Shown in pieces: positions 1 through 64,000 of a stretch of DNA of 64,000 bases. A program made the position numbers and the translations under genes. Numbering within the stretch: position 1 is the stretch's first letter; the number at the start of each line of letters is the position of its first letter. Under the pieces are notes generated by a model, which ran no database searches, was not told the DNA's origin, and saw nothing but the letters and a program-made list of their open reading frames with translations. Origin of the DNA: Dictyoglomus sp. NZ13-RE01 (lineage in GTDB: Bacteria > Dictyoglomota > Dictyoglomia > Dictyoglomales > Dictyoglomaceae); contig NIRF01000001.1 of the NCBI GenBank assembly GCA_002878375.1, positions 299,931 through 363,930 of the forward strand, in the 5' to 3' direction.

Positions 1-1959
1 TACATCTTAGAGCCAGAGGTTTTAGATTATATACCAGAAAATACACCCTTTGATTTTAGTAAAGATCTTTTTCCTTTATTATTAAGCAAAAATGCACCCC
101 TTTATGGATATATAAGTGACTGCTATTGGTGTGATATAGGAGATTTAAATCAATTTTTACAGGCTAATTTTGATGTATTAAATCAAAAAGTGAAAGTTAA
201 AATATCCGGTAGAGAAATATATCCTGGCATATTTGCAAAAGAGGGGATTGAGATCTTTCCAACTGCATATCTAAAACCGCCTGTGTATGTAGGACAATTC
301 ACAAGAATAATGGATAATGCTCACATACGTGGTCCTGTTGTTTTGGGAGATAATGTCTTTATTGATAGTGAGTGCAAAATAGAAAGATCTGTGGTTTTTA
401 ACAATACTTACATAGGTAAAAAAACTTCTATTTTTTCTGCAATAGTTGGAAATAGATGTAACATAAAGGATCAAGTGAGAATAGAAGAGGGAGCAATTAT
501 AGGAGATAATACAAACTTAGGAGGCAAAGTATTTGTCAACAATAATGTAAAGATCTGGCCAAATAAGATCGTAGAAACTGGAACCTTTGTAAATTCAAGT
601 ATAATTTGGGGTAGTCATTGGAGAAAAACATTTTTCGGTCAAAGAGGTATTTCAGGCATGATAAACGTAGAAATTACTCCAGAATTGGCAACAAAAATTG
701 GCTCCGCCTTCGGGACAGTACTTCCAAAAGGATCAGATGTAGTCATGAGCAGAGATATTGACCCTGCTTGTAGAATGATAAAAAGAGCTCTACTTACTGG
801 AATTTTATCTACAGGAGTACATGTTTACGACATAAGGACTCTACCTATACCTGTTTCGAAATACTCTGTGCCAAATCTCCTTGCAAAGGCAGGAGTTCAT
901 GTAAGACTTTCTCCCTATGATAATGAAAAAATTCTTATTGAATTCTTTGATGAAAACGGAGTATCCATTGATAAAAGTACAGAGAGAAAGATTGAGAATA
1001 TACTTTTTAGGGAGGATTTTAGAAGAACATATGCAAAAGAGGTTGGAGAAATAAAATTCCCTCCCCATATAATTGAGTACTATTTAATGGGACTTTTGAA
1101 AAAAGTTGATACCGAATCTATAAAGAAGAAAAACTTTAAAATAATTGTTGATTACAAAGGAAGCAGTATATCCCTAATACTACCTCATATCTTATCTAAT
1201 CTAAAGATTGAAAATTTGTCTTTAAATCTCTATGGAGAAAATCTTTCTCTCACATCTATAACCTCTTCTGAATCTCTAAGTAACTTAGTAAAATCTTTTG
1301 GCGCTGACTTAGGAGTTGTTTTTACCCATGATGGAGAGAACTTTTCTCTATTTACTCCTCAAGGAAACTACATATCAAAAGATACCCTTATTGCAACAAT
1401 AGCCCTATTGAATTTCAAAACATTTCCAAACAGCCAAATAGTAGTCCCTGTAACAGTTTCTAACATGATTGAGAAATTAGCAGAAATAGAAGGAGGAAGG
1501 GTTTATCGTAGTAAAACTTCTCCCTCTGAGCTTGTGAAAGCAACCCTTAGAATAGGAGCAAAATTAGGAGCAAGTGAAGACGGTATTATATATCCAGAAT
1601 TTCAATTGTCCTTTGATGGTATATATGGTTTTATAAAAACTTTAGAACTACTTTCTAAAACTGGATACAATATAGATGAAATTTTTATGAGCTTGCCTAA
1701 TTTATATAAAGTAAAAAATGTAGTTGATTGTCCTATAGAGCTCAAGGGGAAAATAATGAGAAAAATTATAGAGGAAAATATTGAACAATCCATTGATTAT
1801 ACTGATGGAATAAAAATCAATTTTGGAGAATCATGGGTACTGATACTGCCTCATCCAGAAGATCCAGCTTTTGAAGTATACGCAGAAGCAACCTCACTAA
1901 AGGATGCCCAGGACCTTTGTAAACTATTCTCAGAGAAAATCACATCATTAATAGGATGA
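1..1959 (+). CDS. Sugar-phosphate nucleotidyltransferase / phosphomannomutase-like fusion, 3' part
   Basis: The reading frame is open from base 1, so the gene starts before the window; the GTG at 190 is internal. The first ~60 residues are the end of a nucleotidyltransferase domain (CYWCDIGDLNQF is typical of mannose-1-phosphate guanylyltransferase-like proteins). Next come left-handed beta-helix hexapeptide repeats (about 260-640) and a C-terminal phosphohexomutase-like domain. In that domain the usual phosphoserine loop (TASHNP) is absent; the matching place reads AGVHVRLSPYDNEK, so mutase activity is doubtful. Such two-domain proteins are known in cyanobacteria and thermophiles and probably act in surface polysaccharide synthesis. 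The stop overlaps the next gene by 4 bp. Confidence 0.85.
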   Translation, partial: YILEPEVLDYIPENTPFDFSKDLFPLLLSKNAPLYGYISDCYWCDIGDLNQFLQANFDVLNQKVKVKISGREIYPGIFAKEGIEIFPTAYLKPPVYVGQFTRIMDNAHIRGPVVLGDNVFIDSECKIERSVVFNNTYIGKKTSIFSAIVGNRCNIKDQVRIEEGAIIGDNTNLGGKVFVNNNVKIWPNKIVETGTFVNSSIIWGSHWRKTFFGQRGISGMINVEITPELATKIGSAFGTVLPKGSDVVMSRDIDPACRMIKRALLTGILSTGVHVYDIRTLPIPVSKYSVPNLLAKAGVHVRLSPYDNEKILIEFFDENGVSIDKSTERKIENILFREDFRRTYAKEVGEIKFPPHIIEYYLMGLLKKVDTESIKKKNFKIIVDYKGSSISLILPHILSNLKIENLSLNLYGENLSLTSITSSESLSNLVKSFGADLGVVFTHDGENFSLFTPQGNYISKDTLIATIALLNFKTFPNSQIVVPVTVSNMIEKLAEIEGGRVYRSKTSPSELVKATLRIGAKLGASEDGIIYPEFQLSFDGIYGFIKTLELLSKTGYNIDEIFMSLPNLYKVKNVVDCPIELKGKIMRKIIEENIEQSIDYTDGIKINFGESWVLILPHPEDPAFEVYAEATSLKDAQDLCKLFSEKITSLIG

Positions 1960-2843
1960 TAAAAAATATGTTTGGAAGAACATGGAAAAAGGTAAGAAAT
2001 ATGGAAGAAGTAAAGAAATACTTAATAGCTATAGGGGGCAGAGAGGAGAAAGGGACAGGTTCTGAATTGGTAAGAATAAGACTCCCTTACAGTGTATTTA
2101 CTTTCTATAATAACGGTACAATCTATTCAACACCCTCCGACGATCCAAAGTTATTTGATGTATGGAAGAAAATAGATGAAATAATCAATGGAAGATTCAA
2201 AAAACCTTCCCAGGATTTCCTTATAGGCTTAGATGAAACAGGAAAGGGAGAGGTTATTGGTCCTATCATTTTAACAGGCGTAATTTTTCACAAAGATGAC
2301 TTTGAGATGATAGATTATATAATTGGCACTGCTGATACTAAGAAGAAACACTCCCTTGATTATTGGAATAAATTATTTAACGATCTATCCAAAGTTAAAA
2401 GTGTTTTTTATAAATTTTCTGAGATTTCCCCTGATGAAATTGACAAAAATAATATAAATAGATTAATGGACCTGAAATATAGAGAATTAATTACTTCATT
2501 ACTGGAAAAGGTAGAAATAGAAAGAACAAGAATCGTAATTGATGACTATGGATTAGGTGAATCATTGAAAACTTTCTTACATAGTTTGAAGGCAGAGGTT
2601 ATTATCTCAACAAATTCTGAGGACTTTTATTTAGAGACAAAACTGGCATCTGTCATTTCCAAATATATAAGAGAAATTAAAATACAGGAACTTAGGGAAA
2701 AATATATCATAGAAGGACTGAACTTTGGTTCAGGAAATCTTGATGACCCAACCACAAAATCTTGGCTTGAAAAGTGGAAGAAAGAAAAAGGTGAATATCC
2801 AGAAATAGTAAGAAAAAGCTTCCTGAAAAATTTAAAAATATAA
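1956..2843 (+). CDS. rnhC: Ribonuclease HIII
   Basis: Cleaves the RNA strand of RNA-DNA hybrids. An N-terminal TBP-like substrate-binding domain (first ~75 residues) precedes an RNase H fold starting at FLIGLDETGKGEVIGP, which carries the first catalytic Asp-Glu pair. IVIDDYG and the ETKLASVISKY segment supply later active-site positions. The N-terminal extension separates HIII from HII. The ATG at 1956 overlaps the upstream stop (ATGA). In-frame ATGs at 1968 (12 bp after AGG) and 2001 (preceded by AAGG) have better ribosome-site spacing, so the true start may be either of these. Co-directional with araM downstream. Confidence 0.85.
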   Translation: MIKNMFGRTWKKVRNMEEVKKYLIAIGGREEKGTGSELVRIRLPYSVFTFYNNGTIYSTPSDDPKLFDVWKKIDEIINGRFKKPSQDFLIGLDETGKGEVIGPIILTGVIFHKDDFEMIDYIIGTADTKKKHSLDYWNKLFNDLSKVKSVFYKFSEISPDEIDKNNINRLMDLKYRELITSLLEKVEIERTRIVIDDYGLGESLKTFLHSLKAEVIISTNSEDFYLETKLASVISKYIREIKIQELREKYIIEGLNFGSGNLDDPTTKSWLEKWKKEKGEYPEIVRKSFLKNLKI

Positions 2844-2858
2844 AGGGAGAGGTAAAAA

Positions 2859-4061
2859 ATGATAATATGGGATGATGATTTTTCACAGCTAACTGAATTC
2901 TTAAGAAATCAACCAGAAATACCTTTTTTAATATGTGATGAAAACACCTATTTAGCATGTGGTAAGAATATAGAAGAAAGGCTCAGTAATTCAAAAATAA
3001 AATACGATATCATAATCTATCCAGGAAATACGCATGCAGACGAAAAAAGTATATGTCAACTTCTCATAAAAACACGAGAAAATTCATTATTTGTATCTAT
3101 AGGATCTGGAAGTATAACAGATTTAACAAGATTTGTAGCTTATAAACAAAAATTAAGGTTTATTTCGGTTCCTACTGCCCCTTCCATGGATGGATATGCA
3201 TCTCCAGTAGCTCCTCTTACCATTGATGGTTTAAAATTAACACTCACTGCAAAACCCCCTGAAAATATCTTTATTAACATGAATGTAATAAAAAATTCTC
3301 CAGAAATATTAACTTTAGCAGGCTTTGGAGACTTAATGGGTAAATATACAGGACTTTTAGATTGGCAATTGGCTCATATTATAACCGATGAAAAAATAGA
3401 TTTTAACATTGTTAAAGAAGTTAGAGAGATCTGTGATAGTACATTAAATAGTATAGAAAAAGAGGATTTCTTAAAAAAATTGTTATATGGATTGATCAGG
3501 TCAGGAGAACTCATGACTATCTGGGGTAACTCAAGACCTGCTTCTGGAGCTGAACATCATGTTGCCCACTATTTAGAATATAAAGGTTATAAATTATATC
3601 ATGGTATATGCGTAGGAATATCAACCATATATGTTTTAGATCTTTATGAAAAGTTTTTAAATTTTCTTTCTGAAAATACTCAAGATTTAATAAATTACGA
3701 ATTAGACATAGAAAAATGGGAAAATCATATTAAAAATATTTTCCCTAATACATACAAAAGGATTTTTGAAGAATATAAGGAACTGCTCAGAGATATAAAC
3801 AACAAGGAAAAAAGAGCCTTAATTATTAATAAATTAGAAGAAAACAAAGATTACATTAGCAAAATTATAAAAGAGACTCTAAATCATAGGGAGAAAATTA
3901 TAGAAGGATATAAAAAAATTAATTTTTCAACCAACGCTCTTGACTGGGGAATAACAACAGAAGATATGAAAGAAGCTCTAAAAAATGGTTGCTTTATAAG
4001 AAACAGATTTACTATTTTATCTTTCTTATGGTATTTAGGAGTTTTAGAGAGGTTTGTATAA
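2859..4061 (+). CDS. araM: Glycerol-1-phosphate dehydrogenase (AraM/EgsA family)
   Basis: NAD(P)H-dependent reduction of dihydroxyacetone phosphate to sn-glycerol-1-phosphate, the archaeal stereoisomer; in Bacillus the product is used for heptaprenylglyceryl phosphate. The fold is iron/zinc alcohol-dehydrogenase-like. [13 protein letters not shown] is the nucleotide-binding glycine-rich stretch and [11 protein letters not shown] is diagnostic of the family. Metal ligands lie in [24 protein letters not shown] and the later HG. 400 residues is the normal size. A strong ribosome site (GGGAGAGG) precedes the ATG. It follows rnhC by 15 bp, probably in one transcript. The product cannot be assigned to a specific lipid here. 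Confidence 0.85.
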
Positions 4062-4067
4062 AAAAAC

Positions 4068-4144
4068 TGGCGCGCCCGGGAGGATTCGAACCCCCGACCC
4101 ACGGATTAGAAGTCCGTTGCTCTATCCTACTGAGCTACGGGCGC
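4068..4144 (-). tRNA. tRNA-Arg(TCT)
   Basis: Complete cloverleaf on the minus strand, with acceptor GCGCCCG paired to CGGGCGC, discriminator G and encoded CCA. The anticodon loop CTTCTAA gives anticodon TCT. It is the last gene of a five-tRNA cluster (Pro-Gly-Arg-His-Arg in transcription order). Confidence 0.95.
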
Positions 4145-4160
4145 ACTTTTACTTATATTT

Positions 4161-4238
4161 TGGGGTGAACGGCGGGACTTGAACCCGCGACCACTGGGGC
4201 CACAACCCAGCGCTCTGCCAAACTGAGCTACGTTCACC
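4161..4238 (-). tRNA. tRNA-His(GTG)
   Basis: Minus-strand cloverleaf with anticodon loop TTGTGGC (anticodon GTG). The extra 5' G opposite discriminator C (G-1:C73), the histidine identity pair, is genomically encoded. CCA is encoded. Confidence 0.95.
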
Positions 4239-4256
4239 ATAAAATTCCTCTAAAAC

Positions 4257-4333
4257 TGGCGCGCCCAGGAGGACTTGAACCCCCGACCTTCAGATTCGAA
4301 GTCTGCCGCTCTATCCAGCTGAGCTATGGGCGC
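4257..4333 (-). tRNA. tRNA-Arg(TCG)
   Basis: Minus-strand cloverleaf with acceptor GCGCCCA and anticodon loop CTTCGAA (anticodon TCG, reads CGN). CCA is encoded. The outermost anticodon-stem pair appears to be G-A. It is a separate arginine isoacceptor from the TCT gene 113 bp downstream. Confidence 0.93.
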
Positions 4334-4339
4334 ATTTTA

Positions 4340-4416
<77 letters not shown>

Positions 4417-4421
4417 TCGCA

Positions 4422-4498
4422 TGGTCGGGGCAGCTGGATTTGAACCAGCGACCTCCTGGTCCCAAACCAGGCGCGCTAATCCACTGCGCCATGCCCCG
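4422..4498 (-). tRNA. tRNA-Pro(TGG)
   Basis: Minus-strand cloverleaf with acceptor CGGGGCA/TGCCCCG, anticodon loop TTTGGGA (anticodon TGG) and encoded CCA. It is the promoter-proximal gene of the cluster; its promoter must lie in the AT-rich stretch 4499-4560, where I see no clear consensus. Confidence 0.95.
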
Positions 4499-4633
4499 CT
4501 GGCTAATAAGATAATATAAAAAATTGCTTATTAAGTCAAGTGGTTTTTAATTTAAAAATGGAACACGGAAGGGAGATGGTATCCCCTTAATGGATATTAA
4601 AGTTATCAGAGTAGGAGAAGTGAAAAAAGAAAA

Positions 4634-4700
4634 TGGCACTTGGATGTTTTTATGGTATCCTTATTCAAAATACCATAAAGATAGAGGTGTCCAGGTGCCA
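4634..4700 (+). promoter_or_regulatory. Long hairpin over the transposase start region
   Basis: TGGCACTTGGA (4634-4644) is complementary to TCCAGGTGCCA (4690-4700) except for one G-U position. Inside it TATGGTAT (4651-4658) pairs perfectly with ATACCATA (4670-4677). In RNA this would bury the AGAGGTG ribosome site (4683-4689) and the transposase start at 4700. Such hairpins commonly keep insertion-sequence transposases silent under read-through. The rest of 4499-4633 shows nothing recognisable. Confidence 0.5.
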
Positions 4701-5259
4701 TGTGGAATTATTATACCATAATGAGAGTATCTTTTGATAAAAAATCTCTAAGATATCAAATTGTTCAGTATGCCTTAGAAAAAGGTATCAAACCTACTGC
4801 TAAGGCTTTTAATACTACTCCTAAAACAGTTAGAAAATGGCTGAATAGATGGAAAGAAAAAGGTATCTCTGGTCTTATTGACCAAAGTAAGGCTCCTAAA
4901 AATCCTAAAAGGTATATCACTCAAGAACAAAAGGATTTAGCTATTAAACTTAAAAAAGAATTCCCTTCTTTTGGAGCAAAAAGGTTAAAAAGAGATTTTG
5001 CTCTTTCTCTCTCTGAAAAGGCTCTTAGAAAAATTTGGAAAGAAAATGGTCTCTTAAAGAAGAGAAGAAGAAAACACAAAACAAAGAGAAACTTGAGAGA
5101 GATAAAGAAGAATTGGCCTCTTTTCTCTCAGATAGAGGTTGATACAAAATATTTGGATGATATCCTAGGGTATTTCTGTCAGATGTTCAAAAATTATCTC
5201 CTAATACTTATTTAAAACCATTGTTAGAAAATAAACAAAACAAAAAAATAGGCTCTTAA
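4700..5259 (+). pseudogene. IS481-like DDE transposase with internal deletion
   Basis: The N-terminal ~150 residues are a helix-turn-helix (KTVRKWLNRWKEKGISGL), a charged linker and the first DDE aspartate (QIEVDTKYLDDI). After about 5166 the frame runs into unrelated residues and stops at 5215. Another frame from ~5171 to 5259 encodes a typical transposase C-terminal end (FLSDVQKLSPNTYLKPLLEN). The central catalytic core is therefore missing, with the two ends joined out of frame. The start is at 4700 (AGAGGTG, 10 bp spacing) or 4721. No target-site duplication could be identified. Confidence 0.8.
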
Positions 5260-5267
5260 AAGAGCCT
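5234..5267 (-). terminator. Rho-independent terminator of the accessory operon
   Basis: AGGCTCT (5250-5256) and AGAGCCT (5261-5267) form a 7-bp stem with a TAAA loop. On the minus strand the stem is followed by a T-rich tract (complement of 5234-5249). It lies downstream of the cupin gene. Confidence 0.75.
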
Positions 5268-5321
5268 GCAGCTAAATTGTGTAATAATTAACATATCAAA
5301 TCAGCAACTTTCCTGAACTTC

Positions 5322-5741
5322 TCACTGATCAAATTTAAGCTGAAAATAGTATTCATCGTCAACAGGTTCCAACCATTCTACCTCTCCCTTATCAGGGTTT
5401 GTTGTAATTGCAATATGAGAAAGAAAACTATTTGGCACTGCACCATGCCAGTGTTTCACATTCGGCGGAATTACAACAACATCCCCTTCTTTTATTATCT
5501 TTGCAGACTTTCCTTCTTCTTGATAATACCCTTTTCCACCAGTAACTACTAAAATCTGTCTACCTGGGTGTCTGTGCCAATTATTTCTTGCACCTTCCTC
5601 AAAAGTATAAATTGCACAGTTCATAGTTTTATTGTAAGTTACTAATGTTTCAATCCAAACGGTTCCAATAAAATAGCTATTTTGGACTTTAGTTCCTAAT
5701 GGAAAAATTAGCTTTTCAATCTTATCCATTTGAATTCTCAC
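5322..5741 (-). CDS. Cupin-domain protein
   Basis: Small single-domain beta-barrel of the cupin_2 type. Motif 1 is seen as NNWHRHPGRQILVVTGGKGYY (His ligands and Glu/Gln position) and motif 2 as PPNVKHWHGA, so metal-binding histidines are present. Related cupins sit beside carboxymuconolactone decarboxylases, flavodoxins and aldo/keto reductases in Firmicutes, with mostly unknown substrates. The start is GTG at 5741 or ATG at 5729. It is separated by 7 bp from the flavodoxin gene and is the last gene of the MerR-type operon. Precise function unknown. Confidence 0.75.
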   Translation of the reverse strand: MRIQMDKIEKLIFPLGTKVQNSYFIGTVWIETLVTYNKTMNCAIYTFEEGARNNWHRHPGRQILVVTGGKGYYQEEGKSAKIIKEGDVVVIPPNVKHWHGAVPNSFLSHIAITTNPDKGEVEWLEPVDDEYYFQLKFDQ

Positions 5742-5748
5742 TTCTCTT

Positions 5749-6279
5749 TTAAGTTAATAAACCAAGCTTTAATAACCAGTTTTGAATATCTTTATCAGCT
5801 TGGTTAACATTGCTTCCTCTAATGGCTAATCCTGGCAACACATTTGCGTTTGGGCACAGTTTCTTTATGTCACGTTCACTGCTCCCAAGTCCACTTCCTT
5901 CATGTGTGCAAAATGGAGCAATGGTCTTTCCTGAAAAATCGTAAGACTCTAAAAAAGTAAATACTGTCATTGGCATTGTTCCCCACCAATTGGGATAGCC
6001 AAGGAAAACCACTTCATAGGAGCTTATATCCTCAAGTCTATTTGCAAGCTCTGGTCTGGCATTTTTCCGTTTTTCTTCCTTTGCTATTTCTATTGTTTCG
6101 TAATAATCTTCTGGATATTGTTTTACTGGCTTGATTTCAAATAAATCACCACCCATTAATTTTTGTATTTTTTGAGCAACTATTTCCGTATTCCCGATTG
6201 CCAGGTTTGTAATTCTGCCATTAAGATAATTGTTTCCTCTACGAGAAAAATAAGCGATGAGAATTTTCGAATGTGGCAT
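5749..6279 (-). CDS. Flavodoxin-family protein
   Basis: FMN-binding electron carrier of the flavodoxin_4 type. ILIAYFSRRGNN near the N-terminus is the phosphate-binding loop (with an insertion), VVFLGYPNWWGTMP contributes the flavin-stacking region, and APFCTHEGSGLGSS is a family hallmark. The 176-residue length is usual. It probably supplies or accepts electrons for the neighbouring oxidoreductases, but the partner cannot be told from sequence. Lies 30 bp downstream of the esterase gene and 7 bp upstream of the cupin. Confidence 0.8.
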   Translation of the reverse strand: MPHSKILIAYFSRRGNNYLNGRITNLAIGNTEIVAQKIQKLMGGDLFEIKPVKQYPEDYYETIEIAKEEKRKNARPELANRLEDISSYEVVFLGYPNWWGTMPMTVFTFLESYDFSGKTIAPFCTHEGSGLGSSERDIKKLCPNANVLPGLAIRGSNVNQADKDIQNWLLKLGLLT

Positions 6280-6309
6280 TGTCTATCAACCTTAAGATTT
6301 TTGCAAATG

Positions 6310-8268
6310 TTATTTTTTTATGTGTCTTTCCCAGAACTTAATAGCATCATTAATCCAACCCTCTGCAACAGTTCCTTCACCAAGTCCAAATCCGTGTGGA
6401 AGTCCAGGAAATATTTTTATTTCTGCATCAATTCCCATTTTCTTTAGCTTATTTATTCTATCTTCCATTGTTTTATAAGATGCAATCCAATCATTTGTTC
6501 CAACACATGCAAACGTCGGGGGTTCTTTTCCTGTCACTTCTGACAAACCTGTATATTGCATTATGACCACTGCAGGACGTGGATATCTCTTCTCACCAAA
6601 ACTCTCTGTACCATAGCTCCCAACCCATGTTACAACACGTGCACCAGCCGAACCTCCCCAAAGTGAATAATCTCGCATATCTATTCCGAGTTTATCAGCA
6701 TTTTCATGTAAGAAAGCAATTGCCCTTGCCAAATCTTCGCAAGCACTCTGCGGACCAGGACGATAAATTAAAGCGAATGCATTATATCCTTTTTTGCTCA
6801 GCTCAAGAGCATGTGGAAAGCTATCTTGCATTGCACCAACGTATGCAAACCCCCCACCTGCAACGATAATCGCTGTTTTTGCGCCTTTTTTACCATGGAA
6901 AAAGAATAATCCTGTGTCTTTCTTGCTGGGATCTTTGATTTTTTCTTCACTGGTATAAATATCATAAAAAATAGTCTCTCCTGATTCAGCCTGTTCTTTG
7001 AGATAATTAATAATTTCTACTGTTTTCTTTGGATTAATGTTGGTATACCACATAAGCGAGAGGTCCCCAAGAGTATCCCCACGATAGTAATTTTTATTCG
7101 TTGGAAAAAGAAGTCTACCAAAATCTTTGAAAGCCCAGTATTGCATTACCTCTTCAATTTTTGTATTTGTATCAAAAACTTTGTAATGATGCTCTATCAT
7201 TAAGGACGAGCGAACCTCCTGCTGTTTATTTTTAGTTTCATCTTGAGCACCCCAAAATGCTTTCAAACCATTATAGATATATTCCATTGCAGCTTGCATA
7301 TCGTGCGAATATCCTTGTTTAACACGAAACGCAAAATTACCGTCAGCTCTATTATCTACATCGATAAAATAAGGGGATTTTCTCATAAGATCCGCTCTTG
7401 CTTTATCATAGCTGTATGCAAAATCATTAGTTCCAGTTATCACAAAGACGAAATAATCGTGAGGATTATACCGTTTAGCTGCAGAAAAGATATTTTCATC
7501 GTCAAGAGTCGTTCCACAACTCATTGGCAAGAAATAATAAAAGTAATCAAGTCCATATTGAAATGTTCTCCAAGTTGCTACAGCACCCATTGAAAACCCA
7601 CCAAATCCACGGTGTTCACGGGAAGATGTAAGATCTTTTTTTGATGTACTTACAGCATAGGTACTGTATACTCCTTCAACAGCAGGGATTAAATCATTTA
7701 ATAATTCATTATGATAATTTTTTGTAAGCTGCATGGCTAAAGAAAAGTTACTTGAATCCAGTCCATTTTCATTTGTGTTATTATAAGTTGGACATACTAT
7801 AATTAATGGTTTTATTTCACCTGCAGCGATCGCATTATCAATGACATTTTTAAAAATAGAAGGATGTTCTGGGGTTCCGAGCATTGTTGTTTCATTACCC
7901 CAGCCACCATGCATTAAATAAAACACATTATATTTTTGATTTTTGTTATATCCATATGGAAGATATACAATTGCGCGTTTTTTGAGAGGTTTTGATTTTC
8001 TATAATAAGAAAAAGATTCATAAGTATAATAGTATAGTTCTGCCAGTGTTCCTGGCTGTTTTGATGTTTTAAAATACTCATCAGGAATTTTTTCTATCTG
8101 TTTTGGAATCATGACATTCTGCTTTGCTTTCTGTGAATTTATACTCTGGCTCTCTCTTATTACTGTATTTTCTTTTGTTGCTTCGCTAAGAGATTTGTCC
8201 GTGATGCTGCAGGCAGCAAGTAGCAACGACATGATCAGTACCACTTCTATAATTACCATTTTTCGCAT
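6310..8268 (-). CDS. Two-domain esterase lipoprotein
   Basis: A signal peptide with lipobox LAAC (Cys20) indicates an exported, membrane-anchored protein. Residues ~60-350 form a feruloyl-esterase/Esterase_D domain: IVYLPYGY, FYLMHGGWG, and nucleophile Ser226 in GGFSMG. Residues ~370-650 form a second alpha/beta hydrolase of the acetyl-xylan-esterase/BD-FAE type: oxyanion region VAGGGFAY, nucleophile Ser540 in GGSAGA, and His in LPHGFG. Two complete serine-hydrolase triads on one lipoprotein suggest removal of feruloyl and acetyl groups from hemicellulose. The start is supported by GAGAGG upstream. Substrate is inferred, not shown. Confidence 0.8.
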   Translation of the reverse strand: MRKMVIIEVVLIMSLLLAACSITDKSLSEATKENTVIRESQSINSQKAKQNVMIPKQIEKIPDEYFKTSKQPGTLAELYYYTYESFSYYRKSKPLKKRAIVYLPYGYNKNQKYNVFYLMHGGWGNETTMLGTPEHPSIFKNVIDNAIAAGEIKPLIIVCPTYNNTNENGLDSSNFSLAMQLTKNYHNELLNDLIPAVEGVYSTYAVSTSKKDLTSSREHRGFGGFSMGAVATWRTFQYGLDYFYYFLPMSCGTTLDDENIFSAAKRYNPHDYFVFVITGTNDFAYSYDKARADLMRKSPYFIDVDNRADGNFAFRVKQGYSHDMQAAMEYIYNGLKAFWGAQDETKNKQQEVRSSLMIEHHYKVFDTNTKIEEVMQYWAFKDFGRLLFPTNKNYYRGDTLGDLSLMWYTNINPKKTVEIINYLKEQAESGETIFYDIYTSEEKIKDPSKKDTGLFFFHGKKGAKTAIIVAGGGFAYVGAMQDSFPHALELSKKGYNAFALIYRPGPQSACEDLARAIAFLHENADKLGIDMRDYSLWGGSAGARVVTWVGSYGTESFGEKRYPRPAVVIMQYTGLSEVTGKEPPTFACVGTNDWIASYKTMEDRINKLKKMGIDAEIKIFPGLPHGFGLGEGTVAEGWINDAIKFWERHIKK

Positions 8269-8310
8269 TTGCTTACCTCTCTTTTGGAATATACAGTTGA
8301 AATGACTCTT

Positions 8311-8336
8311 TTAAAAAGGGCCCAAAAAGGCCCTTT
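8311..8336 (-). terminator. Terminator-like hairpin after the aldo/keto reductase gene
   Basis: AAAGGGCC (8315-8322) pairs with GGCCCTTT (8329-8336). On the minus strand the stem is followed by a short T tract (complement of 8311-8316). It may terminate or attenuate transcription before the esterase gene, which starts only 43 bp further on. Confidence 0.65.
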
Positions 8337-8356
8337 CAACTATAACTGTTAATAAA

Positions 8357-9238
<882 letters not shown>

Positions 9239-10443
9239 TTACATTGCCATCCTCAGTATCTCTACAATATCTTCCTTCCTCAAAGGTGGACGACCTGGAA
9301 GCTTTCCTTCTTCGTCACAAAGAATTTCCAAAGTCTTATCAGCCCAATAGTAAAGCATCTCATCAGTGACTTTTCCAATTCCTAATTCTGACAAGCGTGT
9401 AGGACAACCTATTGAACGTAAGAACTCTTCAAGCCTATCAATACCCTCCATAGCAAGGCTCAAATAGTCTTTACCCATCGCCGAAATACCAAATATGCGC
9501 TGAGCAAACTGTACAAAACGTTCTGGGCGAAATCTTGCAGCAAAGCGCATCCATGCTGGGTTCACGACTGCCAGCCCTGCTCCATGGGGAATATCGTACA
9601 GTGCGGAAAGTGTATGCTCTATCATGTGAACCGGTGCTACATAATTTGTACCAGCCTGAACCCAGCCGTTCAGGGCAACTATTGACGCCCACTGCACTTG
9701 AGTGCGCGCTTCTAAGTCGTTTCCATTATTAACTGCCTTTGGTCCCCATTCCAAGACAGTTTGAATTACTCCTTCGGCAAATCTTTCCTGAATAGGAGTC
9801 CCATCTATCCCGTTAAAATAACCCTCGGTCACATGGGTTATTATGTCGCAAACCCCAAAAGCTGTGTGATTCTTGGGCACTGTCATGGTAAGTTCAGGAT
9901 CCACCACTGCCACACAAGGATAAAGAACTTCAGTTTTGACAAAGGTCTTCAGTTTTTCATCCTCATCATCAATTGTTATTACAGCACCGCAGTTCATCTC
10001 CGAGTCGGTTGCAGCTAAGGTAGGAACAGTGATAATGGGAAGAGCTCGCTCCGGAAGTCTGGGCGCTTTTCCTGACTGTACAAGCATATCCTTAGGATTC
10101 CCTTCGTAAAGGACTGAGGCTGCAATTACTTTTGAGGCATCCATGACGCTACCGCCACCCATACCTATGACCACATCACATGCCTCTTTTTTTGCCAGTT
10201 CTGCAGCACCACTACAGTTGACAGCCGTGGGTTTGGTTCAACACCAGAGAATTCCACCACAGAAACATCCGCTGCTTTAAGACTTGCTACTGCTCGATCA
10301 AATGCTCCACTTTTCTTTACACTTCCACCACCAATGACAAGCAGGGCTTTTTTCCCATATTTACTAACTACTTTACCTAACTGTTCTAATGAACCTGCAC
10401 CAAAGATGAGCCGAGTTGGATTATAAAATTCAAATTTCATCAT
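9239..10443 (-). pseudogene. Iron-containing alcohol dehydrogenase, frameshifted
   Basis: Two adjacent reading frames together give one complete dehydrogenase of about 400 residues. The N-terminal part starts at ATG 10443 behind GGAGGTG (MMKFEFYNPTRLIFGAGS). It loses frame near 10207-10216, after GVEPNPRLSTV. The continuation GAAELAKKEACDVVIGMGGGS is in the next frame down to 9239. A single missing base explains this. Metal-ligand segments (GVCDIITHVTEGY, HMIEHTLSALYDIPHGAG) are intact, so the damage may be recent or a sequencing error. The family is butanol/lactaldehyde dehydrogenase-like. Confidence 0.8.
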
Positions 10444-10517
10444 ATATAACACCTCCACTATAGTGTTTTTGTGGTATTTGAATATCAATGCATATTTTGA
10501 AAAGGCTTAGTAATATG

Positions 10518-10864
10518 TCACCAATCTAATTCATTTGATTGGAGTTTTTCCAGCTGCTTATCCAAAAATCTGTCAAAATCCTCGTGTTTTTCGACTTGCC
10601 ATACAGGAGATTTGGTTGCGAGAAAAAACTTTTCTCTATATTCGTCTTTTAACGCTTCCCCAACTATTTTTTCGCTGTTTCCCATATGGTATGGATATGC
10701 AGTATCAACGTAGTTCACACCATGTTCGATTGCAAACCTTATCATCTCTATTGCCTTTTCTTCATCTACTTGAGATGCATCCTCCCCAATGGTGGGAAGT
10801 CTCATAGCACCAAATCCCAAAATGGAAGTTTTACACCCGTTTTCCCAAAATCTCTGTATTGCAT
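10518..10864 (-). pseudogene. Aldo/keto reductase (COG1453 type) 5' remnant, frameshifted
   Basis: The natural start is ATG 10864 behind GGGAAGGG, reading MQYRDFGKTGVK. The frame then slips at a short A run (complement of 10829-10832) into SILGFGAMRLPT, continuing as IEHGVNYVDTAYPYHMGNSE (catalytic Asp and Tyr). It ends at a stop (10518) just before the IDFYLLH motif expected in the family. Roughly two thirds of the gene is missing. So both a single-base frameshift and a 3' deletion are present. Confidence 0.75.
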
Positions 10865-10950
10865 TATTTTCCCTTCCCTCATTATCAGTCTTAGTATTAA
10901 AATGATTGGCACTTTTCAGTTTCATTTAAAGAATTTTGTCAATATGCCAT

Positions 10951-11073
10951 CTATTTTAATTCCTCTGGGTATCGTCCTTCTTGAATAGGAATTTTTATTG
11001 GGACAATCAACATATATCTAACTCCAATTGCAGAAACTTCAGGTCTGCTTTTTCCAAGTTTTCTCTTTTCCAT
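10951..11073 (-). pseudogene. Aldo/keto reductase remnant (ends only)
   Basis: A 40-codon frame with a good ribosome site (GGAGG, 10 bp before ATG 11073). It begins MEKRKLGKSRPEVSAIGV, the classic N-terminus of a third aldo/keto reductase. It ends IPIQEGRYPEELK, which resembles the C-terminal tail of the same family. The barrel between is deleted. It is the first gene behind the MerR-type promoter. Confidence 0.6.
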
Positions 11074-11109
11074 AGTAAAAAACCTCCAATTTTTATTTTC
11101 TTGTTTTAA

Positions 11110-11140
11110 ATTGTATTTGTTAGAGTTAACTCTAAGTCAA
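11110..11140 (-). promoter_or_regulatory. MerR-family-type promoter and operator
   Basis: On the minus strand: -35 TTGACT (11140-11135), a 19-bp spacer, -10 TACAAT (11115-11110). A perfect 16-bp palindrome TTAGAGTTAACTCTAA (11120-11135) fills the spacer. The over-long 19-bp spacer carrying a dyad is the hallmark of promoters activated by MerR-type regulators. It would drive the whole operon down to the terminator at 5250. No merR gene is in the window. The rest of 11141-11317 shows nothing clear. Confidence 0.8.
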
Positions 11141-11317
11141 TAGGTTTTTTGATTAAGATGGCAAATAGCTATAAATATATATACCAGTCGTAGTAATAGT
11201 AATAAGGTATAAGAGAAAGAACCTTTTTTACCTTTATGGTTTGTTTGCTAAGACTTTAACTATATTTTTTAAATATTGGTAACCATGTGCATACCAAATG
11301 TCTTTTTATTTAAAATG

Positions 11318-13199
<1,882 letters not shown>

Positions 13200-13487
13200 T
13201 TATTGTACAGGTTGGGTAGAATCTTCAGTCAAGTTTTCAAGTGGTATTACATTTACAAACTTTCTGCCTCTCTTAACAGAAAACTTTACTATCCCAGGGA
13301 CTAAAGCAAAAAGAGTGTGATCTTTACCCATGCCTACATTAAGCCCTGGGTAAAATTTTGTTCCTCTTTGTCTTACAATGATATTTCCAGGATATACTAT
13401 CTCATCCTGAAATTTCTTCACACCTAACCATTTTGGGTTACTATCCCTACCATTTCTGCTTGCTCCACCTGATTTCTTATGAGCCAT
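13200..13487 (-). CDS. rpmA: 50S ribosomal protein L27
   Basis: Starts [22 protein letters not shown], the typical L27 N-terminus that reaches the peptidyl-transferase centre. It lacks the cleaved N-terminal extension found in many Firmicutes. 95 residues, with a short variable tail. Lies between rplU and obg. Confidence 0.97.
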
Positions 13488-13499
13488 ACTACCAACCTC

Positions 13500-13811
13500 C
13501 TATACAATAATTTCCTTAATAGCTACTCTTGTAAAGGGCTGTCTATGTCCATACTTTCTTCTATAATGCTTTTTCCTTTTGAACTTAAAGACAATTATCT
13601 TTGGATATTTATCCTGTCTTAAAACTTGTGCTACTACCCTTGCTCCTTCTATATAAGGCTTACCTATAAGGAGCTCACCATCTCTATCTAACAAAAGAAC
13701 CTTATCAAAAGTAACCTCATCACCCTCTTTTGCATTTAACTTTTCAACCTCAATTATACTCCCAACAGAAACCTTATATTGTTTACCACCTGTTTCTATA
13801 ACTGCAAACAT
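13500..13811 (-). CDS. rplU: 50S ribosomal protein L21
   Basis: Reads [17 protein letters not shown] to the C-terminal [18 protein letters not shown], 103 residues. I chose ATG 13811 because a strong AAGGAGGG lies just upstream and L21 proteins begin at this point; a longer frame to 13865 would overlap the promoter. First gene of the operon. Confidence 0.96.
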
Positions 13812-13856
13812 TTTTCCCTCCTTAATTAAATATATTATTTTACTTTTGACATTCCA

Positions 13857-13885
13857 ATTTATCATTTATAAATTAATCTTGTCAA
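13857..13885 (-). promoter_or_regulatory. Promoter of rplU-rpmA-obg-nadD
   Basis: Minus strand: -35 TTGACA (13885-13880), 17-bp spacer, -10 ATAAAT (13862-13857). It gives a leader of about 40 bases to rplU. The stretch 13886-14042 is purine-rich and without other recognisable signals. Confidence 0.6.
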
Positions 13886-14042
13886 GAGTAAAATAACTTG
13901 ATAGGGCAAATTTAGTAGTAATGAGGTAAGAGAAAAAGAAATAGAAAAAGATAAATAGAAGGAGAAAAAAAACACCCTATGAAAAGTTGAGATCAACGAT
14001 GTTTTTGGTTCATCCTCTTTACCACCTTCATTCCTTATATAC

Positions 14043-14071
14043 TTGACAAAAGTAAGAAGGTATAGTATAAA
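14043..14071 (+). promoter_or_regulatory. Promoter of the tRNA Lys-Glu-Val operon
   Basis: -35 TTGACA (14043-14048), 17-bp spacer, -10 TATAAA (14066-14071). The start point falls about 10 bases before tRNA-Lys. Before the island inserted, this promoter would also have served tRNA-Asp and tRNA-Thr, now at 28798-28973. Confidence 0.8.
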
Positions 14072-14087
14072 AATTACGTGCTTGGTT

Positions 14088-14163
14088 GAGCCGCTAGCTC
14101 AGTCGGTAGAGCACCTGACTTTTAATCAGGGGGTCACAGGTTCGATTCCTGTGCGGCTCACCA
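14088..14163 (+). tRNA. tRNA-Lys(TTT)
   Basis: Cloverleaf with acceptor GAGCCGC/GCGGCTC, anticodon loop CTTTTAA (anticodon TTT), discriminator A and encoded CCA. Confidence 0.96.
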
Positions 14164-14172
14164 GTGAGAGGT

Positions 14173-14250
14173 GCCCTCATCGTCTAGCCCGGCCTAGGAC
14201 ACCGCTCTTTCAAGGCGGTGACGGGGGTTCGAATCCCCCTGAGGGCGCCA
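14173..14250 (+). tRNA. tRNA-Glu(TTC)
   Basis: Cloverleaf with acceptor GCCCTCA/TGAGGGC, anticodon loop CTTTCAA (anticodon TTC), discriminator G and encoded CCA. Confidence 0.95.
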
Positions 14251-14253
14251 AAG

Positions 14254-14329
14254 GGGCGGATAGCTCAGAGGTGAGAGCGCCTGCCTTACAAGCAGGAGGT
14301 CGTAGGTTCAAATCCTGCTCCGCCCACCA
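14254..14329 (+). tRNA. tRNA-Val(TAC), integration target
   Basis: Complete cloverleaf with acceptor GGGCGGA/TCCGCCC, anticodon loop CTTACAA (anticodon TAC) and encoded CCA. Bases 14276-14329 recur exactly at 28717-28770. The gene is therefore the attachment site of the downstream island, and its 3' part now comes from the element's own att copy. Confidence 0.96.
14276..14329 (+). repeat. attL: 54-bp direct repeat inside tRNA-Val
   Basis: Identical over 54 bp to 28717-28770. It begins AGCGCCTGCC at the edge of the anticodon arm and ends with the CCA. The flanks differ on both sides (G versus A before, T versus A after), which defines the repeat. It preserves a working tRNA after insertion, as is usual for tyrosine-recombinase elements. 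Confidence 0.93.
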
Positions 14330-14426
14330 TCTCTTTTAAATGTATATTTCATCTATATTTCCTCTTTTTTAATCATATTATTAACTCTTTATCTCTTTCA
14401 CTATTTTTGAAGGAGGCAGGCGTACT

Positions 14427-15323
14427 ATGAAAAACAAAACTGTCTCCTGGAAAAGTTTACTTGATAATTTTTTCTTTTACTCACAAATTAATGGAAAGAG
14501 ACCTAAAACCCTTCTATGGTATAAAGACACACTAATACCCTTCACAAATGCCGTTCCCCTTGAAGAATTAAATATGTACTCCATTAGCAAATATATTGCA
14601 TCACTTAGAGAAAGAGGACTAAAGCCTGCCTCTATTGATACTCATATAAGAGCCATAAAAGTATTTTTAAAATTTTTGTATGATGAGGGATATTTAGAAG
14701 AAGACATATCAGCAAAAATAAAAAGGTATAAAATTCCAAAGAGTTATCCAAACATTTTAAACGATGAACAAATCTTCAATCTGCTTAAGGCATGCGATAA
14801 AAAATCATGGATTGGATTTAGAAATTACGTGATAATTCTCACCTTCTTGGATACTGGAATAAGGCTTTCTGAACTTATTAACCTAACTGTGAACGATGTA
14901 AACATAGCAAAAAGAAGCATACTAATAAGAGATGGAAAGGGAGGAAAAGACAGAGAAGTATACATGGGAAAAACCCTTGTAAGGGAGATGGCTAAATGGT
15001 TGAAAATGAGAGGATTTTATCCCTATGAGGAGCGAGTTTTTATTACAAAGGATGGATATCCTCTAAAGCCAAGATACATCCAAAAGTTTATTCAAAAATT
15101 AGGAAAAGAGGCAGGAATAAAAGGAGTAAGATGCTCTCCTCACACACTCAGGCATACCTTTGCAACAAATTTCATCCGAAACGGTGGAGATGTTTTTTCT
15201 CTTCAGAAGATTTTAGGGCACTCAGATATATCAACTTGTATGATATATGTTCACATGGGAGGAAAACAATTGCAGGAGGCAATGATGAAGTTTAGTCCAG
15301 TGGATAGATTGGAAAGATATTAG
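14427..15323 (+). CDS. Tyrosine recombinase (integrase)
   Basis: Site-specific recombinase of the XerC/D class. An N-terminal SAM-like core-binding domain (1-95) precedes the catalytic domain with Arg146 (TGIRLSEL), Lys171, His239 and Arg242 (HTLRHTFA), His265 (ILGHSDIST) and nucleophile Tyr274. The ATG lies 98 bp past the tRNA-Val CCA, next to the att site, reading inward. Ribosome site GGAGG upstream. Integrated, it can only be read from the tRNA promoter or a weak local one. In the circle it lies directly downstream of the promoter at 28664. Confidence 0.93.
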   Translation: MKNKTVSWKSLLDNFFFYSQINGKRPKTLLWYKDTLIPFTNAVPLEELNMYSISKYIASLRERGLKPASIDTHIRAIKVFLKFLYDEGYLEEDISAKIKRYKIPKSYPNILNDEQIFNLLKACDKKSWIGFRNYVIILTFLDTGIRLSELINLTVNDVNIAKRSILIRDGKGGKDREVYMGKTLVREMAKWLKMRGFYPYEERVFITKDGYPLKPRYIQKFIQKLGKEAGIKGVRCSPHTLRHTFATNFIRNGGDVFSLQKILGHSDISTCMIYVHMGGKQLQEAMMKFSPVDRLERY

Positions 15324-15324
15324 T

Positions 15325-15354
15325 TTGACTAATCCCTTTCTTTTGGGATATATT
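15325..15354 (+). promoter_or_regulatory. Promoter of the hsdMSR operon with dyad
   Basis: -35 TTGACT (15325-15330), 18-bp spacer, -10 TATATT (15349-15354). Within the spacer an inverted repeat ATCCC-N8-GGGAT could be an operator. It lies just after the integrase stop, 33 bp before the hsdM start. Confidence 0.6.
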
Positions 15355-15386
15355 ATTGATAAGTAGTTCATCATGGAGGCGTAATT

Positions 15387-16910
15387 ATGTGGTTTGGGAA
15401 GCTTGACATAACAACACTTGAAAATTGGTTGTGGGAAGCAGCTTGTAGTATTAGAGGTCCTATTGATGCTCCAAAGTATAAAGATTATATTATCCCTCTT
15501 ATTTTTTATAAACGTTTATGTGATGTTTATGAGGATGAGATTAGAAAGTTAAGTAAAGAGTTTGGAAATGTGGAAACTGTTAAAGATTTAGTTAGTCATG
15601 ATCGTGGACTTGTTAAATTTTACATCCCTGAAGATTGTTTATGGGAGAATGTAAGAAAGATTACTGTAAATCTTGGTGAAAAATTGACTGAGGCACTAAG
15701 GAAGATAGCAAAAGAAAACCCAAAGCTTCAAGGTGTAATTGATATAGTTGATTTTAATGCAACTCAAGCAGGTCAAAGAATTATTGATGATGACAGACTT
15801 CAAAATCTCATGCAAATATTAAGTAAATATAGGTTAGGCTTGGAGGATGTAGAGCCAGACATTTTAGGTAGAGTTTATGAATATCTTTTGAGAAAGTTTG
15901 CAGAAGGTTCAGGACAAAGTGCAGGAGAGTTTTACACTCCAAGAGAAGTTGGTCTTTTGATGGCTTACTTAATTGATCCTAAAGAAGGCGAAGAGGTTTA
16001 TGACCCTGCTTGTGGTTCTGGTGGGCTTTTGATAAAAGCGCAACTTGTTCTTAAAGAAAAAAATAATGAAATTAAAAGACCTTTAAAACTATATGGACAG
16101 GAGATAAACCCATTAACCTATGCTATGGCGAAGATGAATGCTTTTGTCCACGATATGGAGGCAACTATTGAAATAGGAGACACAATTAGAAACCCTAAGT
16201 TTATAGAAGGTGGAAAGGTAAAGAGGTTCGATAAAGTTATTGCAAATCCAATGTGGAATCAAAAATTCCCCCAAGACATCTTTGAAAATGATCCCTATAA
16301 TAGATTTTCCTTTGGAATTCCTCCCTCAAATCAGAGTGCGGATTGGGGATGGATACAGCATATGTATGCATCTCTGAAAGATAATGGGAAGTTAGTTGTT
16401 GTTATAGATACTGGCGTTGTAACAAGAGGCTCAGGAAGTTCAGGAACAGATAGAGAAAAGGAAATAAGAAAGAAATTTGTTGAGCAAGACCTTATTGAGG
16501 CGGTAATCCTCTTAGTTGATAACTTATTCTATAACACTACTGCACCAGGAAATATAATTGTAATTAATAAGGCAAAGAAGCATAAGGGAGAGATTTTACT
16601 TATTAATGCATCAAAGGAATATGCAAAAGGAAGACCAAAGAATTATCTTACAGAAGAGAATATAAATAAAATTGTGGATGCATATTTCGGATGGAAGGAG
16701 ATAGAAGGCTTTTCAAAGATTATAACTATAGAGGAGGCACGAAAGAACGATTATAATTTAAGCCCTTCCCGCTATATATCAATTGATGAGGAGGAAGAAA
16801 TTCCACCTGTTGAGGATATCCTTATTGAGCTTGCAGAAATTGAAGAGGAACGAGAGAAAATTGATAAAGAACTTAAGGAGATTTTAGGAAGGATTGGGTT
16901 TGAGGTATGA
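15387..16910 (+). CDS. hsdM: Type I restriction-modification methyltransferase subunit HsdM
   Basis: N6-adenine methyltransferase of a type I RM complex. An N-terminal HsdM domain (~1-150) is followed by GEFYTPREVGLLMAYLI and AdoMet motif I (VYDPACGSGGLL). Motif IV reads NPMWN instead of the commoner NPPF/Y, a variant known for HsdM proteins. A C-terminal helical tail contacts HsdS. 507 residues, full length. GGAGGC precedes the ATG. The stop overlaps hsdS by 4 bp. Confidence 0.95.
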   Translation: MWFGKLDITTLENWLWEAACSIRGPIDAPKYKDYIIPLIFYKRLCDVYEDEIRKLSKEFGNVETVKDLVSHDRGLVKFYIPEDCLWENVRKITVNLGEKLTEALRKIAKENPKLQGVIDIVDFNATQAGQRIIDDDRLQNLMQILSKYRLGLEDVEPDILGRVYEYLLRKFAEGSGQSAGEFYTPREVGLLMAYLIDPKEGEEVYDPACGSGGLLIKAQLVLKEKNNEIKRPLKLYGQEINPLTYAMAKMNAFVHDMEATIEIGDTIRNPKFIEGGKVKRFDKVIANPMWNQKFPQDIFENDPYNRFSFGIPPSNQSADWGWIQHMYASLKDNGKLVVVIDTGVVTRGSGSSGTDREKEIRKKFVEQDLIEAVILLVDNLFYNTTAPGNIIVINKAKKHKGEILLINASKEYAKGRPKNYLTEENINKIVDAYFGWKEIEGFSKIITIEEARKNDYNLSPSRYISIDEEEEIPPVEDILIELAEIEEEREKIDKELKEILGRIGFEV

Positions 16911-18175
16911 AGGTAAAAGAAAACGGATTTAAAGAGACAGAAATCGGATTAATCCCAGAGGATTGGGAAGTTGTGAGGCTTAAAGATGTAGCAGTTTATA
17001 TGAAAGCAGGTGGTACTCCAAGAAGAACGGTAAAAGATTATTGGAATGGGGATATACCATTTGTGAAAATAGAGGATATAACATCGTCCAACAAATATAT
17101 TTTAACTACTAAGGAATACATCACAAAAAAAGGTTTGGAAAATTCAAGTGCTTGGTTAGTCCCAGAAAATTCTATCTTGTTAAGTATGTATGCAAGTATA
17201 GGTGAAGTTGCTTTAACAAAATTTCCTGTAGCCACTAATCAGGCAATTTTAGCTATAATACCAAACACTGATAAGGTATCTATCGATTTCTTATACTATT
17301 CACTAAAATTCCATGAGGAAAAACTAAGCTCTTATACAGTTCAAACCACGCAAAAAAATGTTAATAAAGCCATAACTGAAAATCTTTTAATCCCCCTCCC
17401 CCCTCTTGATGAACAAAAAAAGATTGCGAAAGTGCTTGATAAAATACAGCAGGCAATAGAGATTCAGGATAAAATCATTGAAAACACCAAAAACCTAAAA
17501 AAATCACTCATGCAAAAACTTTTTACAGAAGGGCTTTATGGCGAGGAACAAAAAGAGACAGAAATTGGATTAATTCCTAAGAGTTGGGAAGTGGTGAGAT
17601 TGGGGGAAGTGGCGGTATTAAATCTAGGAAGAACTCCAGATAGGAGCATTAAAAAATATTGGGAAAATGGTTCAATTCCTTGGGTAAAAATCCAAGATTT
17701 AAACAATAATATAATTTATGATACATCAGAAAAAATTTCAGATATTGCATTTAAAGAAAAATTTGGGAATAAATTCGTCCCTCAAGGTACTATATTATTA
17801 AGTTTTAAATTGACCATAGGAAGGGTTGGGATTTTGGGAATAGATGCAGTTCATCATGAAGGAATTGTCTCCTTATTTTTGAATGAGGACAAAGTAAATA
17901 AAGAATTTTTGTTTTTTCTACTTCAAAATATGGATTATAATGACTACATTGACAATTATGTTAAAGGTAAAACATTAAACAAAGAAAAGTTAAAAATTCT
18001 CCCTATCCCCCTCCCCCCTCTTGAAGAGCAAAAAGAGATTGCCCACATATTAAGCACAGTGGATAAAAAAATAGAGATTGAGCAAAAAAGAAAGGAAGTT
18101 TTAAAGAGGCTATTTAAAACAATGCTACATAAACTTATGACTGGAGAAATAAGGCTTAAGGAGATAGACCTATGA
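16907..18175 (+). CDS. hsdS: Type I restriction-modification specificity subunit HsdS
   Basis: Provides DNA target recognition. There are two target-recognition domains, each opened by ETEIGLIP..WEVVRL (residues ~7 and ~218) and closed by PLPPL(D/E)EQK..IA plus a long helix that acts as spacer. The two halves share repeated DNA, including a 20-bp stretch of C tracts at 17390-17409 and 18005-18024. Both halves look complete, so a bipartite recognition site is expected. The sequence does not tell the recognised bases. ATGA overlaps link it to hsdM and hsdR. Confidence 0.94.
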   Translation: MKVKENGFKETEIGLIPEDWEVVRLKDVAVYMKAGGTPRRTVKDYWNGDIPFVKIEDITSSNKYILTTKEYITKKGLENSSAWLVPENSILLSMYASIGEVALTKFPVATNQAILAIIPNTDKVSIDFLYYSLKFHEEKLSSYTVQTTQKNVNKAITENLLIPLPPLDEQKKIAKVLDKIQQAIEIQDKIIENTKNLKKSLMQKLFTEGLYGEEQKETEIGLIPKSWEVVRLGEVAVLNLGRTPDRSIKKYWENGSIPWVKIQDLNNNIIYDTSEKISDIAFKEKFGNKFVPQGTILLSFKLTIGRVGILGIDAVHHEGIVSLFLNEDKVNKEFLFFLLQNMDYNDYIDNYVKGKTLNKEKLKILPIPLPPLEEQKEIAHILSTVDKKIEIEQKRKEVLKRLFKTMLHKLMTGEIRLKEIDL

Positions 18176-21060
18176 CTCTTATATCCGAAAGTAAAGACGT
18201 CCAAGATGTAATAATAGACTATCTACAAGGGATAGGATGGAAATATATCCCGCCTTATGACCTGATGGTATTAAGAAACTTTGAAAGTAGCGAGCCATTA
18301 ATTACTGATATTCTAAAAAATAAGCTCATAGAACTAAATCCAGGAGTAATAACAGAAAAAAACTTCGATAATATTATTACACGATTAAAACTCACACGTG
18401 CCACATTGGAAGGGAATAAAGAAATCCTTGAATACTTAAGAGGAAATAAAACGGTTTATGTAGAAAGTGAGAAAAGGGAAAGAAATGTTAAATTTATTGA
18501 TTTTGAGAACATAGAAAATAATGACTTTTCATTCACTAAAGAATTTACCTTTAAGGACAAAGAAAACAGAAGACTTGACATTGTCCTATTCATTAATGGA
18601 ATACCCATCATAGACCTTGAGCTAAAAAAACCTACTGTTTATGAAGCAGAGGAAGAAGCCTTTGAGCAAATTAGTGTCTACAACCATGTACTTCCCGAAC
18701 TTTTTAAATATTTACAAATTTATGCCATATCTGATGGCATAAACCTATATTATGGACCCACATGGAAGTACGAAAGCAAAACATTTTATAAATGGAAAGT
18801 AGAAAATGGACTAAACCTCGAGAAAGCAATCAAAACCTTTTTTGATAAAGAAGAGATAATAAAAGTTATACAATCCTTTATTGTATTCATGACAATAGAC
18901 GAAGAATTACAAAAATACATCCTTAAACAGCATCAAAGAAGAACCATAAGAAAGGTAATTAAGAGAGTTTTGGAGGAGAAAGATAAGAAGAAAGGACTAA
19001 TATGGCATACACAAGGCTCCTATAAAACCCTCACAATGATAGTCTTAGCAAACGAACTAAGAAAATTATCAGAACTTGAAAACCCCACCATTCTCGTTGT
19101 GGTTGATAGACTTGAACTTGAAGCCCAAATTTACCAAAATTTTCAAGCCTTTGGCTTTCAAAACCTAATTAGAGCGGAAAGTAAAGAACACCTTCAAGAC
19201 CTTCTTAAATCTGACTATAGGGGACTTATTATTACTACAATACACAAATTTGAAGGAATGCCCAAAAATATCAATAGTAGGGAAAACATAATCGTATTAA
19301 TTGATGAGGCTCACAGAAGCCAAGAAGGAGACTTAGGAAATTACATGAGAGGAAGCCTGCCCAATGCCTTCTACTTTGGATTTACAGGAACCCCTGTAGA
19401 CAATACAAAGGTAGGTAAGGGAACATTTATAGCCTTTGGATATCCACCCGACGAGCCTTATCTTGATAAATATACCATTGATGAATCCATACAAGACGGC
19501 ACAACAGTACCCTTATACTACACCCTAACACAATCAGAGCTACACGTTGATAAAGAAACCCTTGAAAAAGAATTCTTTAAAATCGTTGAAGAAGAAGGAA
19601 TTACAAGCCTTGAAGGTATAAATAAGATAATTGAAAGGGCAGAAAAATTAAAATCAATATTAAAATCATACGACAGAATAGACAAAATTGCCAAACACAT
19701 TGCAGAACATTACCAAAAATATGTTGAGCCGTTAGGTCTTAAAGCCTTCATTGTTGCAGTTGATAGAGAAGCCTGCGCCCTCTATAAAGAAGCAATAGAC
19801 AAATATTTAGACCCTGAATATACAAAAGTTGTTTATACAAGTTACTATAAAGACTCAGACCTTCTAAAAAAATACTACCTTAGCGATGAAGAAGAAAAAA
19901 GACTAAGAAAAGAATTTAAATCCCCCGATAAGCTTCCAAAAATCTTAATAGTAACTGAAAAACTTCTTACTGGATATGATGCCCCAATCCTCTATATAAT
20001 GTATCTGGATAAACCACTAAAAGACCATACACTTCTTCAGGCAATTGCAAGAGTAAATAGACCCTACGAAAACAAAAAAAGTGGCTTAATAATAGACTAC
20101 ATAGGCATATTTGACAACTTACAGAGAGCCCTCTCCTTCTATAGCAAGGATATAGACGCAGGACTTATAGACTTTGAGAAATTAAAAGAAAAATTTAAGC
20201 TTCTAATGGATGAGGTGGACAAAATCCTAAACGACTTAAATTTGGAAGAAAAAGAAGAAAAAGACAGAATCTCCAAAATTTTAGACTACTTTTTTGAAGA
20301 AGAAAAAAGACAAAACTATTTTAACCTCTTCAAACAGATAGAAGAAATTTACGACATCCTATCACCCGACCCCTTCCTATATGAGTATATAAGAAAATAC
20401 AAGCTATTAGTTCAAATATACATGATACTATATCAATACTACAACCCAGAGGCAGAAAAAAGGAAAGTAAGAAGAAGCGTATTAAAGAAAACAGAAAAAC
20501 TAATACAAAAAAATGTTGAATTAGAAAAATTAATTGACTCACTGCCATTATACGAAATAAATAAAGATATTGCCACAACCATTAAAAACGACAATATTCC
20601 AGATAGGGTTAAGATAGCCAACTTATACAGAAGTTTAATAAAACACATAGAGGAAAACAAAAAAAGATTCCCCTATCTTATCTCCCTCTCTGAAAAGATT
20701 GAAGAAATAATTAAAGAGCTAAAGGAAAGACAAAAAAGCGTTGAATTAGCTCTTGAAGAACTATCAAAAATAGCTGAAGAAATAGCAAACGCAGAATCCG
20801 AATTAAAACACTATAACCTAAGCAAAGAAGAATTTAGCTACTTCTGGATACTTAGAAAGTATAAAAAAGATAAACCACAGGAACAGGCAAAGAAAATAGC
20901 AAGCCTAATAAACTCATATAGCTATTGGATGTATAACAAAGATGATGAGAAAAATTTAAGAATTAAACTATATAAATTACTTGGGGCATCAACCGAAAAT
21001 GTAGAGCTTGTCAACCTTATCTTAGGAATGGACAAATTAATTAAGGAGCAAAAAGAATGA
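18172..21060 (+). CDS. hsdR: Type I restriction endonuclease subunit HsdR
   Basis: Translocating endonuclease subunit. The nuclease domain is N-terminal (LDIVLFINGIPIIDLELKKP, PD-(D/E)xK type). The SF2 motor follows: motif I around residue 281 reads TQGSYKTLTM, where TQGSGK(S/T) is expected, so Gly is replaced by Tyr284. Motif II is LIDEAHRS, motif III GFTGTP, and motif VI QAIARVNRP. A coiled-coil-rich C-terminal domain reaches 962 residues. Everything but motif I looks functional. It overlaps hsdS and the metalloprotease gene by 4 bp each. Confidence 0.93.
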   Translation: MTLISESKDVQDVIIDYLQGIGWKYIPPYDLMVLRNFESSEPLITDILKNKLIELNPGVITEKNFDNIITRLKLTRATLEGNKEILEYLRGNKTVYVESEKRERNVKFIDFENIENNDFSFTKEFTFKDKENRRLDIVLFINGIPIIDLELKKPTVYEAEEEAFEQISVYNHVLPELFKYLQIYAISDGINLYYGPTWKYESKTFYKWKVENGLNLEKAIKTFFDKEEIIKVIQSFIVFMTIDEELQKYILKQHQRRTIRKVIKRVLEEKDKKKGLIWHTQGSYKTLTMIVLANELRKLSELENPTILVVVDRLELEAQIYQNFQAFGFQNLIRAESKEHLQDLLKSDYRGLIITTIHKFEGMPKNINSRENIIVLIDEAHRSQEGDLGNYMRGSLPNAFYFGFTGTPVDNTKVGKGTFIAFGYPPDEPYLDKYTIDESIQDGTTVPLYYTLTQSELHVDKETLEKEFFKIVEEEGITSLEGINKIIERAEKLKSILKSYDRIDKIAKHIAEHYQKYVEPLGLKAFIVAVDREACALYKEAIDKYLDPEYTKVVYTSYYKDSDLLKKYYLSDEEEKRLRKEFKSPDKLPKILIVTEKLLTGYDAPILYIMYLDKPLKDHTLLQAIARVNRPYENKKSGLIIDYIGIFDNLQRALSFYSKDIDAGLIDFEKLKEKFKLLMDEVDKILNDLNLEEKEEKDRISKILDYFFEEEKRQNYFNLFKQIEEIYDILSPDPFLYEYIRKYKLLVQIYMILYQYYNPEAEKRKVRRSVLKKTEKLIQKNVELEKLIDSLPLYEINKDIATTIKNDNIPDRVKIANLYRSLIKHIEENKKRFPYLISLSEKIEEIIKELKERQKSVELALEELSKIAEEIANAESELKHYNLSKEEFSYFWILRKYKKDKPQEQAKKIASLINSYSYWMYNKDDEKNLRIKLYKLLGASTENVELVNLILGMDKLIKEQKE

Positions 21061-21377
21061 AACAAAAAGAAATTGATAAAGAAATTACAAAGGAGAAAAT
21101 ATTAGAACTTTGCAACAAATGGCAGAATATACTAAAGGTCAAAGTAAATAGAATACAAATAAGAAAAATGAAAAATAAATGGGGCTCCTGCTCCTCTAAG
21201 GGCAACCTTACACTCAATAAAGAATTAACAAAACTATCCCTTGATTGCGTTGAATATGTAATAGTCCATGAGCTCCTGCACCTCATTGTCCCTAACCACG
21301 GAAGAATCTTTAAAACCTTACTTTACACATACCTACCTGACTGGGAAAAAATACATAACAAACTAAAAAATTATTAA
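21057..21377 (+). CDS. YgjP-like (DUF45) metallopeptidase, RM-associated
   Basis: 106 residues with KWGSCSSKGNLTLN, then the zinc motif HELLHLIVPNHG (HExxH plus downstream His), matching the YgjP/WLM-type family. The ATG overlaps the hsdR stop (ATGA), so it is translated as the fourth gene of the RM operon. Homologues follow hsdR in many type I operons; their role there is not established. Turnover of HsdR would be a guess. Confidence 0.82.
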   Translation: MKQKEIDKEITKEKILELCNKWQNILKVKVNRIQIRKMKNKWGSCSSKGNLTLNKELTKLSLDCVEYVIVHELLHLIVPNHGRIFKTLLYTYLPDWEKIHNKLKNY

Positions 21378-21388
21378 TTTTCCCCTTA

Positions 21389-21645
21389 GGGTGGTGGGTG
21401 GGAATAGATGTTTTTGGAGCATGTGCGAGCGGATAGTGGCGAGCAGTTATGCGAGCATGAGCGAGCGCAAGCGAGCTGATGCGAGCAAGTGGCGAGCAGT
21501 TAAGGGCGAGCACGTGCGACAAAAAACAATTTGCCGAAGGCAAATATTTGAAATTGCGAAGCAAAGCGGAGCAATTTGAAATATGGGCGGGTGGGTGGTG
21601 GTTTTTAAAATGTTGTTTGGATTGCGAAGCGTAAGCGAAGCAATG
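21389..21645. repeat. Repeat-rich noncoding region: phased GCGAGC array, G-rich flanks, palindromes
   Basis: Eight GCGAGC hexamers start at 21425, 21439, 21451, 21461, 21471, 21481, 21492 and 21506, five of them 10-11 bp apart. Next is the hairpin TTTGCC-GAA-GGCAAA (near 21530-21544). Two related palindromic units of 23-24 bp (about 21553-21575 and 21621-21644) both start ATTGCGAAGC and end AGCAAT. G-rich strings GGTGGTGGGTGGG (21390-21402) and GGGCGGGTGGGTGGTGG (21585-21601) flank the array. It lies between two converging gene sets. No gene is seen here. Confidence 0.75.
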
Positions 21646-21654
21646 CAAACTCCT

Positions 21655-21843
21655 TTAACTTTTTTCTCTGTTTGCAATCTCCTTAATGAGTTCTTGGAGT
21701 TCAATTATTGTTTTAGTAAGCTCTGAGAGTGCCTCTGTTGATTTCTCAATAGTTTTATCTACTCTTATTAATAGATATAGGGCAACCACAACAGGAAAGC
21801 CAACATTACTTATAAGCTGGATCATAGGTTGCAATTCATCCAA
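21655..21843 (-). CDS. YvrJ-family small membrane protein (holin-like)
   Basis: 62 residues. An N-terminal transmembrane helix (ISNVGFPVVVALYLLIRVD) is followed by an amphipathic, coiled-coil-like tail (STEALSELTKTIIELQELIKEI). This matches the YvrJ family of Firmicutes and is similar in layout to BhlA/UviB holin-like peptides. It lies 3 bp after the lysozyme gene, which would suit a lysis or export role. That role is inferred only from position. Last gene of the minus-strand module. Confidence 0.7.
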   Translation of the reverse strand: MDELQPMIQLISNVGFPVVVALYLLIRVDKTIEKSTEALSELTKTIIELQELIKEIANREKS

Positions 21844-21846
21844 ATT

Positions 21847-22272
21847 TTACTTCCTCCTTATGTATAAATATAAATCAAGTGTCCTGTTAATCCAACCAAT
21901 TAGAAACTTCTCCAATCTTTTATTTTTCTCTGCTATCTCTTTATATTTTTTAATCCTCAAAATAATAAATTCCTTCGGATCATCCCCTGATTTTTTTAAA
22001 ATCTCTTTTGCCGTCTCAATCCCCATATTAACGGAAGTATCAAATAGTAATATATCAAAGGGATAAGGTAATTTTTCACAACCTGCCTTATCCCAATAAT
22101 TCCTCCTATAAATTTCCTTTGCCTTCTCTAATGTTAAGTTTTTAATATCAAGTGTGGGATAACTTCTCTGGCTAATACCGTATTTAGTAATTCCTCCTGG
22201 ATCATCCTTGTCGTCTGAATAAGTCCCTTCCCATTTCAATGTAAAACTAATTGCCTTCTCAAAGTTATCCAT
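21847..22272 (-). CDS. GH108-type lysozyme (endolysin-like)
   Basis: Begins MDNFEKAISFTLKWEGTYSDDKDDPGGITKYGIS, the signature of glycoside hydrolase family 108 muramidases; the Glu of WEG is the expected catalytic acid. A C-terminal peptidoglycan-binding-like half follows (TSVNMGIETAKEILKKSG). I chose ATG 22272 because GGAGGTAAAG lies directly upstream; a longer frame would overlap the preceding gene. No signal peptide, as for holin-dependent endolysins. 141 residues. Flanked by a 78-residue unknown gene and YvrJ. Confidence 0.85.
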   Translation of the reverse strand: MDNFEKAISFTLKWEGTYSDDKDDPGGITKYGISQRSYPTLDIKNLTLEKAKEIYRRNYWDKAGCEKLPYPFDILLFDTSVNMGIETAKEILKKSGDDPKEFIILRIKKYKEIAEKNKRLEKFLIGWINRTLDLYLYIRRK

Positions 22273-22274
22273 CT

Positions 22275-22511
22275 TTACCTCCAGAGCCTTATAATAATAT
22301 TTCCAATCTTCTCCCCTTTTGATAAATCCCAAATTGAGAATCCAAAAGGAAATAAAGAAAAAACAAGCCTAATTTTTTGAGGCTCATTTATTGCCTCCTG
22401 CAATTTCTCAATATCTCCTTTATATCCAAGAGAAAATAAAAATCCTCCATCCTTATTTAAAAAAACAAGTTCATCATTGGAATAAATTATTTTGAAATCT
22501 CCAATTTTCAT
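22275..22511 (-). CDS. Hypothetical protein, 78 residues
   Basis: I do not recognise this protein. It has a beta-rich N-terminus (FKIIYSNDELVFLNKDGGFLF) and a hydrophobic middle (IRLVFSLFPFGFSIW). Its stop codon lies inside the ribosome site of the lysozyme gene, so the two are probably translationally coupled. No clear ribosome site precedes its own ATG; an A-rich run and a GC-rich hairpin lie there instead. Confidence 0.55.
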   Translation of the reverse strand: MKIGDFKIIYSNDELVFLNKDGGFLFSLGYKGDIEKLQEAINEPQKIRLVFSLFPFGFSIWDLSKGEKIGNIIIRLWR

Positions 22512-22525
22512 TTTATTTTTTTTTG

Positions 22526-22573
22526 TTTGGGGCTTGGCTCGGCGACGCTATCGCACCGCCTCGCACAAGCCCC
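22526..22573 (-). repeat. GC-rich hairpin with GCGAC/GCGAG motifs
   Basis: GGGGCTTG and CAAGCCCC form an 8-bp stem around a loop of about 27 bases rich in GGCGACG, GCGATAG and GCGAGG (minus-strand reading). On the minus strand it is followed by an A run, so it is not a terminator in that direction. The motif TGTGCGAG is shared with the array at 21423. It is much richer in GC than its surroundings. Confidence 0.5.
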
Positions 22574-22593
22574 TACTAATTCACCTCCTTAAA

Positions 22594-22818
22594 TTAAGGA
22601 TTGTAATAATCTGTAGATGAAGTCTCTACAATTCTGGCGTCAAGTTTACTTATTAGGTCTCCACCTCTTCCTTGAAAAATATTCTTTTGAATTATGGTAT
22701 CCATTGCGCTTAATATTTCGTCCTGTGTTAAATCATCTCTTGGGTCAGGTATTGTTATAATAAATCTATTCCCTCCAGCATCTGCAAAAGTCATTCTCAA
22801 AACCTTTCTTACAGCCAA
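22594..22818 (-). CDS. DUF2922 protein
   Basis: 74 residues starting with TTG (MAVRKVLRMTFADAGGNRFIIT), then IPDPRDDLTQDEILSAMDTIIQKNIF, which matches the DUF2922 family. A strong GGAGGTG ribosome site supports the TTG start. DUF2922 and DUF1659 genes usually sit together with yvrJ in Firmicutes; no function is known. Here the three are split by a hypothetical protein and the lysozyme. Confidence 0.8.
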   Translation of the reverse strand: MAVRKVLRMTFADAGGNRFIITIPDPRDDLTQDEILSAMDTIIQKNIFQGRGGDLISKLDARIVETSSTDYYNP

Positions 22819-22848
22819 TTAATTCACCTCCTTTCAAATCAAACTAAA

Positions 22849-23073
22849 TTACAAACTTATTAATTCCTCGTCATTTTCTCTTAAGACTTTTACCAATGGG
22901 TGCTTTTGTAATCCTGCGAGTAATACTCCTACATCATAAACGTCTTGGTCTGTTGCGTCTGGTTTTACATTGTTGATTGTTCTATACCTTGTAATATTAT
23001 TTCCTTGTGCGTCCTGTCCAACTACAAGAAGCAACCTTATTTGGTTCATTAACGGAATTGATTGCACAGCCAT
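22849..23073 (-). CDS. DUF1659 protein
   Basis: 74 residues. The region GQDAQGNNITRYRTINNVKPDATDQDVYDVGVLLAGLQ fits DUF1659. AAGGAGGTGATTAA precedes the ATG. First gene of the YvrJ module, directly behind the promoter with the 14-bp inverted repeat. Function unknown. Confidence 0.8.
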   Translation of the reverse strand: MAVQSIPLMNQIRLLLVVGQDAQGNNITRYRTINNVKPDATDQDVYDVGVLLAGLQKHPLVKVLRENDEELISL

Positions 23074-23090
23074 TTAATCACCTCCTTTCA

Positions 23091-23139
23091 ATACTATATA
23101 TTGTATTCTCTAATAATATTATAACACAATATATAGTAT
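23091..23139 (-). promoter_or_regulatory. Promoter with paired 14-bp inverted repeat
   Basis: ATACTATATATTGT (23091-23104) is exactly repeated in inverse at 23126-23139, with 21 bp between. On the minus strand an extended -10 (TGT-TATAAT; TATAAT is the complement of 23118-23123) lies between the two arms. The arms would cover the -35 region and the start of the transcript. This is a good candidate for a regulated promoter of the DUF1659-DUF2922 module. No consensus -35 is present. Confidence 0.65.
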
Positions 23140-23187
23140 CATATGGGTAAAAAAAAGGAGCAAGGATTTTCTCCCTGCTCCCTAATT

Positions 23188-23243
23188 GTCACTCGTCACT
23201 TGTCACTCGTTACGTGTCACGCGTCACTCGTTACATATCACTC
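23188..23243. repeat. Heptanucleotide repeat array 1
   Basis: Eight consecutive 7-bp units with consensus GTCACTC (GAGTGAC on the minus strand), some with one or two changes (GTTACGT, GTCACGC, GTTACAT, ATCACTC). The array begins at the stop codon of the secreted repeat protein gene (23242-23244) and runs downstream of it. Confidence 0.8.
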
Positions 23244-24711
23244 ACTTAGTAGGATATGGTCCTGTATTCCCATCTGCATCAAGCTTTAAGATGTATACAT
23301 CACTTTTTCCTGCTCCAAAGGATTCTGTATTCCCAGCAACAATGTACCCCCCATCACTTGTCTGTTGAATGGCAAATGCTCCATCACTAGAATCTCCCCC
23401 AAAATTCTTTTGCCAAACTAATTCTCCATTTGCATCAAGCTTTAAAATATATACATCACTCCCTCTTGCTCCAAAGGATGTTGTATATCCAGCAACAATA
23501 TATCCTCCATCACTTGTCTGTTGAATGGAACGTGCTTCATCACCACCCCATCCGCCAAAAGTCTTTTGCCAAACTAATTCTCCATTTGCATCCAGCTTTA
23601 GGATGTATACATCTCTTCCTCCTGCTCCAAATGACTTTGTATATCCAGCAACAATATATCCCCCATCGCTTGTCTGTTGAATGGAACTTACTACATCATA
23701 ATATTTTCCACCAAAAATTTTTTCCCAAACTAATTCTCCATTTTCATCAATTTTTAAGATATATACATCTTCATCTGAATCTCCAAATGATTCTGTATAT
23801 CCAGCAACAATGTATCCACTATCACTCGTCTGTTGAATGGAGTATGCTTCATCCCAACCACTTCCACCAAAAGTCTTTTGCCATACTAAATTACCGTTTG
23901 CATCAAGCTTTAATATGTATACATCCCTTCCTCCTGCCCCAAAGGAACTTGTATATCCAGCAACAATATATCCTCCATCGCTTGTCTGTTGAATGGAATT
24001 TGCTTCATCATCACTACTTCCACCAAAAGTTTTTTTCCAAACTAAATTTCCATCGGCATCAAGCTTTAAGATGTATACATCTCCTCCTGCTCCAAAGGAG
24101 TATGTATATCCAGCAACAATATATCCTCCATCACTTGTCTGTTGAATAGAATTTGCTTCATCATCACTACTTCCACCAAAAGTCTTTTGCCACAATAAAT
24201 TTCCATTCTCATCAAGCTTTAAGATGTATACATCACTCCATCCTGCTCCAAAGGAGTATGTATATCCAGCAACAATATATCCTCCATCACTTGTCTGTTG
24301 AATAGAATTAGCTCCATCTTCATCGGTTCCACCAAAAGTTTTTTGCCAAACATTAATCGGTGCAGTATTATTTACAATTATGTTTATCCTTACAGCAGAT
24401 TTGTTCCCTGATTCATCATACGCAATTACTGCAAGATTATAAACCTTATTAGGATAATATAAAGTATTCCATTCAAATTCATAAGGTGATTCATCATCTT
24501 CTCCTACTTTTCTATTATCAATATAAAACTCAACTTTTGCTACTCCTACGTTATCACTTGCATTCACTTGGATAGTGATAACTCCTGAAACAGTTTGCCC
24601 ATTTTTTAGGTTAACAATAGAGACTTTTGGAGGCATTGTATCTACTTCAGAAAAGCTAATTGTGAGAAGAAATAAAAATAAAATTAAGAGGCTTACAAAA
24701 ACTTTTTTCAT
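23242..24711 (-). CDS. Secreted protein with Ig-like domain and seven ~50-residue repeats
   Basis: A signal peptide (MKKVFVSLLILFLFLLTISFS) is followed by a bacterial Ig-like domain (~25-115). Then come seven repeats of about 50 residues built on W.KTFGG...D.A.SIQQTSDGGYIVAGYT.SFGAG..DVYILKLD.NG. Seven units suggest a closed seven-bladed beta-propeller. The repeats are also similar at DNA level (about 150 bp period), which implies recent duplication. Similar repeat proteins occur in thermophilic bacteria and archaea. The cell-surface role is unknown. GGAGGTAA precedes the ATG. Confidence 0.8.
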   Translation of the reverse strand: MKKVFVSLLILFLFLLTISFSEVDTMPPKVSIVNLKNGQTVSGVITIQVNASDNVGVAKVEFYIDNRKVGEDDESPYEFEWNTLYYPNKVYNLAVIAYDESGNKSAVRINIIVNNTAPINVWQKTFGGTDEDGANSIQQTSDGGYIVAGYTYSFGAGWSDVYILKLDENGNLLWQKTFGGSSDDEANSIQQTSDGGYIVAGYTYSFGAGGDVYILKLDADGNLVWKKTFGGSSDDEANSIQQTSDGGYIVAGYTSSFGAGGRDVYILKLDANGNLVWQKTFGGSGWDEAYSIQQTSDSGYIVAGYTESFGDSDEDVYILKIDENGELVWEKIFGGKYYDVVSSIQQTSDGGYIVAGYTKSFGAGGRDVYILKLDANGELVWQKTFGGWGGDEARSIQQTSDGGYIVAGYTTSFGARGSDVYILKLDANGELVWQKNFGGDSSDGAFAIQQTSDGGYIVAGNTESFGAGKSDVYILKLDADGNTGPYPTK

Positions 24712-24756
24712 ATTGTTACCTCCAGAGTTTTAATTTATATCGAGTTCCTTATTTTT

Positions 24757-24765
24757 ATTATATCA
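24757..24765 (-). promoter_or_regulatory. Extended -10 promoter of the secreted repeat protein
   Basis: On the minus strand TGATATAAT matches an extended -10 (TGnTATAAT); TATAAT is the complement of 24757-24762. The -35 (TTTTCA) is weak. It lies ~50 bp upstream of the ATG. Confidence 0.5.
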
Positions 24766-24802
24766 TAAATTTTTGAAATTGAAAAGCTTGTTTTTACCTC
24801 TC

Positions 24803-24830
24803 CTCACTCGTCACCCATCACCCGTCACTC
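24803..24830. repeat. Heptanucleotide repeat array 2
   Basis: Four 7-bp units (CTCACTC, GTCACCC, ATCACCC, GTCACTC), the same family as the array at 23188. The stop codon of the 66-residue gene (24825-24827) lies inside the last unit, so this array too starts at the stop of a minus-strand gene. Confidence 0.7.
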
Positions 24831-25025
24831 ATCCTCATACGCATCCAAGAAAATTAGTCCCAAAATAGATTTTTCTTTTTTAATTTTTTCAAAGAGATTT
24901 TCAATAACTACATCCTCAGAAATTCCGAGTAGTTCAAATTTTATTAATACCTCATTCATCACCTTTCGGAATTCCTCATATTCATTTTCAAGCTCTAAAA
25001 TTTTAATTAGCTCCTTAGAGTTCAT
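24825..25025 (-). CDS. Hypothetical protein, 66 residues
   Basis: Acidic, helical small protein (NSKELIKILELENEYEEF...). Not recognised. It overlaps the resolvase gene by 4 bp (ATGA) and has a good ribosome site (GAGGGGAAA), so it is translated with the replication genes. Its 3' end runs into the heptamer array. Confidence 0.6.
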   Translation of the reverse strand: MNSKELIKILELENEYEEFRKVMNEVLIKFELLGISEDVVIENLFEKIKKEKSILGLIFLDAYEDE

Positions 25026-25312
25026 TTTCCCCTCATTAGATTAATAAATTTATCTAAGCTCATTACAACAAGATAATCTTTTCTATCAGCCTTGATAAAT
25101 AAAAAGTCCTTATCTTCAAGCCATTTATAAATTTCTCTAAATCCGTTTGCTCTCGCCTTTACTTCGCATATAAAATTATCAATTAAAATATCTCCCTTGA
25201 GCCAGCTACCACCAGAAAGGGGGATCCTTTTTGCATTTATCCCCCTTTCGTTCAATTTTTTCACAAGCTCGTATTCAATCCTATATCCTTTCCTCTTGCT
25301 CTTTTTCCCCAT
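25022..25312 (-). CDS. Holliday-junction resolvase-like nuclease
   Basis: 96 residues, PD-(D/E)xK fold of the Hjc type: KGYRIEYELVKKLNERGINAKRIPLSGGS, then GDILIDNFICEVKAR (catalytic Asp, Glu-x-Lys) and FLFIKADRKDYLVVM. I chose ATG 25312, one base after the DnaC-like stop (TAAGATG); a longer frame runs into the upstream gene. It probably resolves recombination or replication intermediates of the element. Confidence 0.8.
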   Translation of the reverse strand: MGKKSKRKGYRIEYELVKKLNERGINAKRIPLSGGSWLKGDILIDNFICEVKARANGFREIYKWLEDKDFLFIKADRKDYLVVMSLDKFINLMRGK

Positions 25313-25313
25313 C

Positions 25314-26117
25314 TTACCAGTCCTGTTGTTTTTTCCTTTTGTCCCTGCCAAGCATAAGGACGGGCTTACACAAGCCGACCATCCTTGAATAAATTCTCTC
25401 GCCAAATTTTTCTTTTATCTCTCGCAAGCTTAAATTAGATGTGATTATTGTTGAAAGATTATTTCTGTAGCGGTAATCAAGTAATTGGACAATTTGCTCT
25501 TGCACCCACTCGGTATATCTTTCCGCTCCGATGTCGTCTACCAAAAGCACGGGGATTTTTGCAATCTCAGTTATTGGATTAAATTCAATATCTCCTTGAT
25601 TGAAATAATCCCTTATCTTCTGTATAAATTCAGGGACAAAAACAGCAAATGAAAATAGATCCGTCTTTTGGTTAATCTCGTTTAGAATGGCATATGAGAG
25701 ATGGGTTTTCCCTGTTCCTGGTGGTCCATACAAAAATATTCCCTTCCCACTCCTATATAATTCATTTTTTAAATACATGTTAGCAAGATTAATAACTTCC
25801 GCGTGGCTTTTCTCAATCTTGAAACTTGCAAAGCTTTTTTCAGGCGGAATTTCAATTATGAAGTCTTTTAGTTTTTCCTTCGTCTTCCTGTAAAAGTACA
25901 TTTTGCACGGCTCATAAGTGATATATACCTTGTCATCTGCTAAAACAAGATTCGGCACTAAGCCAAGGCAACCGTTACATCTTTTCTCCTTGCAACGAGA
26001 AAGAATTTCCTCCCCTTCCTCAAAATATTTTACATACTCAACTAAGACCTCATCCTCCACCTTTACGCTTCTTTTGATACGCTCGTAAAAATTCGGGTAT
26101 AACTGCGGTAGGGACAT
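25314..26117 (-). CDS. DnaC/IstB-like helicase loader
   Basis: AAA+ ATPase with an N-terminal cysteine cluster (CKEKRCNGCLG...C), Walker A GIFLYGPPGTGKTHL, Walker B VLLVDDIGAE and sensor TSNLS, ending in an arginine-finger region. It loads replicative helicase on phage origins. ATG 26117 has AAGGAA upstream and gives 268 residues, still overlapping the replisome organizer by 68 bp. The longest frame (from 26207) would overlap more and is less likely. Confidence 0.85.
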   Translation of the reverse strand: MSLPQLYPNFYERIKRSVKVEDEVLVEYVKYFEEGEEILSRCKEKRCNGCLGLVPNLVLADDKVYITYEPCKMYFYRKTKEKLKDFIIEIPPEKSFASFKIEKSHAEVINLANMYLKNELYRSGKGIFLYGPPGTGKTHLSYAILNEINQKTDLFSFAVFVPEFIQKIRDYFNQGDIEFNPITEIAKIPVLLVDDIGAERYTEWVQEQIVQLLDYRYRNNLSTIITSNLSLREIKEKFGERIYSRMVGLCKPVLMLGRDKRKKQQDW

Positions 26118-26760
26118 CTTCTGTTCCTTCAAGCCACTTAGCATAGTATTCGTAGTCATACTCTTCATCATCGGGATCCTCTTCAGGATTTCCATTAGCT
26201 GTTCCATCTTTCCCTCCTAATTGATTAGTTAAATTTTTTTCAGAGTTATTATTTATATATAAATATTCTTTATCTGTATCTGTATATGTATCTGTATCTG
26301 AATCTGTATCTGTATCTGGGGGCGTTACTGTAACGTTACTGTAACGTTTCATGTCCGTTACATTTTCCGTTTCTGTAACGTTACTGTAACGTTTCATCCC
26401 CGTTACACTTTTCTTTTTCTCCCTATACCTTTTTACTCTTTCTGAAGAGCTATCGCTTACATACTGCCTCTTATTCCAATTGGTAACAACCAAAACATTA
26501 TCCTCCTCGTGCAACATGTATTGTTCTTTAAAAACCTCTATAGCCTTTTTCACTTCCTCAACGGGAACCTGTGCCTCATCCGATATATCCTCAACCGTTA
26601 TGGGTAAATGCTCAGAAAGTAGAAGCTTTCCCTCAATGGGGCTCTCCTTTGCCATACAAAGAATTGCTATCCAAATCCATCTATAACTAATTGGAAGTCT
26701 TCTTATCTTTCTATCCCTTGTTATTTCTGTATAAAGCCTAAGCCAAGTATTATTTGCCAT
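26050..26760 (-). CDS. Phage replisome organizer (DnaD-like N-terminal domain)
   Basis: The first ~115 residues form the winged-helix domain of phage replisome organizers (NTWLRLYTEITRDRKIRRLPISYRWIWIAIL). A low-complexity linker follows, with two copies of MKRYSNVT and a Thr-Asp run (TDTDSDTDTYTDTD), then an acidic tail. Such proteins bind iterons in their own gene and recruit the DnaC-type loader encoded next door. The linker DNA shows such iterons (26322-26407). GGAGGTGGTGA precedes the ATG. Confidence 0.85.
   Translation of the reverse strand: MANNTWLRLYTEITRDRKIRRLPISYRWIWIAILCMAKESPIEGKLLLSEHLPITVEDISDEAQVPVEEVKKAIEVFKEQYMLHEEDNVLVVTNWNKRQYVSDSSSERVKRYREKKKSVTGMKRYSNVTETENVTDMKRYSNVTVTPPDTDTDSDTDTYTDTDKEYLYINNNSEKNLTNQLGGKDGTANGNPEEDPDDEEYDYEYYAKWLEGTEDVPTAVIPEFLRAYQKKRKGGG
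26225..26407. other. Putative replication origin of the element
   Basis: Three adjoining blocks lie inside the organizer gene. First, an AT-rich stretch (about 26225-26270). Second, seven TGTATC-type hexamers (26275-26316, five exact). Third, a cluster of nine GTTAC/GTAAC motifs (26324-26406), including two exact 25-bp copies (26328-26352 and 26373-26397) 45 bp apart, with the palindrome GTAACGTTAC in each. Iterons beside an AT-rich zone within the initiator gene is the layout of lambda-type origins. The repeats also encode repeated residues, so coding drift is an alternative. Confidence 0.5.
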
Positions 26761-27079
26761 TCACCACCTCCAAGAAAAAGGATAAAATCTCCTTTGCCCT
26801 CTGGAATGAAATCTTATCAATCTCATCAATGCCCAGATTAAATTTCTCTCTTAATAGCTCCTTATTGTTCCCTCTCTCAAGAAGCCTCTTCAAAAGTTTT
26901 AATTGCTTCTCTGTGATTTTCTTTTCCTCCTTCACTTCCTTATACTCAATAGTTAAAACCTTTTTGCTCTCATCAAAGGTCCTTGGAAGAATATTCTCCT
27001 CTGTATAGGAAAAATAAACGACCTCACTTTTTAAAATCTCCTCAAAAATATTTTTTAATTTATCCTTGATGTCCTTCAT
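26750..27079 (-). CDS. Hypothetical protein of the replication operon
   Basis: 109 residues, highly charged, with a helical C-terminal half (KKITEKQLKLLKRLLERGNNKELL...). Not recognised. It overlaps the XRE gene by 4 bp and the organizer by 11 bp, so it is clearly part of the operon. Confidence 0.65.
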   Translation of the reverse strand: MKDIKDKLKNIFEEILKSEVVYFSYTEENILPRTFDESKKVLTIEYKEVKEEKKITEKQLKLLKRLLERGNNKELLREKFNLGIDEIDKISFQRAKEILSFFLEVVNGK

Positions 27080-27285
27080 TTTTCTTCCTCCTTTATCAAA
27101 TCTTCTAAGGGAACGCCTAAAATCTTTGAAAGCTTAATAAGATGTTCAATTTTTATTCCCCTCTTTCCATTCTCAATCCTCCAGTATGATTGATAATGCT
27201 TATAGCCCAATTCCTCCGCCATATCTTTTGCGCTTATTCCCTTCTCCTCTCTTATCCTTTTTATTTTTCTTAAATCAACCTTCAT
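27076..27285 (-). CDS. XRE-family DNA-binding protein (Cro-like)
   Basis: 69-residue helix-turn-helix protein: IKRIREEKGISAKDMAEELGYKHYQSYWRIENGKRG. The start is ATG 27285 behind GGGGGTG. It is the second gene of the rightward-repressed (minus-strand) operon, the place of a Cro- or CII-type regulator in temperate elements. Confidence 0.82.
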   Translation of the reverse strand: MKVDLRKIKRIREEKGISAKDMAEELGYKHYQSYWRIENGKRGIKIEHLIKLSKILGVPLEDLIKEEEK

Positions 27286-27319
27286 CAAGCACCCCCATAT
27301 TAAAAAATTGGGGACGGCA

Positions 27320-27565
27320 CTAAAGCCGTCCCTCTATCTCCTCTGGATCAATCTCACCTTCTGGAATATAAAGGTCCTCTCCGTATAAAACTTTATCCTC
27401 TAAATAATCAATGAGTAAACTTGCCTCCCTCTTTGTTAAATCTTTACTTGACCTTTTCATAAAGTGAGCATAAATATAATCCCTGTATTTCTCATCGGAC
27501 CATCCAAGCTTTTTAACTAAAGAGTGGATATAAAACTTTTGTTTATTAGTAATCATTTCGCCCAT
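27320..27565 (-). CDS. GemA/Gp16-like protein (DUF1018)
   Basis: 81 residues. MITNKQKFYIHSLVKKLGWSDEKYRDYIYAHF followed by SSKDLTKREASLLIDYL matches the DUF1018/GemA family of phage early proteins (Mu gp16-like). The start is ATG 27565, 8 bp after GAGGAGG; a longer frame from a TTG overlaps an operator. First gene of the minus-strand early operon. Confidence 0.7.
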   Translation of the reverse strand: MGEMITNKQKFYIHSLVKKLGWSDEKYRDYIYAHFMKRSSKDLTKREASLLIDYLEDKVLYGEDLYIPEGEIDPEEIEGRL

Positions 27566-27570
27566 ACTCA

Positions 27571-27676
27571 TAACCTCCTCGGTCAATTTTGATTCTATTC
27601 TATAACCTTATCGGTTAGCTGTCAATATTTAAAAAAGGGTATTTATTTTTAGCAGGTTATGTTTTAAAATATAACC
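27571..27676. promoter_or_regulatory. Divergent control region with repeated operators
   Basis: The minus-strand promoter has -35 TTGACA (27625-27620), a 17-bp spacer and -10 TAGAAT (27602-27597). Operator TAACC-N5-GGTTA (27603-27617) exactly fills the spacer. A second copy, TAACC-N5-GGTCA (27571-27585), lies 32 bp away over the GemA ribosome site. A third set of half-sites, GGTTAT-N10-ATAACC (27655-27676), lies ahead of the plus-strand repressor gene, whose likely -10 is TATACT (27685-27690). The layout is that of a lambda-like switch. Confidence 0.72.
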
Positions 27677-27705
27677 AAAGAGGATATACTAAGGAGATGA
27701 TAGAG

Positions 27706-28017
27706 ATGAGTATTGGAGAAAGGCTTAGAAGTGCGAGGAAGCAAAAAGGATTGACCATAGCAGAACTTGCAAAATTATTGGGAGTTGCTCCAATTACAGT
27801 AAGTAGATATGAGACAAACAAAAGAGAGCCCGACATTGAAACCCTAAAAAAGCTCAGCGACATATTAGATGTTTCTGTGGACTATCTACTTGGGAAAGAG
27901 GATGTAAAAATTGCAACATCCCTCTCCTATGGAGACCTTTCAGACCTTCCAGAAGAAGCAAGAAGGTCAATTGAAGAATTCATTGAGTTTGTCAGAAAGA
28001 AATATGGGAAAAAATAA
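27706..28017 (+). CDS. CI/ImmR-like XRE repressor
   Basis: 103 residues: helix-turn-helix IGERLRSARKQKGLTIAELAKLLGVAPITVSRYETNKREPD, then a DVSVDYLLGK linker and a short C-terminal part without a self-cleaving peptidase. Induction would therefore depend on the ImmA-type protease encoded next, as in ICEBs1. The start is ATG 27706, 9 bp after GGAG. It presumably binds the TAACC-N5-GGTTA operators. Confidence 0.88.
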   Translation: MSIGERLRSARKQKGLTIAELAKLLGVAPITVSRYETNKREPDIETLKKLSDILDVSVDYLLGKEDVKIATSLSYGDLSDLPEEARRSIEEFIEFVRKKYGKK

Positions 28018-28031
28018 TCTTGAGGTGATGA

Positions 28032-28481
28032 ATGCTTTCTAATCTTCTTAAAATCATTGAAGAAGAAGGTATTCATATTGAGTGGTGGGACTTCAAAGAA
28101 CCAATCTCCGCTGTCTATGTAGAAATAAATAACTCAAAAATCATAGGACTTAGAAAAGAAATAGTAAGAAGCAACAAAAAACTCAAATGCACCCTTGCGG
28201 AAGAGCTGGGACACTACTTCACAGGCTCCACCTACAGCAAAAGAAAACCAAAAAACTACAGAGAAAAAATAGAAATATCAAAAGAAGAATACAAAGCAAA
28301 AAAATGGCAAGCCTTTTATCTCATTCCAGAGGAAGAATTCATAAAAGCAATTAAAAAAGGAATAAGGGAAGTTTGGGAGCTTGCAGAATACTTTGACGTA
28401 GACGAAGAACTAATAAAATTCTACTTAGACATTCCAAAGGTAAAAGAAAACCTAATTGGAGTATGCAAGTTTGAAGACTAA
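28032..28481 (+). CDS. ImmA/IrrE-type metalloprotease
   Basis: 149 residues. The zinc motif CTLAEELGHYFTG (Glu57, Glu58, His61) has the EExxH form common in phage ImmA proteins instead of HExxH. In ICEBs1 such a protease cleaves the ImmR repressor to trigger excision, and its position after the repressor gene fits. GAGGTG lies 6 bp before the ATG. Confidence 0.85.
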   Translation: MLSNLLKIIEEEGIHIEWWDFKEPISAVYVEINNSKIIGLRKEIVRSNKKLKCTLAEELGHYFTGSTYSKRKPKNYREKIEISKEEYKAKKWQAFYLIPEEEFIKAIKKGIREVWELAEYFDVDEELIKFYLDIPKVKENLIGVCKFED

Positions 28482-28490
28482 GGAGAAAAA

Positions 28491-28667
28491 ATGAGAAGAG
28501 GAAGAAAACTAACAAAAGAAGAAGTAATAAAAATTCTTGGAGAAGAGATTGGAAGGAATGCAAAAATATTCATAGAACTTGAAAACGAAACAGAAAACTT
28601 AGACGAAGAAACAATAAATAAGTTAAAAGAAATAATCAAGAAGAGTCTTGCGAACTCTAAATATTGA
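28491..28667 (+). CDS. Small basic protein, 58 residues
   Basis: MRRGRKLTKEEVIKILGEEI followed by a charged helical tail. Its ribosome site (AAGGAGA) overlaps the end of the ImmA gene 9 bp upstream, so it belongs to the repressor operon. The N-terminus resembles a short DNA-binding or AT-hook-like stretch, and the position next to attR would suit an excisionase, but that is only positional. Not recognised as a family. Confidence 0.6.
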   Translation: MRRGRKLTKEEVIKILGEEIGRNAKIFIELENETENLDEETINKLKEIIKKSLANSKY

Positions 28668-28692
28668 CACGGAGGTGAGAGTATGATAAAAT
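28664..28692 (+). promoter_or_regulatory. Outward promoter at the right end of the element
   Basis: -35 TTGACA (28664-28669, exact consensus), 17-bp spacer, -10 TAAAAT (28687-28692, one change). It fires rightward across attR. In the excised circle it leads into the integrase gene about 150 bp downstream. When integrated it leads into tRNA-Asp and tRNA-Thr. It is the best-matching promoter inside the element. Confidence 0.65.
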
Positions 28693-28787
28693 CTGGACAG
28701 TTAAAAATTGGGGCGAAGCGCCTGCCTTACAAGCAGGAGGTCGTAGGTTCAAATCCTGCTCCGCCCACCAAATTAAATATGGTATAA
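28683..28787 (+). CDS. Short ORF running through attR
   Basis: Preceded by a strong ribosome site (GGAGGTGA, 6 bp spacing). Integrated, it encodes 34 residues, most of them from the tRNA repeat, and ends in host DNA. In the circle the same frame continues through the att core into the left end and ends at 14430, where its TGA overlaps the integrase ATG (62 residues). It may be a translational coupling device rather than a functional protein. Confidence 0.4.
   Translation: MIKSGQLKIGAKRLPYKQEVVGSNPAPPTKLNMV
28717..28770 (+). repeat. attR: 54-bp copy of the tRNA-Val 3' part
   Basis: Exact copy of 14276-14329, from the anticodon arm to CCA. It lacks the tRNA 5' half, so it is not a tRNA gene. 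The six bases GGGGCG a few bases upstream happen to match the acceptor start, which gives it a look of a tRNA without D-arm. Confidence 0.93.
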
Positions 28788-28788
28788 T
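28780..28788 (+). promoter_or_regulatory. Extended -10 promoter before tRNA-Asp
   Basis: TGGTATAAT matches TGnTATAAT, 10 bases before tRNA-Asp. It lies on the host side of attR. The -35 position falls inside the att repeat and is poor. Confidence 0.5.
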
Positions 28789-28797
28789 AGATAAAAA

Positions 28798-28876
28798 GGG
28801 GTCGTGGTGTAGCCCGGTTTAACACGCCTGCCTGTCACGCAGGAGATCGCGGGTTCGAATCCCGTCGACCCCGCCA
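28798..28876 (+). tRNA. tRNA-Asp(GTC)
   Basis: Cloverleaf with acceptor GGGGTCG/CGACCCC, anticodon loop CTGTCAC (anticodon GTC), discriminator G and encoded CCA. Originally the fourth gene of the Lys-Glu-Val-Asp-Thr operon. Confidence 0.95.
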
Positions 28877-28896
28877 TTTTTTATATGGAGGCTATT

Positions 28897-28973
28897 GCCG
28901 GTGTAGCTCAGCTGGTTAGAGCAGCCGATTCGTAATCGGCAGGTCGCCGGTTCGAATCCGGCCTCCGGCTCCA
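28897..28973 (+). tRNA. tRNA-Thr(CGT)
   Basis: Cloverleaf with anticodon loop TTCGTAA (anticodon CGT), discriminator T and encoded CCA. One T-T mismatch appears at position 6 of the acceptor stem. The CCA is followed after 7 bases by the ATG of the next gene. Confidence 0.93.
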
Positions 28974-28980
28974 GAAAAGC

Positions 28981-29403
28981 ATGAAAGAAATTGGAAAAGT
29001 CATAGATAAAAAAGGAAATAAACTTACAGTTGAATTAAACCCCTCTCCTATTTGTTCCTCTTGTGGATTATGTAGGAGAGGAGAAAATGAAAAATTTTTC
29101 TTGGAAGTCATTGATAATTGTTCTGCAGATATTGGTGATATTGTTCAAATAGAGTTAACAAGGTCCTCTTATTTTAAAGCTACTATTTTAATATATCTTG
29201 TTCCTCTACTATTCTTTTTATTAGGAGTTTTAGTGGGATATATATTTGGAGATTACAAGAAATATGATCCACAACTCTTTGGATTTATATTTGGTTTTGT
29301 ATTCTTGACTTTAGGATTTTTATTGGTTAGGTATATAGATAAAAGACTACAAAAAAAATCTAAAAGCTATATTCCTATAGCCAAAAACATTGTTCAAAGA
29401 TAA
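28981..29403 (+). CDS. rseC: RseC/MucC-family membrane protein
   Basis: 140 residues. MKEIGKVIDKKGNKLTVEL then a four-cysteine motif (CSSCGLCRRGE) and two transmembrane helices (ILIYLVPLLFFLLGVLVGYIF and FGFIFGFVFLTLGFLLV). The family is linked to sigma-E control, SoxR reduction and Rnf-type electron transport. The ATG is only 7 bases past tRNA-Thr and has no visible ribosome site, so after tRNA 3' processing the message would be almost leaderless. Confidence 0.85.
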   Translation: MKEIGKVIDKKGNKLTVELNPSPICSSCGLCRRGENEKFFLEVIDNCSADIGDIVQIELTRSSYFKATILIYLVPLLFFLLGVLVGYIFGDYKKYDPQLFGFIFGFVFLTLGFLLVRYIDKRLQKKSKSYIPIAKNIVQR

Positions 29404-29641
29404 ATTTATACCTCCAAATGGTTGGAAATTAGTAAAAATACTCCCTAACTACATTATAGGGGAATTAGTAGAGGAATTTCTAAAATCAGAAGGTTTCCAT
29501 CCAAGATTAGTTTCCTCCTCTATCCCATACACAGACCCCATATACATGGGAAGAGGTGTCCCTGTTTATCTAATTGTCCCCGAAGAAGAATATATACAGG
29601 TTATTAAAGTTCTTGAGGAATCTGAAATGGAAACTTATTAG
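29390..29641 (+). CDS. DUF2007-like small protein
   Basis: 83 residues starting with TTG, overlapping rseC by 14 bp. WKLVKILPNYIIGELVEEFLKSEGFHPRLVSS and the GRGVPVYLIVPEEEYIQVIKVLEE end fit the DUF2007 putative signal-transducing fold (PII-like). No catalytic residues are evident. Upstream of proA in the same direction. Confidence 0.65.
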   Translation: MFKDKFIPPNGWKLVKILPNYIIGELVEEFLKSEGFHPRLVSSSIPYTDPIYMGRGVPVYLIVPEEEYIQVIKVLEESEMETY

Positions 29642-29654
29642 TAGGAGGTGAATT

Positions 29655-30902
29655 ATGGAAAACCTAATTGAGAAATTACATAAGGCAAAAGAAGCAAGTA
29701 AAGTCTTAGCAAATTTAAATACAATAGAAAAAAACAAAGCTTTAGAAAAAATAATTGAGTATCTTGATAAAAATAAGGAGTTGATAATAAAGGAAAATTC
29801 AAAAGATTTAGAAAAAGGGAAAGAAAAGGGGCTTAGTAAGTCTCTCTTAGATAGGATCTTATTAAATGAAAAACGCATAAATGACATAATAAAAAGTATT
29901 GAGGATGTAATAAGGCTTCCTGACCCAGTTGGTGAAATTGTATCAATGCAAAAAAGACCTAATGGCTTATTAGTTGGTCAAATGAGAGTCCCTATTGGAG
30001 TAATTGCTTTAATTTATGAAGCAAGACCTAATGTAACAATTGATGGAGCGGTCTTAGCTATAAAATCAGGAAATGCAATTGTTTTAAGAGGTAGTAGTGA
30101 TGCACTTTATTCAAATATTGTTTTAGCAAATATCATGAGAAATGCATTAAAAGAAACTAATTTACCTGTAGAGAGTATACAGATTATTGAATCACCAGAG
30201 CATAGTGTAGTAGAAGAGCTACTACAAATGAGGGATTATATAGACGTAGTTATTCCCAGAGGTAGTGCAAGCTTTATAAAGTATGTAATGGAAAAAGCAA
30301 GAGTCCCAGTAATAGAAACTGGAGCTGGAAACAATCATGTTTATGTTGACAATGAAGCAGATCTTGATATGGCGGAGGAAATAGTATTCAATGCAAAAGT
30401 ACAAAGACCATCTGTTTGTAATGCTATAGAAAAGCTACTTATCCATAAAGATGTAGCAGAAAAGTTCTTACCAAGAATATACAATAGATTAAAGTCTGCA
30501 GGTGTTGAAGTAAGAGGATGTCCAGAAACAAGAAAAATTATTCCTGAAATTAAAGAGGCTGTAGAAGAGGATTGGTATACTGAGTATTTAGACTTGATTA
30601 TTGCTATTAAAATTGTAGATTCTATTGATTCTGCCATTGAGCACATAAACAAATATAATACAAAACATTCGGAGGCAATTGTTACCAATAATTACAATAA
30701 AGCTCTTAAATTCTTAAGAAATGTAGATGCATGCGCTGTTTATGTAAATGCATCTACAAGATTCACTGATGGAGGAGAATTTGGTTTGGGGGCTGAGATC
30801 GGTATCTCAACACAAAAATTACATGCAAGGGGTCCTATGGGATTAAAGGAACTTACCACAACAAAATATGTTATTTTCGGGGAAGGACAAATCAGAACTT
30901 AA
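29655..30902 (+). CDS. proA: Gamma-glutamyl phosphate reductase
   Basis: NADPH-dependent reduction of glutamyl-5-phosphate in proline synthesis. Aldehyde-dehydrogenase fold: VIALIYEARPNVTIDGAVLAIKSGNAIVLRGS, catalytic Cys in RPSVCNAIEKLLI, and the C-terminal EFGLGAEIGISTQKLHARGPMGL signature. 415 residues, full length. GGAGGTG precedes the ATG. It stands next to proC; no proB is in the window. Confidence 0.97.
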   Translation: MENLIEKLHKAKEASKVLANLNTIEKNKALEKIIEYLDKNKELIIKENSKDLEKGKEKGLSKSLLDRILLNEKRINDIIKSIEDVIRLPDPVGEIVSMQKRPNGLLVGQMRVPIGVIALIYEARPNVTIDGAVLAIKSGNAIVLRGSSDALYSNIVLANIMRNALKETNLPVESIQIIESPEHSVVEELLQMRDYIDVVIPRGSASFIKYVMEKARVPVIETGAGNNHVYVDNEADLDMAEEIVFNAKVQRPSVCNAIEKLLIHKDVAEKFLPRIYNRLKSAGVEVRGCPETRKIIPEIKEAVEEDWYTEYLDLIIAIKIVDSIDSAIEHINKYNTKHSEAIVTNNYNKALKFLRNVDACAVYVNASTRFTDGGEFGLGAEIGISTQKLHARGPMGLKELTTTKYVIFGEGQIRT

Positions 30903-30911
30903 GAGGTGAAA

Positions 30912-31724
30912 ATGATGATAGGCATTATTGGTGGAGGTATGATGGGTGAGGCTATTATTTCCGGTATTCTTGAAGGAAATAAATTTCAAGAAGATCAAAT
31001 ATACGTTTCAGAAATTGTAGATGAGAGGCGAGAATATTTAAAAGAAAAATACAATATAAAGGTAACTAAAGAAAATAAAGAAGTATTAGAAAAATGTAAA
31101 ATTATAATTTTGGCTGTTAAACCGCAAAATATGCAGGAAGTCTTAGAAGAGATAGAACCTTATGTAAAAGAGGAACACATTTTTGTTTCAATAGCTGCAG
31201 GAGTACCCATTAGTTTTCTTGAAAAGTATCTGAATAAAGCAAAAAGTGTCTTTAGAATTATGCCAAACCTACCATTAACGGTTAAAAAAGGAACAATAGT
31301 AATAACAGGTAATAAAAGTAAAGATGAAAATTTAATATTAATAAAAGATATTTTCTCAACTCTTGGAGAAGTATGGGAACTGCCAGAAAAATATTTTAAT
31401 ATAGTAACTGCATTAACAGGAAGCGGACCTGCTTTTGTAGCATTATTATTACAAAGTTTTACATTAGCAGGAGTTAAGAAGGGACTTCCGTATAATGTAG
31501 CAAAAGACCTAACACTACAGCTCTTTTTAGGAGTAATAGAGCTAATTAAAGAAAAAAACTACTCTTTTGAGGATTTAATCAGAATGACAAGTTCTCCAGC
31601 AGGGACCACAATAATGGGATTAGAAAAATTGTATAGCTATGGAATAATTGGAGAGATAATGGAGTCTATATCCAAAGCAGAGGAAAGAGCACAAGAGATA
31701 GAAAAAATATTTAAGGAGGTGTAG
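30912..31724 (+). CDS. proC: Pyrroline-5-carboxylate reductase
   Basis: Last step of proline synthesis. Rossmann motif IGIIGGGMMGEAI at the N-terminus; signature ALTGSGPAFVALLLQSF and the C-terminal MTSSPAGTTIMGLEKL helix. About 270 residues. ATG 30912 or 30915 follows GAGGTG; a GTG at 30906 lies inside that site. It begins a few bases after proA. Confidence 0.96.
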   Translation: MMIGIIGGGMMGEAIISGILEGNKFQEDQIYVSEIVDERREYLKEKYNIKVTKENKEVLEKCKIIILAVKPQNMQEVLEEIEPYVKEEHIFVSIAAGVPISFLEKYLNKAKSVFRIMPNLPLTVKKGTIVITGNKSKDENLILIKDIFSTLGEVWELPEKYFNIVTALTGSGPAFVALLLQSFTLAGVKKGLPYNVAKDLTLQLFLGVIELIKEKNYSFEDLIRMTSSPAGTTIMGLEKLYSYGIIGEIMESISKAEERAQEIEKIFKEV

Positions 31725-31728
31725 TTTA

Positions 31729-32895
31729 ATGAAAAGAGAAAGAGGAGTATGGCAAGTCTTTCTTGCAATCTTCATTATAGGTGCTCTTTTAGGAGGTTTA
31801 ATCGGGACAGTTGGAGGTTACTATATTATTAAAAACCAAAATAAATCTTCTGCATCCACAACTACTACAAGTGTTATACCTACTCAAGAAGTCTATGTAC
31901 CCAAATCCTTAGATGCTTTTGAGAAAGACATTGTTACTATTGTAAATAAAGTAATGCCTGCTGTCGTCAACATTAGTACAGTAACTTTAGTTGAAGACTT
32001 CTTCTTTGGAGTAACGCCTGTTTCTGGAGTTGGCTCAGGATTTATTATTGATCCTAAAGGATACATTATTACAAACTACCACGTTGTAGAGGGAGCAAAA
32101 AAAATTGATGTAACTTTAGGAGAAAATAAAAAATATAAAGGTAGATTAGTTGGATATGATAAAAGATCAGATCTTGCTGTAATAAAAATAGATGGCGATA
32201 ATTTCCCTTATTTACCCCTTGGAAACTCTGATAACCTGCAGCCAGGGCAATTTGCTATAGCTATTGGAAATCCCTTTGGATTAAATAGAACTGTAACTCT
32301 TGGAATAGTTAGTGCTTTAAATAGGACAATTGTGGAGCCAAATGGAGTAAGGCTTGAAAACTTGATACAAACCGATGCAGCTATTAATCCTGGAAATAGT
32401 GGAGGTCCATTGTTAAATATAAAAGGAGAGGTTATTGGTGTAAATACTGCAATACAGAGTAATGCTCAGGGAATCGGCTTCGCTATTCCCATAAATAAAG
32501 CCAAAGAAATTGCAGAAAAATTAATTAAGGAAGGAAAAATAACATATCCATGGATTGGAATTAAAGGTTATGCAATAGAACCTGAATTTCTAAACTATAT
32601 CAAGTTTCCAGTTGATAAAGGGGTTGTTATTGCGGAGGTGATTCCAGGAAGTCCTGCGGATAAAGCTGGACTTAGAGGAGGAGATAGACAAATTTATATA
32701 GATGATACCGCTATAATAGTGGGAGGGGATATTATTACAAAGATTGATGGAAAAGCGGTAGAAAGTATGGAGGAATTGAGAGCGGAAGTTCAAAAAAGAA
32801 AAGTTGGTGATTGGGTAACAATTACTTATATAAGGGAAGGTAAAGAATATACAGTAAGGCTACAACTTAGTGCTATGCCTGAGAATGTACAATAA
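31729..32895 (+). CDS. htrA: HtrA/DegP-type serine protease
   Basis: Membrane-anchored envelope protease and chaperone. An N-terminal transmembrane anchor (residues 8-35) precedes the trypsin-like domain with His118 (TNYHVV), Asp148 (SDLAVI) and Ser224 (GNSGGP), then one PDZ domain (~265-380). A Thr-rich linker follows the anchor. 388 residues. It begins 4 bases after proC and directly abuts rlmH. Confidence 0.95.
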   Translation: MKRERGVWQVFLAIFIIGALLGGLIGTVGGYYIIKNQNKSSASTTTTSVIPTQEVYVPKSLDAFEKDIVTIVNKVMPAVVNISTVTLVEDFFFGVTPVSGVGSGFIIDPKGYIITNYHVVEGAKKIDVTLGENKKYKGRLVGYDKRSDLAVIKIDGDNFPYLPLGNSDNLQPGQFAIAIGNPFGLNRTVTLGIVSALNRTIVEPNGVRLENLIQTDAAINPGNSGGPLLNIKGEVIGVNTAIQSNAQGIGFAIPINKAKEIAEKLIKEGKITYPWIGIKGYAIEPEFLNYIKFPVDKGVVIAEVIPGSPADKAGLRGGDRQIYIDDTAIIVGGDIITKIDGKAVESMEELRAEVQKRKVGDWVTITYIREGKEYTVRLQLSAMPENVQ

Positions 32896-33357
32896 GTGAT
32901 AATTAGAATTCTTGTTGTAGGAAAAATAAAAAATAATTTTATTATAGATGGTGTAAATGAATATTTAAAAAGGATTTCTCCTTATGTAGAGATAGAAATT
33001 TTAAACCTACAAAACTTCACAAACCTTCCTCCTCCCGAAGCATTAAAACGGGAGGAGGAAATAATTTTTAAAACCCTCAAAGATTCATATTATATTGCTC
33101 TTGATCAAATGGGAAAACCTATATCATCTGAGGAACTTGCTGATTTACTTTTGGACTTTTCCAATAGAGACAAAAAACTTTTTCTTTATTTTGTTATCGG
33201 AGGAATATTTGGTCTTTCAGAAAATGTCAAGAAAAAAGCAAGATTAGTTATATCTCTATCTAAATTAACCTTCACCCACGAATTTGCTCTTCTTATTCTA
33301 TTGGAACAAATATATCGAGCTTTCAAAATAATAAATAGAGAACCCTATCACTATTAG
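32896..33357 (+). CDS. rlmH: 23S rRNA (pseudouridine1915-N3)-methyltransferase RlmH
   Basis: SPOUT methyltransferase. IRILVVGKIKN at the start, FVIGGIFGLSENVKKKA as the AdoMet knot and the invariant C-terminus LLEQIYRAFKIINREPYHY. The GTG start directly follows the htrA stop. Its end overlaps the convergent permease gene by 4 bp, and no terminator fits between them. Confidence 0.95.
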   Translation: MIIRILVVGKIKNNFIIDGVNEYLKRISPYVEIEILNLQNFTNLPPPEALKREEEIIFKTLKDSYYIALDQMGKPISSEELADLLLDFSNRDKKLFLYFVIGGIFGLSENVKKKARLVISLSKLTFTHEFALLILLEQIYRAFKIINREPYHY

Positions 33358-34424
33358 AGTTTCTTTCTCAAAAGTAGAAGCCCAATTATTAGAAATATTA
33401 TATTTCCTAACCATGCGCCCAATACAGGAGAAATAGTTCCTGCCTTTGCTAAAGACCTTCCTAAGGAAAATATTACATAATAGACAAATATGGTAATGAC
33501 GCTAAGCCCAAAGCTTAAAGATCTTCCACCCTTTCTTGTTTGTAATCCTAATCCTAATGCTAAAATTGCAAAAACAGGACATGTAAAAGGTAGAGCAAAT
33601 CTTATGTATAGTTCTGTCCATAAATGCCTTAAATTTAATCCGCTCTCTTTAAAAAATCTAATTTGGTCCATCAATTCCCATATAGACATTTCATTTATAG
33701 GTTTTGTAGAAGAAATAATTTGATTTGGATTTCTATTAAAAACGATCTTTTGTTCCTTAAATTCTCCCTGTAATAACATTTCATTTTTTGAATCTAAAAC
33801 ATATATTTTTCCATTATATAAAACCCATCCTTGTCCCAATTCCCACCTTGCCCTTTCAGCTGATATAATCTCTTTAATATTCCCTTTTATATACTCTATG
33901 ACTAAAATATCGTTTACTTCTTTCCTCTGTGGAGAATATTTTTTAAAAAAATAAAACCTATTATTTTCTCTAAAGAAAACATTCTCCTTATCAGGAACTG
34001 GAATAGATTGATATACTGCCTTTGCATATAGCTTTTTTTCTTGCTCCATAGCTTTTGGAGATATCACTTCATTAAAATAAAACATTACAATCAGAATGGT
34101 AAAGGAAAATATCAAGAGTGAGGGAAGTATATTGTAAAGACTTGCGCCAGCAGACTTCATTGCCATAATTTCTCCTCTTTCTATAAATTGCCCTATTGTA
34201 TAGATTACTGCCAAAAAAATAGCCATTGGAAAAGCATAGGTTAAATAAGGAGGTATTTTTAAAATAAAAATCTGTAAAGCAGTCATAAAATCTAAAGATT
34301 TACTGATAATTAGATCCATTATCTCAAAAAGAGGAGATACTACAAGAATAGAGGTAAAAATAAAAATGCCAAAAAAGAATACAGGTATAAAATTTTTTAA
34401 AAAATACCTGCTTATTATCCTCAA
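33354..34424 (-). CDS. LptF/LptG-family permease
   Basis: YjgP/YjgQ-type membrane protein, half of the LptBFG lipopolysaccharide exporter in didermic bacteria. There are three N-terminal transmembrane helices, a periplasmic domain (~135-255) and three C-terminal helices; the short signature GQFIERGEIMAMKSAGASLY follows helix 2. 356 residues. Presence of this family supports an outer membrane. Last gene of the mutS2-pheT-pheS run, one base from mutS2. Confidence 0.88.
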   Translation of the reverse strand: MRIISRYFLKNFIPVFFFGIFIFTSILVVSPLFEIMDLIISKSLDFMTALQIFILKIPPYLTYAFPMAIFLAVIYTIGQFIERGEIMAMKSAGASLYNILPSLLIFSFTILIVMFYFNEVISPKAMEQEKKLYAKAVYQSIPVPDKENVFFRENNRFYFFKKYSPQRKEVNDILVIEYIKGNIKEIISAERARWELGQGWVLYNGKIYVLDSKNEMLLQGEFKEQKIVFNRNPNQIISSTKPINEMSIWELMDQIRFFKESGLNLRHLWTELYIRFALPFTCPVFAILALGLGLQTRKGGRSLSFGLSVITIFVYYVIFSLGRSLAKAGTISPVLGAWLGNIIFLIIGLLLLRKKL

Positions 34425-34425
34425 C

Positions 34426-36762
34426 TTACATGGGCTCTTCTAAAAGTACAATAGTAGCCCCTTCACCTCCCTCATATGGTGGTGCCAAATGAAACTCTTT
34501 CACATAATTTAATGTAGAAAGATACTCGTGAATTGCCCTCCTCAGCTTTCCTGTTCCTTTCCCATGCACTATTCTTACCCTTGGAAGTCCTGCAAGGAAA
34601 GCATCCTCCAAGTATTTCTTCACCATATCCAAAGCCTCATCTACTGTTTTTTGTCTTACGATCAGCTCCATTGGAACATCCCTTTTTCTTTCTATTTTAA
34701 TAGCCTTTTGTGGAATATTTTCTGCTTTCTCTTCCTCCAATTTTTCAAGCTCTTTCCAAGGAATATTTAGCTTAATCAAGCCAACCTGAACCAATGCAGT
34801 CTCTTTCTCCGCATCAACATCTAAAACTATACCTTCATTTTTAGAATTTTTTAACTTAACTCTTTCCCCCATATGGGGAATGTATTTTTCCTCCTTTTCT
34901 TCCTTTTGCGAAAGAATATCAATTGTAAGCTCTCTGATTTCTTTCTGTATGTTTTGGGCTTTTTGCATTGTCATGGATTCTTCTTGTATTTTTCTAATAA
35001 TCTCTCTTAATTTATCATCCCAGTAGGAGAGTTCCTTTAAGAGCTTTGACGTCTCCTTACTCTTCAACAATTCTTTTTCCTTAAAAATATTCCTTTTTTC
35101 TTCCTCTAATCTTTCCTTTTCCTTTCTTAACTCTTCTTTTAACCTATAAATCTGCTCCAATTCTTTTTCCAATTTACTCTTTTCCCTTTGTAGATCCCCA
35201 ATAAGATCCTCAACTCTTAGCTCATCGGTAGACATAAAACTATATGCTCTCTGAATTATAGTTGGTAAAAGCCCTAAATTTTGGGCAACCTTTAATGCAT
35301 TACTTTTACCAGGAATCCCAATAGTAATCTTATATAGAGGTTTTAAGGTTACTTCATCAAATTCCATGGAGGCATTTTCTATTCCATCATATTTAGTAGC
35401 TATTAATTTCAATTGAGGGAAGTGAGTAGCTATAACATTTATGGTACCCTTGAAATGGAAATATTCCAAAAGAGCCAAAGCTAAAGCAGAACCCTCTTGG
35501 GGATCTGTGCCTGCTCCTAACTCATCCAGTAAAATAAGAATATTTTCGCTTTTTTCTTTATTTTCTTCTAAATATTTAACCATCTCAATAATATTTGTTA
35601 AATGAGAAGAGAAAGTACTAAGATTTTGCTCAATACTTTGTTCATCACCAATATCAAGAAAGACATTATCAAATACTCCTAAAAATGTACCTTCCTTAGC
35701 AGGAACAGGAATACCTGCTTGATTTAAAAGAACAAAAAGACCAATAGTCTTTAATGTTACAGTTTTTCCTCCAGTATTTGGACCTGTAATAACTAAAGTA
35801 TTAAATCTTCTTCCTACTTCCAAAGAAATAGGTACTGCTCTATCTCCAAGGAATGGATGTCTTGCTTCTCTTAAGATTATATATCGCTCTTTTCCAATCT
35901 CAGGTATGATACATTTATATTTTTCCGCCCACCGTATCTTGGCATAAACAAAATCTAAATATGACGTTATCTCTAAATTTTCAAGAATTTTATCCTTGTA
36001 AGAGAGTACAAGTGAAGTTAATCTTCTAAGGATATTTTCTATCTCTTTTTCTTCTTCTATCTCTAATATTTGCAACTGATTATTTAATTCAACTAAAGGA
36101 AGAGGCTCTATATAAAAAGTAAGTCCTGAAGTAGATTGATCATGAACAATTCCTTGAAGTTTGTTTCTAAACTCCTGTTTTACTGGGAGTACATACCTTC
36201 CATGTCTTACTGTTATGATAGGCTCTTGTAAGAACTCTCTCCATTCTCGTTGTAGAAAATGTTCCAAAGTCTCTTTTATTTTCTGTTGAATTCTTAGCTT
36301 TTTATTTCTAATATTTTTAAGCCCAGAAGATGCAGAATCTAATACTTCGCCATTTTGTATGCATCTTTTTATCTCATTTAAAAGAGAGTTTAAAGAATGC
36401 AAATTTTGCTTCCATAAAATTCTTGTTACTTTTACAACCTTCTCCTGATATTCTCTTAATCTATTCCATGCTTCTAATGTGTTTAATATTTCTTCAAATT
36501 CTTCAGGATATATTAGTCCTCCTATTTCTCCCTTTTCTATATATCTCCTGATATCCTTAATACCAGAAAAGGAAGGATATCCAAACTCATAAATGGTATT
36601 GAAAGCATCCCTGTTCTCAGTATGCCATCTCTCAATGAACGAAATCTCATTTGTAGGGGAAAGAGCCAAAACCCTCTCTTTGCCTATGGATGTCTCTGCT
36701 TCTTTTGCTATTTCATTTAATATTTTATCCCATTCTAAGATCTTTAAGGCTTTACTGTTCAT
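34426..36762 (-). CDS. mutS2: Endonuclease MutS2
   Basis: MutS-like ATPase that blocks recombination or rescues collided ribosomes. The lever/clamp region precedes the ATPase with Walker A ITGPNTGGKTVTLKT and Walker B ILLDELGAGTDP. A coiled coil (~515-630), a KOW-like segment and the C-terminal Smr nuclease domain (VRIVHGKGTGKLRRAIHEYL) follow. No mismatch-binding N-terminal domain is present, as expected for MutS2. It overlaps pheT by 4 bp. Confidence 0.95.
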   Translation of the reverse strand: MNSKALKILEWDKILNEIAKEAETSIGKERVLALSPTNEISFIERWHTENRDAFNTIYEFGYPSFSGIKDIRRYIEKGEIGGLIYPEEFEEILNTLEAWNRLREYQEKVVKVTRILWKQNLHSLNSLLNEIKRCIQNGEVLDSASSGLKNIRNKKLRIQQKIKETLEHFLQREWREFLQEPIITVRHGRYVLPVKQEFRNKLQGIVHDQSTSGLTFYIEPLPLVELNNQLQILEIEEEKEIENILRRLTSLVLSYKDKILENLEITSYLDFVYAKIRWAEKYKCIIPEIGKERYIILREARHPFLGDRAVPISLEVGRRFNTLVITGPNTGGKTVTLKTIGLFVLLNQAGIPVPAKEGTFLGVFDNVFLDIGDEQSIEQNLSTFSSHLTNIIEMVKYLEENKEKSENILILLDELGAGTDPQEGSALALALLEYFHFKGTINVIATHFPQLKLIATKYDGIENASMEFDEVTLKPLYKITIGIPGKSNALKVAQNLGLLPTIIQRAYSFMSTDELRVEDLIGDLQREKSKLEKELEQIYRLKEELRKEKERLEEEKRNIFKEKELLKSKETSKLLKELSYWDDKLREIIRKIQEESMTMQKAQNIQKEIRELTIDILSQKEEKEEKYIPHMGERVKLKNSKNEGIVLDVDAEKETALVQVGLIKLNIPWKELEKLEEEKAENIPQKAIKIERKRDVPMELIVRQKTVDEALDMVKKYLEDAFLAGLPRVRIVHGKGTGKLRRAIHEYLSTLNYVKEFHLAPPYEGGEGATIVLLEEPM

Positions 36763-39164
36763 TTGGCTCTTAGATATACTCCTATTTCTTTTAAGTTTAA
36801 TAGTATATTTTCTATCACCTTATCTACTTCTTCATCTGTCAAAGTATGATCTAAAGCCAAGAAAAACAAAGAAAATGCTACACTCTTATATCCCTTTTCG
36901 ATTTTTTCTCCTTGGTAAAGATCAAAAATCTTTATAGAGGAAAGAAGTCCCATAGAGCTCTCTTTAATTACCTTCTCTACTTTTGAAACCAACATATCCT
37001 CAGGTACTAAGAGGGCAAGATCTCTTTTCACTCCTGGATATAATGGCAGAGGCTTAAATTTAGGCTTTTCTTTCAGGTAATTTAATCTATCTAAATTGAT
37101 TTCGCCAAAATAAACCTTTTCTCTTAAATCATAATTTTGGGCAATTAATGGATGCACCTCCCCCATATATCCATATATATCTTCTCCCACCTTGATATAT
37201 CCCTGTTTCTCAGGATGTAGAAAAGGAAAACTTGACTTTTCTAAATCAATTTTTAATCCCCATATCTCTTCAAAAATATTTTCAAAAATCCCCTTTAAAT
37301 CGTAAAAATCAGCTCTCAATAAATCCTGAGGAATATTCCATGAGGATACAAACCATTCACCAGCCAGTAAAATTCCTAAATGCTTCTCCTCGTTATAATT
37401 TTCACCATCCTTCAAAAAAACTTTTCCTATTTCAAATATAAATACATCCTTTCTTTGTCTATTGGAATTGGTCTGGGCAACCTTCAAAAGGGATGGGAGT
37501 AAAGAGGTTCTAAGTATTGAGTTTTCTTCACTTAAAGGATTAATTAAAGAAATATATGAAGGAAAAGAATTTAATACTCCCGAATTTTCTAATTCTTTAT
37601 AGGAAATGAAACTATAATTTATAACCTCCCATAATCCAAGAGAAGTTAGTATATTTCTCAATTTTCTTTCAATAATCTCTTCATTTAATGGAGGCAAAAC
37701 AACTATACCCTTCTGCATAGGTAGTGTTGGTATGTTGTTATAGCCGTAAAATCTCGCAACCTCTTCGATAAGATCAATCTCCTCTTTAATATCCTGTCTA
37801 TAAGATGGTACTTTAACTTCTAAAACTGGATTTTGAGATAATATCTGAAAACCAATTCTACTCAATTGTTCAATGATCTCACTTTCCTTTAAATCAACAC
37901 CTAAGATTTTATTTACCCTTTGAAGTCTTAGAAATACTCTATTTTCTTTTGGTAGTTCCTTATAAACATCAATCCTACCCTTTGCTACTTTTCCTTTACC
38001 TAAAATTCGCATTAATTCACTTGCTCTATCTAATATGTTACCCGTTTGAACCACATCTACCCCTCTCTCAAATCTCAAAGATGCCTCAGTCCTTAATCCT
38101 AACTTTCTTGCACTTCTCCTTATATTAACGGGATTAAAATTAGCAGCTTCTAATAAAATATTCTTAGTATTTTCGGAAATTTCTGTATCCTTTCCTCCCA
38201 TTATTCCACCAATTCCTACAGGTCTTTTTTCATCCGCTATCACTAATATACTTTCATCAAGTATTTTCTCTTCATCATTTATCAAAACAATTTTTTCATT
38301 TTCTTTTGCTCTTCTTGCAATCAACTTTTTCCCCTCTATGAGGTCATAATCATATGCATGAAGGGGTTGTCCCATTTCTAACATAATATAGTTTGTAATA
38401 TCAACGATGTTATTAATAGATCTCAATCCAACCCTTTCAAGCTTCCATCTAAGCCATAAGGGAGATTTCTCAATCTTAACATCTGTGATTAGTCTTAGGG
38501 CAAATCTTGAACATAGATCATAATCCCAAATTTCTGCTCCAGCCAGATTAAATATGGACTCTCCTTCTTCGTATACATCTAATTTAGGTAATTTTAATGG
38601 TATGTTGAAGTATGCGGATATTTCCCTTGCTAAACCTATATAACTTAAACAATCTCCTCTATTAGAAGGAATTTCGATCTCCAATAAATAATCTCCATCC
38701 CCTAAGTAATCACTTAACTTTTTCCCAACCTCATAATCATCAGGAAGAATCATAATTCCTTCTTTATCCTGGGATATCTCGAGCTCCCATTCGGAACAGA
38801 GCATACCCTCAGAAGGAATCTCATCAAATTTTCTCATTGCTATTTCATGTCCTTGAACCTTAGCACCAATTGGAGCTAATGGAACCTTAGCAGATTTAAA
38901 AACATTTTTTGCTCCAGTTACTATTGTTAAAATATCTTTTCCATTAAAAACCTTACAAACCAAGAGTTCATCCTTTGTGGGATGAGGTGTTACATCCTTA
39001 ATCTCACTAATAATAATATCTTTCCAATTATCCCCTATTTTCAATTTCCCATCTTTATACTGATAAGATGCATAAAGTCCTAAATTTCTAAATGCTTTTA
39101 CAATATCCTCTACACTAACTTCATCTTCCAGATATTCTAAAAGCCACCTATATGAAATAAGCAT
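36759..39164 (-). CDS. pheT: Phenylalanine-tRNA ligase beta subunit
   Basis: 801 residues. The N-terminal tRNA-binding (EMAP-like) domain runs over ~40-150, then B3/B4 editing domain, B5, catalytic-like core and a C-terminal ferredoxin-fold anticodon-binding domain (YPGVKRDLALLVPEDM...). Normal length. It lies 15 bp downstream of pheS. Confidence 0.97.
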   Translation of the reverse strand: MLISYRWLLEYLEDEVSVEDIVKAFRNLGLYASYQYKDGKLKIGDNWKDIIISEIKDVTPHPTKDELLVCKVFNGKDILTIVTGAKNVFKSAKVPLAPIGAKVQGHEIAMRKFDEIPSEGMLCSEWELEISQDKEGIMILPDDYEVGKKLSDYLGDGDYLLEIEIPSNRGDCLSYIGLAREISAYFNIPLKLPKLDVYEEGESIFNLAGAEIWDYDLCSRFALRLITDVKIEKSPLWLRWKLERVGLRSINNIVDITNYIMLEMGQPLHAYDYDLIEGKKLIARRAKENEKIVLINDEEKILDESILVIADEKRPVGIGGIMGGKDTEISENTKNILLEAANFNPVNIRRSARKLGLRTEASLRFERGVDVVQTGNILDRASELMRILGKGKVAKGRIDVYKELPKENRVFLRLQRVNKILGVDLKESEIIEQLSRIGFQILSQNPVLEVKVPSYRQDIKEEIDLIEEVARFYGYNNIPTLPMQKGIVVLPPLNEEIIERKLRNILTSLGLWEVINYSFISYKELENSGVLNSFPSYISLINPLSEENSILRTSLLPSLLKVAQTNSNRQRKDVFIFEIGKVFLKDGENYNEEKHLGILLAGEWFVSSWNIPQDLLRADFYDLKGIFENIFEEIWGLKIDLEKSSFPFLHPEKQGYIKVGEDIYGYMGEVHPLIAQNYDLREKVYFGEINLDRLNYLKEKPKFKPLPLYPGVKRDLALLVPEDMLVSKVEKVIKESSMGLLSSIKIFDLYQGEKIEKGYKSVAFSLFFLALDHTLTDEEVDKVIENILLNLKEIGVYLRAK

Positions 39165-39179
39165 GAATATTCCTCCCTT

Positions 39180-40202
39180 TTAGAATTGATTTAAAAATCT
39201 AATATCATTTTCATAGAATAATCTTATATCATCAACTCCGTATAACTGCATAGCAATTCTATCAGGTCCCATACCAAAAGCAAAGCCAGTATATTTCTCT
39301 GGATCAATGCCTACAACCCTAAACACTTGAGGATGTACCATTCCACAACCTAATATCTCTAACACGCCTGAATATCCACAGGCTTTGCATCCTTCTCCTT
39401 TACATACTCCACATTCTACATACATCTCTGCACTTGGTTCAGTAAAAGGAAAGTAACTTGGGATAAAATAAACCTTTCTGTCTTTACCAAAAATCCTATG
39501 GGCAAATATTGTTAAAACACCTTTTAATTCTGCGAAAGAGACATCTGTATCAACCGCAAGTCCTTCTATCTGAAAAAACATTGGACTATGAGTAGCATCA
39601 GGCATATCCCTTCTGTAACATTTACCAGGTGCAACAATTCTTAAAGGAGGCTTAATCTTCTCCATAACCCTTATCTGCACTGGAGAGGTTTGAGTCCTTA
39701 AAAGATGCTCATTATCTACATAAAAGGAATCATGGGATTCTCTAACAGGATGATCATGAGGAATATTTAAGGCAGTAAAGTTATAATAGTCTGTCTCTAA
39801 CTCAGGTCCATAAACAACTTGAAAACCCATCTCTTTAAAAACGGATACGATCTCTTCAATAACCTGAATCAAAGGATGGATCTTTCCAATAGGTTTCCTT
39901 CTTCCAGGCAAAGTTATATCTATTTTCTCCTTGGAAAGTCTTTTTTCCAATGCCAATAATTTTACCCTTTTTTCTGCCTCTTCATACAGCCTTTCTAATT
40001 CATCCTTCCATTGATTTGCAAGTTTTCCCCAATATATTCTTTCCTCAGGAGACATTTTTCCCAAGGACCTCAGAATTTGGTTCAGAAAACTATTTTTACC
40101 TAAAAACTCCCTCTTAATTTCTTCTAATTCTTTTTCATCGGTTACATTTTTAAGCCTTTCTTTTGCATACTCAACCTTAGAAATGTACTCTTCTTCTCTC
40201 AT
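39180..40202 (-). CDS. pheS: Phenylalanine-tRNA ligase alpha subunit
   Basis: Class II synthetase catalytic subunit. An N-terminal coiled coil precedes motif 2 (FQIEGLAVD), and motif 3 is GFAFGMGPDRIAMQLYG. A CxxC-type cluster (CGVCKGEGCKACGYSG) lies near residue 270, typical for bacterial PheS subclasses. It starts with ATGA overlap to the methyltransferase gene. Confidence 0.97.
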   Translation of the reverse strand: MREEEYISKVEYAKERLKNVTDEKELEEIKREFLGKNSFLNQILRSLGKMSPEERIYWGKLANQWKDELERLYEEAEKRVKLLALEKRLSKEKIDITLPGRRKPIGKIHPLIQVIEEIVSVFKEMGFQVVYGPELETDYYNFTALNIPHDHPVRESHDSFYVDNEHLLRTQTSPVQIRVMEKIKPPLRIVAPGKCYRRDMPDATHSPMFFQIEGLAVDTDVSFAELKGVLTIFAHRIFGKDRKVYFIPSYFPFTEPSAEMYVECGVCKGEGCKACGYSGVLEILGCGMVHPQVFRVVGIDPEKYTGFAFGMGPDRIAMQLYGVDDIRLFYENDIRFLNQF

Positions 40203-41002
40203 AATCTATTTCCCTCCATTAATCTTTGTTTTTGAGCCTCAAAAAGAAAAGCAGAACCTGCGATTGCCACATTTAATGATTCAACAGTTTCTTTTAGTGG
40301 TATACGCAATTTTATTGGATTTAAAGGAGAGTATAATTCCTCTCTAACTCCCCATGCCTCATTACCTAAAATTAAGAGGAAACTCTCTCTAAAGTTATAT
40401 TGAAAATATATTTTTTCACCTTTTGGGTCCGCAATTACTACTCTATGCCCCTTGAAAAACTCTAAAATCTCTTTATAGGATGCAATCCAAATCGGTAATC
40501 TAAAAATTGAGCCCGATGAAGCCCTTATCACTTTATAATTATAAGGATCAACCGTATCCTCAGAAAGTATTAGAGCATCCGCATATAATCCTTCAGAAAT
40601 CCTTATGAGGGTCCCTAAATTTCCAGGATCTTGAATGCCATCAGAATATATCGCAATATAGTTTTTATTATTTATTAATACATCCCATTTTGGCTCTAAA
40701 AATAAAGGAAGCACCCCCAGTATTCCTGGAGGTGTTTCCAATAAGGACAATTTATTCATTAAAGAGTCATCAACAACAGAATAGGAAATAGAATTAAGGA
40801 ATTCTTTTAATTCCTTATCTTTCTTTTCCCATAATGATTTAGAAATATATACCTTATAAATATAAACCCCACTTTTCCACGCATCCTTTAAAAGTCGCCA
40901 ACCTTCTACAATACATTTGCCTTTTTCTTTTCGTGTTTTTTTATCTCTTAAACTAATAATTTCCTTTATTTCTGCATTGTGGCGACTTGAGATAAAACTC
41001 AT
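40199..41002 (-). CDS. TrmH-family RNA 2'-O-methyltransferase
   Basis: SpoU/TrmH SPOUT enzyme with an N-terminal substrate-binding domain (SSRHNAEIKEIISLRDKKTR...). Motif 1 is IYSDGIQDPGNLGTLIRI, motif 2 LLILGNEAWGV and motif 3 NVAIAGSAFLFEA. It likely methylates 23S rRNA (RlmB-like), but the exact site cannot be told. Located between rplT and pheS, a frequent arrangement. Overlaps both neighbours by a few bases. Confidence 0.9.
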   Translation of the reverse strand: MSFISSRHNAEIKEIISLRDKKTRKEKGKCIVEGWRLLKDAWKSGVYIYKVYISKSLWEKKDKELKEFLNSISYSVVDDSLMNKLSLLETPPGILGVLPLFLEPKWDVLINNKNYIAIYSDGIQDPGNLGTLIRISEGLYADALILSEDTVDPYNYKVIRASSGSIFRLPIWIASYKEILEFFKGHRVVIADPKGEKIYFQYNFRESFLLILGNEAWGVREELYSPLNPIKLRIPLKETVESLNVAIAGSAFLFEAQKQRLMEGNRL

Positions 41003-41343
41003 TACATTACTTGATTCACCAATTGTTTAAAGGCTTCAGGCTCAGAAATTGCTAACTCTGCAAGCATTTTTCTATTTAACTTTATATTCTGCTTCTGTAA
41101 CTTAGAGATAAATTTGCTATAGGAAAGACCAAAAGGTCTTACTGCTGCATTAATTCTTACTATCCATAATCTACGAAACTCTCTCTTTTTTCTTCTTCTA
41201 TCTACATATGCATCATATAAAGCTTTTATTACTGATTGGTTTGCAATCTTAAATATTCTACTTCTTCTTCCTCTAAAACCCTTTGCAAGCTTCAGTATTT
41301 CTTTATGTCTTCTTCTTGTTATATAGCCACCTTTTACCCTCAT
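41002..41343 (-). CDS. rplT: 50S ribosomal protein L20
   Basis: 113 residues, [27 protein letters not shown] at the N-terminus and [24 protein letters not shown] later. L20 often represses this operon by binding its leader. Follows rpmI. Confidence 0.97.
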
Positions 41344-41361
41344 TTTGCTCCTCTCTCCTTT

Positions 41362-41565
41362 TTAAAATTTATAAGGTAACATTTTTTTAACGTGCCATTC
41401 CTCAACATTTTTAATGGCGGATGGAATACTTAATCTTCTCTTTCTTGAACTGGATTTTTTACCTAAATTGTGCCTCATCCCAGCCTTTTTATGCAGGATT
41501 TTTCCCGTTGCAGTCACCTTAAATCTCTTAGCAGCAGAAGATCTTGTCTTCAATTTATTGCTCAT
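41362..41565 (-). CDS. rpmI: 50S ribosomal protein L35
   Basis: 67 residues: KLKTRSSAAKRFKVTATGKI and HNLGKKSSSRKRRLS, the conserved L35 pattern. The ATG lies 11 bp inside the end of infC, with GGAGG upstream. Confidence 0.97.
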   Translation of the reverse strand: MSNKLKTRSSAAKRFKVTATGKILHKKAGMRHNLGKKSSSRKRRLSIPSAIKNVEEWHVKKMLPYKF

Positions 41566-42109
41566 TTTTTACCTCCTCTAATATTACTTTTTTATTAGTA
41601 GACTTTTTAGGAGCAAGCATAACAATTAAAGAAGATCCCATTAAGGGACCTTTTTTCTCTGCTACTCCTAAATCCTCAATATCTTTTAGTATTCTCTCTA
41701 AAAGTTTATCACCCCATTCAGTATATATCAATTGTCTACCTTTAAAAAGTATAACAAGTCTTACCTTATTCCCTTTTTCAAGAAATTCTCTAATTTTTTT
41801 AAGTTTTACTTGATAATCATGTTCCTCAATATTTGGTCTAATCTTTATTTCCTTAACCTCTATTACCCTTTGGTTCTTCTTGCTCTCTTTCTCTTTTCTT
41901 GCCATCTCATACTTGAACTTTCCATAATCCATTATCCTACAAACAGGAGGATTTGCATTTGGTGCAACCTCAACTAAATCTAAATTTCTTTCACGAGCAA
42001 GTCTCAATGCTTGATCTAAATGCATTATACCAAGTTGTCTTCCATCCTCTCCTACAACTCTTACCTCCCTTGCTCTAATCTTCTCATTTACTCGATACTC
42101 TTTATCTAT
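41555..42109 (-). CDS. infC: Translation initiation factor IF-3, AUA start
   Basis: The conserved IF-3 N-terminus is read upstream of the first ATG (42025): IDKEYRVNEKIRAREVRVVGEDGRQLGIMHL. Just before it is an in-frame TAA (42112-42110). The only codon fitting the ribosome site GGGAGGTG (42123-42116, 6 bp away) is ATA at 42109-42107. No ATG, GTG or TTG is in frame there. Enteric infC uses AUU and is autoregulated through it, so an AUA start here probably works alike. 184 residues, normal length. Follows rpoD by 22 bp. Confidence 0.88.
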   Translation of the reverse strand: MDKEYRVNEKIRAREVRVVGEDGRQLGIMHLDQALRLARERNLDLVEVAPNANPPVCRIMDYGKFKYEMARKEKESKKNQRVIEVKEIKIRPNIEEHDYQVKLKKIREFLEKGNKVRLVILFKGRQLIYTEWGDKLLERILKDIEDLGVAEKKGPLMGSSLIVMLAPKKSTNKKVILEEVKNEQ

Positions 42110-42131
42110 TTAAAACACCTCCCTATTTAAA

Positions 42132-43157
42132 TTATTCTTCTAAATAATCTTTGATTTTCTTACTTCTTGACGGATGCCTTAATCTTCTCAAAGCCTTTGC
42201 CTCTATTTGTCTTATACGCTCTCTTGTTACGTTAAAAAGTTTTCCTACTTCTTCTAAAGTACGAGGTTGATTATCAACAAGCCCAAATCTTAACTTCAAT
42301 ATTTCTCTTTCTCTCTCAGAAAGTTCATTCAAAAGTTCATTAATATCTCTTTTCAAGGATTCCTGAACAGCATAATCCGCTGGACTTAATCCTTTATTCT
42401 CAATAAAATCCGCCAATCTATTATCCTCGTCTTCTCCTACTGGCATTTCCAAAGACAAAGGTTCTTGTCCCATTAGACTAATCTCCCTAATTCTTTCTAC
42501 TGGAAGACCTACCCTCTCTGCAACCTCTTCATCGGTAGGTTTTCTACCTAATTCCTGTGTTAATTGTCTTGTTACCTTATGTATCTTATTCATGGTTTCT
42601 ACCATATGTACAGGAATTCTTATGGTTCTTGCCTGATCAGCTATTGCTCTTGTTATAGCTTGTCTTATCCACCAAGTAGCATAGGTGCTAAACTTAAATC
42701 CCTTTCTATAATCAAACTTCTCAACTGCCTTAATTAAACCCAAATTACCTTCCTGTATAAGATCTAAGAATAAAAGCCCTCTCCCTATATATCTTTTTGC
42801 CACACTAACAACCAACCTTAAATTAGCCTCTATTAATTTTTTCTTAGCCTCTTCATCACCCTCTGATGCTCTTTTAGCAAGTTCAACTTCTTCTTCTGGT
42901 GTTAATAATGGTATCTTCCCTATTTCTTTTAAATACATCTTTACTGGATCGTCTAACTCTATCTCTTCAGGAAGCTCCAATCCCTCCTCAAGTCCCTCAG
43001 TTATCTCTTCTTGCTTTAAATCCTTGAACTCTTCACCTTCAACCAGTTCATGTTCTGCTATAAGATCCTCTATCTCATCCAGATTTTCTTCTGGATAAGG
43101 ATAATCCGCTAAAATTTCTTCTGGCGTAATTTTATCTGAATATTTCTTATTTCCCAT
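42132..43157 (-). CDS. rpoD: RNA polymerase primary sigma factor
   Basis: Regions 1.2 to 4.2 are all present: [56 protein letters not shown] (2.4) and [30 protein letters not shown] (4.2). Region 1.1 and the non-conserved insert are short, giving ~341 residues, as in Firmicutes. ATG 43157 follows AAGGGAG; a TTG at 43178 overlaps that site. Downstream of dnaG in the classical order. Confidence 0.96.
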
Positions 43158-43184
43158 AGAAACATCATCTCCCTTCAATTAATA

Positions 43185-44936
43185 TCATTGTACCCTTTTT
43201 AATTGACTGATTAACCATTGAATTTCTTTCTTAATTTCTATTATATATTCCAACTCCTCTTCTGTGTAAGTATCTTTTTCCAATCTTGCAAGCTCTTCCT
43301 TTCTTAGCCTAATTTGTTTTTTAATTTGTTCTTCTCTAAATCTATCTAATATATAGCTTAGCTCATTTCTATTAATTTCTGCCAACTTAATTGCTCTTCT
43401 TAAAAAATCCCTTTTGTCTTCGTCCCATAAGTTTATAAATTCCTCTAAATTACTTTTATTCTCCCATACTCTCCATTTTCTAATCACTTCTTGGAAAAAA
43501 GGAAATGTGAAATCGTCGGGACTCAAACTTTTAATATTAAATTCTTCAACACCTAATAGAATAAATCCTAATAAAATTTCCTCAAGCTGAGATAAACCTA
43601 AAACTTTTATTATTTCTGCCTTTTTCTCCGCTTGATAATTTCTCTGCTCTTGTAATATCCTCGTCTTTAAAACCTTTTGAAATATATTCTCTGACACATT
43701 CAATTTTTTGCATATATAGGGAATATAACCCTTTACTTTTTCCTGCTGGATAAGTATATTTTTACTACGAAGAATTGAAGATGTCAATATTTCTAAAAGA
43801 TTTTCTATTTTTTCCTGAAGAGGCATCTCCTCATTTAGAGTATGATCAATAAGAAATTCTAAGGCTTGCCTACTATTATTTAATAATTTTATAAATTTCT
43901 CTTTATCATTTTTTTGTATATATTCATCAGGATCTTTATAACCCTGCGGTAAATCAAGCCAAAATACATTCATCCCTTCAAGCTCAAAAATTGAAAGTGC
44001 TCTCTTTCCTGCTTGTATTCCTGCCACATCTTTATCGTATGCAATTATTACGTTATTTGTATAGTTTTTTAATAATTTTGCCTGAGAATGGGTCAAAGAG
44101 GTACCTAAAGATGCAACAGCTATATTTATACCCTCCTGATGCAACGAAATTGCATCCATGTATCCTTCTACAAGAATAGCTTTACCATCCTTTTTTATCT
44201 TCTCCTTTCCGTGATACAAAGCATACAATATTTCTCTTTTATTGAAAATATCCGACTCAGGAGAATTTATATACTTTGGCTCATCATTCCCTAAGGTTCT
44301 AGCTCCAAACCCCACAATTTTTCCCCTATGATTAATTATTGGAAAAGTAACTCTCCCTGCAAAAAGATCCCGCCATTCCCCATTTGAATAGAACAAAACC
44401 TTACTTTTTATAATATCCTCCTCAGAGAAACCTTTCTTTATTAAATATTTATAAAGAAGCTGAGGATTTTTAGGAGCAAATCCTAAGAGAAAATCCTCTT
44501 GAGTTTTTTCCTTAATGTTTCTCTTCTTTAAATATTCTTTACCTTCTTTTCCAAACTTACTACTTAAAAACAAATGATAAAATTCTGCTGTAGATTTAAT
44601 TATCTCCAAATGAACATCATACTTTTCGCGTTTTTCTTCTTTTTTTGGTAACTCTAATCCAACTTCATTTGCTAATTCTTCTAAGGCGGACATAAAAGAT
44701 ATATTTTTGTAATTCATTAGAAAAGTAAAGACATCGCCACTTGCTCCACAGCCGAAGCAATGATAAAGCCCTTTCTCCGGACTCACATAAAAGGATGGAG
44801 TTTTTTCATTATGAAAAGGACAGAGTCCTGCAAAATTTTTCCCAACTCTCTTTAAATTTACATATTTTGATATAACGTCTACTATGTTTACTCTTTCCTT
44901 AACCTCATCAACAAAGTCCTCTAAGGAAAGAGCCAT
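43185..44936 (-). CDS. dnaG: DNA primase
   Basis: Zinc-binding domain with CPFH...CFGCG (residues ~35-58), RNA polymerase core and Toprim domain (ILVEGYMDAISLH, AYDKDVAGIQAG), then a C-terminal helicase-binding domain. ATG 44936 follows GGAGG and overlaps the dgt stop as TAATG. About 583 residues, normal. Confidence 0.96.
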   Translation of the reverse strand: MALSLEDFVDEVKERVNIVDVISKYVNLKRVGKNFAGLCPFHNEKTPSFYVSPEKGLYHCFGCGASGDVFTFLMNYKNISFMSALEELANEVGLELPKKEEKREKYDVHLEIIKSTAEFYHLFLSSKFGKEGKEYLKKRNIKEKTQEDFLLGFAPKNPQLLYKYLIKKGFSEEDIIKSKVLFYSNGEWRDLFAGRVTFPIINHRGKIVGFGARTLGNDEPKYINSPESDIFNKREILYALYHGKEKIKKDGKAILVEGYMDAISLHQEGINIAVASLGTSLTHSQAKLLKNYTNNVIIAYDKDVAGIQAGKRALSIFELEGMNVFWLDLPQGYKDPDEYIQKNDKEKFIKLLNNSRQALEFLIDHTLNEEMPLQEKIENLLEILTSSILRSKNILIQQEKVKGYIPYICKKLNVSENIFQKVLKTRILQEQRNYQAEKKAEIIKVLGLSQLEEILLGFILLGVEEFNIKSLSPDDFTFPFFQEVIRKWRVWENKSNLEEFINLWDEDKRDFLRRAIKLAEINRNELSYILDRFREEQIKKQIRLRKEELARLEKDTYTEEELEYIIEIKKEIQWLISQLKRVQ

Positions 44937-45970
44937 TAGAAAAACCTCCAAGGCTTGGGAATATAAATATTTTCAAAAAGCTCTATAGCATATCTATCAG
45001 TCATTCCTGCTATATAATCTATTATACCAATTACTTTATCCTCTTGGTTAAAGGGATAGGGAAGCAAATTAGGATTTTTATAAAAATATTCAAAAAGACC
45101 TGTAATCAAAAGCTCTACTCTTTTGTTTTCTGACTTTACCTGAGGATTTACATACAAGGTATCATACAAAAATTTTCTTAATTCTTCCATGGCGGATAAA
45201 ATTTCCTCATCAAATCTAAGAACAGGAGAATCTATACTATTATAAACAACGTTTTGGACCATTGTATTTATTCTTTCTCTATGAGTTTTTCCCAGAATAT
45301 TAATTACATTCTTAGGAATTTCTTCTTCTTTTATAACTCCAGCACGTAAGGCATCATCTAAATCATGATTTAAGTATGCAATAACATCTGAAACTCTTAC
45401 AACTTCACCCTCTAAGGTTTCTGAAATTTTTTGAGAATAGCAAACTCTTAAATCCACTTGTCCCTTTGTGTGTTGAAGTATTCCTTCTCTAACTTCCCAT
45501 GTTAAATTTAGTCCCTTCCCATCTCTTTCAATCTTATCCACTACTCTTAAGCTTTGTTCCGCATGAGAAAAACCTTTTAGATTAAAACTTTTTGCAATAT
45601 CATCCAGAACCTTTTCACCCATATGCCCGAAAGGTGTATGCCCCAAATCATGCCCCAAAGCGATAGCCTCTGTGAGGTCCTCATTTAGAAAAAGAGCTCT
45701 TGAAATTGTTCTTGCAATTTGAGCAACCTCTAAAGTATGAGTAAGTCTTGTTCTGTAATGATCTCCTTCAGGTGCTAAAAAAACTTGAGTCTTATGTTTT
45801 AATCTTCTAAAAGCCTTCGAGTGAATTATTCTATCTCTATCCCTTTGAAAACATGTTCTTATAGGGCATTCTTCCTCAGGGATTAACCTCCCCTTAGAGT
45901 TTATACTAAGGGTTGCGTAAGGAGAAAGTAAAATTTTTTCTTTTTCTTGTAATTTTTCTCTAATTAACAT
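44936..45970 (-). CDS. dgt: dGTPase-like HD-domain phosphohydrolase
   Basis: Hydrolyses dNTPs to deoxynucleosides and triphosphate. The HD motif is seen as HTLEVAQIARTISRALF ... ALGHDLGHTPFGHMGE, with RDRDRIIHSKAFRRLKHKTQVF at the N-terminus. 344 residues, the shorter Firmicutes-type clade. It has no purine-rich ribosome site at the usual place; a GC-rich hairpin sits directly upstream. Placed between ppdK and dnaG as in many Firmicutes. Confidence 0.92.
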   Translation of the reverse strand: MLIREKLQEKEKILLSPYATLSINSKGRLIPEEECPIRTCFQRDRDRIIHSKAFRRLKHKTQVFLAPEGDHYRTRLTHTLEVAQIARTISRALFLNEDLTEAIALGHDLGHTPFGHMGEKVLDDIAKSFNLKGFSHAEQSLRVVDKIERDGKGLNLTWEVREGILQHTKGQVDLRVCYSQKISETLEGEVVRVSDVIAYLNHDLDDALRAGVIKEEEIPKNVINILGKTHRERINTMVQNVVYNSIDSPVLRFDEEILSAMEELRKFLYDTLYVNPQVKSENKRVELLITGLFEYFYKNPNLLPYPFNQEDKVIGIIDYIAGMTDRYAIELFENIYIPKPWRFF

Positions 45971-45976
45971 TAGTAA

Positions 45977-46000
45977 GGGGAAGAGAAGAGCCTCTTCCCC
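45977..46000. terminator. Hairpin between ppdK and dgt
   Basis: GGGGAAGAG (45977-45985) pairs with CTCTTCCCC (45992-46000), loop of 6. No T run follows on the minus strand, so it may be a weak terminator or an mRNA processing or translation-control structure just ahead of dgt. Confidence 0.45.
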
Positions 46001-46015
46001 TCTTCTTCCACCTCT

Positions 46016-48688
46016 TTAAACAGTTCTATCTATAAAACTCATTTGCTTTTGATATTTAAGAGTTGCATGTGCAGCTGCAAGTCTTGCAATTGGTACTCTA
46101 AATGGTGAACAGCTTACATAGTTTAGACCAATCAAATAACAGAACTCAATAGACTTTGGATCTCCACCTTGTTCTCCACAGATTCCAACCTTAAGGTCTG
46201 GTCTTGTGGATCTTCCTTTTTCAACTGCCATCCTCATTAGTGTACCAACACCTTCAGTATCTAAGTGTTCAAAAGGATCCTCCTCAATATAACCTTTCTC
46301 TCTGTATTTTCCTAAGAATTTACCCTCTGCATCATCTCTACTGAAGGCAAAGGTCATCTGAGTTAAATCGTTAGTACCAAAGGAGAAGAACTCTGCAGTT
46401 TCCGCCAACTTATCTGCAATAATTGCTGCACGAGGTACTTCAATCATTGTACCAACCTTGTATTCAATATTAACTCCACTCTTTTCAAGAACTTCTTTTG
46501 CAATTCTATGGATCATATCCCCAAGAATCTTCATTTCCGACTCAAGAGCTACAAGAGGTATCATAATCTCAGGTTTTACTGGAAGTCCTTCCTTAGCAAC
46601 AGCCACAGCAGCTTCCATTATTGCTCTTATCTGCATCTCGAAAATCTCAGGATAAATCATTCCTAATCTACAACCTCTGAACCCCATCATTGGGTTAAAC
46701 TCATGCAATCTCTTAACAACTTCAAGGAGTTTTTGCTTTTCTTCTAACTCTTTTCCTGTAACTCCTTTTGCCTTCATTAACTCAACTTCTACAGTTAAAT
46801 CTATTAGAGGTGGTAGGAATTCATGAAGAGGTGGGTCTATTAATCTTATCGTAACTGGTCTACCCTGCATTGCCTTAAATAGACCAATAAAGTCTTCTCT
46901 TTGAACAGGTAATAATTTATCAAGTGCTTTTCTTCTTTCTTCTTCAGTTTCCGCAAGAATCATTTCTTGTACTAATGGTAGTCTGTTACCTAAGAACATG
47001 TGTTCAGTTCTTGCAAGTCCAATTCCCTCTGCACCGTATTCAAAGGCTTTTTGAGCATCTTCTGGAGTATCTGCATTGGCTCTAACTCCAATCTTTCTTA
47101 CCTCATCAGCCCAAGAAAGAAGCTCTTTTAATTCATCACTCAAAGTAGGTGGAATCATTGGTACCTCACCTAAAATAACCTCTCCTGTACTTCCATCTAT
47201 GGTAATAATGTCCTCTTTCTTCACTACCATATCTCCAACCCTGAATTCTTCCTTTTCCAAGTCAATTCGGATTGACTCACAACCAACTACTGCAGGTTTT
47301 CCCATTCCTCTTGCTACAACAGCAGCGTGGCTTGTCATTCCACCTCTACTTGTTAATACACCTTGAGCTGCAGCAAGTCCACCAATATCATCAGGTGTTG
47401 TTTCTGGTCTTACGAGAATAATTTTTTCTCCTTCTTTACCTCTCTTCTCAGCCTCACGAGAAGAGAATACTACTTTTCCTGTAGCAGCACCTGGAGATGC
47501 TGGAAGCCCCTTAGCAATAACTTTCTTAGGTGCATTAGGATCAATTTGAGCATGTAATAATTGGTTAATTTGTTCTGGTGATACCCTGAGAAGTGCTTCT
47601 TCCTTAGTTATTAATCCCTCTTTTGCCATATCAACAGCAATCTTTACTGCCGCTCTTGCTGTTCTCTTTGCATTCCTTGTTTGAAGCATATATAATTTTC
47701 CTCTTTCAATAGTAAACTCTATATCTTGTACATCTCTATAATACTTCTCTAATAGATCCCTTACCTCAAGTAATTGTTTATATACTTCTGGCATTTCTTC
47801 TGCTAATTTTGAAATTGGGCTTGGAGTTCTAATTCCTGCTACAACATCTTCTCCTTGTGCATTAGTTAAATACTCACCATAAAATTCTTTCTCACCAGTA
47901 GATGGGTTTCTTGTGAAGGCAACTCCTGTACCACTATCATTACCCATATTACCGAAGACCATTGTAACAATATTTACCGCAGTACCAAGGGTGTGTGGAA
48001 TATTGTGTAATTCTCTATATTTTATAGCTCTCTCATTATTCCATGAATCAAATACTGCTCTAATTGCCATTTCTAATTGCTGATAAGGGTCTTGAGGAAA
48101 ATCTTTTCCAGTTTCCTTCTTTACAAGCTCCTTGTAAGCCTCTACTACTTTCTTTAGAGTTTCAGCAGTAAGTTCACTATCTAATTTTACTCCCTGTTCT
48201 TCTTTATAATGGTCTAAAATCTCTTCAAATTTCTCATGAGGAATTCCAAGTACTACATTACCAAACATTTGAATAAATCTTCGATATGAATCATAAGCAA
48301 ATCTTTCATTATTACTTGCTTTTGCCAACCCTTTTACAGTTTCATCATTTAAGCCAAGATTTAAAATAGTATCCATCATGCCAGGCATTGATATAGGAGC
48401 ACCAGATCTTACAGACACTAAAAGTGGGTTATTGGGGTCCGCAAATTTCTTACCAGTTTTCTCCTCAAGTTTCTTCATTGCAGAAAGAACTTCATCCATT
48501 AAGCCATCGGGAAGCCTTCTACCGAGCTCTTGATACTCTTTACAAACCTCAGTTGTAATGATGAAACCCGGAGGTACAGGCAAACCTGCCTTTGTCATAT
48601 CCGCCAAACCTGCACCTTTACCTCCAAAAAGATTCCTATTCTTTCCATCAGCTTCTTCAAATAAATATACTCTCTTCTTTTTTTCCAT
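46016..48688 (-). CDS. ppdK: Pyruvate, phosphate dikinase
   Basis: Interconverts pyruvate, ATP and Pi with PEP, AMP and PPi. ATP-grasp domain at the N-terminus (LFGGKGAGLADMTKAGLPVPPGF), phosphohistidine domain GGMTSHAAVVARGMGKPAVVG, and the PEP-binding barrel ending FSFGTNDLTQM and GICGEQGGDP. 890 residues. ATG 48688 follows GGGAGGAG. No regulatory kinase gene (YqfL type) is adjacent. Its own promoter lies upstream; probably glycolytic with PPi economy. Confidence 0.96.
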   Translation of the reverse strand: MEKKKRVYLFEEADGKNRNLFGGKGAGLADMTKAGLPVPPGFIITTEVCKEYQELGRRLPDGLMDEVLSAMKKLEEKTGKKFADPNNPLLVSVRSGAPISMPGMMDTILNLGLNDETVKGLAKASNNERFAYDSYRRFIQMFGNVVLGIPHEKFEEILDHYKEEQGVKLDSELTAETLKKVVEAYKELVKKETGKDFPQDPYQQLEMAIRAVFDSWNNERAIKYRELHNIPHTLGTAVNIVTMVFGNMGNDSGTGVAFTRNPSTGEKEFYGEYLTNAQGEDVVAGIRTPSPISKLAEEMPEVYKQLLEVRDLLEKYYRDVQDIEFTIERGKLYMLQTRNAKRTARAAVKIAVDMAKEGLITKEEALLRVSPEQINQLLHAQIDPNAPKKVIAKGLPASPGAATGKVVFSSREAEKRGKEGEKIILVRPETTPDDIGGLAAAQGVLTSRGGMTSHAAVVARGMGKPAVVGCESIRIDLEKEEFRVGDMVVKKEDIITIDGSTGEVILGEVPMIPPTLSDELKELLSWADEVRKIGVRANADTPEDAQKAFEYGAEGIGLARTEHMFLGNRLPLVQEMILAETEEERRKALDKLLPVQREDFIGLFKAMQGRPVTIRLIDPPLHEFLPPLIDLTVEVELMKAKGVTGKELEEKQKLLEVVKRLHEFNPMMGFRGCRLGMIYPEIFEMQIRAIMEAAVAVAKEGLPVKPEIMIPLVALESEMKILGDMIHRIAKEVLEKSGVNIEYKVGTMIEVPRAAIIADKLAETAEFFSFGTNDLTQMTFAFSRDDAEGKFLGKYREKGYIEEDPFEHLDTEGVGTLMRMAVEKGRSTRPDLKVGICGEQGGDPKSIEFCYLIGLNYVSCSPFRVPIARLAAAHATLKYQKQMSFIDRTV

Positions 48689-48727
48689 TCTTTCTCCTCC
48701 CAACCTTATAATTTTTATATCTTTTCA

Positions 48728-48736
48728 ATTATATCA
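48728..48736 (-). promoter_or_regulatory. Extended -10 promoter of ppdK
   Basis: TGATATAAT on the minus strand (TATAAT is the complement of 48728-48733), about 40 bp before the ppdK start. The -35 is not consensus. It lies in the 79-bp gap between glyS and ppdK. Confidence 0.5.
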
Positions 48737-48767
48737 TAAAGCTTTTGGATTTTATTTTAATAAAACT

Positions 48768-50840
48768 TTAAACTTTAGTTATTTTGCTCCAATCTATTAC
48801 TTCCCAAAATATATTTTTTATCAACATTATTAAAGTTAACCTATTTCTTTTCTCCTCCTCATTAGGAGACATCACAAGAACATTATCGAAAAATCTATCT
48901 ACTTGTTCACAAAGCTCTAATAGCTCTTTACTTTTCAAGAACTCTAAGTAATCATTAATAACGTTATATTTTTCTATTAGCTCTTGATATTTTTGATAAA
49001 GAGCTTTTTCCTCAATCTGTACCAATAAATTGGTATTAACAGAATTTGAAGGAGTGAAATCTTTTGGTATAATTCTTGCCAATCTATTTGCAGAAGTATA
49101 AATTTTACCAAATAGATCCATATCCTTTTGAAGTTCAATAACTGAGGATAATCTTTTCTTCACCTTATAAATAGGATCAAAACCCAAAGCTAAGACTCCA
49201 TTTACTAAATCTACAGGATAATTTTTATCTATGAGAAAATTCCTTAATCTTTGAGTGAAAAATTCATCCGCTTTACCCCAAACATACTCTATATCCCCTT
49301 CAAACCCATAAATATCCCACGCTTTTTTAAAGCCATCAAAAATCTTGAACCTATATTCTTTTTCCCATAGAATCTTAATTAACCCATTGGTTAATCTTCT
49401 AAGTCCTAAGGGGTCCTCTGAACCAGTTGGGAATAAATTCAGCTTAAAATACCCAGTTAAGCTATCTATTCTATCCGCAATACTAAGGAGATTGGCAAGA
49501 AAATTTTCCGAAACATCATCCTCAGATGTTCTTGGGAATATATACTCCTTTATAATATTAGCTACTTCTTTTCTTTCTCCAGATTTTAAAGCATATATTT
49601 CTCCCATTATTCCATGAAGTTCAGGATATTCACTAACCATTAAAGTTCCTAAATCTGCTTTGTAAAGTTCTACCGCCCTATTCAATATTTCTCTTTCCTC
49701 ATTATTTAAATTAAAATATTCCTCTAAATAAGAAACTAATTTTCTAACCCTTTCTACCTTATCCTTTATGGAACCTAAATTTTCATGAAATATAATTCCA
49801 TCAAGCTTTTTCGTATATTTTTCTAAAGGCTCCTTTTTATCCTCATTATAATAATACTCAGCATCCGAAAGTCTCGCTTTAATAACCTTTTCATTTCCCT
49901 CTTTAACTATCTCTATGTCCTTCTCTAAACCATTTCTAATTCCAATGAAATAATTCACTAATTTACCATCTAAATTTTGTAAGGGGAAATATCTCTGCTT
50001 TTTTTCCATAGTTACCTTCAAAACTATATCAGGAAGATCCAAAAATCTTTTGTCAAATTCACCTAAAAAGGCAGTTGGGTACTCAACAAGAAAGGTTAAT
50101 TCCTCTATTAGTTCCTGAGAATAATCTAATTTAAAATTATACTTATTTGCTATATTATCTGCTTGCTCTAATATTTTCTTTTTCCTTTCTTCCTGATCCA
50201 CAATTACAAAATTTTCTTCCATTAGCTTAAAATAGTCCTTGGCATTTCTTATCTCAATCTTCCTCTCAGGAAGAAATCTTGGAGTATAAGAATAGTAATC
50301 CGCTTTTACTTTAGCAATTTCAAGGTCAATCTTTTCCTCACCATATAAAAACAGAATCCATTTAATGGGTCTACCAAATACAAAATCAACATCTCCCCAT
50401 TTCATCATTTTAGGAAATCTCATGCGTGCTATTATATTTCTTATAACTCCAGGCAAAACTTCTCTTGTTTCTTTTCCCTTAATTTTTCTCTTAAGATATA
50501 CATATGTACCTTTTTCTGTTTCTTTTACATAAAGATCATTCACCGTTAGTCCATACTGCTGTGCAAACTTTTTAGCAGGTTCTTGCCACTCACCATTATT
50601 AAAAGCTACTTTATAAGCTGGTCCTCTAATCTCCTCTTCTTGCTCCTTTTGGTATTCTTCTAATTCAGAAACGTATATGATTAATCTTCTTGGTGTTGCA
50701 AAAGTGTTTAAATCCTTATACTCAAGAAAATTAGATTTTAGTTCTGACTCTGCTAACTCTTTCATTTGGCTAAGAGCAGGTCTTAAAAAACTTGCTGGCA
50801 TTTCTTCTGTTCCAAGTTCAAATATAAGATCTTTAGCCAA
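48768..50840 (-). CDS. glyS: Glycine-tRNA ligase beta subunit
   Basis: 690-residue tRNA-binding subunit of the alpha2-beta2 enzyme. [20 protein letters not shown] at the N-terminus, an HD-like central domain and a C-terminal DALR-type anticodon-binding domain. It starts with TTG (50840), supported by GGAGGAAG; it overlaps glyQ by 8 bp. Confidence 0.96.
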
Positions 50841-51735
50841 CTTTTTCTTCCTCCTTCCAACATTTTTTATTAAGAAGGGGATAGCCTAATTTTTCCCTTG
50901 ATTTTAAATAGTTTTCTGCAGACTTATAAGCAAGCCGTCTAATTCTTGATATATATTCTGTTCTTTGCACAAAACTAATGGCACCACGTGCATCAAGAAG
51001 ATTAAAAACATGAGAACATTTCAAAACGTAATCATAGGCAGGAAAAGTAAGTCCCATCTCTAATAATCTTTCTGCCTCTTTCTCATATTCATTAAAAAGA
51101 AGTCTCAAACGATCAATATCAGCAAGAGAAAAATTATAATGGCAATTTTCTACTTCACTTTGCAAATGAATATCTCCGTAAGTTACATCCCCTTGCCATA
51201 TAATATCTTTGAAATCATCCACACCCTGGATATACATGGCAATTCTTTCAAGCCCATAAGTTATCTCCGCAGATATTGGGAATAGATTAAATCCACCACA
51301 TTGTTGAAAATAAGTAAACTGTGTAATCTCCATACCATCCAACCATACTTCCCATCCAATACCCCATGCTCCTAAAGTTGGAGATTCCCAGTTATCTTCT
51401 ACAAATCTTATGTCATGCTTTTCAATATCAATTCCTATATATCTCAAACTATCCAAATATATCTCTTGAACACGATGGGGAGAAGGTTTTAATATGACCT
51501 GGTACTGGTAATAATGTTGCAATCTATTAGGATTTTCTCCATATCTACCATCAGTAGGTCTTCTTGATGGTTCTACATACGCTACTCTCCAAGGCTCTGG
51601 ACCTAATACTCTAAAAAATGTTGCAGGGTTCATTGTGCCCGCTCCTACCTCAATATCATAGGGCTGTTGGATTATACAGCCCTGTTTATGCCAATACTCA
51701 TTAAGTTTAAATATGAGCTCCTGAAATGTTAACAT
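50833..51735 (-). CDS. glyQ: Glycine-tRNA ligase alpha subunit
   Basis: Class II catalytic subunit: [19 protein letters not shown], the [25 protein letters not shown] region and [29 protein letters not shown]. 300 residues, complete. GGAGGG lies upstream. Paired with glyS. Confidence 0.97.
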
Positions 51736-51749
51736 ATCAATTATCCCTC

Positions 51750-52436
51750 CTAAATAGCTTTCTCTTTATATCTTTTTATTATTTCTCTTATAGAGTCTGA
51801 TAAATCCAAATTTAAAGTCAATTCAATATCAGAGTCTATTATACTATTTATTAATCTCAATTCCTCAAAAGAAATGGAAATACCAAAATTCCTACAATCC
51901 TTACAATAGGCTTTGTTTTCATTTACATCAATAAATATACTCTCATTATTTTCTAAATTTTTACCGCACTTTCCACAAACATATGGAATAGAAGTAACAT
52001 AACCCTGTTGCTGAAGAAGTTTCAATAAAAAAATGTCATCTACATTCCTAATATTTTTATATTTTAGATTGTTTAGTGTTTTAAGAAGCATCATAAAAAC
52101 ATCCTTATCAGGAGCCTGAAAAGGTATTACCTCATTCAAAATATTTACTAATTTTGAGGCTGAAAAATACTTCTCTAAATCTCTCTTAATTTCAAGATAG
52201 TAATCATACACCTCCCAATTTATCAACCAATCATAATTCCTTCTTATTACAAAATATCCCTTTCCAAATGTAAAGGGATCAACCCTACCTCTTAATCTAT
52301 TTTTAAGCTTCAAAGCTCCTGGAGCAATCACTTGGTATTTTCCCTTTGTCTTACCATATATGGATAAAAGTAAATTTGCCTCTCCAACCTTTTTACCACT
52401 TAATATTATTGCTTCTTCATAATAATATCTACTCAT
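51750..52436 (-). CDS. recO: DNA repair protein RecO
   Basis: N-terminal OB fold ([38 protein letters not shown]), helical body and a zinc cluster CGKCGKNLE ... CKDC. 228 residues. Mediates RecA loading with RecR. It overlaps deoC by 8 bp. Confidence 0.92.
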
Positions 52437-53088
52437 TTAATTCCTGTAATATCTTTATACCATTTGAAGTCCCTATTCTATCTGCTCCCGCCTCAATCAT
52501 CTTAAGAGCCTGCTCTAAGGTTCTAATTCCTCCAGATGCTTTTATCTTTATTTTATTTTCAACAATAGATTTTAAAAGCTTTATGTCTTCTATTTCTGCT
52601 CCTTTTGGACCAAAGCCTGTAGAAGTTTTTACAAAGTGAGCTCCTTCCTCTATAATTAAATTAGTAATATAACGCTTTTCTTCATCCGTTAGATAACAAG
52701 TCTCAATAATAATTTTAACAATTCTACCCTGAGCTGCACTCACAACTTCTCTAATATCGCTTCTCAATATCTTTTCATTTCTGTCTTTAAGAGCGGATAT
52801 ATTTATGACCACATCAAATTCATCTGCACCCTTTTTAAGTAGATCTTCCACCTCAAAGGCTTTAACAGAAGAAGAATTCGCACCATGGGGAAAATCAATT
52901 ACAGTAGTTATTTTTACATCTGAGCCTTTTAATATCTTTACTGCCAAAGGGACAAAATATGGTTGTACACATACTGAGTAAAAATGAAAATCCAATGCAG
53001 ATCTACAAAATTGCTCAATCTCTTCGGATGTAGCATCAGGTCTCAATAATGTTTGATCAATCATCTTTGCAAGAGTTAACTTATCCAT
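52429..53088 (-). CDS. deoC: Deoxyribose-phosphate aldolase
   Basis: Class I aldolase, TIM barrel. Schiff-base Lys in FVKTSTGFG, second Lys in IKASGGIRT, and DFPHGANSS near residue 65. 219 residues. It feeds deoxynucleoside breakdown and fits beside cdd. Set between era and recO, where it is not always found. Confidence 0.95.
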   Translation of the reverse strand: MDKLTLAKMIDQTLLRPDATSEEIEQFCRSALDFHFYSVCVQPYFVPLAVKILKGSDVKITTVIDFPHGANSSSVKAFEVEDLLKKGADEFDVVINISALKDRNEKILRSDIREVVSAAQGRIVKIIIETCYLTDEEKRYITNLIIEEGAHFVKTSTGFGPKGAEIEDIKLLKSIVENKIKIKASGGIRTLEQALKMIEAGADRIGTSNGIKILQELNE

Positions 53089-53098
53089 AACACTCCTC

Positions 53099-53995
53099 CT
53101 ACATATATCCTAACTCTTTTAAAACTTCTGGCTTTTTTCTCCACTTCTCTTTTACTTTTACCCATAAATCCAAATAAACCTTCCTGCCAAAATAAGCTTC
53201 TAATTCTTCCCTGGCAAGAGTGCCTATTTTCTTTAGCATACTGCCATCTTTTCCAATTATTATTGATTTTTGGGTTGGCTTTTCTACTAAAATTGTTGCT
53301 CTAATGTATATAAGATTTCCATTTTTTCTTTCTGAAATTTCATCCACATAAACTGCAGTTGAATGTGGAACTTCCTGATATGTAAGGTGAATAATTTTTT
53401 CCCTTATTATCTCTGCAATGAAAAACTTATCAGTTTGATCTGATATCATATCAGGTGGGAATAGAAATTCTCCAGGTGGTGAGAGCTCAATTATTTTCTC
53501 TACAAGTTTATCTATATTTGTCCCATAAAGAGCTGAAATCTCAACAATTTTATCTTCTGCTATATTTAAACCCATTATTTCCTTTTTCTTTTCTTCTAAT
53601 CCACCTTTACTTAAAAGATCAATCTTATTCAATACTACTAAAAAGGGTTTATTTTCATTCTTAACGTAGTTCAATAACATTGTATCTTCTTTAGTAAGTT
53701 CTTTAGTAGCATCAATTAAAATCAATAAAACATCAGAATCTTTTATTGTTTCCTTTATCACATTCAACATGTACTCCCCCAACAGATGTTTAGGCTCATA
53801 CCATCCTGGAGTATCTAAAAATATTAACTGTGCTTTGTCTTCTATGGTAAGAACACCTAATATTCTCTGTCTGGTTGTTTGAGGTTTATCAGCTACAATA
53901 GATATTTTTTCACCTATTAACATATTTATCAAGGTTGATTTACCTACATTTGGCTTTCCTAATATTCCAACATAAGCTAATTTTGTCTCTTTCAT
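53099..53995 (-). CDS. era: GTPase Era
   Basis: G1 GKPNVGKSTLINML, G2 region QTTRQRI, G3 DTPGW, G4 NKID, and a C-terminal KH domain (ILVEKPTQKSIIIGKDGSMLKKIG). Binds 16S rRNA 3' end in 30S assembly. 298 residues. Confidence 0.97.
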   Translation of the reverse strand: MKETKLAYVGILGKPNVGKSTLINMLIGEKISIVADKPQTTRQRILGVLTIEDKAQLIFLDTPGWYEPKHLLGEYMLNVIKETIKDSDVLLILIDATKELTKEDTMLLNYVKNENKPFLVVLNKIDLLSKGGLEEKKKEIMGLNIAEDKIVEISALYGTNIDKLVEKIIELSPPGEFLFPPDMISDQTDKFFIAEIIREKIIHLTYQEVPHSTAVYVDEISERKNGNLIYIRATILVEKPTQKSIIIGKDGSMLKKIGTLAREELEAYFGRKVYLDLWVKVKEKWRKKPEVLKELGYM

Positions 53996-54008
53996 ATTCT
54001 CCCAACTC

Positions 54009-57259
<3,251 letters not shown>

Positions 57260-57265
57260 AGAACT

Positions 57266-57649
57266 TCACGCTCCTTTTATTAATAAACTAATCATAGCTA
57301 TAATATGAGGTAAAAATATCATAATTCCAGAAGCCACAGCTAAAACGGCTAAGATAAACACTGCACTGGCACATAAATCTTTTATAATCTTAATTGTGGG
57401 CGAAAAATCATCTTTATAGGCATCTAAAGCCTTTTCAATGGCGGTATTAAAAAATTCAGCACTTATAACTAAACCCGTCCATAAAAGAACAATCAAAAAT
57501 TCCAATAAAGAAAGCTTAAAAAGTATCCCTGCAAATATAGCAAGAGCTCCAACAATAAATTGAATTTTTATATTTCTTTCATTCCTAAATCCCCAATCTA
57601 TACCTTCTAAGGAGAATTTTATACTCTCCATTAAATTCCTTGTTTTCAT
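57266..57649 (-). CDS. dgkA: Undecaprenol/diacylglycerol kinase
   Basis: Small integral membrane kinase: NERNIKIQFIVGALAIFAGI, the signature EFFNTAIEKALD and three transmembrane helices. 127 residues from ATG 57649, which overlaps the ybeY stop (TAATG). In Gram-positives this family phosphorylates undecaprenol. Confidence 0.92.
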   Translation of the reverse strand: MKTRNLMESIKFSLEGIDWGFRNERNIKIQFIVGALAIFAGILFKLSLLEFLIVLLWTGLVISAEFFNTAIEKALDAYKDDFSPTIKIIKDLCASAVFILAVLAVASGIMIFLPHIIAMISLLIKGA

Positions 57650-58083
57650 TAGACTACCCAAAGCTTTAATAGATTTTGAGTCTCCCGATCCATTTCTTCT
57701 CTATCCTTCTCTGTCTCATGATCATAACCTAATATATGCAAAAGACCATGCAAAGACAAAAAAACAACCTCATCAATTAAAGATTTATTGTTTTCAATGC
57801 TTTGCTTTTTGGCGGTAGGTATTGAAATATATATTTCTCCTATGATTCTATTCCTAAAATCTTTTCCTAAATTAAATGACAAAACATCTGTGGTACTATC
57901 CTTATTCCTATATTTGCTATTTAGCTCTCTCATTTTCTCATCATCTATGAAAACAAGAGATATATCATAATTAATTGGATGAAGTCCCTTTTTTCTAAGG
58001 ACTTCCTTAAGAAACTTTTTAATTCTTTCTATGTCCTTACTTTCTAATTCACCTTTATAATTATTATAGATTTCTAAACTCAC
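57649..58083 (-). CDS. ybeY: Endoribonuclease YbeY
   Basis: rRNA maturation metalloenzyme with LHGLLHILGYDHE (HxxxHxxxxxH zinc motif) and the preceding DSTTDVLSFNL. I chose GTG 58083 with GGGAGAG 6 bp upstream; it gives 144 residues and overlaps phoH by 20 bp. A longer frame to 58107 has no ribosome site. Confidence 0.93.
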   Translation of the reverse strand: MSLEIYNNYKGELESKDIERIKKFLKEVLRKKGLHPINYDISLVFIDDEKMRELNSKYRNKDSTTDVLSFNLGKDFRNRIIGEIYISIPTAKKQSIENNKSLIDEVVFLSLHGLLHILGYDHETEKDREEMDRETQNLLKLWVV

Positions 58084-58978
58084 CTTTTTCTCTCTCCCAT
58101 CTATCATAAGCTTTAACGATCTTCTTTACTATATCATGCCTTACTATATCCTCTTCTGTCAATTCCACAAAACCTATTTCTTCTATATCTCTTAATATAT
58201 TCCAAGCAGTTATTAGTCCTGATTTCTGATTCCTATCCAAATCTATCTGAGTTATATCCCCAGTAATAACCATTTTACAACCAGAACCAAATCTTGTTAA
58301 AAACATCTTCATTTGTAAAGGAGTAGTATTCTGTGCCTCATCCAACAAAACAAAAGCATCCTTAAAAGTTCTTCCTCTCATGTATGCAAGAGGAACAACC
58401 TCTAAAAGCTTTTTCTCCAATAATCTCTCTAATCTCTCATAGCCCAAGAATTCCTCTAAAAAATCATATAACGGCTTTAAATAAGGGTTTGTTTTTTGTT
58501 GCAAGTCGCCTGGAAGAAAACCTAACTTTTCTCCTGCCTCTACTACAGGTCTTGTCAATATAATCTTCTTTATTCTTCCTTCTCTCAGAAAAATAAGCCC
58601 TGTTACTATAGCTAAGTAACTTTTACCAGTACCTGCAGGTCCTATAACAAAAACTATATCTTTCTTCTCCAGGGCTTCAATATATTTCTTTTGCCCTGGA
58701 GAAGAAACTCTAACAAGCTTTTTCTCTAATACTAAAACTTTGCTCTCTAAACTATCCTCAACCTTACTACTACCGTTAATATATTCAGAGATATAATCAA
58801 CCATTTTGTTAACCCAATCTACATCCCCTTGAATAATAAGTTTTTCCTCAACAACTGATACACTTATAGGATATTCGTTTTCCCATCTCCTTATATCTTT
58901 TATTAGCTCTTTCCCTCTCTCAATATTTAGGAATCCTTTTGGCAAAATTAGTTCAGTTTTCGCAGATGGTGTAACCAT
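58064..58978 (-). CDS. phoH: PhoH-like ATPase
   Basis: An N-terminal KH-like region precedes the P-loop ATPase with Walker A FVIGPAGTGKSYLA and Walker B AFVLLDEAQNT. 304 residues. Next to ybeY and rpsU, the usual context, suggesting an RNA role. Confidence 0.95.
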   Translation of the reverse strand: MVTPSAKTELILPKGFLNIERGKELIKDIRRWENEYPISVSVVEEKLIIQGDVDWVNKMVDYISEYINGSSKVEDSLESKVLVLEKKLVRVSSPGQKKYIEALEKKDIVFVIGPAGTGKSYLAIVTGLIFLREGRIKKIILTRPVVEAGEKLGFLPGDLQQKTNPYLKPLYDFLEEFLGYERLERLLEKKLLEVVPLAYMRGRTFKDAFVLLDEAQNTTPLQMKMFLTRFGSGCKMVITGDITQIDLDRNQKSGLITAWNILRDIEEIGFVELTEEDIVRHDIVKKIVKAYDRWEREKGEFRNL

Positions 58979-58990
58979 ATATTAATAAAT

Positions 58991-59161
58991 TTACTTCTTC
59001 TTTTTAGCTTGAGCTTTTTTACGATTTCTCTTTTCGCTTGGCTTTTCGTAATATTCGTGTCTACGAATATCAGCAAGAACTCCATCTTCTTGAAGCTTCT
59101 TTTTGAATCTTTTTAGTGCACTATCTAAACTTTCATCTTTTCCTACTCTTACTTCTGTCAC
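58991..59161 (-). CDS. rpsU: 30S ribosomal protein S21
   Basis: 56 residues from GTG 59161 (GGGAGG upstream): [20 protein letters not shown], then [19 protein letters not shown] and a lysine-rich tail. Clear S21 in its usual place between mtaB and phoH. Confidence 0.97.
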
Positions 59162-59186
59162 AACTTTCCCTCCTTTCTTACATTAA

Positions 59187-60446
59187 TTATAACTGAGAAT
59201 TTAAAATTAAACACTCTTTCACCCTTTCCCCAAGTACTCTTTCTTTATCTATATTTTTCAAAATAACTGGCACAAACTCTCCCTTTTCCACCTTCTCATC
59301 TTTAAAGAAAACTCTTATATAATTTGAAGTTAGCCCTTCCGCTATCCCATTTTCTATATTCTCTACCAATACCTCCATTCTGCTCCCTATAAACTTTTCC
59401 ACATATTTCTTCCACAACTCATCACTTAGAGACATAAGTATTCTCTTTCTTTCTTCTACGATTTGAGGAGGCAAAGGCTTCTCAGTATATGCTTTAGTGC
59501 CTGGTCTTGGGGAGAAGGGAAAGACGTGAATCTTCATAAATCCAATTTCCTTTGCAAACTCTAATGTATTTTTAAAATTATCTTCTTCTTCTCCAGGAAA
59601 ACCAACTATTATATCTGTTGCAATAGCAATATCAGGAACTCTTTTTCTTATATTTTCTATAAGACCATAGAAATATTTAGTATCATATCTTCTTCCCATT
59701 CTTCTTAATACCTCATCATCTCCACTCTGAAGGGGTATATGTAAATGCTTACAAACTTTTTCCTCAGTAATTACATCTAAAAGATCGGGTGAGAAATCCA
59801 TAGGCTCAATAGAACTTAATCTCAATCTCTTCAACTCTGGATAATCTAAGATCTTTCTTATAAGATTTGCAAGATTTATGTTCCCACCTAAGTCCTTTCC
59901 ATAAGCTCCTAATCTAACTCCAGTAAGAACAATCTCCTTATATCCTGAGTTTAATAGGTTCTCAACTTCCCAAAGAACAACCTCAACAGGTTTACTTCTT
60001 TCTCTACCTCTTAAAAATGGTACTATACAATAGCTACAAAAGTTATTACAACCATCCTGAACCTTCACTAAAGCTCGAGTTCTTTCGGTTGGTATAGGAG
60101 CAACAAAAGAATTCTCATCACCATTAAAAAATTCCCACTTTTCCTTATTATCAAGTAGAATATCCACATCAAGTGGGAAGTTATAACTCTTGAGTCTTTC
60201 TGGGTAACAACCTGCTAAAATTATCTTCGCCTCAGGAAATTTTGCCCTGATGAATCTGATAAGTCTTCTTGCTTTTCTCTCCGCTATATGGGTGACCGCA
60301 CAACTATTAATAAAAACATAATCGGTTTTATTTCCAAAGGGCTTAACTTCCCAACCTTCCTTTAGAGCTAAACTTTTTAACTTTTCTGTTTCATACTGAT
60401 TTACCTTACATCCAAAGGTATAAAAGCTAATACTTCTTATTTCCAA
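59187..60446 (-). CDS. mtaB: tRNA threonylcarbamoyladenosine methylthiotransferase MtaB
   Basis: Radical-SAM enzyme that adds a methylthio group to t6A37. The N-terminal MTTase domain has FGCKVNQYETE (Cys), CAVTHIAERKA and AGCYPE for the second cluster. The radical-SAM cluster is CNNFCSYC. A C-terminal TRAM domain follows. The KVNQYE form points to MtaB rather than MiaB. 419 residues. Confidence 0.93.
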   Translation of the reverse strand: MEIRSISFYTFGCKVNQYETEKLKSLALKEGWEVKPFGNKTDYVFINSCAVTHIAERKARRLIRFIRAKFPEAKIILAGCYPERLKSYNFPLDVDILLDNKEKWEFFNGDENSFVAPIPTERTRALVKVQDGCNNFCSYCIVPFLRGRERSKPVEVVLWEVENLLNSGYKEIVLTGVRLGAYGKDLGGNINLANLIRKILDYPELKRLRLSSIEPMDFSPDLLDVITEEKVCKHLHIPLQSGDDEVLRRMGRRYDTKYFYGLIENIRKRVPDIAIATDIIVGFPGEEEDNFKNTLEFAKEIGFMKIHVFPFSPRPGTKAYTEKPLPPQIVEERKRILMSLSDELWKKYVEKFIGSRMEVLVENIENGIAEGLTSNYIRVFFKDEKVEKGEFVPVILKNIDKERVLGERVKECLILNSQL

Positions 60447-60450
60447 GGGT

Positions 60451-61194
60451 TTACTCTAACCCTAAACCTCCCTTCTCATATAAAATCAAAGAGGAAGCAA
60501 CAATTGCTGCAGTTTCTACTTTTAATATTCTTGGACCCATATTAAAAAAAACTCCACCTCTTTCTTTAAACATCTGGATTTCCCTATCACTAAAACTACC
60601 TTCAGGTCCTATAAAAAGATAAATATTATCTTTTACTTCTTTTATTACATTTTTTAGCCCTACTTCAGATTTTTCCCATGCAACTAATATACTTGAATCC
60701 TTTGAATCTATATGATTCAAAAGCTCTTCTAAGTTCTTAACCTCGGAAAGTACTGGTATCCTTTTCCTTTCGCTCTGTTTAACCGCCTCTATTATAATCT
60801 TCTCCCATCTCTTATATTTTCTCTCAATGTTTTCTTCTTTTAAGTTTACTATACTTCTTTCGGTTTGTAAAGGAAAAAAGCCACTAACTCCTAACTCTGT
60901 ACATTTCTCAATTATCCATTCCCATTTATCTAATTTGGGTAAGCTTTGACACAAGAATAAATTAAATTTAATTTCTATGTCTTTATTATATTTTTCCAAT
61001 ATTTTAAAAACAACTCTATCTTTTTCTACCTCTTCTATAGATGTCAAAAATAGCTCTCCATCAGGTGATCTAATAATAATCTCTTCTCCCTTTTTATACC
61101 TTAAAACTCTAATTAGATGGAAAATCTCCTCTTTATTTTCTAATAATAAATGCTGATTATCTAAGATTTTATCAGCAAGAAATATAGGTGACAT
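60451..61194 (-). CDS. rsmE: 16S rRNA (uracil1498-N3)-methyltransferase
   Basis: SPOUT fold with an N-terminal PUA-like domain. KCTELGVSGFFPLQTERSI and the knot LFIGPEGSFSDREI ... MGPRILKVETAAIVASSLIL are diagnostic. 247 residues. Between hrcA and mtaB. Confidence 0.95.
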   Translation of the reverse strand: MSPIFLADKILDNQHLLLENKEEIFHLIRVLRYKKGEEIIIRSPDGELFLTSIEEVEKDRVVFKILEKYNKDIEIKFNLFLCQSLPKLDKWEWIIEKCTELGVSGFFPLQTERSIVNLKEENIERKYKRWEKIIIEAVKQSERKRIPVLSEVKNLEELLNHIDSKDSSILVAWEKSEVGLKNVIKEVKDNIYLFIGPEGSFSDREIQMFKERGGVFFNMGPRILKVETAAIVASSLILYEKGGLGLE

Positions 61195-61197
61195 AAA

Positions 61198-62226
61198 CTA
61201 CTTTTCAAAGAAACTACTTATCTTCTCAGATAATACTTTACCCATCAATTCTACTAAGCTTAACATCTTTTCATATTTCATTCTTTTTGGACCAATCAAT
61301 CCAAGAGTTCCAATTACATTACCCTTCAAAGAATAAACTGTTGCAATAACGCTACATTCATTTAGTTCTGATATTCCTATCTCACTACCTATAAGAATAG
61401 TCAATCCATGATTTAAGAAGGCAGAAAACAACAAGGAAGAAATTACTCTCTCCTCTTCAATAACGCTTAGCAAATTCTTAACTTTATTAATGTCTTGAAA
61501 CTCTAAATGTTTGAATATACGAGATATTCCAGCCAAAAAGACTCCTTCTTCCTTCTCTTTTTCTAAAACTTCCCAGAGAAGTTGTTCTAAACCTATATAA
61601 ATTTCCTGAGGAATATTAGAAGGATATTTTCTTTCTAACAGAAGCCAATAAACATTTTGTAGTTCTTTATTTGAAAAATTCTGATTCAAAATCTCTTTTG
61701 CCTTGATTATCTCAAATTCAGATAATGGCTCTATTAATTTTATTATTCTTTCTTTTACAATACCAGTTGATGTGGTTATTATAAGAGAAATAACACCCTC
61801 ATTTAACTCTACAAGTTCTATCTTTTTTAGGTAAGTAGAGTTAAGCTGAGGGAATAGTACTACCCCTATAAAAGTAGTTCTTTGTGAAATAATTTCTGCA
61901 ACTTGCTGTAAAAGAGTCTCCCAATTTAAAGGATATAATAAGGAATAATTTATAAATTGAATATCTTCAGGAGATGGAGGTTCTGTATCCATTAAAAAAT
62001 CAACATAGAATCTATAACCTCTATCAGATGGTATTCTTCCCGCAGATGTATGAGGTTGAATTAGATATCCAGCCTCTTCCAGGTCTGCCATCTCGTTACG
62101 AATAGTAGCAGGACTCCAACCCAAGTGGTATTTTTTTGCCAATACCCTTGAGCTTACTGGTTGTGCAGATTCTATATAGTCTTTAACTGTTATTCTTAGA
62201 ATTTTTTGTTTTCTTTCGTCTAACAT
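61198..62226 (-). CDS. hrcA: Heat-inducible transcription repressor HrcA
   Basis: N-terminal winged helix (ESAQPVSSRVLAKKYHLGWSPATIRNEMADLEEAGYL), central GAF-like and insert domains, and C-terminal VIATVYSLKGNVIGTLGLIGPKRM. 342 residues. Represses chaperone genes by binding CIRCE. Its own CIRCE lies 4 bp upstream. No grpE or dnaK follows directly; rsmE does. Confidence 0.95.
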   Translation of the reverse strand: MLDERKQKILRITVKDYIESAQPVSSRVLAKKYHLGWSPATIRNEMADLEEAGYLIQPHTSAGRIPSDRGYRFYVDFLMDTEPPSPEDIQFINYSLLYPLNWETLLQQVAEIISQRTTFIGVVLFPQLNSTYLKKIELVELNEGVISLIITTSTGIVKERIIKLIEPLSEFEIIKAKEILNQNFSNKELQNVYWLLLERKYPSNIPQEIYIGLEQLLWEVLEKEKEEGVFLAGISRIFKHLEFQDINKVKNLLSVIEEERVISSLLFSAFLNHGLTILIGSEIGISELNECSVIATVYSLKGNVIGTLGLIGPKRMKYEKMLSLVELMGKVLSEKISSFFEK

Positions 62227-62229
62227 CTT

Positions 62230-62256
62230 TTAGCACTCTTTTATATAGATTGCTAA
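62230..62256 (-). promoter_or_regulatory. CIRCE operator of hrcA
   Basis: TTAGCACTC-N9-GATTGCTAA (plus-strand reading) matches the CIRCE element except for one base of the second arm (consensus GAGTGCTAA). It ends 4 bp before the hrcA start. A -35 TTGACA lies at about 62292-62287, without a good -10. Confidence 0.85.
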
Positions 62257-62307
62257 CCATATATAGGTTATCATTACAACTTTTATATGTCAAGTTTTTG
62301 GTATAAT

Positions 62308-62316
62308 GATTATAAG
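62308..62316 (+). promoter_or_regulatory. Extended -10 promoter of nagA
   Basis: TGGTATAAT, an extended -10 about 30 bp upstream of the nagA ATG. The -35 is weak. It lies back to back with the hrcA control region. GAGGAGG near 62331 is the nagA ribosome site. The coordinates are counted by eye and may be off by a few bases. Confidence 0.5.
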
Positions 62317-62342
62317 TTAAAACATATGAGGAGGTTTTTTAA

Positions 62343-63506
62343 ATGAAGAATAATAATAGTATGTTAATCTTTGGAGATGTTATAACCCCGGAAGGAATAA
62401 TCTTTAATGGTGTTGTTGGAATAAAAGAGGGTAAAATTTATTATATTGGGAAGAAAAAGGATCAGCTTGAATATGAAAATTTTTTTGACTTTAAAAATCA
62501 TTTTATATCTCCAGGCTTTATAGACATTCATATACATGGAGCTTATGGTAAAGATTTTATTGATGGAACAAAAGAAGCAATCAATACTATAACAAATTTT
62601 ACGTCTCAAACAGGAGTTACCGGTATATTACCTACCATTCTTACGGCACCTATTGAAGTTATGACTAATGCCATAAAGTCCATAGAGGATATTATGGAGA
62701 CAGAAGAATATATTGGTTCAAAAATTTTAGGAATAAACCTTGAAGGACCTTTTTTAAATGTAAAATATAAAGGAGCTCAAAGGGAAGACTGCATTCTTAA
62801 GCCTAATCTTGAAACCCTAAAAAAACTAATCTCAAAGCATACAAAAATAATGACCTTAGCTCCAGAGATTGATGGAAATTTGGAAATAATACAATATTTG
62901 AATAAAAATAACATAAAAATATCTGTAGGACATTCTGATGCCACTACAGAAGAATTAATAAAAGCAATCTCTCTTGGTCTTTCCCATGTAACCCACCTCT
63001 TCAATGGAATGAGACCATTACATCATAGAGAGCCTGGAATAATAGGATTAGCATTAATAAATGACGAAATCAGTGTAGAATTGATTGCAGATGGTTTTCA
63101 CTTATCTCCCTATATACTGAATTTGGTTTATAAGATAAAACCAAAGGATAAAATAATACTGATAACAGATTCGATGATGGCAACAGGACTTTCTGATGGA
63201 AAATATCTATTAGCTGGTCAAGAGGTCGTTGTAGAAAATGGAAAAGCAACTCTTGCAAGTGGCACTTTAGCTGGAAGCACCTTAACTTTAAATAGGGCAG
63301 TTAAAAACATGGTGGAAAAGGTAGGAGTAAAAATAGAAGATGCAGTATATATGGCTTCTTATTCTCCTGCTTTACTATTAGGTTTACAGAATAAAAAAGG
63401 AAGCATTGAATTAGGAAAAGATGCAGATATAACTGTATTTGACCGTAATTTCCAAGTTAAAATGACGATCGTAGAAGGGAAGATTGTTTATTTGAATAGA
63501 TCTTAA
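62343..63506 (+). CDS. nagA: N-acetylglucosamine-6-phosphate deacetylase
   Basis: Amidohydrolase: PGFIDIHIHGAYGKDF (metal-binding HxH), LEGPF, GHSDATTEE, THLFNGMRPLHHREPG and catalytic Asp in LITDSMMATG. 387 residues, complete. GAGGAGG upstream. Deacetylates GlcNAc-6-P in amino-sugar use or cell-wall recycling. Its end overlaps the convergent purD by 4 bp. Confidence 0.95.
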   Translation: MKNNNSMLIFGDVITPEGIIFNGVVGIKEGKIYYIGKKKDQLEYENFFDFKNHFISPGFIDIHIHGAYGKDFIDGTKEAINTITNFTSQTGVTGILPTILTAPIEVMTNAIKSIEDIMETEEYIGSKILGINLEGPFLNVKYKGAQREDCILKPNLETLKKLISKHTKIMTLAPEIDGNLEIIQYLNKNNIKISVGHSDATTEELIKAISLGLSHVTHLFNGMRPLHHREPGIIGLALINDEISVELIADGFHLSPYILNLVYKIKPKDKIILITDSMMATGLSDGKYLLAGQEVVVENGKATLASGTLAGSTLTLNRAVKNMVEKVGVKIEDAVYMASYSPALLLGLQNKKGSIELGKDADITVFDRNFQVKMTIVEGKIVYLNRS

Positions 63507-64000
63507 ATAACTTCTTTTCCTATATCTCTTCTATAATACATATTATCAAAAAATATACCTTCCTCTATGGTTTTATATACTTTACTTCTAATACTTTGGA
63601 AGTCATTTCCTACTCCAACCACTGAAAGGACCCTTCCACCTGCAGTTAATAGCTTTCCATCCTTCCTCACAGTTCCCGCATGAAAGATATAAATATCTTC
63701 AGTATTAATATTTTTAAAAGTAATTTCCTTTCCTGTCTCATAATGTCCTGGATAGCCCTTTGATGCCAGTACTACACACAAAGCTTTTTTCTGTTTATTC
63801 CATGGAAAATCTTTATTTTCTAAAAGGCTACTTAAATCATAATCTAACAATGGAAGTATTACTTGTGCTTCAGGATCTCCTAATCTAACATTAAACTCTA
63901 AGACATAAGGATCGTTATTTACTAATATAAATCCCCCATATAAAAAGCCTGTATAATAAATATTTCTTTTATACAACTCTTCCATTAACGGTTTAAAAAT
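63503..64000 (-). CDS. purD: Phosphoribosylamine-glycine ligase, C-terminal part
   Basis: The frame is open to the window edge, so the 5' part lies beyond 64000; the ATG at 63985 is internal. YYTGFLYGGFILVNNDPYVLEFNVRLGDPEAQVILPLL is the ATP-grasp end with metal ligands Glu and Asn, and the C-terminal domain follows (CVVLASKGYPGHYETGKEI). Second step of purine synthesis. Confidence 0.93.
   Translation of the reverse strand: MFKPLMEELYKRNIYYTGFLYGGFILVNNDPYVLEFNVRLGDPEAQVILPLLDYDLSSLLENKDFPWNKQKKALCVVLASKGYPGHYETGKEITFKNINTEDIYIFHAGTVRKDGKLLTAGGRVLSVVGVGNDFQSIRSKVYKTIEEGIFFDNMYYRRDIGKEVI

Follow-up and report, generated by a model that had tools for sequence, protein, structure and literature searches.

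We have analyzed a 64-kb stretch of DNA (the window) in which an element of about 14.4 kb (14276-28770) is integrated at a tRNA-Val gene. The element is bounded by two exact copies of a 54-bp sequence, and a genome of the same genus (L766) has the uninterrupted att site. The features that define the element and its replication genes are the following.

14276-14329, plus strand: left att repeat, 54-bp exact copy, 3' end of tRNA-Val (exact repeat)
14427-15323, plus strand: tyrosine integrase of the element, beside the left att repeat (PF00589, E 1e-40)
25314-26207, minus strand: DnaC-like helicase loader, the gene next to the organizer (phrog_50, E 3e-51; IstB_IS21, E 3e-14)
26050-26760, minus strand: replisome organizer gene, 236 codons encoding 236 amino acids (PF09681; phrog_10469, phrog_4880 and phrog_186; AlphaFold2)
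28717-28770, plus strand: right att repeat, 54-bp exact copy (exact repeat)

Along with the replication module the element holds a repressor and an ImmA/IrrE-like peptidase, and its cargo includes type I restriction-modification genes, a YgjP-like peptidase, a GH108 endolysin, and DUF2922 and DUF1659 proteins. It also encodes a secreted-looking protein (23242-24711) in which DUF5122 beta-propeller units recur and a bacterial Ig domain is present; the strong DNA repeats found there are coding repeats. Four Pfam models for terminase (PF04466, PF03237), HK97-type capsid (PF05065) and portal (PF04860) proteins gave no match in the whole genome, and the element appears to be satellite- or island-like. 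Because structural genes were not detected in the element, the putative origin described below may no longer fire; the argument made here at the level of the family does not rest on its firing.

The product of the organizer gene matches PF09681 (Phage_rep_org_N) over residues 6-118 with an E-value of 1.2e-14 and 54.8 bits, against a gathering score of 23.3, and also matches phage organizer/DnaD-like loader profiles (the three phrog families listed above). The match to the O-like profile phrog_345 (E 2e-4) is far weaker than these. The annotated start of the DnaC-like loader gene overlaps the end of the organizer gene, and a RusA-like resolvase gene comes after the loader gene. An earlier reading made from the sequence only had named this gene a replisome organizer; the PF09681 match and the loader alongside bear this out, and by these matches we class it as a PF09681 replisome organizer with neighbouring phage replication genes. 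A first close-relative scan of viral contigs, made with the window protein, found no relative, and in a search of 60 genomes of relatives the protein was absent from the 59 others (two of the same genus and four more of the same family). Thus a site-by-site comparison with a close homologue was not possible.

The features within the organizer gene that concern us here are the following.

26225-26275, no strand assigned: AT-rich stretch of 51 bp, candidate DNA unwinding element (11.8% GC)
26275-26316, plus strand: TGTATC-type hexamers, in-frame GAT-ACA (Asp-Thr) on the coding strand (codon choice locally ordinary)
26323-26406, minus strand: array of eight boxes, G[T/A]AACG as read on the coding strand and CGTT[A/T]C as read on the plus strand (hexamer scan and synonymous recoding)
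26328-26352, plus strand: 25-bp exact repeat, copy 1, belonging to the box array
26373-26397, plus strand: 25-bp exact repeat, copy 2, belonging to the box array
26386-26448, minus strand: codons of the predicted basic helix, residues 105-125 (SSERVKRYREKKK...) (AlphaFold2 secondary structure)
26434-26436, minus strand: codon of Val109, the predictor of base 3 of the boxes (GTNACG) (alignment column 132)

The eight boxes start at 26323, 26334, 26345, 26356, 26368, 26379, 26390 and 26401, with spacings of 11, 11, 11, 12, 11, 11 and 11 bp, and they account for 8 of the 14 CGTT[A/T]C hexamers on the plus strand of the window. A spacing of 11 bp, which 3 does not divide, puts the boxes into every codon frame, and they are read as VT, KR or NV. 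The same protein was recoded synonymously 40,000 times, 20,000 times by shuffling the gene's own codons and 20,000 times with pooled local codons, and none of these recodings reached eight boxes, five GTAACG boxes, or a chain of eight boxes at 10-12 bp. The direct short repeats inside the initiator gene therefore exceed the coding expectation. The sequence-only reading had reported a GTTAC/GTAAC cluster with two exact 25-bp copies here. Cluster and copies are present, although the 11-bp phase of the eight boxes had been overlooked, so that the earlier observation is real and stronger than first stated.

Beyond the array lie the AT-rich stretch and the TGTATC-type hexamers. The GC content of the AT-rich stretch ranks among the lowest 0.08% of 51-bp windows, so that the stretch reported earlier is present; the 100 bp from 26225 are ordinary in composition (9th percentile). 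All seven TGTATC-type hexamers are there as well: five exact copies (26275, 26287, 26293, 26305 and 26311) and two variants (TGTATA at 26281, TGAATC at 26299). However, the Asp and Thr codons that compose them are the locally commonest ones (118/168 and 74/147, respectively), so that the hexamers require no explanation at the DNA level; they do not stand as a separate signal, and we dropped them as candidate binding sites. They are possibly part of the unwinding region. Across 121 genes of the family, the AT content of the 60 nt following the array is 0.713, compared with 0.652 in synonymous shuffles and 0.615 over the whole gene. The coding strand is also poor in T there (0.167 vs 0.239 gene-wide), yet synonymous shuffles give 0.169, so this poverty comes from the amino acids and was rejected as a signal; only the AT excess goes beyond them. 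The region adjoining the repeats is thus a candidate for unwinding on the basis of its composition alone.

To follow the boxes into other genomes, a protein search of phage records was made with a query that included the linker. It returned at least 114 records, all below 60% identity, of which ten were fetched. All ten distinct homologues, from phages of Staphylococcus, Streptococcus, Enterococcus and Acinetobacter, have between 2 and 5 G[AT]AACG boxes, which cluster between nt 326 and nt 457, immediately behind the part of the gene that encodes the N-terminal domain. As this query had held the linker, the search was repeated with an alignment of the N-domain (A3), the last columns of which include the helix. 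The resulting discovery set comprised 65 genome loci and at least 80 viral loci, reduced to 76 nonredundant genes at 80% identity and 75 without N. The pattern used in the discovery scan held part of the helix ([VQ][AQ][RK][YH]RE), so that genes with V or Q were favoured in this set. Among the loci listed, three or more GTAACG/CGTTAC boxes fall within 130 bp in 37 of these 75 genes; 35 of the 75 beat their synonymous shuffles at p<0.01, with boxes in mixed codon frames. A de novo count of 6-mers placed CGTTAC at the top (186 observed, 43.7 expected), and CGTGAC (72 vs 15.6) and CGTCAC (54 vs 14.8) were also in excess; genes without GTAACG often have GTGACG or GTCACG at the same place. Spacings between forward GT[A/C/G]ACG boxes peak at 10, 11 and 12 bp (30, 40 and 15 pairs), the commonest pattern being 12, 11, 10. 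The outcome that the sequence-only reading had named as refuting it, repeats lost or diverged in DNA while the residues are kept, is thus reversed: the homologues keep the boxes, beyond synonymous expectation, while the linker peptide changes.

The third base of the boxes differs between genes and follows one residue of the protein. When base 3 of phased forward GTNACG boxes was scored, which was possible in 49 of the 75 discovery genes, V, Q or A went with A in 29/29 genes, N with G in 10/10, K with C in 9/9 and M with T in 1/1. The residue is that of alignment column 132 (Val109 in the window), which fully separates the box classes in 64 genes of the A and C/G classes. In the window, 30 nt separate the start of its codon from the first box, with no overlap, and the distance is at least 30 nt across the joint set. 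The rule was then fixed and applied to three further sets, gathered with N-domain queries and with search patterns that lay in the N-domain and excluded the helix. After removal of 31 of these 236 genes for being at least 80% identical to discovery genes, the rest reduced to 107 nonredundant genes, 74 of them scorable. The rule was correct in 71 of the 72 to which it applies (V with A, 46/46; K with C, 13/13; N with G, 3/3; Q with A, 9/10); the remaining two have Thr, which lies outside the rule, with C in L330 and G in L519. All these sets are samples, in which the viral loci are the matches listed (at most 80 or 120 per scan). Genes without two phased GTNACG boxes could not be scored (59 of 182 nonredundant genes: 26/75 and 33/107); some of these have other repeats and in some none is visible. 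Exceptions over all loci are Gln with GTGACG in L337 and L690 and a mixed array in a further Gln locus (L029). Apart from L519, Thr accompanies G in L662, L686, L728 and L734, but C in L330.

For the joint set of 125 genes, to which the window gene belongs, class entropy is 1.243 bits, of which column 132 accounts for 1.185. Columns 135, 133 and 128 come next; columns 128, 132 and 135 stand in the relation i, i+4, i+7. Within genes, 386 of 400 boxes share the majority base of their gene. The winged-helix N-domain was considered as the reader of base 3 and rejected: its best column holds 0.291 of the 1.243 bits, and near-identical N-domains occur with different boxes.

A tree of the 125 genes built from the N-domain without the helix requires at least 29 changes of base class and at least 28 of residue class. 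There are 12 supported independent pairs; residue and base go together in 11 or 12 of them and in opposite directions in none (sign test, p ~0.0005). For C versus G alone there are 5 pairs, of which 4 or 5 agree and none opposes, too few for significance. Two pairs of genes (L493/L499 and L169/L221) have N-domains that are 99-100% identical, helices that differ, and boxes that differ to match. Since such pairs differ in both, helix and sites appear to move together as a cassette between near-identical organizers.

Several single loci extend this picture. A second group of ten phage records (TP901-1 and Tuc2009, chosen by name, and eight others) contained three with GTNACG-type boxes, all with the expected residue and base as judged by eye (Listeria C2, V/A; Ruminococcus PS6, K/C; Oenococcus S11, M/T); such boxes were not seen in six of the ten, and Tuc2009 has other 11-bp repeats. 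L189 has GTACGA boxes at the usual place, and L193 and L213 have CTAACG (CGTTAG), too few cases to extend the code. In three organizers of Streptococcus and Leuconostoc phages (L286, L287 and L285), TGTAC-type repeats followed by AGAGATAGAG-rich DNA occupy the same position in the gene and may be another box class. Three genes (L188, L227 and L278) carry an insert between the basic helix and the boxes that resembles an HNH endonuclease, so named from its motif (CxYCG...DHIIP...CxxCN). The boxes of L227 and L278 are thereby shifted to nt 612-655 and 676-697, and the code still holds (V/A and K/C).

Loci were also collected from the DNA pattern, with a scan for the reversed hexamer as control, and were scored with a helix profile that left out the predictive column. 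Among the loci listed, a basic helix of the initiator type lies in frame upstream of 37/120 GTAACG and 87/120 GTSACG arrays, versus 3/119 and 2/119 in the controls. The plain spacing histogram was discarded as evidence. The first array scan favoured spacings of 9-12 bp, but the control also peaks at 9, 11 and 12 (9:48, 10:9, 11:87, 12:127, 13:10, 14:27), and it is the helix context upstream that separates the two. Of the 27 nonredundant GTAACG loci listed, 25 have V or Q with A, the exceptions being L029 (Q, mixed) and L022 (T, with a weak score), and in 17 of the 27 the family N-domain model has no match. The 18 nonredundant GTSACG loci listed comprise six K-C, one N-G, four T-G and one Q-G, and six that are weak, mixed or dependent on register. 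L653 (H) likewise scores weakly and L739 (S) has a mixed array. For four GTCACG loci (L644, L650, L677 and L679) the profile calls A, A, D and E at the predictive position; shifted by two residues they read R-K-x-x-Q-R-E, as in the Lys class, a register set by eye and excluded from the support. The ORFs spanning the first GTAACG loci listed belong to several different PHROG families of initiators, with matches to phrog_10469 (20/51), phrog_186 (16/51), phrog_4880 (15/51) and others, and only 16/51 match PF09681.

The structure of the window protein was predicted with AlphaFold2 using 89 homologues. The N-domain is predicted with confidence to be winged-helix-like, its pLDDT exceeding 90 across most of the stretch 11-90. 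Val109 is in a separate predicted helix (105-125; pLDDT 91 in residues 111-120), beyond which the linker from about residue 130 to 200, partly encoded by the array and the AT-rich stretch, is of low confidence. By this model the linker is under little constraint of fold and would be a natural place for DNA sites. Foldseek gave zero matches to the predicted fold at E 0.001 or better, and the best sequence match among solved structures (E 0.0099) was to a winged-helix stretch. In VIA-align comparisons the N-domain resembles RepA_N plasmid initiators (4pql, 4pt7 and 5kbj; Z 8.3, 8.0 and 7.9), but CRP/FNR winged helices score equally well (Z 8-9), so the resemblance is not specific; moreover, the RepA_N-like domain excludes the helix that tracks the boxes. 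A free-standing basic helix in the major groove is found in bZIP proteins, which are dimerised by a coiled coil. The i, i+4, i+7 series of predictive columns and the lone predicted helix recall their basic regions, as a likeness only.

Intragenic phage origins are already established. In lambda, the initiator gene O contains ori-lambda, which combines repeats for the initiator with AT-rich DNA, and the loader gene follows; the lambda iterons are longer than the window boxes and of another sequence. The sequence-only reading had called the present arrangement lambda-type. This describes the layout well (intragenic repeats, AT-rich DNA, loader next door), but the closer relatives are organizers of Gram-positive phages. 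The oriL of SPP1, in gene 38, is reported to have direct repeats and an AT-rich unwinding element, to be bound by G38P and to be active in vitro (PMC6316719), and a deletion of ORF20 in phage 80alpha is reported as not complementable in trans (PMC5499656, which cites lambda ori as a parallel). SPP1 oriL, as published, shares the layout, including the separate helicase loader, and SPP1 has a second origin. In 80alpha (NC_009526) a putative origin, with short repeats and then AT-rich microrepeats, is similarly annotated in the part of the initiator gene that encodes the linker, beside a DnaC-like loader gene; ORF20 differs in what reads as another N-domain and in repeats that are not GTNACG. The rep gene of Lactococcus phage Tuc2009 (NC_002703) is likewise noted in its record as 'contains origin of replication'. 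It has four CAACCA repeats at exact 11-bp spacing, followed by A/G-rich repeats; the repeat sequence is another one, and these may be the mapped sites. In PLE satellites and the ICP1 Odn, a DNA-binding domain of the initiator covaries with the origin repeats and modules are swapped (PMC8263062). That system involves a noncoding origin and a swap of a whole domain, whereas the window family has one helix, encoded next to its sites, in which a single residue is predictive. Searches of the open-access literature turned up neither GTNACG boxes in PF09681 genes, nor the rule linking residue and base, nor cassette swapping, nor any binding or replication experiments on a PF09681 organizer.

Taken together, the array very probably represents the initiator boxes, comparable to iterons, of an intragenic origin that would be read by the organizer's own basic helix. 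The sequence-only reading had suggested a possible origin inside the organizer gene, and the suggestion gains support in that boxes persist in homologues and covary with an encoded residue. The mechanism would build on the observed array, its phase and its conservation in DNA, and on the covariation of residue and base with repeated linked switching. The organizer would bind the GTAACG boxes, one per helical turn, by means of the basic helix encoded immediately upstream, with Val109 facing base 3 of each box. Several organizer molecules on one face of the DNA would then open the AT-rich stretch alongside, and the host replicative helicase would be brought in by the DnaC-like loader, the product of the next gene. 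We infer in this way the contact of helix and box, the order of binding, the unwinding, the loading of the helicase and the start of replication at the array.

Three other explanations have been weighed. If the repeat were one of protein only, the linker peptide (NVTVT, KRYSNVT, (DT)n) would have been selected or have slipped, with the DNA repeat as a by-product. The hexamer part, which consists of in-frame codons in ordinary choice, agrees with this, as does a predicted disordered linker, where low-complexity peptides are common; the boxes do not, since the window has them in all three codon frames and the homologues in mixed ones, synonymous shuffles do not reproduce them, and they track a residue encoded at least 30 nt upstream. 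We consider this explanation very improbable. The same low standing is given to the idea that a host factor or another phage factor reads the sites and that the covariation reflects shared ancestry or hitch-hiking of adjacent sequence. The helix codons and the boxes are a median of 46.5 nt apart and recombine as a unit, so any close marker would be co-transferred. However, nearly all of the class entropy falls on column 132, and that of its neighbours declines helically (135, 133, 128) and not with distance from the boxes; different helices with Val or Gln both pair with A; and the same code is found at loci collected from the DNA pattern whose ORFs are without the family N-domain.

A more substantial alternative, still unlikely in our view, is that the organizer binds the boxes for autoregulation or silencing and that replication starts elsewhere. 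Initiators often repress themselves, and the present data, being of sequence, point to a self-recognised array and go no further. On the other hand, a position in the middle of the gene would be unusual for a repressor site. Boxes and AT-rich DNA in the initiator gene with the loader gene next are the layout described for SPP1 oriL (PMC6316719), and two further cases argue in the same direction: the rep gene of Tuc2009, with its annotated origin, and the 80alpha gene, for which complementation in trans failed (PMC5499656). We therefore retain the reading of the array as part of an origin.

We lean, by a small margin of belief, towards a broader proposal, that the basic helix and its boxes form a portable, self-contained recognition cassette (V/Q:A, N:G, K:C, M:T), exchanged between near-identical organizers, spread onto unrelated initiator N-domains, and defining classes of incompatibility or immunity. 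If this were true, such classes could be read from sequence alone. For most temperate phages and satellites the origin has yet to be mapped. A rule readable from sequence would locate the origin within the organizer gene and name the base read by the initiator, so that origins could be assigned in many phages (Staphylococcus, Streptococcus, Enterococcus, Clostridium and Bacillus groups) and cross-reacting replicons predicted. The family would thus offer a compact natural system of protein-DNA recognition with repeated switches of specificity, in which the specificity of an origin is testable by one substitution and one base change.

Follow-up and report, generated by a model that had tools for sequence, protein, structure and literature searches.

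An integrative element that inserts within a tRNA operon raises the question of how its integrase is transcribed in the integrated and excised states, and of what happens to the tRNA genes that are severed from their promoter. We addressed this question in a window of 64,000 nucleotides, the whole stretch of DNA that was analyzed, from a heat-loving bacterium of the Dictyoglomus family with a genome of 1.93 Mb. The window holds a phage-like integrative element of 14.4 kb between identical 54-bp att cores (attL, 14276 to 14329; attR, 28717 to 28770), each covering the 3' portion of tRNA-Val, which spans the anticodon arm through the CCA. The tRNA genes, att cores, promoters, attachment-site motifs, integrase gene (int) and immunity operon described below all lie on the plus strand. 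Intact genes for tRNA-Lys, tRNA-Glu, and tRNA-Val (14088 to 14329) stand to the left of the element and genes for tRNA-Asp and tRNA-Thr (28798 to 28973) to its right, as called by ARAGORN and seen in the alignment with empty sites. In element-free relatives the tRNA-Lys, tRNA-Glu, tRNA-Val, and tRNA-Asp genes (with tRNA-Thr in two genomes) form one cluster behind a promoter of the TTGACA-N17-TATAAA type. The window has this predicted promoter at 14043 to 14071, and its TTGACA and TATAAAA are conserved in the empty-site relatives. Because empty sites have a single cluster and a conserved promoter, we concluded that the element has split a five-gene tRNA operon into a Lys-Glu-Val and an Asp-Thr part. 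The tRNA-Asp gene is directly preceded by an extended -10 of its own in host sequence (TGGTATAAT, 28780 to 28788), with equivalents at four empty or partial sites; at empty sites it reads TGNTATAAT. The TG of this extended -10 (window 28783 to 28788; L068 near 17950) is kept at empty sites and lost in the element-bearing D. turgidum, possibly through relaxation, with the element supplying a promoter.

The element encodes a type I restriction system, an integrase, a repressor, an ImmA-like peptidase, a DnaC/replisome organiser, a holin, and an endolysin, and it combines a phage-type integrase and repressor with replication and lysis genes, as a prophage or phage satellite does. No conjugation genes (relaxase, T4SS) were recognised among the element proteins scanned, which represent a part of its ORFs, and no capsid, terminase, or tail genes were found among the element ORFs scanned, which included part of the small ORFs. 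The int gene (14427 to 15323) encodes an intact tyrosine recombinase of 298 aa (Pfam PF00589, 9.8e-41; PHROG integrase). The other end carries an immunity-type operon (27697 to 28667) with an HTH repressor (27697 to 28017), an M78/ImmA-like peptidase (28032 to 28481), and a 58-aa ORF (28491 to 28667). The restriction cargo varies among related elements, being type I in the window (15387 to 21377) and type III-like in the element of D. turgidum (L068 9575 to 16149) and in a further relative, L037 (10860 to 13946). Large secreted or lipoprotein-like repeat proteins (SIQQTSDGGYIVAG...) are common to the three elements (window 23242 to 24711, L068 1400 to 7934, L037 3294 to 5462), with four copies in D. 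turgidum.

In the integrated state int lies 97 bp 3' of tRNA-Val on the same strand, behind the Lys-Glu-Val operon promoter, which points through the three tRNA genes towards it. We found no terminator-like site between tRNA-Val and int, and the 97-bp leader (14330 to 14426) had no recognizable promoter for int. A stem-loop attenuator of the ICEKp1 type was not found in the leader by the terminator-like site scan, and the fold of the leader was unremarkable. The host tRNA-Lys-Glu-Val promoter would thus be positioned to read through into int. A preliminary description of the locus had proposed that integration cuts int off from its promoter; this proposal was not supported, because the promoter of the three-tRNA operon lies upstream with no terminator found in between, and the equivalent promoter of ICEKp1 transcribes int.

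At the opposite end of the element a predicted promoter (28664 to 28692) faces outward through attR, made up of TTGACA (28664 to 28669), a 17-bp spacer, and TAAAAT (28687 to 28692), with a TG before the -10 and a predicted start at about 28699. It scored 11 of 12, was one of the region's two top-scoring sites, and the sole one with a TG. The element of D. turgidum (G003) has TTGACA-N17-TAAAAT with an extended -10 at the same site and at equal distance, despite a different neighbouring gene. A gapless 74-bp alignment of the two right arms contains 20 differences (27%), none of which falls in the 12 hexamer positions or in the TG (hypergeometric p = 0.016, and 0.007 including the TG), and the conservation of this promoter probably exceeds chance. 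The near-consensus promoter reported in the preliminary description is present and conserved in a second element. Its predicted position upstream of int in the excised circle was also confirmed, although the distance from the -10 to int is about 175 bp and not the ~150 bp given there; as had been stated, no terminator-like site was found between the two in the joined circle. Lying at the end opposite int and facing the att core, the outward promoter would precede int in the circle as in ICEclc, the layout suggested earlier, and as in ICEKp1, and this arrangement is conserved in D. turgidum.

The sequence that follows the promoter resembles a tRNA. Starting 18 bp after the -10, a tRNA-Val relic with acceptor, anticodon, and T arms (28711 to 28770) was identified with the Rfam tRNA model and by its fold. 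The model matched end to end without the D arm at 28711 to 28767 with 35.3 bits against a cut-off of 29; the attP of L037 scored 35.8 and that of D. turgidum 28.8 against the same cut-off. ARAGORN called no tRNA at the relic. We considered a functional D-arm-less tRNA, for which the Rfam cut-off was passed, yet given the missing ARAGORN call we treated the sequence as a relic. The attP appears to consist of a tRNA relic that bears a promoter.

The same region contains a reading frame that the preliminary description had interpreted as a control device threaded through the att site. An SD-like GGAGGTGA (28671 to 28678) precedes an ATG at 28683, from which the frame runs to 28787 in the integrated state (34 aa); in the joined circle it stays open through the att core to 14430 as a 62-codon frame (MIKSGQLKIGAKRLPYKQEVVGSNPAPPTISFKCIFHLYFLFFNHIINSLSLSLFLKEAGVL, 62 aa, followed by a stop), and its TGA (14428 to 14430) overlaps the int ATG at 14427. 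All these features are as described. However, the predicted start at 28699 is downstream of both the SD and the ATG, so the outward promoter cannot express the frame, and its translation would need a transcript that begins farther 5', such as one from the repressor operon. The ATG is itself part of the conserved extended -10 TATGNTAAAAT. With the core held fixed, the frame was open in 22% of shuffled and 11% of random flanks. In D. turgidum it is open over 62 codons with the same TGA/ATG overlap and a weaker SD, an outcome expected in 20% of cases by neutral drift. The 26 substitutions in the frame between the two elements are spread flatly over the codon positions (6/10/10), and 15 of the 19 changed codons are non-synonymous, whereas int substitutions of the same pair fall 42/18/85 (difference p = 3e-4); the part of the frame in the int leader likewise evolves unlike coding sequence. 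In L037, L038, G006, and contig 12 of the window genome, all frames upstream of int close within 20 codons, before the core, and in L083 the coupling frame runs for 18 codons before a stop, while the frame in register with int is open for 46. The frame thus stayed open in the nearest relative, D. turgidum, but not in five more distant ones. A real gene spanning the att site was ruled out by start-site geometry, codon positions, chance openness, and the relatives, and these observations speak equally against the proposed control device. We also considered a hairpin hiding the int ribosome site, which would make translational coupling useful; the SD was mostly paired, but not above shuffles and with other partners in each element, and the leader was weakly folded at 75 C. 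The 62-codon frame looks accidental and without control of int, and may have arisen as a by-product of three features: the extended -10, from which its ATG comes, the conserved tRNA core, and a pyrimidine-rich leader.

A 13-bp motif, GAGTCAGGCGAAC, recurs in the attachment sites. Allowing up to a few mismatches, it is present twice per attP in direct orientation, once before the int ATG, always over the int ribosome site, and once in the other arm, where its spacing to the core is constant. In the window these copies are GAGGCAGGCGTAC (14413 to 14425), directly 5' of the int ATG and overlapping the ribosome site GAAGGAGG at 14409, and GAGTCTTGCGAAC (28643 to 28655) on the right arm; with 2 mismatches, they are the two best matches to the motif in the window. 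The right arm of the D. turgidum element has an exact copy at the corresponding place, copies outside the window lie at L068 657 to 669 and 17816 to 17828, L037 9987 to 9999, L089 1762, and L090 1781, and all six relatives read have one directly before int. The motif resembles paired arm-type sites and is likely an arm-type or autoregulatory site. By analogy with the KplE1 class (PMC2951348), its overlap with the ribosome site would let the integrase or a helper limit int expression.

More distant relatives separate the outward promoter from int. L037 (JANXCA010000035.1, 16267 bp) is a closed circle with a 77-bp end overlap and belongs to the same element family. The contig was binned as Endomicrobia, its tRNA-Lys core is identical to that of Dictyoglomus, and it is probably a mis-binned excised element. 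Its core comprises the final 50 nt of tRNA-Lys, without any difference from the tRNA-Lys gene of the window, and is inverted relative to int. A TTGACA-N17-TAATAT sequence, with a -10 of only 4/6, faces this core and is directed away from int, because the core lies opposite to int. Counted on the sequence, the distance from the -35 to the anticodon arm is about 69 bp in L037 and about 70 bp in the native gene. Each of the seven element/tRNA junctions examined has a TTGACA promoter directed at the tRNA, and int is divergent in three of them (L037, G006, and contig 12 of the window genome). In G005, an element end with an arm motif lies upstream of tRNA-Gln and is followed first by a TTGACA promoter and then by tRNA-Gln and tRNA-Glu, both complete; this end has a gene homologous to the D. 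turgidum neighbour gene (56% over 153 aa) and a probable homologue of the 58-aa ORF of the window (33% over 49 aa, E 3e-4). Comparable junctions of promoter and tRNA are present in G004, G006, and contig 12; these are three of the seven at which the tRNA is complete, so the promoter there could be the host's own. Across the two close elements and the few junctions compared, several of which are decayed, the predicted outward promoter follows the tRNA and not int.

Scans of viral contigs and wider genome searches for further relatives returned nothing beyond L037, L038, and fragments in G062, and phage and plasmid collections contained distant recombinases only. The attR of the Atribacteria relatives was sought and not found. 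In D. thermophilum (L092, G004 C1:815252-818435) tRNA-Gln-Glu is turned around relative to groEL when compared with D. turgidum and further relatives; the remnant of an element arm, GTAGACAATTTTAAAAAGAAAGGAGG, adjoins the tRNA-Gln-Glu promoter. The window genome has two tRNA-Gln-Glu pairs, on contigs 12 (L073 1-1080) and 27 (L094), one of which adjoins a decayed integrase relative and has a different promoter.

We favour, with a probability of roughly 60%, the explanation that attP combines a tRNA relic with a tRNA-style promoter, which would re-drive the severed tRNA-Asp-Thr genes when the element is inserted and drive int when it is circular. All statements on transcription made here are inferred from sequence. 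In the integrated state the outward promoter would fire through attR and supply the tRNA-Asp and tRNA-Thr that are cut from the operon promoter. Upon excision it would take over the transcription of int from about 175 bp upstream, favouring re-integration. The extended -10 of tRNA-Asp at empty sites means that the operon may not need rescue, which weakens the tRNA supply role. This extended -10 fits an alternative explanation, that the outward promoter serves int in the circle, as in ICEclc and ICEKp1, and that read-out into tRNA-Asp and tRNA-Thr is incidental. The position and orientation of the promoter match those of P3'end and Pcirc (PMC13023037, PMC9286271), and it is conserved in both elements in which int follows the tRNA; however, it is directed away from int in L037, and int diverges in G006 and contig 12, which makes an exclusive role in int expression rather unlikely.

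It is less probable still that the promoter is a leftover of a captured tRNA gene with no selected role in either state. The attP does resemble a complete tRNA gene whose 5' half has decayed and whose promoter keeps the native distance, and the D. turgidum element has a truncated integrase, but decay spared the promoter and not the 5' half of the tRNA, and the hexamers and TG remained unchanged while 27% of the arm diverged. We consider very improbable the model of the preliminary description as a whole, in which int is silent when integrated and gains both a new promoter and translational coupling through the att frame in the circle. The frame, its SD, and the TGA/ATG overlap exist in both the window and D. 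turgidum, the SD of the latter being weaker; against the model stand the start site downstream of the ATG, the lack of a coding signature, the closed frame in L037, L038, L083, G006, and contig 12, the SD that int has of its own, the tRNA promoter upstream of the integrated int, and sequestration of that SD no greater than in shuffles. Returning to the promoter-bearing relic, a broader version is somewhat doubtful, namely that this integrase family carries promoter and relic in attP as a substitute control region that spares downstream tRNAs and is reused for int where the orientation of the core allows. If true, promoter and relic would be a host-sparing device for insertion into tRNA operons.

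Parts of this arrangement have precedents. ICEKp1, ICEclc, and ICEEc1 transcribe int from a tRNA promoter in the integrated state and from a promoter at the 3' end after excision (PMC13023037). For ICEKp1, RACE and RT-PCR showed that int is transcribed from the tRNA promoter in the integrated state, and no transconjugants arose once a terminator had been placed behind the tRNA (PMC13023037). As in these three elements, the Dictyoglomus int directly follows an intact tRNA gene on the same strand with the tRNA promoter pointing towards it, and as in ICEKp1 a predicted sigma-70 promoter at the other end would, upon excision, direct transcription through attP into int (PMC13023037). The int side of our proposal, promoter switching, would match this published mechanism; the tRNA supply role is our own deduction. 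Unlike ICEKp1, the Dictyoglomus element is phage-like, conjugation genes were not recognised in it, its target lies inside a multi-tRNA operon, its promoter sits on a tRNA relic and follows the tRNA over int in relatives, and no attenuating terminator was found in its int leader; the stem-loop attenuator in the int leaders of ICEKp1, ICEEc1, and ICEclc modulates the switch without constituting it. Pcirc of ICEclc is likewise an outward promoter at the end opposite int that is used in the circle, whereas the target of ICEclc is a tRNA-Gly gene, and the available parts of these reports do not note a re-supply of downstream tRNAs (PMC9286271, PMC2892462). A counterpart to the proposed supply role may be seen in dusA-associated islands, which bring putative -35 and -10 boxes so that the split host gene is still transcribed; these islands insert at the 5' end of a protein gene and not in a tRNA operon, and their integrase is of another family (PMC4482086).

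Among prophages, KplE1 intS and the class with the tRNA upstream on the same strand also have int beside a tRNA and recombination sites that overlap the control region, and negative autoregulation is predicted for most int genes of this class (PMC2951348). Their int promoter lies in attL (PMC2951348), whereas in the Dictyoglomus element none was found and an arm repeat overlaps the ribosome site instead. The incomplete prophage of D. turgidum DSM 6724 (1,301,419-1,318,825; PMC5167688) occupies the same tRNA-Val site and has a related integrase (79%) and conserved attP arms, but differs in its truncated integrase and in its restriction genes, which are of type III and not type I; in its available part, that publication does not describe attachment-site control. 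If the outward promoter keeps a severed tRNA operon alive, this would help to explain how insertions inside tRNA operons can be harmless. Switching of int promoters has so far been shown for a few proteobacterial ICEs, and, with the same layout in a phage-like element of Dictyoglomota for which no conjugation genes were recognised, it would reach much further across the bacterial tree.
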